From NCBI GenBank assembly GCA_937124585.1, contig CAKZKT010000080.1, positions 1 through 35,385 on the forward strand: DNA of 35,385 bases, read 5' to 3'. Origin of the DNA: an uncultured Anaerolineae bacterium (GTDB lineage Bacteria > Chloroflexota > Anaerolineae > CG2-30-64-16). The notes beneath the pieces were generated by a model. The model saw only the letters and a list, made by a program, of their open reading frames with translations, did not search any database and was not told the origin of the DNA. Numbering within the stretch: the stretch's first letter is position 1; the number at the start of each line of letters is the position of its first letter. Shown in pieces: positions 1 to 35,385 of the stretch. The translations under genes were made by a program, and so were the position numbers.

Positions 1-3000
1 GCGGCTGAATGTCCACGCACGCCACATCCTGTTTGGGCGGCAGCGTCGCGCCGGTCTCGTCCAGCACTCCGCTCGCCACCACAACATTCGGTGTACCGGT
101 AGGACAGACCGCCCGATAGCCAAAGTCGGCCGTGCTGTAGTTCTGTCCGTCGGCCAGGTTGACTGTCAGCGGCTCGTTGGCCGTGGTCAGCGCATAGCCT
201 GCAGGCAACGTGCTCTCGTCCACATCCACGCAGTACATGCCGGCAGGCAATTGCACGAAGCTGTACGCGCCGTTGCCCGATGTAACCTGCGAGCCCCACA
301 GGCCGGTGCGCGCTATGCAGCTGCCCATGTAAAGATTCACGGTCACGCCGTTGATGCCGGGCTCGGTGCCGCCATCGGGCAGGCCGCTGCCATCTGCATC
401 GTAAAAGACCCGGTCGCCGATGCTCGCCGTGCCGCGCAGCCAGTAGCCGAAATCGGCCGTCCGGAACTTCTGGCCGGAGGTCAGGGTCACCGTCATCGGC
501 TCGTTGTTGCTGGTCAGCGCATAGTTGGTCGGCAAGGTGCTTTCGTCCACATCCACCCGGTACGTGCCGGCGGCCAGGTTATTGAAGATGTAATAGCCGC
601 TGGGCCCCGGCTCGGTCGTGGTCGTGCGCACCAGGGTGCCGCCCTGATAGAGGTTCACCAGCACATTCGGCAGGCCAAGCTCGCCGGTGTTCTGCGTTCC
701 ATTCCGATTCTCGTCGCCATAGACGGTATCGCCGATGCTCGCCATGTTCTTCTCTTTGGCCGGCGAGTTGTGCGCAGAAGCCAGGGTCGCCGTGCCGCAG
801 GCGCCGTTCATCCTGCTCTTGGGAATGGAGAACTCGTAGATCATCGCCCATTCCCAGTACTTGCCGGAGGTCGCGTTGTAGTTGTAGGGTGGCGACTGCG
901 TCAGGCTGGTCCAACCGGAATTCAGCAGATTCCAGTGGAGCGAAGTCATTGCATCGGCGATGGGCGGCGTGCCCGGCGCTTTGCTGCCGTCCTTCGAGGT
1001 CTGGCCCGAGAGCCAGGCGCCCGGCGCGCCGGCGAGGTAGTCCAACGTCAGGTTGCTGTAGCTGCCACCGCTGTAGGTGATGTTGAAGACCGCATTGTCG
1101 CTGCCGAGAAGGTTGTCGAATTTGTGGGCCTGCGTCCAGCCATCCAGTTGAACGTAGGCGTTGAGCGTGTCGGCATAAACGTTATCGTTGAAGCTGCGAT
1201 CTACGACCAGCGCCCAGTAGCACATGCCGGCGCCCGTATAGCCGTAAAGCCTGGCCGGCGCGTCCGCTGTCGGCGGGTCAAAGCGGCCCAGATAGGTGTA
1301 GCTGCTGTCGAGCAGGCCGTCTACCACCGGCTCGGCGTTAAGTCCGCTCACGCCGGCGGCTGCGGTCGCCAGCACCGTCTGGGCTGGCCCAATCGCCAGG
1401 AAGCGCAGCAACACCTCGTAGCTCTGGCCCAGCCCCAAGTCATGACCGAAGCTGGCGGTCAGGTCACTCCAGTTCAGCACGCCGTTGCCGATGCTGTCGG
1501 GAGCCGGCGTCGCACTGATGAACTGCAATCTAGAGGGATCGTACAGGTCTTGCAGCGGCAGGTAGTTGATGATCGTCGCGCCGGTGTTGGTGATGCGGAT
1601 CGAGTAGGTGACCTCCGCGCCCACCACGGCCGGATTGCCGCTGGTCAGCGTCTTGCTGATCTGATAATCGCCCCACGGTCGGGCATAGCCGAAGTCGGCA
1701 TCCAGGTAGACGCCGCCCTCGGGCAAGTTGAAGACCGGAGTAGGGCTGTTGTCGGTCGTGATGATGTAGCCGGCCGGCACGGTGCTTTCGACGACAACGG
1801 CGAAGAAGTCGCCCGGCGGCACATTCTGGAACAAGTATTTGCCGCTGGCGTTGGTGGTCTGCGTCCCGACCACGACATCCCTGGTCGGATCGAAGAGCAG
1901 GTCGCCGTCGTCGCGGTAGAGCTTCACCTGCACGCCGACCAGGCCCGGTTCGCCCGGATCCTGCACGCCGTCATGGTTCAGGTCGTTCCACACGGTATCG
2001 CCGATCTCGCCGGGGCAAACACCCGGCTCAGCATAGATCGTATTGGTGCCCAGCTTGCTCGGCGAAGCATGGATGTAGGGCACTTCCAGCGAGCCGAAGC
2101 CGGCCGCGCCGAAAGCAGCCACATCAATCTTCAGTTCGTAGATGACGTCGAAGATCCAGGCCGGGTAGGTGGGGTTGGGCGTGTAGAACTCGTCGGTTGC
2201 GGGCGAATTCACCAGCAGATTCGTGCCGCCGGCCGAGCAATTGCCGCCGGAGCAGTAGCCGGTCGCGTTCAGGTTGTAGTCCAGCGATGTCGCCCACTCC
2301 AGGATGTGCGCTGCCCTGCCCAGGTTGACCCGACCCTCGCCGCCGATCACGCCCAGCGAATCGTAGCCGGAGGGCGTGCCACTCTTGGCGTCAATGTAAT
2401 CCTGCTTGATGTCGAGCACCAGGACGCCGTTATCATTGTAACCCAAGAACTGGGCATGGTCCGAACCGTCCAGGTTGCCGAAGGTGTGGCCGCTCGGCCA
2501 GCCGATGGCGTTGACGCCGTAGGTGTTGTCCACAAAGTCCTTGTCGATCGCCAACGTCATGTAGATCGCGTTGGTGGTCGGCTGGTAGAAGGTGGCCAGC
2601 TTGCCGAACAGCACTCCCCGGTCGTCGTTGTAGCACACCACCTGGCTATCAGGCGAGACGTTATAGACCTCGTCGTATTTGCCGTCCACGACCGGTGGGG
2701 TGTTGGCGATCACCGTCGTCTTGTCGGTCGCGGCGGCCGATTTGCCCGGCACGGCCGATGAAGCGGCACGAATCACGGTCTGGTCGGTCGTTCCGGCGGA
2801 TGCGCCGGCCGGAACCCGCACCTCGGCCACCAGGTAATATGCCCTGCCTGGGTCAATGCAGACCGGATTCGTCACGGCCGGCTCGTTGGGGCTGCTCGTC
2901 TCATGCACGCCATTACGGTTCAAGTCTTCCCACAGGAAGACCGGCCAGCCCTGGCTCGAAGTCGCGGTGATCGTGACACAATCCTGCGTCGAGCCATTGT

Positions 3001-4120
3001 TGACGACGACATGGCCGAAGAACTGCACCGTGCCCGGAACAGCATTGCGGGAGAAGTTGGGCTGCACCGTCAGCAACTGGCCCACGCGCGTCGTGTCGGT
3101 CGCAGTCGCGGTCTTGCCGCCCGTGAGCGCGGTCGCCGTCACCGTGGTCGTGTCTATCAGACCCAGCGGCACGCTGACCGGGATGTCCACCTGCACCAGG
3201 ATCGGATAGCTGGCATTCGGGCCGATGACCGGCGTCTGCGCGATCTCGGTGTCGGCCGGGTCCTTGATGCCGTTGCCGTTCACATCCTGGTAGATGCGGG
3301 TGGCCCAGCCGCGGCTCGAGACCGCCGCCAGGCTGACGGCCGTGGTCAGGTTACCGACCGTCACAACGTGCGCGTAGGTCTTAGTCTGGCCAGCCAGTCC
3401 CTCGCCGCTGTTGTTCGGGGTCAGGGTCAACCCGGCACTGAAGCACACCTCCAGCTTGGGCCGCTGGCTAACGGTGCCGTCGTCGCTGCTCTTAAAAATC
3501 TTCTCGGCGTTCGAGCTGCTGGCTTCCAGGATCACGCCGTAATTCGATGACGGATTGGCGAGCCAGCCCGTCACCAGGCTGGTGATGTTCCAGGAGCGCC
3601 AGACGTTCTTCGTGTCGTCCAGCACGGTCGAGGCGACCGTCGGCCCGTAATCGCCGCCCTGAGTCGTCCAGAGCACGTTGGCCGCTTTATCCGCGGCCTT
3701 CCAGGTGACCTGGACCTCGTTCCAAGCGCGGGTCAAGCCGTGGGCGTTGATCGTGAGCGCGCCGCCCGAAGCGCCCTTCACGAAAAGCGACAACGTGGCG
3801 CTGCTGACGATGGCATCACCGGGGAGAGAGGACAGATCAAACTGCAAGAGAGCACGCTTGAGCTTCGTCGCCTCGCCCTTCACGCGCAGCTCAGGATCCG
3901 TGCCTCTGCGCTCATCCGGCTTTTCCTTCTTGATATAAGCATCCACGCCGGTCGTCGGCGTGGGCTGCAGCACGACACACGCCTGCCCGGCCTGTAGCGC
4001 TTGCAGGTCAACGGCCGGCGCCAAAAGCGTTGCGGGCCGCGCCGCAGCAGGCAAAACCGGAAATATCATGACCAGAACTGCCATGATGGTCAAAAACAGG
4101 GCGAACCGTCGGCTAAACAT
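1..4120 (-). CDS. Secreted DNRLRE / CBM9-like / SdrD-B repeat surface protein (3' end beyond window)
   Basis: The frame is open for 1373 codons from ATG 4120 to the left edge, so the C-terminus is missing. ATG 4120 is preferred over the in-frame ATG at 4126 because the GGAGAGAGGA ribosome site is about 6 bases from 4120 but abuts 4126. Residues 1-27 form a signal peptide. Residues about 59-227 resemble a DNRLRE domain (starts DAYIKKEKPDERRG, with RALLQFDLSSLP and later TSLVTGWLANPSSNYGV). Two NEW3/DUF11-like segments follow to about 467. Next is a CBM9/DOMON-like domain beginning PPVVDGKYDEVY (about 475-700), an SdrD-B-like repeat (GEIGDTVWNDLNHDG, 704-813), a DUF11 domain (813-925), a second CBM9-like domain beginning EPVVDGLLDSSY (925-1123), and two or more further SdrD-B repeats (from 1126 and 1229). 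The likely role is a wall- or matrix-attached carbohydrate-binding stalk. The domain names come from motif recognition, not a search. Confidence 0.88.
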   Translation of the reverse strand, partial: MFSRRFALFLTIMAVLVMIFPVLPAAARPATLLAPAVDLQALQAGQACVVLQPTPTTGVDAYIKKEKPDERRGTDPELRVKGEATKLKRALLQFDLSSLPGDAIVSSATLSLFVKGASGGALTINAHGLTRAWNEVQVTWKAADKAANVLWTTQGGDYGPTVASTVLDDTKNVWRSWNITSLVTGWLANPSSNYGVILEASSSNAEKIFKSSDDGTVSQRPKLEVCFSAGLTLTPNNSGEGLAGQTKTYAHVVTVGNLTTAVSLAAVSSRGWATRIYQDVNGNGIKDPADTEIAQTPVIGPNASYPILVQVDIPVSVPLGLIDTTTVTATALTGGKTATATDTTRVGQLLTVQPNFSRNAVPGTVQFFGHVVVNNGSTQDCVTITATSSQGWPVFLWEDLNRNGVHETSSPNEPAVTNPVCIDPGRAYYLVAEVRVPAGASAGTTDQTVIRAASSAVPGKSAAATDKTTVIANTPPVVDGKYDEVYNVSPDSQVVCYNDDRGVLFGKLATFYQPTTNAIYMTLAIDKDFVDNTYGVNAIGWPSGHTFGNLDGSDHAQFLGYNDNGVLVLDIKQDYIDAKSGTPSGYDSLGVIGGEGRVNLGRAAHILEWATSLDYNLNATGYCSGGNCSAGGTNLLVNSPATDEFYTPNPTYPAWIFDVIYELKIDVAAFGAAGFGSLEVPYIHASPSKLGTNTIYAEPGVCPGEIGDTVWNDLNHDGVQDPGEPGLVGVQVKLYRDDGDLLFDPTRDVVVGTQTTNASGKYLFQNVPPGDFFAVVVESTVPAGYIITTDNSPTPVFNLPEGGVYLDADFGYARPWGDYQISKTLTSGNPAVVGAEVTYSIRITNTGATIINYLPLQDLYDPSRLQFISATPAPDSIGNGVLNWSDLTASFGHDLGLGQSYEVLLRFLAIGPAQTVLATAAAGVSGLNAEPVVDGLLDSSYTYLGRFDPPTADAPARLYGYTGAGMCYWALVVDRSFNDNVYADTLNAYVQLDGWTQAHKFDNLLGSDNAVFNITYSGGSYSNLTLDYLAGAPGAWLSGQTSKDGSKAPGTPPIADAMTSLHWNLLNSGWTSLTQSPPYNYNATSGKYWEWAMIYEFSIPKSRMNGACGTATLASAHNSPAKEKNMASIGDTVYGDENRNGTQNTGELGLPNVLVNLYQGGTLVRTTTTEPGPSGYYIFNNLAAGTYRVDVDESTLPTNYALTSNNEPMTVTLTSGQKFRTADFGYWLRGTASIGDRVFYDADGSGLPDGGTEPGINGVTVNLYMGSCIARTGLWGSQVTSGNGAYSFVQLPAGMYCVDVDESTLPAGYALTTANEPLTVNLADGQNYSTADFGYRAVCPTGTPNVVVASGVLDETGATLPPKQDVACVDIQP

Positions 4121-4263
4121 AGACATTCCTCTCTCCAGTCTGGGATTCTAAGACGTTATCGTTTTCTTTTACAACATTTCCGATGCCAACCCAGTAACTT
4201 TATATACACTCTCCGCGCATGACACCGCGCCCAGATAGGCTAATCCTAATCTACTCCAACAAT

Positions 4264-4283
4264 GTTACAGACCGGATTACGAT
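4264..4283 (-). promoter_or_regulatory. 12-bp-period direct repeat upstream of the 1-4120 gene
   Basis: On the plus strand this reads GTTACA, six bases, ATTACGAT. On the gene strand it is two TGTAAY/CGTAAT units 12 bp apart. A -10-like hexamer TAGATT (4248-4253) lies 10 bases downstream of the second unit, 128 bases before the start codon. Near-identical elements precede other surface genes at 8352, 10591, 14489 and 24422. It is probably a binding site for a direct-repeat-type activator straddling -35. The regulator is unknown. Confidence 0.55.
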
Positions 4284-4372
4284 TACGGTTTTAGCAAAAT
4301 TCTGTCCGCATCGGGGGCTCTGTGGGCATTCACGAGACAGGCGCACATCGCCGACGGCTGAACATCGCCCGG

Positions 4373-4397
4373 CAGGGGCGAGGTCCCCTCGCCCCTG
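4373..4397 (-). terminator. GC-rich hairpin downstream of the 4430-8227 gene
   Basis: An 11-bp perfect inverted repeat (CAGGGGCGAGG at 4373-4383, CCTCGCCCCTG at 4387-4397) with a 3-base loop lies 33 bases past the stop codon. No T-run follows on the minus strand, so this is a hairpin-only terminator candidate or an mRNA-stabilising stem. The rest of 4121-4429 is AT-richer non-coding sequence holding the promoter region of the gene at 1-4120. I see no small gene there. Confidence 0.45.
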
Positions 4398-4429
4398 TCT
4401 TTGCCGACACATCCCAGAGCATTGTCGCG

Positions 4430-7400
4430 TCACGGGCCCAGCATGACCGGGCCGAACATGGCCTTGTTGCCGTCCAACAACCAGACGGCCAGCTGATACT
4501 CGTAGCGTTCCGCAGGCGAGGCGCTCGAGTCTACGAACACATAATCGCCGCCCAGGGCTGAGCCTGCATGTTCGGCGGCGATAAGTTCAGCGCTGACAAC
4601 ACGCCAGGGGCCGCTGTTGCCGCCGTTCACCGCGCGACGCAGCACCTCGAAGCCCAGGATCCGCGCTTCGTTGGCCGTCTGCCAGGCAACGGCTGCCCCT
4701 TCTGGCGTCCTCCTGGCGGCCAGCCCGGTCACGGTCAGGCCGGTCGGCAGGATAATACGCACGCTGGCCACGCCGCTGCGCTCGGGCACCAGCAGCAGCG
4801 AGCCGAGCAGCGTTGGCCCGGCTGGATTCGCCCAGGCGCCCCGCACCGTCGCCACGATGGGCGTGCGACCGCCCGGCAGGAACGATGTATCGGCCACGGT
4901 CCTGAAGCTGGCGACGACGTGCACGGTTGCGCCCGGCGCCAACGCGCTATACGCGCCGACCAAATTGCGCCATTGAATCAACCCATCGTCCACATTGTCC
5001 TGGCTTGTCGGCGTCGCGCCCACGTAAGAGAGATAAGTAGGCGTGTAGACCAGTTGCAACGGCAGATAGGTGATCCAGGCCGAGCCGGTATTGGTGATGC
5101 GGATGGTGAACGAAATGACGACTCCTGGTCGGAGGTCTGCCGTGACGCCCTGGACGCTGACCGCGCAATGCGCAATGCCGGCGCCGAGCCCGATGCGATA
5201 ACCGAAATCCGCGGTCAGGTTGGTCGCGTTGCTGCCCAGCGTGATCGTGTAGGGCTGCGTCTGGTTATTGTTGTCCTGGCCGGGGAACGGCCCCAGCACT
5301 GTCGGCGCGTAACCCGACAACACGCCGAAATCATCGCTCACCGTGACCTGATAGCTGCCGGCAGGCCGCCCCGCGAACGCGTAGACGCCGTCGGGGCCGG
5401 TGGTCGTCGCTGCAATCGTATCGCCATCCTGCAAGAGCGCCACCGTGATTCCCGGCGCGCCCACGTCGCCCGTCGTCGGATTGAACAGGCCGTCGCCGTC
5501 CGTCTCGCCCCATACCTGGTTGCCGATGACGCCGGCCAGCAATCCCGAGGCGCGATAGAAGCCGAAGTCCGCAGCGAGATGCGTCGCACCGGCTGCCAGT
5601 GTCACCGGATAGGGATCGGTCTGGCTGTAGCCGTCCACACCTGCCGCGCCGAGCGGCCCGCGCGCGTAATCGGCGAGCACGCCGGCCGTATCGTTGACGT
5701 GCACCAGGTAGTTGCCCGCCGGCACGCCGCTGAAGAGATAGTTGCCGCCCAGCGCCGTCAACGTGCTGCTGGTGATCGCGGTGGCGACGATCGGCTCGCC
5801 AGGCCCCCAGGTCCGACTGCCGTTCAGGTCACGGATCAGCGACACGGTGACGCCGGCCAGCGGCGCATCACCCGTACCGAACACGCCGTTGCGATTGGCA
5901 TCCAGGAAGACCAGGTTGCCGATCGCGCCTAGCAGGGTACCCTGGGCGGTCTGTGCTGCGACGCCTTGCGCGACCTGGCTCGCCTCGCCGATGCCGAAGC
6001 GCGCCTCCAGCCACTGTTGACCGGCAGCCAGAGGCGGCACGAAAGCGGGCGCGGACGTCGTGGCCCGCAATCCGGCCAGAACCGGGCTGGCCGCCCAGTC
6101 CGGCCCAATGACATAGCCGCTGCCCGCCGCGACCTCGATGCGATAGACTCCGGCGGCATCGGTGACGGCGGACGCAAGACGCGCCCCGTTCACATCGGTG
6201 ATCGCCACGGTGACGCCCGGAATGCCCGGCTCGCCCGGCCGACGCACCCCATCGCCGTCGCCGTCGTACCACACCAGGTCGCCCACGATGGCCTTGTTGG
6301 CCACCGGTTCTCTGACGTATCCGAAATCTGCATCCTTGTAGATCTGTCCTGGCGCCAGGTTGATCGGCGCGGTGGGGTCGGGCTGGCTTTGCATCCCGAC
6401 GCTGTGGCGCAGTCCGCTCAACGCGCCGTTCGGGTTGGGGGCGTCCAGGATGTCCACGAAGTAGGCGCCCGCGGGCAGTCCGGTCAGAAGATAGCCGCCC
6501 GCCGCGTCGGTCAGCGTGGCCGTGAAGAGGGTATCGCCGGCATCCAGGACCCCGTTGCTGTTCGTGTCGAGATAGGCGGCGACGCGCACATTCGGCAACC
6601 CGCGCTCGCCCAGGTCCTCGACGCCATCGCCATCTGCGTCATACCAGATGTAATCGCCGATCGCACCCAGCCGGCTCACCCTGAAATAGCCGAAATCGGC
6701 CGTTGGATCATACTGGCCGTCCGTCAGGGTTACGGCATAGGGCTGCGCCTGATTGTGGTTGTCCTGGCCCGGCGTCGGGCCCGGCGCCGTCGGCGTCAGG
6801 CCCGCCAGCACACCGAAATCATCAGAGACCTCCAGGCTGTACGTCCCGGCAGGCAGATGGATGAAGCTGTACTGGCCGCCAGCGCCCGAGGTCGTGGCTG
6901 CGATCACCTCGCCAGCCTGGCTCAGCTCGATGGTCACGCCGGCCTGGCCGACATCGGCGCTCCCGAACAGGCCGTCGCCATCGCTCTCGACCCACAACAA
7001 ATTGCCGATCATCCCGCTGTCGGACAGAGCGGCCAGAACGTAGCCGAAATCGGCCGTGAGCGCACGACCGCCGGCCAGCAGGGTGACCGGATAGGGATCG
7101 GCCTGGTTATGGCCGTCGGTGCCGGGCGTCCCCAACGGCGCCGGGCGATAGTCGAGCAGCACCGCGTTGACCGCGCTGACATGCACCAGGTAATTGCCTG
7201 CCGGCACGCCGCTGAAGCGATAGTTGCCCCCGTCCGCGTCCAAAGTGCTGCCCGAGATCGCTGTCGCGATGATCGGCTCGCCGAGATCCCACGCGCGGTT
7301 GCCGTTGGCGTCACGGATCAGGTCAACGCTGATGCCGGGCAAGGGGGATTCACCGGTGTCGAAGACGCCGTTGGCGTTCGCATCGCGAAAGATCAAATTG

Positions 7401-8227
7401 CCGATCAGGCCCAAGCGGGTTCCCGAAGCATCCCGATAGCCGAAATCCACGTGTAGCGCCTGCTGCCCGGCCGCCACCACTGCGCTGCGCGGGCTCACGG
7501 TCGAGGGGGTCAGGCCGGCCGGGACGCCACCGGTCGGCGCCACGGTGTAGCTGCCGGCAGTCAGGGTCAGCAGGTAACGGCCTGCCGCGTCGGTCGTGGC
7601 GCAGGTAGACGCACCGCTGCCGGCAACCGCGCAGACCGACACACCCGCTATGCCCGGCTCGCCTGGCTGGCGCATGCCGTCGCCGTTGCCGTCGTACCAC
7701 ACCAGGTCGCCGATGACCATCTGGCCGGCGCCGGGCACACGACGATAGCCGAAATCGGCATCCCGATATACATAGCCGGCGCTCACATTGATCGGCGCGG
7801 TAGGTCCTGGCTGCGCCTGATTGCCCACCACCGGCGACAGGCCATCCAAAGGCCCACCGGCCACGCCAGCGCTGAGCACTTTGACCAGATAGACGCCGTC
7901 GGGCAAATTGCCGAACAGGTAGCCGCCGTCCGCGCCGGTAGTCGTAGTCATCACCAGCGTATCGCCGGGACTGATCTCGCCGTTCGCATCGTCATCCCGG
8001 TAGAGGTCCAACTGGACGTTCGGGATGCCCGGTTCGCCGATGCTCTGAATGCCGTCGCTGTTCGCGTCGTACCAGATGAAATCACCGATGGCACCCGCAG
8101 ACGCCAGCACCACATCAGGCGCCCTCGGGGCAGCGGCCTCAGCGCCCTGCGCCAAAAACCGGAACAGAAAAGCGGCAGCGATCAAGCCAGTGACAGCCAG
8201 CAGCCGGGCGATCATTGTCCTCCACAT
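4430..8227 (-). CDS. Secreted protein with eight SdrD-B-like repeats, a DUF11 domain and a Fn3-like C-terminus
   Basis: The protein has 1265 residues from ATG 8227, which has AAGGTGA five bases upstream and starts a classical signal peptide (MWRTMIARLLAVTGLIAAAF, cut after AEAAA near 34). ATG 8257 is an alternative, but its strong AGGAGGT lies about 13 bases away. Eight SdrD-B/Cna-B-like repeats follow, each opening with a form of IGDxIWYDxxxDG and closing with ADFGY. These motifs suit a calcium-stabilised beta-sandwich stalk. The repeats form two copies of a four-domain block (residues about 43-512 and 518-1015). A DUF11 domain follows (about 1015-1150, FTIRITNTG). The last 110 residues (VAWQTANEARILGFEVLRR) form a Fn3-like module shared with the end of the 24558-33926 protein. 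No LPXTG, PEP-CTERM or C-terminal membrane segment is visible. The likely role is structural or adhesive at the cell surface. Confidence 0.9.
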   Translation of the reverse strand: MWRTMIARLLAVTGLIAAAFLFRFLAQGAEAAAPRAPDVVLASAGAIGDFIWYDANSDGIQSIGEPGIPNVQLDLYRDDDANGEISPGDTLVMTTTTGADGGYLFGNLPDGVYLVKVLSAGVAGGPLDGLSPVVGNQAQPGPTAPINVSAGYVYRDADFGYRRVPGAGQMVIGDLVWYDGNGDGMRQPGEPGIAGVSVCAVAGSGASTCATTDAAGRYLLTLTAGSYTVAPTGGVPAGLTPSTVSPRSAVVAAGQQALHVDFGYRDASGTRLGLIGNLIFRDANANGVFDTGESPLPGISVDLIRDANGNRAWDLGEPIIATAISGSTLDADGGNYRFSGVPAGNYLVHVSAVNAVLLDYRPAPLGTPGTDGHNQADPYPVTLLAGGRALTADFGYVLAALSDSGMIGNLLWVESDGDGLFGSADVGQAGVTIELSQAGEVIAATTSGAGGQYSFIHLPAGTYSLEVSDDFGVLAGLTPTAPGPTPGQDNHNQAQPYAVTLTDGQYDPTADFGYFRVSRLGAIGDYIWYDADGDGVEDLGERGLPNVRVAAYLDTNSNGVLDAGDTLFTATLTDAAGGYLLTGLPAGAYFVDILDAPNPNGALSGLRHSVGMQSQPDPTAPINLAPGQIYKDADFGYVREPVANKAIVGDLVWYDGDGDGVRRPGEPGIPGVTVAITDVNGARLASAVTDAAGVYRIEVAAGSGYVIGPDWAASPVLAGLRATTSAPAFVPPLAAGQQWLEARFGIGEASQVAQGVAAQTAQGTLLGAIGNLVFLDANRNGVFGTGDAPLAGVTVSLIRDLNGSRTWGPGEPIVATAITSSTLTALGGNYLFSGVPAGNYLVHVNDTAGVLADYARGPLGAAGVDGYSQTDPYPVTLAAGATHLAADFGFYRASGLLAGVIGNQVWGETDGDGLFNPTTGDVGAPGITVALLQDGDTIAATTTGPDGVYAFAGRPAGSYQVTVSDDFGVLSGYAPTVLGPFPGQDNNNQTQPYTITLGSNATNLTADFGYRIGLGAGIAHCAVSVQGVTADLRPGVVISFTIRITNTGSAWITYLPLQLVYTPTYLSYVGATPTSQDNVDDGLIQWRNLVGAYSALAPGATVHVVASFRTVADTSFLPGGRTPIVATVRGAWANPAGPTLLGSLLLVPERSGVASVRIILPTGLTVTGLAARRTPEGAAVAWQTANEARILGFEVLRRAVNGGNSGPWRVVSAELIAAEHAGSALGGDYVFVDSSASPAERYEYQLAVWLLDGNKAMFGPVMLGP

Positions 8228-8351
8228 CGCAATCACCTTTGTGCAGGCAATGGACATGTCTCTGGTAAGAACCTCCTTTCCAGCCTCGCGTAATGTCACA
8301 GATCCTCGCCGCGCCTGAGACAATAACATCGTCCCTAATTAAAATAGAGAC

Positions 8352-8371
8352 GTTGCAAAACCGATTTGGAT
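8352..8371 (-). promoter_or_regulatory. Degenerate copy of the 12-bp-period direct repeat
   Basis: The plus strand reads GTTGCA, six bases, ATTTGGAT. This matches the perfect copies at 11 of 14 fixed positions with the same spacing and orientation. It lies about 125 bases upstream of ATG 8227. An AT-rich stretch (minus-strand TATTTTAAT) follows at roughly the -10 distance. It would not be called on its own; its position upstream of the one other surface gene in the set makes it plausible. Confidence 0.35.
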
Positions 8372-8424
8372 GCGGGTAAATCCGGCCATCGTCTTTTCCA
8401 GCGCGTTGTGCGTCGGCCAGGGCC

Positions 8425-8447
8425 GCCCGGCGATGAAGTCGCCGGGC
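8425..8447. other. Nine-base-pair hairpin in the intergenic region
   Basis: GCCCGGCGA (8425-8433) and TCGCCGGGC (8439-8447) form a perfect stem with a 5-base loop. There is no T-run on either side. It lies downstream of the much better terminator at 8461-8499 in the direction of minus-strand transcription, so it may be a backup stem or a small palindromic repeat. Confidence 0.35.
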
Positions 8448-8460
8448 TACCATCGGCCCA

Positions 8461-8499
8461 AAAACAAAAACGCCCACGCTCTCGTCTGAATGTGGGCGT
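8461..8499 (-). terminator. Intrinsic terminator of the 8540-10447 gene
   Basis: Reading the minus strand, the stem ACGCCCAC/GTGGGCGT (8499-8492 with 8477-8470, 14-base loop) is followed at once by TTTTGTTTTT (8469 onward). It starts about 40 bases after the stop at 8540. Stem and T-tract together make this the clearest terminator in the window. It separates this gene from the one at 4430-8227. Confidence 0.8.
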
Positions 8500-8539
8500 C
8501 TTGGATCAGGAACAATGAGAGTGCAGCAGTCAGGATGCC

Positions 8540-10447
8540 TCAGTACGAGAATACGATCTCTGCACTGTCTATTTTGACCGTTGCGGGCTTACCGCCGTCA
8601 ACATCGCGCGTCGTCAGGACCACCGTCGTGTTGGCCAGTTCGGCAACCGTGGCGATGCGCGCCAGGTTCAGGACGAAGGCCCGATTCACATCTCGGTTCT
8701 GGACGGTGGAGCGCAACGTGCCCAGCTTAAGGCTCCGGCCGTCCGGGAAGACCTGTATCACGTCGAGCGCGGCGCCCTGATTGAAAGACTTCACTCGGAT
8801 CCGCACCTGTGGCTTGAAGATGTTGGTGGTGGCCTTGAGCGCGGCCGTGTTCCACTTGCGCAGCGTCAACGGCCCTTCCGATAGCTTCATCTCGACGACA
8901 TCGCCGCCCGGCTTGAGCCTGGACGCCACCTGCGTGTTGTGATAGATCGCGTCTGTCACCGTCGCAGTGCCCGTCAGCCCGAGCCCCATCCCCTGGCCGG
9001 CGTTAAGCATGCGGGCGATAGCGAGCGCTCGACTGTAGTCGGCCACAACGCCGCTCAGCAGCAGCGCTTCGATCTCATCCCTGGCCTGGCGCACCGTGAT
9101 CGCTTTCGAGAGCTGGCCCAGCTTGACCAACGTGTCGGGCCGCAACCGCAGGCTGGCGATGTTGAGCGACAAGCCGGCATATTCCTTCAACGCCCACCAT
9201 TTCTCGGCCGAAATGCCTGCAGCGCTTCCCAGCAACAGCGCATCACGCAGGGCCACGGTCTCCGAAAAGACACGCGACACCGTCTGCGCTCCGATGATGA
9301 AGTTCTCCTGCTCTGCGACGGTATAGGCCCACTGGCCAGCTTGGCGCAGCTCACGCTTCCAATCGGCAAGGCTCAACGGTGGCGCCAGTGCGGGATCGAA
9401 GAAGCCGACGTTCAATGTGGTGGTGACGTTCGCCTGCAGCGACGGGATCAACGCCGACGGGTCCGGGCTCAACAACCAGCCCACCGGCACGGGCGCCATG
9501 ACCCGAACCTGATAAGCGGCCACCGGCAGCTTCGCAAAGACGTATTTGCCGTCTATGCCTGTGGTCGCGGTGGCGACGATCGTGACGGGCGAGATCACCT
9601 GGCCGCCCGCCGCCGCCAGAAGTTGCACAACGGCCGAGCGAAGCGGGACTTCGTCGGCATCGGGGACCTCGTTGCCGTTCACGTCATTGAAGATGATGCC
9701 CTCGAGCCCGGCCTGGCCGATGGCGAAATTCTGCAAGAAGGTCGTCGCGCCCGCCTCATCGCTCTGGAGCGAGAGGGGCTGCGTGCTGCTCTCCGCGCCG
9801 CCGGGCAAACGGACGAGCACGATGCGGCTGCCGGGCCGCAGGTCGGCGATCAGATACAGGCCCTTCGCGTCGGAAGCCGCGCTGCCCACCGTGGCTTCGC
9901 CGAGATCAACCAACCCATTGCGGTTGGCGTCGTCGAAAACCTGGACCATTGCACCGGCGATGCGCGGCTCAGCCGTGGGCAGCCCACAGGCGCCATCGCC
10001 GTTCACATCCTGACACACCGTACCCCAGATCGAGATGGGATAGGCCAGGCCAAACCCAGGGCCCGCAGCCGGGCCGCCGGCCACCGTGGCCGCGCTGCTG
10101 GTCGCGGTAGTCGTCACATAGCCGGTCGGCGGCTCTATGGCCACCGTGTAGTTGCCCCCCGCCAGCGCCGCGAACGTGTAAACGCCGCCGGCATCGGTGG
10201 TCGTCGTGATCGCGATGCCAGCGCCCAGCACCCGAACGATGACACTCGGAATGCCGCGCTCGGCGCCGCCGGGCGCCAGCAGGCCGTCGCCATCAGAATC
10301 AAAAAACACCTTGCCGGAGAGCGAACCGGTCCCTGCTGGCTCGCTGGCCATGACCGACGTGGTTGCACCTGCGATAATGAGCAGTGCCGCCAATAGCGCC
10401 GTCAGCCCCAGCAACACATATCCGGTCGTCCGCTGCGTATAGTTCAT
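8540..10447 (-). CDS. Secreted protein with three SdrD-B-like domains and an unrecognised C-terminal region
   Basis: The protein has 635 residues from ATG 10447. GAGGAG sits 7 bases upstream and a signal peptide follows directly (MNYTQRTTGYVLLGLTALLAALLIIAGA); the frame stays open 15 codons further upstream without a better ribosome site. Three SdrD-B-like domains begin at about residues 42 (SGKVFFDSDGDG), 136 (WGTVCQDVNGDG) and 247 (EGIIFNDVNGNE). The first two, including VQVFDDANRNGLVDLGEA and a PGGAES stretch, match the N-terminal pair of the neighbouring subtilases, but no protease follows. Residues about 352-490 look alpha-helical (SLADWKRELRQAGQWAYTVAEQ), and 490-635 look beta-rich, ending in SAEIVFSY. 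I do not recognise this C-terminal region. It is transcribed alone, with its own promoter candidate and a strong terminator. The likely role is an extracellular structural or binding protein. Confidence 0.88.
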   Translation of the reverse strand: MNYTQRTTGYVLLGLTALLAALLIIAGATTSVMASEPAGTGSLSGKVFFDSDGDGLLAPGGAERGIPSVIVRVLGAGIAITTTTDAGGVYTFAALAGGNYTVAIEPPTGYVTTTATSSAATVAGGPAAGPGFGLAYPISIWGTVCQDVNGDGACGLPTAEPRIAGAMVQVFDDANRNGLVDLGEATVGSAASDAKGLYLIADLRPGSRIVLVRLPGGAESSTQPLSLQSDEAGATTFLQNFAIGQAGLEGIIFNDVNGNEVPDADEVPLRSAVVQLLAAAGGQVISPVTIVATATTGIDGKYVFAKLPVAAYQVRVMAPVPVGWLLSPDPSALIPSLQANVTTTLNVGFFDPALAPPLSLADWKRELRQAGQWAYTVAEQENFIIGAQTVSRVFSETVALRDALLLGSAAGISAEKWWALKEYAGLSLNIASLRLRPDTLVKLGQLSKAITVRQARDEIEALLLSGVVADYSRALAIARMLNAGQGMGLGLTGTATVTDAIYHNTQVASRLKPGGDVVEMKLSEGPLTLRKWNTAALKATTNIFKPQVRIRVKSFNQGAALDVIQVFPDGRSLKLGTLRSTVQNRDVNRAFVLNLARIATVAELANTTVVLTTRDVDGGKPATVKIDSAEIVFSY

Positions 10448-10511
10448 AGACCGGCTCCTCTCCATATCTTTATCATGGTACATGGATGACACGTGCCTGA
10501 CTCATCGCAAC

Positions 10512-10538
10512 AGTATACCACAACGCAACCACAAACAA
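10512..10538 (-). promoter_or_regulatory. Extended -10 promoter candidate for the 8540-10447 gene
   Basis: The minus strand has TATACT (10517-10512) preceded by TGG, an extended -10. A weak TTGTTT or TTTGTT -35 element lies 15-16 bases upstream (10533-10539). The start codon would be about 60 bases from the predicted +1. A second possible promoter uses the direct repeat at 10591-10610 with CATCAT (10575-10580) as its -10. Confidence 0.45.
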
Positions 10539-10590
10539 AGTCTGAACCACCTCTAAAAACTTCATCTGACCACAATGATGCACGTCAAAC

Positions 10591-10610
10591 ATTACAAAGT
10601 GCATTACGAT
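10591..10610 (-). promoter_or_regulatory. 12-bp-period direct repeat upstream of the 8540-10447 gene
   Basis: The plus strand reads ATTACA, six bases, ATTACGAT. On the gene strand both units contain GTAATG exactly 12 bp apart, the cleanest repeat of the set. A -10-like CATCAT lies 10 bases downstream (10575-10580), 128 bases before the start codon, exactly the distance seen at the 1-4120 gene. Confidence 0.55.
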
Positions 10611-10626
10611 CTGCCCGGATCACCCG

Positions 10627-11634
10627 TCACCGGACCGCGATCGCCGAGATGACCGTCGGCAGGTCGCCGCCGACCGGGGCAAAGCCGATGTTCAGCACGC
10701 CGTCGCTGACCGTCACCGTGTAGGTGCGGTTCAGCGCTGTCGCGCTGCCGACCGTCGCGTAGATGTCCAGGCCGCTCTCGACGACGACGCCTTCCAGAGT
10801 GATCTGCATCACGCGCTGACCAGGGCCGGTGGCGACGAATTCGGCGAACCGAAGCTCGACCTCGAAGAGACCGTTCGGGACCGTGAATCTGAACTCGGAC
10901 AGCCCCTGGCGATGTTTCTGATACAGGAAGTCGTCCGTCGTGTCGTTGACCGGCATCGTTGTCGAAGCAGGCGCGCCATCCACATAGCCCCATGCACCGG
11001 CCGCGAAGAGCTGCTCGGCGGTCCAGGTGAGGCCCTGGCTATCGGTGAAGGTCGGGCCGCCCGCGTTCGTGCGCAACAGGTAGGCCGGTCGCGTCGGCGT
11101 GGCGGTCGGCGCGGTGGTCGCAGTGGGCGTGGCGGTCGGCAGCGGTGTGCTCGGGCTGCCGGTGGCCGTGGGCGTCGGCTGGATGGCCTGACCGCCCACC
11201 ACCGCGCTCTCTACCTCGACGGCCGAAACCATCGGCTTGTACCTGCCGCCGTTCTGCGCGAACGCGACGGTGAGCACGCCGTCCGTCACGGTGGTGGTGT
11301 AGATGCGATCCAGTGCGGTTGCCTTGTCAACAACCTCCAGCACATTGAGCGCGTTCTCCACCACGACGCCCTCGATCGTGATCTTCATGATGCGTTTGCT
11401 CGTGGCCGTGGCCACGAACTCGGCGAACTTCAGGGTCACCTGATAGTCGCCGTTCGGCACGGTGAAGTTGTAGGCACTCATCCCCTCTCGATACTTCTGA
11501 TAGAGGAGATCGTCCACCGTGCCGCTGACCCCTGTGGTCGAAGACTTGGCCGAGCCGCCCACGTAGCCCGCGTTGCCGGCGACGTAGGCTTTATCCGCCT
11601 CCCACACCTGGCCCAGGCTGTCGGTGAACGTCAC
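10627..11634 (-). CDS. C-terminal part of the frameshifted subtilase: two malectin-like domains
   Basis: This 335-codon frame begins at a GTG inside the stop of the upstream frame (they overlap as GTGA). It starts in the middle of a malectin-like domain (TFTDSLGQVWEADKAY) and has no signal peptide, so it is almost certainly the displaced 3' end of the gene at 11631-14402. It holds the rest of malectin-like domain 2 (about 1-145), a Thr-Pro-Ala linker, and malectin-like domain 3 (about 184-335, [17 protein letters not shown] to VISAIAVR). Both carry the local signature LYQKYREGM or LYQKHRQGL, FTVPNG and LRFAEF-type strands. Malectin folds bind carbohydrate in characterised relatives; ligand binding here is inferred. 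As an independent protein it would stay in the cytoplasm, unless termination-reinitiation or frameshifting joins it to the upstream part. Confidence 0.75.
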   Translation of the reverse strand: MTFTDSLGQVWEADKAYVAGNAGYVGGSAKSSTTGVSGTVDDLLYQKYREGMSAYNFTVPNGDYQVTLKFAEFVATATSKRIMKITIEGVVVENALNVLEVVDKATALDRIYTTTVTDGVLTVAFAQNGGRYKPMVSAVEVESAVVGGQAIQPTPTATGSPSTPLPTATPTATTAPTATPTRPAYLLRTNAGGPTFTDSQGLTWTAEQLFAAGAWGYVDGAPASTTMPVNDTTDDFLYQKHRQGLSEFRFTVPNGLFEVELRFAEFVATGPGQRVMQITLEGVVVESGLDIYATVGSATALNRTYTVTVSDGVLNIGFAPVGGDLPTVISAIAVR

Positions 11635-11640
11635 CCCCCG
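11631..11640 (-). other. Single-base frameshift site in a G6 homopolymer
   Basis: The gene strand reads TCC GGG GGG TGA. With seven Gs instead of six it would read FNSGG-VTFTDSLGQVW, exactly the domain opening seen in the sister copies ([22 protein letters not shown]). The run is at 11634-11639. Possible explanations are a sequencing or assembly error, a genuine one-base deletion, or slippage on the G-run. Confidence 0.8.
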
Positions 11641-14402
11641 GAGTTGAAACGCCGCAGATAGGGCGCCGGTGTGGCGGTCGGCGTGACAGTCGGCGTGGCA
11701 GTCGGTGTCGCCGATGGCGTGGCGGTCGGCGTGAAGGTAAGCGTCGGCCCGCCAGGGGTGATCGTCGGCGTCGGCGTCTGGGTGGCGGTGGGCGTGGCGG
11801 TCGGGGTGGGCGGGATGTAGGGCCGAACCTCGATGGCCGCCACCATCGGCGCGAGAGTGCCGCTCACTTTGGCGAACTCGATGTTCAACAGGCCATCGGA
11901 TACGGTCACCAGGTAAGTCTTGTCGTAAGCCGTGGCCTTTCCCGCCTCTTTGTACACGTCGAGGCTGGCTGCGACCACTGCGCCCTCGATCGTGATCCTC
12001 ATCACCCGGACGCCCGTTTTGGTGGCGCTCAGCTCGGCAAACCGGAGCTGCACCTCATAGGTGTTGTTCGGCACGGTGAAGTTGTAAGCCGTCATGCCCT
12101 CGCGATATTTCTGATAGAGGGCATCGTCTACCGTGCCGTTGATTGCGGTCGTGGAAGATTTGGCCGAGCCGCTCACGTAGCCCCAACCGCCGCTCACGTA
12201 TGCCTGATCGGGATCCCAGACCTGGCCCAGGCTATCGGTAAAGCTGGCGCCGGCCGCATTTACACGGCGGAGATAGGGTGCCAGCGTAGGGCTGACAGTC
12301 GGCGTCCGCGTGGCTGTGGCGGTGGCGGTTGCGGTGGCCGTCCGCGTGGCCGTGGCCGTGGCAGTTGCGGTAGCTGTGGGCGTCGCAGTCGGTGTCGCCG
12401 TGGCAGTTGCGGTGGCCGTGGGCGTGGCGGTCGGTGTCGCCGTGGACGTGGCGACGGGCGTAGAGCTGGCGGTCGGTGTCGCCGTCGGCGTGACTGTCGG
12501 CGAGGAGGTCGGGGTCGACGTGAAGGGCGTCCAGTTGCTCGCCAGCATCAGCGCGGCAGCTGCATCAATGCGGCCCCAGCCATAGTAGATGTCGAACCCC
12601 GCCGCGCCCTTGTCCACCACGGTCTGCTCGATAATGGCCCGCACGTCGGCCGCCGAGAGATTGGGCCGATAGGAGAACAACAGGGCCGCCAGGCCGCTGA
12701 CGTGCGGTGCGGCCATCGAAGTGCCGCTCAGAAAGCCGTAGGTATCTGTGCCCGTGGTGCGATTCCAATAAGTGCTCCAGATGCTGGCGCCGGGCGCAGT
12801 CACATCCACCCATGCCCCGTAATTCGACAGGGTCCAGTACACATCATCTTCATTGGTAGCGCCGACCGCGATCGCTTCCTCGTAATAGGCCGGATAGAAC
12901 GGCGCGCTCGAGCCCTGATTGCCCGCAGCAGCCACGACCACGGCGCCCTTGCCGGCAGCGTAGCGCACTGCATCTTGCATCACCGAGGAGAAGGATGTGC
13001 CACCCAGGCTGAGGTTGATGACTTTGGCACCGTAATCGGCAGCATAGCGGATGCCCTGGGAGATGTTCGCCCAGGTGCCCGTGGGCGGATTGGCATTGTT
13101 GAGCACCTTGATGGGCATCAGCCGCACGTTCGGCGCGATGCCGACCATGCCCTGGCCATTCATGGCCGCGGCCACGATGCCGGCCACATGCGTACCATGC
13201 CCCTGATCGTCGGTGGGGTTGTTGTCGCCGTTGACGTAGTCCCAGCCTGCGGTCAAGCGACCGGCGAACTCGGGATGCGTCGACGAGACACCGGTGTCCA
13301 CGATGGCGACGATCACGCCCGAAGAGCCGGTCGAGAAGTCCCAGGCCGTCGGCATGTTGATCGTCTGCGGCGCGAAGACGCGGAATGGATCATGGAAATC
13401 GGGATCGGCAGGAACAAGCATGACGCCGGCAACGCCGTTGGGTTCGACATAGCGTACTTCGGGCAGCCGGCCCAGGGCCTCGGCCGCTGCCTTCAAGTCA
13501 GCCGGATCCACGACCACATGATAGATATCGCCGCCCAACGGTTGCCTGATCGTCGCGCGCGCGGTAGCCAGCAAGGCGACGATGCGCGCCAACGAGACTC
13601 CCGGCCGGAAAGCCACCAACAATTCGCCGGGCATATGGGCCGGTAAACCATCGGTCGGCGTAAACACCGGGCCGGCCGGCGTGACGCGCCGGCCGTTGAG
13701 CAGCGGCGCCGCGCTGCCTGCCTCTTCGGCTTGCATGATGATCGGCTCAACTGTTGCCTCGGCGCCGCCCGGCGGCCGACGCACGACAATGTGGCGGCCA
13801 GGCAACAAGCGGGACACTTTCCAGTTCCCCTGATAGTCGCTGACGGCTGCCCCCAACAGCGCTTCGCCCATGTCCACCAGGCCATTGCCGTTGACATCGC
13901 CGAAGACCTGAATCAGCCAGTCGGGAAAGCCCGGTTCTGTCGGCCCTTTGGCGCCGTCGTGGTTCAGGTCGTCGAATTCGGTACCGGTGAGCGTCTGCAT
14001 GAGGGTGGCGCCGAAGTCAATCTCGCCGATCGGCCCGCCAGAGACGGAAACGATCACCGGCGTGAGGGTGGTCACGGTGAATGGTTCGGTCACGACGATG
14101 GCAACCGTGTACTGCCCATCGGCCAGGCCGGAGAACACATAGGTCCCATCGGTGGCCGTCTGAGCTGAGATGGAAAAGGCCTGGCCACCCGTCAAGACAT
14201 CGCGCAGTTCCACGGTCACCCCCGACAGGCCACCTTCGTGTGCCGCTCGTGTGCCGCTGGCATCTTTATCGAAAAAGACAACGCCCGATATCGCGCCGAC
14301 GCCGCTTTGTACGCCGGGTCCCCATACCAATGCGCTGGCCACAGGCGCGGCCAGCAAAATCAAGGCCAGGACAACGAATAGCGCACGTATTGGCTGGCTC
14401 AT
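11631..14402 (-). CDS. Secreted subtilisin-like serine protease (S8) with SdrD-B N-terminus and malectin-like domain, frameshifted
   Basis: The protein has 923 residues from ATG 14402 (AAGGAAG just upstream) to a premature stop. A signal peptide (1-26) is followed by two SdrD-B-like domains (about 33-115 and 120-210, the second with IQVFGDVNGNGLVDMGE). Next come an I9/fervidolysin-type propeptide (about 254-325, PGELLVAFRPGV to EVRYVEPNG) and an S8 catalytic domain (345-620). The catalytic triad is Asp369 (IVDTGV), His402 (GHGTHVAG) and Ser562 (GTSMAAPHV), with oxyanion Asn495 (AAAGN). A long Thr-Pro-Ala linker (620-708) leads to malectin-like domain 1 (709-861), another linker, and then the first residues of domain 2 before the stop. 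The intact gene would span 10627-14402 and encode about 1260 residues, comparable to its two intact paralogues here. The protease domain is complete, so the truncated product may still be secreted and active. Confidence 0.9.
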   Translation of the reverse strand: MSQPIRALFVVLALILLAAPVASALVWGPGVQSGVGAISGVVFFDKDASGTRAAHEGGLSGVTVELRDVLTGGQAFSISAQTATDGTYVFSGLADGQYTVAIVVTEPFTVTTLTPVIVSVSGGPIGEIDFGATLMQTLTGTEFDDLNHDGAKGPTEPGFPDWLIQVFGDVNGNGLVDMGEALLGAAVSDYQGNWKVSRLLPGRHIVVRRPPGGAEATVEPIIMQAEEAGSAAPLLNGRRVTPAGPVFTPTDGLPAHMPGELLVAFRPGVSLARIVALLATARATIRQPLGGDIYHVVVDPADLKAAAEALGRLPEVRYVEPNGVAGVMLVPADPDFHDPFRVFAPQTINMPTAWDFSTGSSGVIVAIVDTGVSSTHPEFAGRLTAGWDYVNGDNNPTDDQGHGTHVAGIVAAAMNGQGMVGIAPNVRLMPIKVLNNANPPTGTWANISQGIRYAADYGAKVINLSLGGTSFSSVMQDAVRYAAGKGAVVVAAAGNQGSSAPFYPAYYEEAIAVGATNEDDVYWTLSNYGAWVDVTAPGASIWSTYWNRTTGTDTYGFLSGTSMAAPHVSGLAALLFSYRPNLSAADVRAIIEQTVVDKGAAGFDIYYGWGRIDAAAALMLASNWTPFTSTPTSSPTVTPTATPTASSTPVATSTATPTATPTATATATATPTATPTATATATATATRTATATATATATRTPTVSPTLAPYLRRVNAAGASFTDSLGQVWDPDQAYVSGGWGYVSGSAKSSTTAINGTVDDALYQKYREGMTAYNFTVPNNTYEVQLRFAELSATKTGVRVMRITIEGAVVAASLDVYKEAGKATAYDKTYLVTVSDGLLNIEFAKVSGTLAPMVAAIEVRPYIPPTPTATPTATQTPTPTITPGGPTLTFTPTATPSATPTATPTVTPTATPAPYLRRFNSGG
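12275..12540 (-). repeat. Low-complexity Thr-Pro-Ala linker repeat
   Basis: Six-base periodic DNA encodes a long Thr/Pro/Ala/Ser linker (TPTATPTAT-type with TATATATRT stretches) between the protease and the first malectin-like domain. Shorter linkers of the same kind occur at about 11100-11190, 11660-11815, 21340-21430 and 22450-22560. They probably form an extended flexible, possibly glycosylated, spacer. Confidence 0.8.
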
Positions 14403-14471
14403 AGCTTCCTTCCGTGTGTCTGATGTGATCTGATGCAAAAGCCCGATCTCGCCCGCATGTTCTTAAGTTCA

Positions 14472-14508
14472 TAATAACACAACTTATATTACATAACAGA
14501 TTACATTT
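14472..14508 (-). promoter_or_regulatory. Direct-repeat element with extended -10 promoter upstream of the split subtilase
   Basis: The plus strand at 14489-14508 reads ATTACA, six bases, ATTACATT. On the gene strand the second TGTAAT unit is followed 11 bases later by TATTAT (14477-14472), preceded by TGT, an extended -10 matching 5 of 6 consensus bases. The six-base spacer (CTGTTA, 14500-14495) falls exactly at -35 with 17-bp spacing. The start codon is 70 bases beyond the -10. This is the best-formed promoter of the direct-repeat set. Confidence 0.6.
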
Positions 14509-14529
14509 CCCTGCAAATGAGCGCCAGGC

Positions 14530-14559
14530 GCGCCGGGCACCCTGCACGATGCCCGGCGC
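14530..14559. other. Ten-base-pair intergenic hairpin
   Basis: GCGCCGGGCA (14530-14539) and TGCCCGGCGC (14550-14559) form a perfect stem with a 10-base loop. No T-run is present. It lies between the terminator at 14583-14627 and the promoter of the next minus-strand gene. Confidence 0.35.
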
Positions 14560-14582
14560 TCCAGGGTGAACGCAGGTCGGAG

Positions 14583-14627
14583 AAAAAGGGACCGGGCCTG
14601 ACACCTTCTGCGCGGCACAGGCCCGGT
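14583..14627 (-). terminator. Intrinsic terminator of the 14653-17859 subtilase gene
   Basis: On the minus strand the perfect 10-bp stem ACCGGGCCTG/CAGGCCCGGT (arms at 14627-14618 and 14600-14591, 17-base loop) is followed by CCC and then TTTTT (14587-14583). It begins about 25 bases after the stop codon. Confidence 0.75.
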
Positions 14628-14652
14628 CTGGGTATGGGGAGGTGGGGAATGT

Positions 14653-17600
14653 CTATTCGACGCAGATGGTCGCCACCATCGGCGGCAGCGTACCACCAGC
14701 CTGAGCAAAGGAGATGTTCAACACGCCGTCGCTGACCGTCACGGTGTAGACGCGCTCCAGAGCGGTTGCTCTGCCGGCAACGGCAAACACATCCAACGCG
14801 CTCTCGACCTCAGCACCCTCCAGGCTGATGCGCATGACGCGCTGGCCCTTCTTCGTCGCCGCCAGCTCAGCAAAGCGCAGTCGCACCGTGTACAGGCCGT
14901 TCGGCACCGAGAAGCGATACTCGCTCATCCCTTCCCGATAGCGCTGGAACAGGAACGGGTCGCCGGCGCCGGCAACTGCACCGCTGCTCGCCACGGCCAC
15001 GCCGTCTACATAGCCCCAGCCGCCGAGGGTATAGGCCTGGTCGGCCTGCCAGGTGACGCCGGCGCTGTCGGTGAAGGTAGGGCCGCCGCTGTCCACGCGC
15101 TGCGCATAGGCGCCGCGCACGGCCGTGGCGGTTGGCGTCGGCGTGACGGTCGGCGCGCCGGGCACAGATGCATCGCTGGACTTCACCAGGATGGCCGAGG
15201 CCATCGGCGCTTTGCTGCCACCATTTTTGGCAAAGCCGATGTTCAGCATGCCATCGCTCACGGTGACCATGTAGCTGCGCTGGACGAGCGCGCCCTTTCC
15301 GGCCACCGCATAGATGTCCAGGGCGTTCTCGACTGTGGCGCCTTCCAGCGAGATGCGCATCACCCGCTCACCGGCCTTGCCCGCCACGAACTCGACGAAA
15401 CTCAGCTCGACCTGATATGTGCCGTTCGGCACGGTGAAGCGATATTCGGACATCCCTTCCCGATATTTCTGGAAGAGGAAATCATCCGTCGTGCCCGCGA
15501 CCGACAGCGTCGAGGATTTGGCGCTGCCGCCCACATAGCCCCACGAGCTCGCCGCGAACGCCTTGTCGGCCGCCCAGACCGCGCCGTGACCATCGGTATA
15601 GGTCGGCCCGCCACAGTCCACTCGCTGCACGTAAATCGGCCGGGTCGGCGTGGCGGTCGGCTGCGCGGTCGGCGTGGCCGTGGGCGCCGTGGTCGGTGTC
15701 GCGGTCGGCTGCGCGGTCGGCGTCGCCGTGGGCGCCGTGGTCGGCGTCGCGGTCGGCTGCGCGGTCGGCGTGGCCGTGGGCGCTGTGGTCCGCGTCGCGG
15801 TCGGCTGCGCGGTCGGCGTCGCCGTGGGCGCTGTGGTCCGCGTCGCGGTCGGCTGCGCGGTCGGCGTCGCCGTGGGCGCTGTGGTCGGCGTCGCGGTCGG
15901 CGAGCTGCTCCAGCCGCCAGCGGCCTGCACGGCCGCCGCGATGTTGATCCGGCCCCAGCCGTAGTAGGGATCGAGGCCCGTAGCGCCCTTATCGGTGGCC
16001 GTGTTCTGGATGATCGTGCGCACCTCGACGGGGCTCAGGGCCGGGTTGACCGACCAGATGAGCGCAGCCAGCCCCGCCACGTGGGGCGCAGCCATCGAAG
16101 TGCCGCTCATGAACGCAAAGGCGTGCGGGTTGCTCGTCGTCCAGTAGGTGTTCCAGATGCTCGACCCGGGCGCCGAGACATCCACCCAGCTGCCGTAGTT
16201 CGAAATGGACCAGTACGCGTCATACTCGTCGGTGGCGCTGACCGCGACCACTTCCTCGTAGTAGGCCGGATAGAAGGCGGCGCTGCTGCCGTTGTTGCCT
16301 GCAGCTGCCACCACCAGCGTGCCTTTGTTCAGGGCATAGCGAATGGCGTCCTGGAGCGCCGTAGACGGGGTGGTTCCCCCCAGGCTCAGGTTGACGACCT
16401 TCGCGCCGTGGTCGGCTGCGTAGCGAATGCCCAGGGCCACGTTGGCCCAGGTGCCGCTCTTCGCGGCGCTGAGCACCTTGATCGGCATGATCGAGACGCT
16501 CGGCGCGACGCCGACCGTGCCCAGGCTGTTGTTCATCGCTGCGGCGATGATGCCGGCCACATGGGTGCCATGGCCCTGATCGTCGCTGGGATCGGCGTCG
16601 CTGTTGACGAAGTCCCAGCCTTCCAGGATCCGACCGGCAAATTCGGGATGGCTGAGCGAGACGCCCGTATCAACCACGGCCACGATCACGCTCGCGCTGC
16701 CGGTCGTGACATCCCACGCCGCCGGTGCGCCGAGCAGTTGGGGCGCGTACACCAGGAAGGGATCGTGATAGTCCGGATCGGTCGGCGTCAGGCCGGCGCA
16801 GGCGATGCCGTTGCGCTCGACATAGCGCACATCGGGCCGGCTCGCCAGGGCTGTCATGGCTTTCGCCAGCTGCGCCTCAGGGGCAGCAATCAGATAGGTA
16901 TCATCGGCGATCTGGGCCTTGACCGCGACGCCGAATCGGCTCAGGAATGCGGCCGCTTCGGTCGGCGGGACGCCGCGGCGAAAGCCGATCAGGGCCTCGC
17001 CCGGCTGGTAGGCCGGCCGGCTCGGATCGGCGCACGGATCGGCTGTAGCCTGGACCGCCTCGTCCAGCGCGACCGCCGTGCTCACTTCGTTAGCCACCAG
17101 GAAGGCCGGCATCTGCCGCTCAGTCTTGCCATCGGCCGTGCGCATCGCCACCACGCGGCGCCCCGGCTTCAGCCCACGGATCACCCAGTTGCCCTGCGCA
17201 TCGGTCACCGCGGCGCCGAGCCTGGCTGCGCCCGTTTCGACGCGCTGCGTGCCCTTCGCATCGTCGTAGACCTGCACCTGGACGCCGGGGATGCCGCGCT
17301 CGCCCAAGCCCTTCACGCCGTCGCCGTTGCGATCGTCGAAATAGGTGCCGACCAGGGTGAGCAGCGGACTGACGCCGAAATCTACCCCCTGTAGCCCCCG
17401 CACCTGCAGCTCCCGCATGTCATCTGTGACGCGCTGGGGACTCTTGTCCGCCGGCGGAATCGGATCAATGCCGGGCCCGGTCTGGAAACCGACCAGCGTC
17501 ACGGTACGCCGTTCGATGACCGTGTTTGCGAACGCGGCGTTCTCTGGCCGCACGACCGTGTATGTGCCGGCGGGCAAGCCGCTGAAGCGATAGGAACCGT

Positions 17601-17859
17601 CGGCAGCGGTCGTGATCTGGCGGCGAAATGCCTGGCCATCGGTCGCAGCATCCCGCAACTCGACCACAAGGCCGGCGATCCCGTTCTCGTCCGCTTCGCG
17701 CAGACCGTTTCCGTTGCGATCGAAGAAGACCACGCCGGCGACTTCGCCGACGCCGGCCAGCGGCGCCGCTGCCGCCGGCACAAGGCTCGCGAACGAGATG
17801 ACCCCGATAACCATCACCCCGATCAAACGATACAGAAAAACCTTCGCCCACACACTCAT
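14653..17859 (-). CDS. Secreted subtilisin-like serine protease (S8) with SdrD-B N-terminus and two malectin-like domains
   Basis: The protein has 1068 residues from ATG 17859, chosen because GAGGTG lies 5 bases upstream and the signal peptide follows directly ([19 protein letters not shown]). The frame is open 17 codons further upstream. Domains in order are: signal peptide (1-32), SdrD-B-like 1 (35-115, [12 protein letters not shown]), SdrD-B-like 2 (167-260, [12 protein letters not shown]), I9-type propeptide (about 283-355, [12 protein letters not shown] to DVRYVERNG), and S8 catalytic domain (380-650). The catalytic residues are Asp397 (VVDTGV), His430 (GHGTHVAG), Asn522 (AAAGN) and Ser588 ([11 protein letters not shown]). 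A linker of 16-residue repeats and two malectin-like domains (about 743-895 and 917-1068) follow. The protein ends inside the last malectin strand (MVATICVE) with no sorting signal. It is the closest intact paralogue of the split gene at 10627-14402. It lacks the direct-repeat promoter element and lies downstream of the response regulator gene. Its substrate is unknown. Confidence 0.93.
15645..15900 (-). repeat. 48-bp tandem repeat encoding a 16-residue Thr-Pro-Ala linker unit
   Basis: About five tandem, nearly identical 48-bp units encode repeats of the form [16 protein letters not shown], with Pro or Arg at one variable position. The array lies between the protease domain and the first malectin-like domain. 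Such an array can change copy number by slippage or recombination without breaking the frame. Confidence 0.85.
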
Positions 17860-17958
17860 TCCCCCACCTCGCGCGCCGTCGAATCCAGCAAGACGACTGA
17901 CAATCCTCAAAACCTGTTTCTGTGGGGAAGTCTAACGCAAGAAGGAACAAGCGGTCTA

Positions 17959-17974
17959 TCCGTAGAGCTACGGA
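17959..17974. promoter_or_regulatory. Palindrome between the response regulator and subtilase genes
   Basis: TCCGTAG, AG, CTACGGA forms a 7-bp-arm inverted repeat about 100 bases upstream of ATG 17859 and about 30 bases past the end of the response regulator gene. The loop is too short for a good terminator and there is no T-run. LuxR-type regulators commonly bind inverted repeats, so this could be an operator for the neighbouring regulator. That is inferred from position only. Confidence 0.35.
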
Positions 17975-18002
17975 AAGGGGCGAGCAAGCGGGAGAAACGG
18001 GG

Positions 18003-18650
18003 TTATTCTTGGGGAAGAATGCCGTGACGGATGGCGTAGCGCACCAGTTCGGCGGTGGAACGGAGTTCGAGCTTGCGCATGATGTTGGCGCGATGTGTTT
18101 CGACCGTGCGCGGGCTGAGCACCAGACGCTCGGCGATCTCGGGGCTGCTGTAGCCCTCGGCGATCAGCTTGAGCACCTCGCGCTCGCGCAGGGTCAGCGT
18201 CTCGTATGTGGAGCGCGCGCCGGCACTCGCCTTCTCCAGGTAGGTCACCAGCGAGCGCTCCGAGAGCGGCGGGCTAAGGTAGTAGCGGCCGGCCATGACC
18301 TCGCGAATAGCGTAGACCAGGTCGTCCGAGCTGGATTCCTTGATGACATAGCCCAGCGCGCCCGCGCGCAGCGCCTCGAGCACATAGGCCTCATTGGAAT
18401 ACATGGAGAGCACCACGACGCGCGTCTGGGGCGACGCCGTTTTCGCCTCGCGCGCCACCTCGAGGCCGCCGAGGCCGGGCATCATCAGGTCGAGCACGGC
18501 GACGTTCGGCTTCAGGCGCTCGATCATCTGCACGGCTTCCAGGCCATCGCCGATCTCGCCGACGATGCGGAAATCGGGCTCGGCGGACAGCAACGCCCGA
18601 ATGCCCTGGCGCACGATGCGATGGTCTTCGGCCAAAACGATCGTAATCAC
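18003..18650 (-). CDS. NarL/FixJ-family response regulator
   Basis: The protein has 215 residues from GTG 18650, chosen because AGGTG lies 5 bases upstream and the receiver domain begins at once (VITIVLAEDHRIVRQGI). The length is typical of the family. The receiver domain (about 3-120) has Asp9, phospho-acceptor Asp54 (VAVLDLMMPG), a Ser in VVLSMYS and a Lys in YVIKESS. The C-terminal LuxR-type helix-turn-helix (about 148-210) reads LTLREREVLKLIAEG, then SSPEIAERLVLSPRTVETHRANIMRKL. It should receive phosphate from the kinase at 18702-20726, 51 bases upstream on the same strand and probably co-transcribed. Its targets are unknown; the flanking surface-protein genes are natural candidates. Confidence 0.95.
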   Translation of the reverse strand: MITIVLAEDHRIVRQGIRALLSAEPDFRIVGEIGDGLEAVQMIERLKPNVAVLDLMMPGLGGLEVAREAKTASPQTRVVVLSMYSNEAYVLEALRAGALGYVIKESSSDDLVYAIREVMAGRYYLSPPLSERSLVTYLEKASAGARSTYETLTLREREVLKLIAEGYSSPEIAERLVLSPRTVETHRANIMRKLELRSTAELVRYAIRHGILPQE

Positions 18651-18701
18651 CCCTTCACCTCGAGCAAGAAAATTGTGCACCGATTGCGCCGGATGTCCTG
18701 T

Positions 18702-20726
18702 TCAGCCGACCGGCAGTTCGGCCCGGATACAGGTGCCCCGTCCTGGCGCCGATTCGATGATCAGTCGGCCGCTCAACAGAGCGACGCGCTCGCGCAGGCC
18801 GGACAGGCCGGCCGCATAGCCGGCCGCCAACGTTACGGCCGGATCGAAGCCGCAGCCCTCGTCGCGCACCTCGACAGAGAGCATACCATCCAACGCCGTG
18901 ACCTCGACAGCCGCACGATCGGTTTGCGCGTGGCGCGCCACGTTGGTGAGCGCCTCCTGGACGACCCGATAGGCGGCGGTCTCGATTTCCGGCGCGAAGC
19001 GCCGGTCTTCCAGCCGCGCATGGTGAAAGCTCACCTGAACATTGGTCTGCTGCGTGTAACGATCCAGCAGCCACAGCAGCGCCGGCAACAGGCCCAGGTC
19101 GTCCAACATGCCGGGGCGCAGGTCGAGCGATAGATTGCGCACCTTGGCGATCAGCTCGTTCAGCAGCACCTGTGCCTGGCGCAACTGAACGCCGGCCGTG
19201 GCCGGTGCTTTGAGGGCCATGTCGAGCATGATTTTGAGCGCGGTCAACGACTGGCCGATCTCGTCATGGAGCTCGCGCGCCAGGTTGCGACGCTCCTCCT
19301 CTTGCACGCGCACGAGCTGCCGCGAAAGCGATTGCAGCCGCTCATGAGCCGCCACAACCTGCGTCATCAGCGCATCGCGCGCGGCCGCCGTGCGCAGCCG
19401 ATCGGTGATGTCCTCGCCGATCCCGGTCACGCCGATGACGCGCGCATTGATGTCGCGCGTGGTCGTGAAATTCCAGGAAATGGTGCGCCGCTCGCCCGCT
19501 ACGGTCAACAAATCGCTTTCGAAATGCGCCGATTGCGAGGACACGCCCAGCAGGCGCTGAAACGCCTCGGCGAACTGCGAGCGCTGATCAGCAGGGACAA
19601 AGCGCTCCAGCCAATTGCTGCCGATGATCTCCAGCCGCCGTGCGCCCGCCAGCCGCGCCAGATACTCGTTGCAAAAGGTGATCTCGCCCTCGCAGTCCAG
19701 CGCGACAACTACCAATTGTACACTTTCCAGCATTTCGCGCAAGCGCCGCTCCGAAACGAAAAGCGCCTCGAGGAGTTCGTCGCGTTCGGCATCGCTGCGC
19801 AACGAGGCAATGCCGAGCGAAACGTCTTGGGCAAGCGTCTCGAGGAAGCGCAGCTCCTCGGCGTCGAACGCATCGGCCTCGGCGGCATAGATGCCCAGGG
19901 CAGCCACAGCGCGACCGCGCACGAGCAGGGGCAGGGCCAGCACCGAACGCAGGCCATAGCGCAACGCCTGATCGCGCCAGATGAAATCGGAATCTTCGGT
20001 GACATCGCGCGAGATGAAGGGCCTGGCGGTGCGAATGGCAACGCCCATGGGGCCACGGCCAGTGGGCTCGTCGGCCCAGGTCACGGTGATCTCATCCACA
20101 TAGCTGCTGGCCGGACCGCGACAGGCCACGGGGCGGATGGTGTGTCGCTCATCCTGCTCGGCGCGACCCACCCAGGCCAGGTGAAAGCCGCCCACATCCA
20201 CCAGGATGGCGCACACCTGGTCGAGCAGAGTGATCTCGTCGCGGGCCCGCACGATCGCCTCGCTGCACTGCATCACCGTGCGCAGCGCGCGATTCAGCCG
20301 CGCCGCCGTTTGCTCGGCCCGGCGACGCTCGGTCACGTCCTCCAGGCTGCCCTCATAGTACAACAACCGCCCTCTCGCATCATACACCGGACTGATGGTG
20401 TCGCGCACCCAGATGGCCGTCCCATCTTTGCGGCGCAGGCAGATCTCGCTCACCACCGGCGCGCGCGTCTGTCCGATGAGCTCGATCTGGGCGAGGCGCT
20501 GCTCGGGTTCCATGTCGAACGACGAGACAGGCAGTTCCATGAGTTCATCCACATCTGCATAGCCCAGGAGCCGCGCCAGAGCGGGATTGGCCATGAGAAA
20601 GCGGCCCTCGTGCGTGGTGCGATAAAGCCCGATGGGCGCCTGGTAGAAGAATGTACGATAGCGCGTGGAATCCTGCCGCCGCGACAGACCGCGACGGCGA
20701 TCGTGGATACGGCCTGACTCGCTCAT
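18702..20726 (-). CDS. Soluble PAS-GAF-PAS sensor histidine kinase (HisKA_3 type)
   Basis: The protein has 674 residues from ATG 20726; the ribosome site is weak (GAGAAGACC), so the start is fairly but not fully secure. PAS domain 1 (about 22-138) ends in YYEGSLEDVTERRRAE. A GAF domain (about 155-320) contains GLRSVLALPLLVRGRAVAALGIY. PAS domain 2 (about 330-455) ends in GVTGIGEDITDRLR. A short helical segment leads to the dimerisation domain, with phospho-acceptor His487 in NLARELHDEIGQSL. The C-terminal HATPase domain has the N box EALTNVARHA and G box DEGCGFD. No transmembrane segment or signal peptide is visible, so it is cytoplasmic and likely senses an internal redox, light or small-molecule cue through PAS/GAF. 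It pairs with the NarL-type regulator immediately downstream. Confidence 0.95.
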   Translation of the reverse strand: MSESGRIHDRRRGLSRRQDSTRYRTFFYQAPIGLYRTTHEGRFLMANPALARLLGYADVDELMELPVSSFDMEPEQRLAQIELIGQTRAPVVSEICLRRKDGTAIWVRDTISPVYDARGRLLYYEGSLEDVTERRRAEQTAARLNRALRTVMQCSEAIVRARDEITLLDQVCAILVDVGGFHLAWVGRAEQDERHTIRPVACRGPASSYVDEITVTWADEPTGRGPMGVAIRTARPFISRDVTEDSDFIWRDQALRYGLRSVLALPLLVRGRAVAALGIYAAEADAFDAEELRFLETLAQDVSLGIASLRSDAERDELLEALFVSERRLREMLESVQLVVVALDCEGEITFCNEYLARLAGARRLEIIGSNWLERFVPADQRSQFAEAFQRLLGVSSQSAHFESDLLTVAGERRTISWNFTTTRDINARVIGVTGIGEDITDRLRTAAARDALMTQVVAAHERLQSLSRQLVRVQEEERRNLARELHDEIGQSLTALKIMLDMALKAPATAGVQLRQAQVLLNELIAKVRNLSLDLRPGMLDDLGLLPALLWLLDRYTQQTNVQVSFHHARLEDRRFAPEIETAAYRVVQEALTNVARHAQTDRAAVEVTALDGMLSVEVRDEGCGFDPAVTLAAGYAAGLSGLRERVALLSGRLIIESAPGRGTCIRAELPVG

Positions 20727-20816
20727 GGTCTTCTCGTATGAGTGGTCGAAAAAGGGCCGACCGGATCAGCTGGCACGGGCGAAAGCAACTTTGCCCTCTG
20801 CAAAGCAAAAGCACTC

Positions 20817-20855
20817 ACGTGCCAGGCATTCTACAAGACAGGATGCCTGGCACGT
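20817..20855 (-). terminator. Thirteen-base-pair hairpin terminator of the 20871-24254 subtilase gene
   Basis: ACGTGCCAGGCAT (20817-20829) and ATGCCTGGCACGT (20843-20855) form a perfect stem with a 13-base loop, starting 16 bases past the stop codon. On the minus strand a loose T-rich stretch (GAGTGCTTTTGCTTT) follows, then a small second hairpin (20789-20805). The core GTGCCAGGCA recurs at 24467-24477 on the other side of this gene. The remaining bases between 20727 and 20870 hold no gene. Confidence 0.6.
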
Positions 20856-20870
20856 CTGATTGCGATTGCG

Positions 20871-23800
20871 TCAGCGCACTTCGATCGCCGACACCATCGC
20901 CGCATAGCGGCCGCCGGCTTGAGTGAAGGTGATGTCCAGGATGCCGTCACTGACTGTGACGGTGTAAATTTTGTCGAGGGCCACGCCTTTGCCGACAAGC
21001 TTCGCCACGTCCAGGGCCGTCTCCACGACGGCGTCCTCCATCGAGATGCGCATTACGCGGTCGCCGGCCCTCGCCGTTGCGAACTCGGCGAAGCGCAGGG
21101 TCACCTGATAGACGCCGTTCGGCACGGTGAAGCGATAGACGCTCATCCCTTCCCGATACTTCTGGTAAAGCAGGTCATCGTCGGTGCCCGCGACGGTCGA
21201 AGTGGACGACTTCGCCCTGCCGGCCACATAGCCCCAGCCGCCGACGGCGTACACCTGGTCGGCCGACCAGACCCGACCTGCCAGATCGGTGTAGGTAACA
21301 CCCCCAGCATTCACCCGTCGGGCATAGGAAACGCTGGTCGCGGTGGCTGTCGGCGTGCTGGTGGGTGTCGCAGTGGCTGTCGGCGTCAGGCTCGGCGTCG
21401 GGCTGGGGGTCGCGGTCGGAGCAACGGTTGGCGGCAGCGCCCCCTCCCACATGATCGCAATGGCTGAGACCAGGGCGTCTTTGCGCGTCGTCTTGGACAG
21501 GACGATGTTTAACTGGCCGTCGGTCACAGCCGCTGTGTAGACACGCTCCAACGGCTGCCCGGCGCCCGCAAGCGCCACGATGTCGAGGCCCGATTCGACC
21601 TGCTGCCCTTCGATGGCCACCTCCATCACCCGCTCGCCGGCCTTGTTCACCTCAAACTCGGCAAAGCGGAGGGCGATGCGGTAGACACCCGGATAGACGT
21701 CGGCCTGATACTTCACATCGCGGCCTTGGCGCCAGGTGGTGTACAGGCGGCCATCGGCGAAGGAATCGTCGCCGCTGGCTACCGAGCCGACCGATCCTTC
21801 CGTCCAGCCCCAGGTCGGCGCCTTTTTGCCATCGTACTTTTGATCGGCAGCCCAGGTCAGGCCGGACGTATCGGTATAGGGATTGCTGCCGCCGACGTCA
21901 ATTCGCGCCACCAGCATCGGGGGGACAAGCGTGGCCGTCGGCGTGAAAGTGGGCACAGGAGTTGTGGTGGGAACCGGCACACTGCCGTCCAACGCCTGCA
22001 CTTCGATGGCCGAGACCATCGGCTTCAATGTGCCGCCCACCCCCTCGAACGCGATCGCCACCTGACCGCCGGCGTCGGCGACAACATAGCTGCGGTCGAG
22101 CGCGGTGGCTTTTCCTGCGGTCTTGAAGACATCCAGCCCGCTTTCGACCAGCAGCCCGTTGACCGTGATCCGCATGACGCGCGCGCCGGCCTTCGTCGCG
22201 GCGAACTCGGCGAAACGCAGGGTCACGCGGTAAGCGCCATTCGGTACCGTGAACCGATACTCGGTCATCCCCTCGCGATAGGTTCGGTAGAGGGGATCGT
22301 CCACGGTGTTGTTGACCGCGCTCTTGGACGACTTGATCGCGCCGCCGAGGTAGCCCCAGCCGTCCGCGCTGAAGGACTGATCGGCCGACCACACGATGCC
22401 CTGGCTATCGGTGAACGTCACACTGCCCGCGTTGACGCGGCGCACGAAGAGCGGCACAGGCGTCGCGGTGGCGGTCGGCGTAGCGGTCGGTGTGGCCGTG
22501 GGCGTCGGCGTTTCGGTCGGGGTCTCGGTCGGCGTCGGCGTCCAGGTGGCCGTCGGTGCGGGAGTGACAGGGACCCAGCTCGCGGCCGCGCCCAACGCGG
22601 CCCCGGCATTGATGCGGCCGGCGCCGTACAGCAGGTCGGGACCCGTCTCGCCCAGGTCGTCCGCGGTCTGGCGGATGATCTGGCGCAGGTCGGCAGCCGT
22701 AAAGGTCGGATTGGCCGCCAGCAGGAGCGCGGCCAGGCCGCTCACATAGCCGGTGGCCATCGAAGTGCCGCTCTTGAACGCGTAGGTCGCCGGGTCCGCT
22801 GCGGTCCAGTATGTGCTCCAGATGTTGGCGCCCGGCGCGGCCACGTCCAGATAATCGCCATAGTTGCATGAGGTCCAGCGCACGTCGTTGCTGTCGGTGG
22901 CAGCGACGGCCATTGTCTCCGCGTAGCTGGCCGGATAGAAAACGCCGCCGTCGGGGACGTTACCGGCCGCTGCAATTAACAACGCGCCCTTTCCGGCCGC
23001 ATAACGCACGGCATCCAGAAGGACAGCAGCATCCACCGGCCCGCCCAGGCTGAGGTTGATGATCTGCGCGCCCTGATCGGCGGCGTAGACGATGCCGGCC
23101 GCGATATCGGCCCAGGAGCCGGTGTTCATGGCGTTCAGCACCTTCACCGGCATCAGGCTCACTTCGGGCGCTACACCGACCAGCCCCACGTCGTTGTCCA
23201 TTGCCGCCGCGATGATGCCGGCCACATGGGTGCCGTGACCCTGATCGTCGCTGGCGTCCGCATCGCCGTTGACGAAATCCCATCCCGGAACGATCCGGCC
23301 GGCCAGTTCCGGGTGTGCGGCCGAGATGCCCGAGTCCACCACGGCCACCGTGATCGCGGGATTGCCCCGAACGGCATCCCAGGCGCTTTCGGCGTTGATT
23401 TTGCGCAGGCCATAGCTTTTGGCCGGTTCGCTGTAGTCCGGATCACTGGGCACGTAGGCGCCGGTGGCCAGGTAGTTGCGCTCGACATAGCGCACCAGCC
23501 TGTCGGATTGCAAGCCGGTCAACAGAGCCTCGGCGACAGCGGCCGAGCTCTGAAGGACGATTGCGTTCAGGGCCGGGATCTGCCGGACGACCTGGGGCGC
23601 GGCCGCTGGCTGGCGGCCGCGGCCTCCGGCCAGCTCCAGGCTGCGCGCGAGCACCGCCTGCATAGCCTTTTCAGAATCAGCAGCCGGCCAGAGGCCGACG
23701 ATCACCTGGTCCTCGACATAGGGCTGCGTGGCATGGCCGAAGTTCTTGCCCGAGAAAAAACTACCGACACGCCCGGCCGCCGGCCACATGACTTCATCGG

Positions 23801-24254
23801 CCACCGGTCGGCCTTTACCCGCAAGGGCCTCCCCATCAACGGCGATGGTCGAGATGACCCGATCCCGCCCGGAGGAGACGACGAATGCGTGCTGGCCAGG
23901 AGTGGTCAATCGCTCGCCGGCCGGCAGAGAGCGCACGTCGAGCTGCACCAGAAATGCGCCGCTCTCCGCCACCGCCAACCGATAATCGCCGGCGCCGTCG
24001 GTGGTGGTCACCGCGACGACGGGATCGGCGCGATCTGCCAGGCCGTTGCCGTTGAGGTCACGCACCAGGCGCACCGCAAGGCCAGGCGTGCCGATCTCAC
24101 CGGCATCGAAAACGCCGTCTGCATTGCGATCGAAAAACGCTTTGCCGGACACCGTGACCAGCACAGCGCCCTGCGCCATCGAAGCAAGCATCAGGATGCC
24201 CATCAGGATGAGCAGCACAAAGATACCTACCCATGCCAGACCTTTTCCTGTCAT
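20871..24254 (-). CDS. Secreted subtilisin-like serine protease (S8) with three malectin-like domains
   Basis: The protein has 1127 residues from ATG 24254 (AGGAG six bases upstream, signal peptide MTGKGLAWVGIFVLLILMGIL directly after). One SdrD-B-like domain (about 35-110, SGKAFFDRNADGVFDAGE) is followed by a divergent region and a propeptide-like segment (about 175-265, EDQVIVGLWPAADSEKAM to LVRYVERNYL). The S8 domain (285-560) has Asp307 (VVDSGI), His340 (GHGTHVAG), Asn432 (AAAGN) and Ser498. The serine motif is GTSMATGYV instead of the usual GTSMAAPHV or GTSMASPHV, so the conserved Pro after Ser is missing. After a Thr-Pro linker come three malectin-like domains (about 603-757, 780-937 and 975-1127). 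The middle one diverges (RIDVGGSNPYTDTSGLTW, WRQGRDVKY) from the near-identical outer two. It is likely a surface or matrix protease. Activity is probable because the triad is intact, but the altered serine loop leaves some doubt. Confidence 0.93.
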   Translation of the reverse strand: MTGKGLAWVGIFVLLILMGILMLASMAQGAVLVTVSGKAFFDRNADGVFDAGEIGTPGLAVRLVRDLNGNGLADRADPVVAVTTTDGAGDYRLAVAESGAFLVQLDVRSLPAGERLTTPGQHAFVVSSGRDRVISTIAVDGEALAGKGRPVADEVMWPAAGRVGSFFSGKNFGHATQPYVEDQVIVGLWPAADSEKAMQAVLARSLELAGGRGRQPAAAPQVVRQIPALNAIVLQSSAAVAEALLTGLQSDRLVRYVERNYLATGAYVPSDPDYSEPAKSYGLRKINAESAWDAVRGNPAITVAVVDSGISAAHPELAGRIVPGWDFVNGDADASDDQGHGTHVAGIIAAAMDNDVGLVGVAPEVSLMPVKVLNAMNTGSWADIAAGIVYAADQGAQIINLSLGGPVDAAVLLDAVRYAAGKGALLIAAAGNVPDGGVFYPASYAETMAVAATDSNDVRWTSCNYGDYLDVAAPGANIWSTYWTAADPATYAFKSGTSMATGYVSGLAALLLAANPTFTAADLRQIIRQTADDLGETGPDLLYGAGRINAGAALGAAASWVPVTPAPTATWTPTPTETPTETPTPTATPTATPTATATPVPLFVRRVNAGSVTFTDSQGIVWSADQSFSADGWGYLGGAIKSSKSAVNNTVDDPLYRTYREGMTEYRFTVPNGAYRVTLRFAEFAATKAGARVMRITVNGLLVESGLDVFKTAGKATALDRSYVVADAGGQVAIAFEGVGGTLKPMVSAIEVQALDGSVPVPTTTPVPTFTPTATLVPPMLVARIDVGGSNPYTDTSGLTWAADQKYDGKKAPTWGWTEGSVGSVASGDDSFADGRLYTTWRQGRDVKYQADVYPGVYRIALRFAEFEVNKAGERVMEVAIEGQQVESGLDIVALAGAGQPLERVYTAAVTDGQLNIVLSKTTRKDALVSAIAIMWEGALPPTVAPTATPSPTPSLTPTATATPTSTPTATATSVSYARRVNAGGVTYTDLAGRVWSADQVYAVGGWGYVAGRAKSSTSTVAGTDDDLLYQKYREGMSVYRFTVPNGVYQVTLRFAEFATARAGDRVMRISMEDAVVETALDVAKLVGKGVALDKIYTVTVSDGILDITFTQAGGRYAAMVSAIEVR

Positions 24255-24292
24255 TTCCGGCTCCTGCCTTTGCTGCCCCACTTCTGTGATTT

Positions 24293-24321
24293 ATTGTACG
24301 CTTATTTGCGACTGAACGCAA
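24293..24321 (-). promoter_or_regulatory. Sigma-70-type promoter candidate for the 20871-24254 gene
   Basis: The minus strand has TTGCGT (24321-24316), a 17-base spacer and TACAAT (24298-24293). The predicted +1 lies about 32 bases before the start codon. A second candidate for the same gene uses TACAAT at 24411-24406 downstream of the direct repeat at 24422-24441. Confidence 0.5.
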
Positions 24322-24405
24322 GACAGCCGAACGCTTCACGATTCAGACTAATACTAATAATGAAGCAGATCTTTGTTCTCTATTGCCACGTTATCCGTTA
24401 TATGG

Positions 24406-24441
24406 ATTGTAAGAAAAAAACGTTACATTGGTCATTACGAT
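24406..24441 (-). promoter_or_regulatory. Direct-repeat element with -10 hexamer in the divergent intergenic region
   Basis: The plus strand at 24422-24441 reads GTTACA, six bases, ATTACGAT. On the minus strand the second unit (TGTAAC) is followed 10 bases later by TACAAT (24411-24406), a 5 of 6 match to -10. The orientation matches the copies upstream of the other minus-strand genes, pointing to the 20871-24254 gene. It also lies 117 bases upstream of the plus-strand gene at 24558 and could act on both. Confidence 0.55.
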
Positions 24442-24464
24442 TATCACGCGCTCGTCATTCTTCC

Positions 24465-24498
24465 AGGTGCCTGGCACATCTGGCGGCGACCCGTAGAT
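24465..24498 (+). promoter_or_regulatory. Weak promoter candidate with GTGCCTGGCAC near-palindrome upstream of the 24558 gene
   Basis: GTGCCTGGCAC at 24467-24477 is an 11-base near-palindrome (GTGCC, T, GGCAC) sharing its core with the hairpin arms at 20817-20855. CTGGCA within it could act as a -35 for TAGATT about 17 bases downstream, leaving a leader of roughly 50 bases. Both hexamers match consensus at only 4 of 6 positions. The rest of the intergenic stretch 24255-24557 is AT-rich and has no gene. Confidence 0.25.
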
Positions 24499-24557
24499 TG
24501 GCAATCGTTACCAATGAAGAGAGGCAACGTCTGTATTGATATAGCCAAGAGGTAAAT

Positions 24558-27500
24558 ATGTCACACCGATCATCCCGAGCGGCACGGCATCGCTTCGCAT
24601 GGATTGCTGTAGCGACCGTGCTATCTATGTTGCTCAATCTGGGCCAGGGCATCTTGCCCGGCACCAGCGCGCCGACCGCCAGCGCGCACAACCTGCAGAC
24701 CCGCATGGTCTATATGTTCTTCGACCCGGAGACGCAGGCGTGTCTCGATGCCCGCCTTGGAGGCACGCCGCTGCCGCCAGGTTGCCCACCGTTGCCTCCC
24801 GGCTGGCAGCCGGGCGACCCGGTGTTGCAGGCCGGCGACGAGTTGGGCGTGATCATCAAGGTGGTGCCGCGCGACGGCACCACCACCGGCGTGGGCGGAC
24901 ATATTGACTTTTACATCCCCAACGGCGTCCAGGTGGTGGATGTGGCCTACGTCGTGCCGAACGGCGCGGGCGGTTTCGACAAGGTGGCCATGAAGGGCCA
25001 GTCCCCCATCGCCATCGGCGCCGGGCCCATCGGCGCCAAGACCACCGCGCAGCTGGTCGGCCTCACCGACGTCTACACCAGCGCGGCCAGCGGCCTCTCC
25101 TCTACGGCGGTGAACCCGACCACCGGCCTGCACCTGGGCACCATTGCCGGCGTCTATGGCGACACCGGCATCTTCTATTCCACGGACCCCGACACGGCCT
25201 ACGGGAGCTGGCAGACCTACAACGGCGCTTCGACCGCCAACGGCTGCGGCTCGCTGGCCTTCAACCCCACCGCGCTGGGCCCGACGCTGGTCAACAACAG
25301 CGGCGACACCGTGGTGCCCTGCAACAAGTGGGATGCCGAGCAGCTCCTGGCCTGGGGTGTCAAGGGCGGCACCTTCGGCCAATCTGCGCCCATCGTGGAC
25401 TACGGGGATGGCCGCGGCAACGCGCCGTGGGGCTTTGCCAGCGGTGTGGCCGGCCCCGAAAGCGGCTACGCCTGGCATTTCGACTGGGACGAGTGGCAGG
25501 CCAGCGGCAAGACGGCGGCCGACATGCGCAACGCCATGGGCAACGACGAGATCGGCCCCTGGCGGCGCATCCAATACAACGGCGACCGCGTCTCCTACGA
25601 CCAGCCGGGCCTGATCAGCTCGGTGTTGGGCTACGCCAACATTGACGCCGGCAACCTCGGCGTTCCCGTCAGCACCTTGCCGACTACCGTCTCCCAAACC
25701 GATACGACCAGTCCTAAAGCCATCCGCTGGGCGGTGGGCCAGCTCACCGCCTATCGGCCCGAGTACGCCTGGGCCAAGATCAGGGTCACGGATGCCACGG
25801 CCGGGATCACCAACCCGGCGGGCTGCGCCAACCTGCGCGGCGACACCTTCGGCGGCGACGCGGGCGGCACCGACAACGGCAAGGACCACCTGTGGCGCTA
25901 CTACGAGCCCACCGAGGTCAAGGTGAGCATGTGCGCGGCCGTGGGCAAGCCGGCCACCAAGGAGCTGGTCAAGAGCGGCACGGTCTTTCAGTATCCGATC
26001 AAGATCTACAACCTGCAGGCCTTTCCCCTGACCAACGTGGTGGTGAAGGACGCCCTGGGCAGTGGGCTGACCTTCCTCGGCGCTGTTCCCGCCCAAAACA
26101 GCGGCCCCAATCCGCTGACCTGGAACGTGGGCACATTGTTGCCCGGCCAGAAGTTCGAGGCCGTGGTCTCCGTCAAGGCCACTTCCACCGGCTTCCTGGA
26201 CAACTGCGTGGTGATGCAGTCGGACCAGCTTACCGAGAGCTCGTGTGATACGACTATCTCGGGACTCTATCCCTACCTGGTGCCCGGCAAGACCGCGCGC
26301 TCGAGCAGCGTTGCTCCCGGCGGCACCGTGATCTACGACCTCCTGGTCAGGAACATCGGCGAGGGGCCGACCGGGAACCCGGTGACGATCAGCGAGTTCC
26401 TGCCGACCGGCTTCAGCTACGACCCCAGCTACGCTCCGGTGGTCTATGTCAACGGTGCGCTCGTTACGCTGCTCCCCAGCCAGATAAATTATACCAACCC
26501 CAACAATCCCATCTTCACGGTGCCCGCGGCTATCCAGGGCGGCAAACAGCTCACCCTGGCCTTCCGCGCCACGGTCTCGCCTGCAACGCAGCCGGGCCTG
26601 GCCTGTAACACCTTCTCGGCCACGCAGAACGGCGTGCCGATCACGTCCGGCTCGGAGGCCTGCGTGCAGGTGGCCGGCGGCAAGATCGGCGACACGGTCT
26701 GGCGCGACTGGGACGGCGACGGCGTGCAGGACCCGGGCGAGGAGGGGATCGCCGGCGTCACGGTCAAGCTCTACGACGCCACGGGGACGAACCTGCTGGC
26801 GACGACGACCACCGACGCCAACGGCAACTACTACTTCCCCGGCCTCACCGCCGGCACCTACGTGGTGGAGGTCAACAATGGCGCGGCGTTGCCCAACACG
26901 GTGCAGACCGGCGACCCGGATGCCACGCTGGACAACCGCCACACCGTCACCCTGGCCACCGACCAGCAGTACCTGAGCGCCGACTTCGGCTACAGACCCA
27001 CAGGAACCGGCGTCATCGGCGACAAAGTGTTCGAGGACATCGGCAACGACGGCAGCTTCGACGCCGGCACCGACTTCGGCATCCCCAACGTCACCGTCTG
27101 GCTCTACGAGGACTCGAACAGCAACGGGGTCATTGATGTCGGCGACGCCCTGGTGGCCACGAGGCAGAGCAACGCGACCGGCGACTACTCGTTCACCGGC
27201 CTGGCCACCGGCTACAGCTACCTGGTCAAGGTGGACAAGAACGACCCGGACATCCAAAGCTACTTCAACAACAAATACGACCCCGACCCGGTGCCGTACC
27301 AGCTCAGCACCGTGGAGATCAAGCCCTCGCCGAACCTGACCGGCAGCGACCTGGACAACGACTTCGGCTTCTGGCGGGTGGAGCCGGGCAGCATCGGCGA
27401 CCAGGTGTTCATTGACAACAACGGGAACGGCGTCTACGACACGGGCGACACACCGATCGCGGGCGTCACGGTCACCCTCTACCGCGACGGGCAGCCGTTC

Positions 27501-30500
27501 GCGACGACCGTCTCGGGGCCGGACGGCACGTACCTGTTCGACAACCTGGGGCCGGGGAACTACACCGTGGAGGTAGACACCGGCGATCCCGATATACCCG
27601 GCGGCCTCTTTGCAACCGTCAGCCGGTATGACAAGGCCCTGGCCGCGGGCGAGAACTACCTGACAGCCGACTTCCCCTTTGTGCCGCTAATCTCCAAGAC
27701 GGTGGACAAGGTCTACGCCACCACCGGCCAGACGCTGACCTTCGGCGTCAACGTCAACTACCCGGGCAACGAGCTGCTGTCCGATGTCACGGTGCGGGAC
27801 TTCATCCCCGCAGGGACCACGTACGCCTCGGCCGGTCAGGGCGGCTCTCTGACCACCTTCAGCTCGGCGCCGGGTGTGCCCGGGCTCAACCCCGGTTCGG
27901 GCGGCTACGCTGTGGAAGTTTTCGAGTTTAGTAACGTTACGACTCCGGAAGAGGCGCTCGACGCGCCAGATGATGTGACCGCCGAGCTGCGGGCCCAAAC
28001 CGGAAACTACCTCACCCTGGATATGGGTCAAACGATCCCCAACGGGTCTGTGCTCACCTTGCGGCTGCGCTATCGGCTCGCCGGCGGCAGCGCTATACCG
28101 GTGGCCGATGTGGATGGCAGCACCGACGGCTCGACCTTCAGCGGGCTGGCTACCATCAGCGGCCTCACGACCTCCCTGGCCGACTACAGCTACACCGTGT
28201 CGCATACGAGTGGCGGCATCCGGTATCTGCGCATCCGCGCCAGGGCGCCTTCCGGGAACGCCGCCGACCAATACGTTCAGGTTGATTCCGTTGCCTTCCC
28301 CGCCTCGGCTTCCGATCCGGCGACCGAGAACAGCATCAGCGCCTCCCCGACGGTGATTGCCCTGGGCTCCTCGGTGACCGTCACCATGACTGTCAAGGCC
28401 AGCGCCGCGGTCAACAACGTGACGCCGTCCGCGCTCCAAGTCATCGGCGGCTCGGCCACCGTCAGCGGCCCGTCTCCGTCCTCCCGCAATCTGGCGGCCA
28501 ACACCCAGGCCACCTTCACCTGGACCGTTACGCCGAGCAAGGTCGGCGAGTTCATCTTCTCGGCCTCGGCAACAGGCGCGAGCGGAATTGAGTTCGTGGA
28601 GGCCAGATCCAACAGCATCTTAGTCTCGCCAGAGGGGCAGAATCAATACGTGGCCTGGAACCTGGGCAGCAACGATCCCGGCACCTTCGGTATCACTGCG
28701 GCCAACAAGTACATCTACGCCTTTGGCGGCAACGACACGCTGGCCTTCTGGGCCTACAACACGGCCACCGGCGCCTGGAATAACCCCCTGAACCCGGCGG
28801 ACACGCCGGCGGGCGTGACCATCAAAGAGGGCGGCGCGCTGGCCAACGACGGCAGCCGTTACATCTACGCTTTGCGCGGCGATCAAACGCGTGTCTTCTT
28901 GCGCTACGACACGCAGACGGACACTTGGAACGACGCCGGCATCGCCGATCTGCCGGGCACCACCAACAAGGTGGTGGGCATGGGCGGCGCATTGATCTAT
29001 TTGAACGGCTACGTCTATGCCTTCCTCGGCAACGACTCACAGCAATTCTGGCGCTACGACGTGGCCGGCAATAGCTGGACGCAAATGGCCAGCACGCCCA
29101 CTGGCGGCACGGTGAACCAGGGAGGCTCCCTGGCCACCGATGGGACGAACATCTACGCCCTCCAGGGAGATGGCAAGAAAGGCTTCTGGCGCTACAACGT
29201 CGGCAGCAACACCTGGACGGTGCTGCAGCCCATCACGGAAAACGTCGGCAAGGGCGGCGCGCTCCGCTACGCCAACGGCGCCTTCTATGCCTTGATCGGG
29301 AACAAAACGCAACGGTTCTACCGCTACAATATCGCCGCCAACACCTGGACCAGACTCGCCGACACGGGCACAAACATCCAGGAAGGCGGCGCCCTGGCCT
29401 TTGACGGCGTCTACCTCTATGCCTTCATGGGCAATTCGACCGGCTACAAGCGATACGACCTCAGCGCGAATACCTGGACAGCCCTCACAGCCGCGCCGGC
29501 CACGGTCAAATGGGGCGGCGCGCTGACCTTCCTGGCCACCGGCAACGTGTCACGTACCAGCGCCAGCGCTTCCAAGAGCCTGGTCACCGGCGTCTCGCAG
29601 GTGACCCTGCGCATGACCGTGACCTCGGACAACGCGATCAATAACATCACAGCCAACGCGCCCACCTACACCGCCACCGGCGGGGCCACCGCTGCCTTCA
29701 GCGGGGCTACCTTGGTCAGCCCAGATGACGACATCAGCGGCCCTGGCGACCCGGTGATCTACCGGTGGACCGCCACCGTCACGCCTGGCAGTGTGCCCGG
29801 CGAGATCGTCTTTACCCTCAGCAACAGCCTGGGCGCCAGCAGCGCAGCCAAGACCAACAGCGTGCTGGTCACGCCCGCGCTGACCTGGTCGGCTACGGTC
29901 AACAGCAACCCGCCGGCGGTGATCTACAACACGGCACTCCTGAACGAGACCGGCGGCACGATCCCGAATGTGCCCTCCAACACCACTGAGACCGCCACCG
30001 CCGGCAGCATCGGCGACCGCGTCTGGGCCGACCTGAACGGCAACGGCGTGCAGGATGTGGGCGAATTCGGTCTGCCCGGCGTCAAGGTCTACGTGGACAG
30101 CAACAACAACGGCCAGTGGGATGCCGGCGAGCCGTATGACTTGACGGACGCCAGCGGGCTGTACCGCATCTACAACATGGGCGCCGGAACCTACACCGTG
30201 CGCCCCGACCCGGCCACCTATCCGGCCGGCTATCTGCCCACAACGGCCAGCAGCCTCAGCGTCTCGCTGAGCGCCGGCCAGCAGTACAACGACGCCGACT
30301 TCGGCCTGAAGCCGGCCGGCACGGGTTCTATCGGCGACATGGTCTGGCTGGACGCTAACAACAACGGTGTGCTGGACGCGGGAGAGAGCGGCCTGCCCGG
30401 CATCACCGTCACCCTCCAGAAGTGCGTCGGCGCGGTCTGTACCCCTGTGGCTACCAAGGTTACTGACGCCAATGGCCAGTACCAGTTCACCGGCCTGGTC

Positions 30501-33500
30501 GCCGGCGACTACCGCGTGGTCGTGGACAGCACCAGTGTTGTCACCAGCCCGTACGGCGGCACGTTCAGCCTGGCCGCGGCCATGGCCCCGACCTACGACA
30601 AGGACGGCATCGCCACGCCGCACACGACCCTGGTGACGTTGGCCACCGACTCGACCGTCGTCTCCGACGCCGACTTCGGCTACAACTGGTCCGGCAAGAT
30701 CGGCGACTACGTCTGGTGGGATAACAACGCCAACGGCCTGCAGGACGAGAGCCCGGCCACGCCCATCGCTAACGCTGCCGTGCTGCTCTACTTCGACGCC
30801 AATGGCAACGGTGTCCTGGATCCGGCCATGGGCGACTACCAGGTCGGCTTCGCCATGACCGGCCCCAACGGGGCCTATCTCTTCAGCAACCTGCCGCCCG
30901 GTCCCTACTTCGTGGACGTGTACGAGGACAGCATCACCACCGACGGCAATCGCAACATCGTGCCGACCACAGGCAACGTGCTCTACAAGAACCTGGGCGC
31001 CGGCGAGACCTATCTGGACGCCGACTTCGGCTACTACCGGGGCGCCCTGGTGCAGGGCAGCGTCTTCCACGACGACGATCGCAACAGCCTGTTCGAGGGC
31101 AGCGAGAACGGCCTGGCGGGCATCGAGGTGTGCCTGTACGCCAGCGACGGCGTCACGGTGATTGCGTGCAAAGACACCGATGCCGATGGCTATTTCGTCT
31201 TCATCGTGCCCGAGGGCGACTATGTGCTCAAATACAACACCGGCGAGACGACAGCCGCGGGCTATCCCGATGCCACCACGCCCATCAGCTACAGCTTCCA
31301 CGCCTACCCGGGCGAGAACTGGTACGAGCACACCTTCTTCGACTTCGGCGTGGACTACAGCGGCGCGGTCGGCGACCGGGTCTGGAACGACGCCGACGCC
31401 GACGGCGTGCAGGACGCGGGCGAGACGGGCCTGGCCGACGTGACGGTGTCGCTCTACCGTGACACCGACAACAGCGGCACGCTGAGCGCGGGCGACGGAT
31501 TCGTGGCCGCGCAGGCCACCGACGCCGCCGGGCAGTATCTGTTCATCGGCCTGGCCGACGGCGCCTACGTCGTGGTGGTGAACCCCGCCACCCTGCCGGC
31601 CGATTTCGGCCAGACGGCCGATCCCGACCAGCCGGGCATCCCGTGCACGAGCTGCGATAACCAAGGCGCGGCAACCATCTCGGGCGGCGGCAGCGTCCTG
31701 ACCGTAGATTTCGGCTACAAGTACTCGCCGCCGGTCGCAGTCAGCCTGTACAATCTCAACGGCACAGTGTGGCACGATGTCAACGGCGACGGCCAGTTCA
31801 TCAGCGAATCGGGCATCCCGACCGTGACGGTGCAGGTCACCTACGTCTACACGCCGACAAGCGGCTCGGCGACGACGGTCACCGTGCAGACCACCACGGC
31901 CGGCAACGGTGCATACGCCGTCAACGGCATCCCCGAGGGCGCGGTGGTCACCGTGCGCGTCGTCACCGCGACGCTGCCCAACGCCGCCTACGTGCAGACG
32001 GGCGACCCGGATCAGCCAGGCGTTCCGTGCACCGTTTGCGACAGCCAGACCCGCTTCACGATGCCGGCCGGTGATGTGACAGACAAGAACTTCGGCTATC
32101 AGCAGGTGTTCGGCGGCATCGGCGGCACGGTGGTGATCGGCCCGAACGCCAACGGCATCGCCGACGTCGGCGAGACGCCGCTGGCCGGCGTGACGATCAC
32201 GCTGATCTATGCCGGCGCAGACGGCATCCTGGGCACGGCCGACGACACCACGACCGGCCAGCAGACGAACGCCAGCGGCCAGTACAGCTTCACCAACCTG
32301 CTGCCCGGCCTCTACCAGGTGATCGAGACGAACCTCCCTGGCTACCTGAGCGTGGCCGACCGCGATGGCGGCAATCCGGACAACATCACGGTGAACCTGG
32401 CGCTCGGGCAGCACGTGGAGGGCCGCGACTTCGAGGATGTGCCGCCGCCCGCAGCCGCGGTGAGCAAGGTGCTCAGCGCGCCCGTCGGCCGCCCCATCGC
32501 CGTCGGCGACACGGTCACCTTCACGATCCGCATCACCAACACGGGCATCACGCCGCTGGCCAGCCTGACGATCAGCGACACGTACGACGCCGGCAAACTG
32601 ACTCCGCTCGGCTTCAGCGTGCCGCCGAACAGCCAGGCTGCCGGCCTCATCCTCTGGACGACGAACCTCTCGCCGTCGCTGCCGCTGGCGGCCGGCGCCA
32701 GCCTCGACCTGATGGTGGCCTTCCGCGCGGATGCGGTCACGCTGCCGGACGTCACGACCAACAACGTGACCGTCACGGGCCAGGATGTCTTCGAACAGCC
32801 GCTCGGCCCGCTGACCGCTCAGGCCAGCGTCCAGATCGAGCCTGCGGGCAGCGCCCAGATCGGCGATCGCGTGTGGTGGGATGTCAACGGCAACGGTGTG
32901 CAGGATGTGGGCGAGCCGGGGCTGGCAAACGTGGACGTGTTGCTCAATGGCGGTGCGCAGAGCACGACGACGAACGCCAGCGGCGAGTATCTGTTCACCT
33001 GGCTGCCGGCCGACACCTACACCGTGACGATCAGTCCGACCGAGTTCCAGCCTGGCGGCACGCTCTACAACTGGTACGGCACCGCGCCAACCAACCTGAT
33101 CCACACCGTCGCGGTGACACAGACTCAGGTGGTGCTGACGGCCGACTTCGGCCTGAACATCCCGTCGAGCTACGCGGTGAGCAAGCAGCTGGCCATGGCA
33201 GATCCGACGCGGCCGGGCGAGCCGATCACCTTCACGATCCGGGTGACGAACACCGGCGCCACGTGGCTGGCCCGCCTGTCGCTGCAGGATACGTACAACA
33301 ACACCTTCATGACCTACGGCTTCGGCGGCGACTTCGCGCAGCCCGACAGCGACGACCACGTCAACGACGGCGTGATCAACTGGACCGACGCGCTCAGCAC
33401 GGCGCGCGGCGGCCCGGGCCTGCTGGCGCCGGGCGCCAGCACCGTGATCACGGTCTGGTTCACTGCGCGCGAGGACACGCTAACCGAGGGCAGCCTGGGC

Positions 33501-33926
33501 ACGGCCAACCGAATCACCGTCACCGCGGCGCTCTTCGATCCCGACGGCACCGGGCCGCTGGAGGCGCTCGCCTCGCAGCCCGCCCAGGGCGCCACGGCCT
33601 ACGTACGCATCTACCGGCCGACCGGCATCACCGTGACCGACTTCCGGGCCGTGGCCGGCACAGACCAGGTGACGCTGAACTGGCGGACAGCCAACGAAGC
33701 GCAGATCCTGGGCTTCAATGTGCTGCGCCGTGTGGGCGGCAGCCGGCTGCAGTCGATCAATGAGGAGATCATCGCGGCGGAATATGCCGGCTCCAACCAG
33801 GGCACAACCTACACCTTCACCGATCCAGCCGCGCCGGCCGGCATTTACGTCTATGTCCTGGAGACGATCCATTTGGATGGCCGCTCGATCCAGAGCAGCC
33901 CGATCATCGTGAGAGTCACCCAATAG
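24558..33926 (+). CDS. Giant secreted surface protein with DUF11, SdrD-B repeats and a kelch-like propeller
   Basis: The protein has 3122 residues from ATG 24558 (AGAGGT five bases upstream). A signal peptide (cut near TASAHN, about 45) leads to a roughly 410-residue N-terminal region (46-455) that I do not recognise. Two DUF11-like domains (about 460-710), three SdrD-B repeats (709-1040, IGDTVWRDWDGDG), a DUF11 domain, a beta-rich segment with LDMGQTIPNGS (1115-1258) and an Ig-like domain (to 1358) follow. Residues about 1362-1658 hold six kelch-like blades of the form GGALxxxxxxYIYAFxG then FWRYDxxxNTW. After another Ig-like domain come seven more SdrD-B repeats (1815-2628), a DUF11 domain, an eleventh SdrD-B repeat (2767-2868), a last DUF11 domain and a Fn3-like C-terminal module (3016-3122) shared with the 4430-8227 protein. 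There is no LPXTG or C-terminal membrane helix. The likely role is a long calcium-stiffened fibre or adhesin. Confidence 0.92.
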   Translation: MSHRSSRAARHRFAWIAVATVLSMLLNLGQGILPGTSAPTASAHNLQTRMVYMFFDPETQACLDARLGGTPLPPGCPPLPPGWQPGDPVLQAGDELGVIIKVVPRDGTTTGVGGHIDFYIPNGVQVVDVAYVVPNGAGGFDKVAMKGQSPIAIGAGPIGAKTTAQLVGLTDVYTSAASGLSSTAVNPTTGLHLGTIAGVYGDTGIFYSTDPDTAYGSWQTYNGASTANGCGSLAFNPTALGPTLVNNSGDTVVPCNKWDAEQLLAWGVKGGTFGQSAPIVDYGDGRGNAPWGFASGVAGPESGYAWHFDWDEWQASGKTAADMRNAMGNDEIGPWRRIQYNGDRVSYDQPGLISSVLGYANIDAGNLGVPVSTLPTTVSQTDTTSPKAIRWAVGQLTAYRPEYAWAKIRVTDATAGITNPAGCANLRGDTFGGDAGGTDNGKDHLWRYYEPTEVKVSMCAAVGKPATKELVKSGTVFQYPIKIYNLQAFPLTNVVVKDALGSGLTFLGAVPAQNSGPNPLTWNVGTLLPGQKFEAVVSVKATSTGFLDNCVVMQSDQLTESSCDTTISGLYPYLVPGKTARSSSVAPGGTVIYDLLVRNIGEGPTGNPVTISEFLPTGFSYDPSYAPVVYVNGALVTLLPSQINYTNPNNPIFTVPAAIQGGKQLTLAFRATVSPATQPGLACNTFSATQNGVPITSGSEACVQVAGGKIGDTVWRDWDGDGVQDPGEEGIAGVTVKLYDATGTNLLATTTTDANGNYYFPGLTAGTYVVEVNNGAALPNTVQTGDPDATLDNRHTVTLATDQQYLSADFGYRPTGTGVIGDKVFEDIGNDGSFDAGTDFGIPNVTVWLYEDSNSNGVIDVGDALVATRQSNATGDYSFTGLATGYSYLVKVDKNDPDIQSYFNNKYDPDPVPYQLSTVEIKPSPNLTGSDLDNDFGFWRVEPGSIGDQVFIDNNGNGVYDTGDTPIAGVTVTLYRDGQPFATTVSGPDGTYLFDNLGPGNYTVEVDTGDPDIPGGLFATVSRYDKALAAGENYLTADFPFVPLISKTVDKVYATTGQTLTFGVNVNYPGNELLSDVTVRDFIPAGTTYASAGQGGSLTTFSSAPGVPGLNPGSGGYAVEVFEFSNVTTPEEALDAPDDVTAELRAQTGNYLTLDMGQTIPNGSVLTLRLRYRLAGGSAIPVADVDGSTDGSTFSGLATISGLTTSLADYSYTVSHTSGGIRYLRIRARAPSGNAADQYVQVDSVAFPASASDPATENSISASPTVIALGSSVTVTMTVKASAAVNNVTPSALQVIGGSATVSGPSPSSRNLAANTQATFTWTVTPSKVGEFIFSASATGASGIEFVEARSNSILVSPEGQNQYVAWNLGSNDPGTFGITAANKYIYAFGGNDTLAFWAYNTATGAWNNPLNPADTPAGVTIKEGGALANDGSRYIYALRGDQTRVFLRYDTQTDTWNDAGIADLPGTTNKVVGMGGALIYLNGYVYAFLGNDSQQFWRYDVAGNSWTQMASTPTGGTVNQGGSLATDGTNIYALQGDGKKGFWRYNVGSNTWTVLQPITENVGKGGALRYANGAFYALIGNKTQRFYRYNIAANTWTRLADTGTNIQEGGALAFDGVYLYAFMGNSTGYKRYDLSANTWTALTAAPATVKWGGALTFLATGNVSRTSASASKSLVTGVSQVTLRMTVTSDNAINNITANAPTYTATGGATAAFSGATLVSPDDDISGPGDPVIYRWTATVTPGSVPGEIVFTLSNSLGASSAAKTNSVLVTPALTWSATVNSNPPAVIYNTALLNETGGTIPNVPSNTTETATAGSIGDRVWADLNGNGVQDVGEFGLPGVKVYVDSNNNGQWDAGEPYDLTDASGLYRIYNMGAGTYTVRPDPATYPAGYLPTTASSLSVSLSAGQQYNDADFGLKPAGTGSIGDMVWLDANNNGVLDAGESGLPGITVTLQKCVGAVCTPVATKVTDANGQYQFTGLVAGDYRVVVDSTSVVTSPYGGTFSLAAAMAPTYDKDGIATPHTTLVTLATDSTVVSDADFGYNWSGKIGDYVWWDNNANGLQDESPATPIANAAVLLYFDANGNGVLDPAMGDYQVGFAMTGPNGAYLFSNLPPGPYFVDVYEDSITTDGNRNIVPTTGNVLYKNLGAGETYLDADFGYYRGALVQGSVFHDDDRNSLFEGSENGLAGIEVCLYASDGVTVIACKDTDADGYFVFIVPEGDYVLKYNTGETTAAGYPDATTPISYSFHAYPGENWYEHTFFDFGVDYSGAVGDRVWNDADADGVQDAGETGLADVTVSLYRDTDNSGTLSAGDGFVAAQATDAAGQYLFIGLADGAYVVVVNPATLPADFGQTADPDQPGIPCTSCDNQGAATISGGGSVLTVDFGYKYSPPVAVSLYNLNGTVWHDVNGDGQFISESGIPTVTVQVTYVYTPTSGSATTVTVQTTTAGNGAYAVNGIPEGAVVTVRVVTATLPNAAYVQTGDPDQPGVPCTVCDSQTRFTMPAGDVTDKNFGYQQVFGGIGGTVVIGPNANGIADVGETPLAGVTITLIYAGADGILGTADDTTTGQQTNASGQYSFTNLLPGLYQVIETNLPGYLSVADRDGGNPDNITVNLALGQHVEGRDFEDVPPPAAAVSKVLSAPVGRPIAVGDTVTFTIRITNTGITPLASLTISDTYDAGKLTPLGFSVPPNSQAAGLILWTTNLSPSLPLAAGASLDLMVAFRADAVTLPDVTTNNVTVTGQDVFEQPLGPLTAQASVQIEPAGSAQIGDRVWWDVNGNGVQDVGEPGLANVDVLLNGGAQSTTTNASGEYLFTWLPADTYTVTISPTEFQPGGTLYNWYGTAPTNLIHTVAVTQTQVVLTADFGLNIPSSYAVSKQLAMADPTRPGEPITFTIRVTNTGATWLARLSLQDTYNNTFMTYGFGGDFAQPDSDDHVNDGVINWTDALSTARGGPGLLAPGASTVITVWFTAREDTLTEGSLGTANRITVTAALFDPDGTGPLEALASQPAQGATAYVRIYRPTGITVTDFRAVAGTDQVTLNWRTANEAQILGFNVLRRVGGSRLQSINEEIIAAEYAGSNQGTTYTFTDPAAPAGIYVYVLETIHLDGRSIQSSPIIVRVTQ

Positions 33927-33934
33927 AAAACAGG

Positions 33935-33969
33935 GGGCAGCGGCCGGTATTCACTACCGGTCGCTGCCC
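33935..33969 (+). terminator. Hairpin terminator after the giant surface-protein gene
   Basis: GGGCAGCGGCCGGTA (33935-33949) pairs with TACCGGTCGCTGCCC (33955-33969) over 15 positions with one G-T wobble and a 5-base loop. It begins 9 bases after the stop codon. Only a short TCTTCC tract follows, so termination may be incomplete and the next gene, whose start is 28 bases on, may be partly co-transcribed. Confidence 0.6.
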
Positions 33970-33996
33970 TCTTCCGCCGTCAATCAGGAGCCAGCC

Positions 33997-35385
33997 ATGG
34001 CGGAAAACCCCCTTTCTCCACGAACGCCGCGCCTGCTCGTTCCGCTCGCATTCGGCGTGGGCCTGGTGATCACCCTGCTGGTCGGCCTGAATGCAGTCAT
34101 CCAGGCCGATCTGCCCGCCGCGAGCCGCCGACCGGAGGCCACCCCGGCAGCCCCTACTCCTCAGGCGATTGCGCCGGCCGCCCCCGCCGGCAAATCCGTC
34201 ATCGGCGACTATATCTGGTACGACGCCGACGGCGACGGCCTCCATGAGGATGCAGATGCCGAATATCTGGCCGGCATAGACGGCGTGCTCGTCTATCTGT
34301 ATGAAGATTTCAACCGAAACGGCATCCTCGACGACAACGAACTGAACACCCTGACGACGACGGTGACCGGGGATAACCCGAACACGCCAACGGTCGAGCA
34401 CGGGTGGTACGAATTCAACGTCACGGCCGAGGGCCGGCGCTACTTCGTCCAGATCGCGCCGGACAATTTCGCGCCTGGCGGGCCGCTGCAGGGTTTCGCG
34501 CTGACCAGCGATGCCACCTATCCGACGGTCTTCACCAACACGATTTACGTGCCGATGCCGGGCGTCCTCGTCAGCTATCTCGACGCCGATTTCGGCTTCC
34601 TGGCCTATGCCGACGTGGGCATCCTCAAGGCCGCCGCGCCCGATCCGGCCCTCATCGGGAGCACGGTCACCTACACGTTGCAGGTCTACAACAACGGCGC
34701 GGCCGTGGCCACCGGTGTCACCGTCACCGACACGCTGCCGTCGGGCCTGGAAGATGTGACGATCAGTGCCAGCCAGGGCGGATGTACGGGCGCAGGTGTC
34801 TTCACGTGCAGCCTGGGCATCATCAACGCAGGCGCCGGTACGTTCGTGACGGTCACCGGCCGGGCAGCCGTCACCGGCTCGCTGCCCAACACGGCTACGG
34901 TTGCCGCAGCCCAGGTGGATGTCAACCCGGCCAACAACACCTCGACCGCTACGATCACCGTCGTCCAGCCCGCCATCGCGGTCGCCAAGACGCCCGACCT
35001 GCAGTACGTGCGCAGCGGCGGCACGGTGACCTTCACCATCGCAGTGACCAACACCGGCAACATCACCCTGACCAATGTCGCGGTGAGCGATCCGCTCGCG
35101 CCCGCCTGTAACCGTACCATCGGCACGCTGGTGCCCGGCCAGAGCACCAGCTATACCTGCGTCGTGGCCGGCGTCACCGCCAGCTTCACCAACGTCGCCA
35201 CCGCCACCGGCACGCCGCCCGTCGGCCCGCCCGTCTCCAGTTCCGACCCGGCCGTCGTGCAGCAGATCAACCCCGCCATCGCCATCGCCAAGACGCCCGA
35301 CCTACAGCACGTCGGCACAGGCACAGTCGTCACCTTCACCATCTTCGTCACCAACACCGGCGATGTGCGGCTGAACAACGTCTCG
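33997..35385 (+). CDS. Surface protein with SdrD-B-like domain and DUF11 repeats (3' end beyond window)
   Basis: 463 codons from ATG 33997 (AGGAG six bases upstream) run to the right edge with no stop. An N-terminal hydrophobic segment (about 12-36, LLVPLAFGVGLVITLLVGLNA) is a signal peptide or membrane anchor, followed by a short Pro-Ala-Thr linker (45-66). An SdrD-B-like domain occupies about 68-205 (VIGDYIWYDADGDG, closing LDADFGF). DUF11 domains begin at about 207, 325 and 426. The last two open with almost the same words (AIAVAKTPDLQ and AIAIAKTPDLQ, then VTFTI and VTNTG), a period of 101 residues, so a longer tandem array probably continues outside the window. It lies directly behind the giant surface protein gene and is probably part of the same surface structure. 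Confidence 0.9.
   Translation, partial: MAENPLSPRTPRLLVPLAFGVGLVITLLVGLNAVIQADLPAASRRPEATPAAPTPQAIAPAAPAGKSVIGDYIWYDADGDGLHEDADAEYLAGIDGVLVYLYEDFNRNGILDDNELNTLTTTVTGDNPNTPTVEHGWYEFNVTAEGRRYFVQIAPDNFAPGGPLQGFALTSDATYPTVFTNTIYVPMPGVLVSYLDADFGFLAYADVGILKAAAPDPALIGSTVTYTLQVYNNGAAVATGVTVTDTLPSGLEDVTISASQGGCTGAGVFTCSLGIINAGAGTFVTVTGRAAVTGSLPNTATVAAAQVDVNPANNTSTATITVVQPAIAVAKTPDLQYVRSGGTVTFTIAVTNTGNITLTNVAVSDPLAPACNRTIGTLVPGQSTSYTCVVAGVTASFTNVATATGTPPVGPPVSSSDPAVVQQINPAIAIAKTPDLQHVGTGTVVTFTIFVTNTGDVRLNNVS
34969..35307 (+). repeat. Direct repeat of about 303 bp from tandem DUF11 domains
   Basis: The openings of two successive DUF11 domains (34969-35004 and 35272-35307) differ at only a few of 36 bases and are 303 bp apart. 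This marks recent tandem duplication. The second unit is cut by the window edge. Confidence 0.7.

What the first reader, a model, noticed from the sequence alone, without database searches (positions are those of the whole stretch)
13400..14402. Adhesin-like domains placed before the subtilase propeptide
In this gene and in those at 14653-17859 and 20871-24254, SdrD-B-like domains lie between the signal peptide and the I9-type propeptide. S8 proteases usually have the propeptide straight after the signal. Autoprocessing at the propeptide would then cut the SdrD-B part from the protease-malectin part, releasing two separate extracellular proteins or leaving the N-part as an anchor.
Basis: partly seen in the sequence, partly recalled or inferred. 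Interest (0 to 1): 0.5.

Follow-up and report, generated by a model that had tools for sequence, protein, structure and literature searches.

The report
Stalk domains ahead of protease propeptide
Some Chloroflexota bacteria make secreted protein-cutting enzymes that carry an extra stalk-like module in front of the self-removed start-up segment, so that activation should split each protein into a stalk piece and a free enzyme; the same module also heads a neighbouring, non-enzyme protein found in the same few genomes.

Summary
All three window proteins read signal peptide, SdrD_B domain(s), fervidolysin-type prodomain, thermitase-like S8 domain, malectin domains. AlphaFold gives the segment before the catalytic domain the expected beta-alpha-beta-beta-alpha-beta order, and thermitase residue 1 aligns with Leu341 (first protein) and Tyr276 (third), placing the predicted self-cleavage site right behind the prodomain. 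That cut would separate the N-part from protease plus malectin. No anchor was found on either side, and SdrD_B is a stalk domain rather than a ligand-binding adhesin domain.

The layout is rare: 16 genes in 7 of 396 class genomes, 0 of 140 other S8 frames. In two-domain members the N-part is better conserved than the prodomain (10 of 10 pairs), so it is no disposable leader. It groups with the first domains of a companion protein (window 8540-10492), whose C-terminal domain occurs in the same 7 genomes and, weakly, one more. In one tandem array catalytic domains are almost identical while N-part and prodomain differ, the border lying at the predicted cleavage site. Bacillus WprA is a precedent for one subtilase precursor giving two wall proteins. 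Cleavage itself is not shown. New variant of a known kind; moderate interest.

The parts
11631..14402 (-).
   Evidence: ATG preceded by GGAAGG
14334..14402 (-). P0001 signal peptide, residues 13-35 of the ORF, probable cut after ASA
   Evidence: read by eye; hydrophobic window at residue 11
14043..14291 (-). P0001 SdrD_B domain 1 (residues 50-132)
   Evidence: Pfam PF17210 50-124, 55.0 bits; home-made HMM
13722..13982 (-). P0001 SdrD_B domain 2 (residues 153-239)
   Evidence: home-made SdrD_B HMM only, 24.0 bits; aligns with second domains of relatives
13641..13721 (-). P0001 flexible linker between SdrD_B 2 and prodomain
   Evidence: pLDDT under 50 at model residues 192-220
13437..13640 (-). 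P0001 prodomain (residues 267-334)
   Evidence: PF22148 32.5 bits, cut-off 21; beta-alpha-beta-beta-alpha-beta, block pLDDT 89-97 at model 231-290
13418..13419 (-). P0001 predicted self-cleavage bond Met340-Leu341 (between the two bases given)
   Evidence: thermitase 1-279 aligns to model 298-589, Z 48.4, rmsd 1.0, 278 residues; junction list
12573..13322 (-). P0001 S8 catalytic domain
   Evidence: triad motifs
11865..12269 (-). P0001 malectin domain
   Evidence: PF11721 82.8 bits
10627..11634 (-). Frame-shifted continuation of P0001 with two malectin stretches (P0008)
   Evidence: one uninterrupted frame in the relative L142:6050-9244
14653..17859 (-). Subtilase gene P0002: signal, two SdrD_B, prodomain, S8, two malectin
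17497..17742 (-). P0002 SdrD_B domain 1
17080..17349 (-). P0002 SdrD_B domain 2
16810..17040 (-). P0002 prodomain
   Evidence: PF22148 291-367, 28.1 bits
16791..16792 (-). P0002 predicted cleavage bond Gly373-Leu374
   Evidence: by alignment with P0001 and P0003
15952..16692 (-). P0002 S8 catalytic domain
20871..24254 (-). Subtilase gene P0003: signal, one SdrD_B, prodomain with an insert, S8, three malectin
23880..24146 (-). P0003 SdrD_B domain
   Evidence: 30.1 bits, cut-off 29.7; model strands 5-112
23475..23735 (-). P0003 prodomain
   Evidence: PF22148 23.5 bits, cut-off 21; beta-alpha-beta-beta-alpha-beta at model 151-233
23456..23457 (-). P0003 predicted cleavage bond Ala275-Tyr276
   Evidence: thermitase 1-279 aligns to model 239-528, Z 48.2, rmsd 1.1, 279 residues
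22617..23357 (-). P0003 S8 catalytic domain
8540..10492 (-). Companion gene P0007: signal, three SdrD_B, then a C-terminal domain without a Pfam match over cut-off
   Evidence: C-terminal domain 8543-9445 found in the same 7 genomes plus one weak partial match
4430..8329 (-). Multi-SdrD_B protein P0004 (8 stretches), downstream of the companion in the window; relatives near the cluster in L142 and L153

Best explanation
These are secreted, thermitase-like S8 proteases whose precursor carries, between signal peptide and prodomain, a stalk module of one or two SdrD_B domains joined to the prodomain by a flexible linker. After export the prodomain helps the catalytic domain to fold, and the enzyme cuts the bond just behind the prodomain (Met340-Leu341 in P0001). 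The products are (a) N-part plus prodomain, first held non-covalently as inhibitor, and (b) mature protease with malectin domains that can sit on glycans. The N-part is a working module, not a disposable leader: the same two-domain module heads the companion P0007, so it probably serves as a shared address or assembly piece at the cell surface, left in place when the protease is freed. Shown: layout, intact catalytic motifs, predicted fold, rarity, conservation, shared module, co-occurrence. Inferred: that cleavage happens, where the N-part goes, and that it meets the companion.
For: Pfam order over cut-off in all three proteins. Prodomain fold order in two models. Foldseek alignments to pro-subtilisin E 3whi run over 378-384 columns against 275-292 for mature thermitase and subtilisins, so they take in the prodomain. 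Thermitase residue 1 aligns to Leu341 of P0001 and Tyr276 of P0003. Pro-x-Asp-Pro at the mature start is invariant in 8 of 8. HGTHV and GTSMA are present in 16 of 16, the Asn motif too (one has ASGN instead of A[AM]GN). N-part identity 37-45% exceeds prodomain identity 21-37% in 10 of 10 pairs of two-domain members. In the L152 array nucleotide identity jumps from about 58% to 98-100% at the predicted cleavage site. Protease N-parts and companion N-parts form one side of a 99/98 branch apart from 17 other SdrD_B pairs. Companion C-domain in 7 of 7 genomes with the layout and 1 of 389 others, that one weak and partial. WprA precedent.
Against: No protein was seen cut. Both AlphaFold models place the prodomain elsewhere than in unprocessed pro-subtilisin (joint rmsd about 22 A); they show the catalytic N-terminus in the mature position, which may be why, but docking is not shown. 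The prodomain profile reaches solved prosegments only weakly (1spb_P E 0.023, 1scj_B E 0.09). One relative (L143:10533-13940) has a long insert between prodomain and mature start, so its site is unsure. Among one-domain members the N-part is less conserved than the prodomain in 2 of 6 pairs. A tandem neighbour in G607 (L155:2177-4582) has no SdrD_B, so the module is dispensable there. The seven genomes come from two families and are not independent. The companion's C-domain has no known function.
Confidence: 0.6

Rival explanations
1. The N-part is only an extended pro-region: a spacer that helps export or folding and is degraded together with the prodomain, with no function after cleavage.
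For: One tandem neighbour and most relatives do without it. The number of domains varies from one to two. Subtilase pro-regions are normally destroyed (recalled; the Plasmodium SUB1 propiece is cleaved by another protease, passages of PMC10128010).
Against: In two-domain members it is better conserved than the prodomain in 10 of 10 pairs, and it is shared with a non-protease companion in the same genomes.
Confidence: 0.25
2. The N-part is a tether that keeps the zymogen at the cell surface until cleavage releases the protease (shedding).
For: Seven other subtilases of the survey (L017, L018, L027, L029, L030, L033, L069, read by eye) have a Cys-led, lipoprotein-like start and a low-complexity linker before the prodomain, a tether in the same place. 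B domains bear force in staphylococcal proteins (abstract of PMC6232131).
Against: No lipobox-like Cys, LPxTG or second membrane span was found in P0001-P0003 (lipobox by eye). An anchor would need an unknown partner.
Confidence: 0.3
3. No cleavage occurs: the protease stays one long surface protein with the prodomain as a permanent inhibitor, so the enzyme is mostly inactive.
For: AlphaFold models do not dock the prodomain as in known zymogens.
Against: All 16 keep the catalytic motifs, and the mature N-terminal segment is conserved (8 of 8).
Confidence: 0.08
4. Gene fusion or gene-call artefact: neighbouring reading frames joined by assembly or wrong starts.
For: The genomes are largely fragmented assemblies; P0001 does end in a frame-shift.
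Against: Each N-part, prodomain and catalytic domain lies in one open frame, with matching layouts in 16 genes from 7 genomes; the frame-shift lies far downstream of the N-part.
Confidence: 0.02

Closest known systems
Thermitase (peptidase family S8, PDB 1thm)
   Same: Catalytic domain of P0001 50-52% identical in structural alignment, Z 48.4, rmsd 1.0 A; same mature N-terminal segment Pro-x-Asp-Pro
   Different: Thermitase, as solved, is the catalytic domain alone; here SdrD_B lies before the prodomain and malectin behind the protease
Fervidolysin (PDB 1r6v) and its prodomain family PF22148
   Same: Prodomain model passes the cut-off in all three; fervidolysin is among the Foldseek matches over 424-441 columns
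   Different: In fervidolysin the prodomain comes first (recalled); no SdrD_B
Bacillus subtilis WprA (CWBP23 and CWBP52)
   Same: One subtilase precursor gives two wall proteins, one with the protease and one without (passage of PMC2323362)
   Different: Its N-part was not compared here; no claim of SdrD_B in WprA is made
Staphylococcal Sdr proteins (SdrC, SdrD, SdrG)
   Same: The B domain family PF17210
   Different: No LPxTG and far below the NCBIfam MSCRAMM cut-offs
Chloroflexota subtilases with SdrD_B behind the protease (for example L010, L089, L090, L119)
   Same: Same protease clade (99/99 branch), same domain kinds
   Different: SdrD_B follows the catalytic domain and would stay attached to the enzyme (10 of 140 frames)

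Membership tests
Peptidase family S8 (subtilase) | Catalytic domain with Asp, His, Ser motifs | tested here: met
   PF00082 194-211 bits in all three; motifs in 16 of 16
Peptidase family S8 (subtilase) | N-terminal prodomain of propeptide fold before the catalytic domain | tested here: met
   PF22148 over cut-off in all three; fold order in two models; docking as in zymogens not reproduced
Peptidase family S8 (subtilase) | Self-cleavage behind the prodomain | not testable with these tools
   Needs protein work; site inferred from thermitase
Usual subtilase layout (not a defining feature) | Prodomain straight after the signal peptide | tested here: not met
   One or two SdrD_B domains intervene in 16 genes
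SdrD_B domain family PF17210 | Score over the Pfam cut-off | tested here: met
   55.0, 79.4 and 30.1 bits against 29.7; P0003 only just
SdrD_B domain family PF17210 | Calcium binding | not testable with these tools
   Asp/Asn-Gly loops are visible in the sequence, binding not tested
MSCRAMM / Sdr adhesin | LPxTG wall-sorting motif | tested here: not met
   None in P0001-P0015
MSCRAMM / Sdr adhesin | Score over NCBIfam SdrC or SdrD models | tested here: not met
   15-43 bits in P0001 and P0002, not listed for P0003, against cut-offs of 1700 and 2500
Two-product wall protease (WprA-like in working) | Both halves found as stable proteins | not tested
   No protein data

The most novel reading that the evidence does not exclude
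The subtilases and the companion P0007 form one surface system: both are exported with the same two-domain SdrD_B address module; self-cleavage strips it off the enzymes and leaves it in the structure to which the companion (which keeps its module) belongs, so that one assembly step both installs a stalk and releases an active protease. Exchangeable N-part plus prodomain units in front of a homogenised protease, as in the G490 array, would let the same enzyme be delivered by different stalks.
Probability: 0.2. Interest if true: 0.65.

Novelty: new variant of a known kind. Interest (0 to 1): 0.47.

Why it matters
Subtilase pro-regions are mostly treated as throw-away folding aids. Here a structured, conserved module sits in front of the prodomain, is shared with a non-protease neighbour, and should be set free by the same cut that activates the enzyme. 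If true, protease activation doubles as a way to deposit a stalk protein, and the companion offers a handle on what these large, unstudied SdrD_B loci of Chloroflexota do.

Tried and rejected
Anchor signals: LPxTG and hydrophobic spans were looked for in P0001-P0015 and gave no anchor for the N-part. Two P0001 windows over the threshold fall in the SdrD_B and prodomain stretches and were not counted as membrane spans.

Single origin: the 16 proteins as one clade were rejected (p-AU 0.019); the 14 without the long-N-terminus pair L154 and L156 were not (p-AU 0.0985). So the layout was probably gained, or lost, more than once.

A profile of the prodomains against solved structures gave no significant match; the two best of ten at E up to 1 were subtilisin prosegments. 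The VIA tables are filled by the S8 domain and say nothing on the SdrD_B part. Rfam gave nothing. Promoter-like patterns were not above chance; terminator-like ones were 10 against a shuffled mean of 7.0, sd 2.5, and are not used. The companion C-domain found no Pfam family over cut-off and no solved relative. Paper searches for this layout or its setting listed no paper that I recognised as describing it; for these I saw listings only, and passages or the abstract where stated.

Limits: the class search and the phylum search scored about three candidates a genome and their match lists were cut; the 140 other S8 frames were drawn by likeness to the window, so the rarity is for near relatives, and they leave out loci that repeat the 16 genes. 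Rows starting at profile positions 130-160 (for example G456, G128) were not opened.

Full report
What is there. The three minus-strand genes were translated and scanned against Pfam. Each has a signal peptide (by eye), SdrD_B (PF17210), the fervidolysin-type prodomain (PF22148, 32.5, 28.1 and 23.5 bits against a cut-off of 21), Peptidase_S8 and one to three malectin domains. A home-made SdrD_B HMM shows two domains before the prodomain in P0001 and P0002 and one in P0003. Pfam alone calls only the first SdrD_B of P0001; the second rests on the home-made HMM and on the alignment with relatives.

Is it a propeptide? AlphaFold models of P0001 residues 44-646 (38 sequences, mean pLDDT 83.1) and P0003 residues 38-577 (32 sequences, 86.4) both show beta-alpha-beta-beta-alpha-beta just before the catalytic domain (model 225-292 and 151-233), preceded by a disordered linker (192-220 and 115-148). 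Foldseek alignments to pro-subtilisin E (3whi) extend over 378-384 columns, against 275-292 for mature thermitase and subtilisins. The joint rmsd is near 22 A, so the prodomain is not docked as in the unprocessed enzyme. In both models the catalytic domain superposes on thermitase from its residue 1 on, that is, with the N-terminus in the mature place; in an uncut chain that pulls the prodomain away from the active site (inference). I take this as a limit of the model, but it leaves docking unshown.

Where would it cut? Thermitase residue 1 aligns to Leu341 of P0001 (Z 48.4, rmsd 1.0, 278 residues) and Tyr276 of P0003 (Z 48.2, rmsd 1.1, 279 residues). P0002 follows by alignment (Leu374). Pro-x-Asp-Pro at this place is invariant in 8 of 8 aligned relatives. 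The catalytic motifs are present in all 16 relatives with the layout (one has ASGN at the Asn motif).

How rare is it? In the window's genome ten S8 matches exist; three are the window genes, and of the others three with a readable prodomain start (L001, L003, L007) have it soon after the signal (by reading). Among the S8 frames of the 80 named loci the SdrD_B HMM hits upstream of the catalytic domain only in L008 and L009, one Chloroflexota assembly (JPNG_maxbin.037). In 400 phylum genomes every listed row outside the window's genome begins at profile position 164 or later (read by eye, list cut). A profile of eight members (A2) searched in 396 class genomes found the layout in seven: G000, G404, G490, G552, G580, G607, G648, confirmed on reading frames: 16 genes. 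G580 and the JPNG assembly (G446) share contig number and coordinates and are taken as one genome. In 140 other S8 frames from 132 fetched loci SdrD_B lies upstream in 0 and downstream in 10. These loci were drawn by likeness, so this is a rate among near relatives.

Origin. In a tree of 67 catalytic domains the 16 lie inside a 25-row set (99/99) with 9 without the layout, and three changes are needed. One clade of all 16 is rejected (p-AU 0.019); one clade of 14 is not (0.0985). L154 and L156, with other domains further upstream, look like a second event. L155:2177-4582 in G607 is a tandem neighbour without SdrD_B.

Is the N-part under constraint? Across 10 of 10 pairs among five two-domain proteins from four genomes, identity is 37-45% in the N-part, 21-37% in the prodomain and 54-65% in the catalytic domain. 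For six pairs among four one-domain proteins the N-part exceeds the prodomain in four and falls short in two (32 against 41%, and 34 against 35%), so the pattern is clean only for the two-domain form.

A recombination border. G490 carries four tandem genes with the layout (L152). Three share 93-96% catalytic amino acids and 83-96% of fourfold sites, while their N-parts share 52-57% and prodomains 46-53%. In the closest pair nucleotide identity climbs from about 58% to 98-100% at the PNDPYY start of the mature enzyme. Fourfold sites differ too, so selection on protein alone does not explain it; homogenisation of the protease stretch is the simple reading. It makes N-part plus prodomain one unit and the protease another, with the border at the predicted cut. 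It is one array in one genome.

The companion. P0007 (window 8540-10492) has three SdrD_B and a C-terminal domain of about 300 residues without a Pfam family over cut-off or solved relative. Its first two SdrD_B domains and the protease N-parts form one side of a 99/98 branch against 17 pairs from multi-SdrD_B proteins. Its C-domain is found in 8 of 396 class genomes: the seven with the layout and, at E 4e-4 over 83 of 300 positions, G727. Fisher's exact test gives 3e-14, but genomes of two families are not independent draws. In five of seven it sits on the protease contig (G000, G404, G490, G552, G580); in G607 and G648 on another, and the G648 copy matches only half of the domain.

How it most likely works. 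Export, folding with the prodomain's help, self-cleavage, release of protease plus malectin, and an SdrD_B piece left over. The B domain in staphylococci bears force and binds calcium (abstract of PMC6232131), which suits a stalk. WprA of B. subtilis, a subtilase split into CWBP52 (protease) and CWBP23, is the nearest working precedent (passage of PMC2323362). In Plasmodium SUB1 the cut prodomain stays bound until another protease destroys it (passages of PMC10128010), so the N-part could also stay with the enzyme for a time. I found no anchor, so 'N-part as an anchor' needs a partner; the companion is the natural candidate, but nothing shows that they bind.

Verdict. Observation confirmed; mechanism plausible and partly supported; the companion and the conservation of the N-part raise it above a curiosity of layout. 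New variant of a known kind.

Noticed in passing
window 11631-11640: The P0001 reading frame breaks at a run of G between its first and next malectin domains and goes on in another frame as P0008; an uninterrupted relative exists (L142:6050-9244). Assembly error, real lesion or slippage cannot be told apart.
   Followed up: partly
window 8543-9445: The C-terminal domain of P0007 is a small, unnamed family confined, but for one weak match, to the genomes with the SdrD_B-first subtilases.
   Followed up: partly
L152:1793-17438 and L155:974-1237: Prodomains of five relatives (four in L152, one in L155) carry two cysteines, one near each end of the prodomain, which could form a staple (sequences).
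   Followed up: no
L143:10533-13940: This relative has a long Ala/Pro-rich insert between prodomain and mature start, so its activation site may differ.
   Followed up: no
L017, L018, L027, L029, L030, L033, L069: Seven subtilases begin with a Cys-led lipoprotein-like segment and a low-complexity linker before the prodomain, a possible membrane tether in the place where the window genes have SdrD_B (by eye).
   Followed up: no
window 18702-20726: A PAS/GAF-type sensor histidine kinase gene (named by eye) lies between two of the subtilases.
   Followed up: no
window 24558-33926: A 3122-residue protein with 11 SdrD_B domains by the home-made HMM is transcribed away from the cluster.
   Followed up: no
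L156:1786-9582: A 2599-residue S8 protein has SdrD_B both before the catalytic domain and in a long C-terminal run, plus further domains ahead.
   Followed up: no
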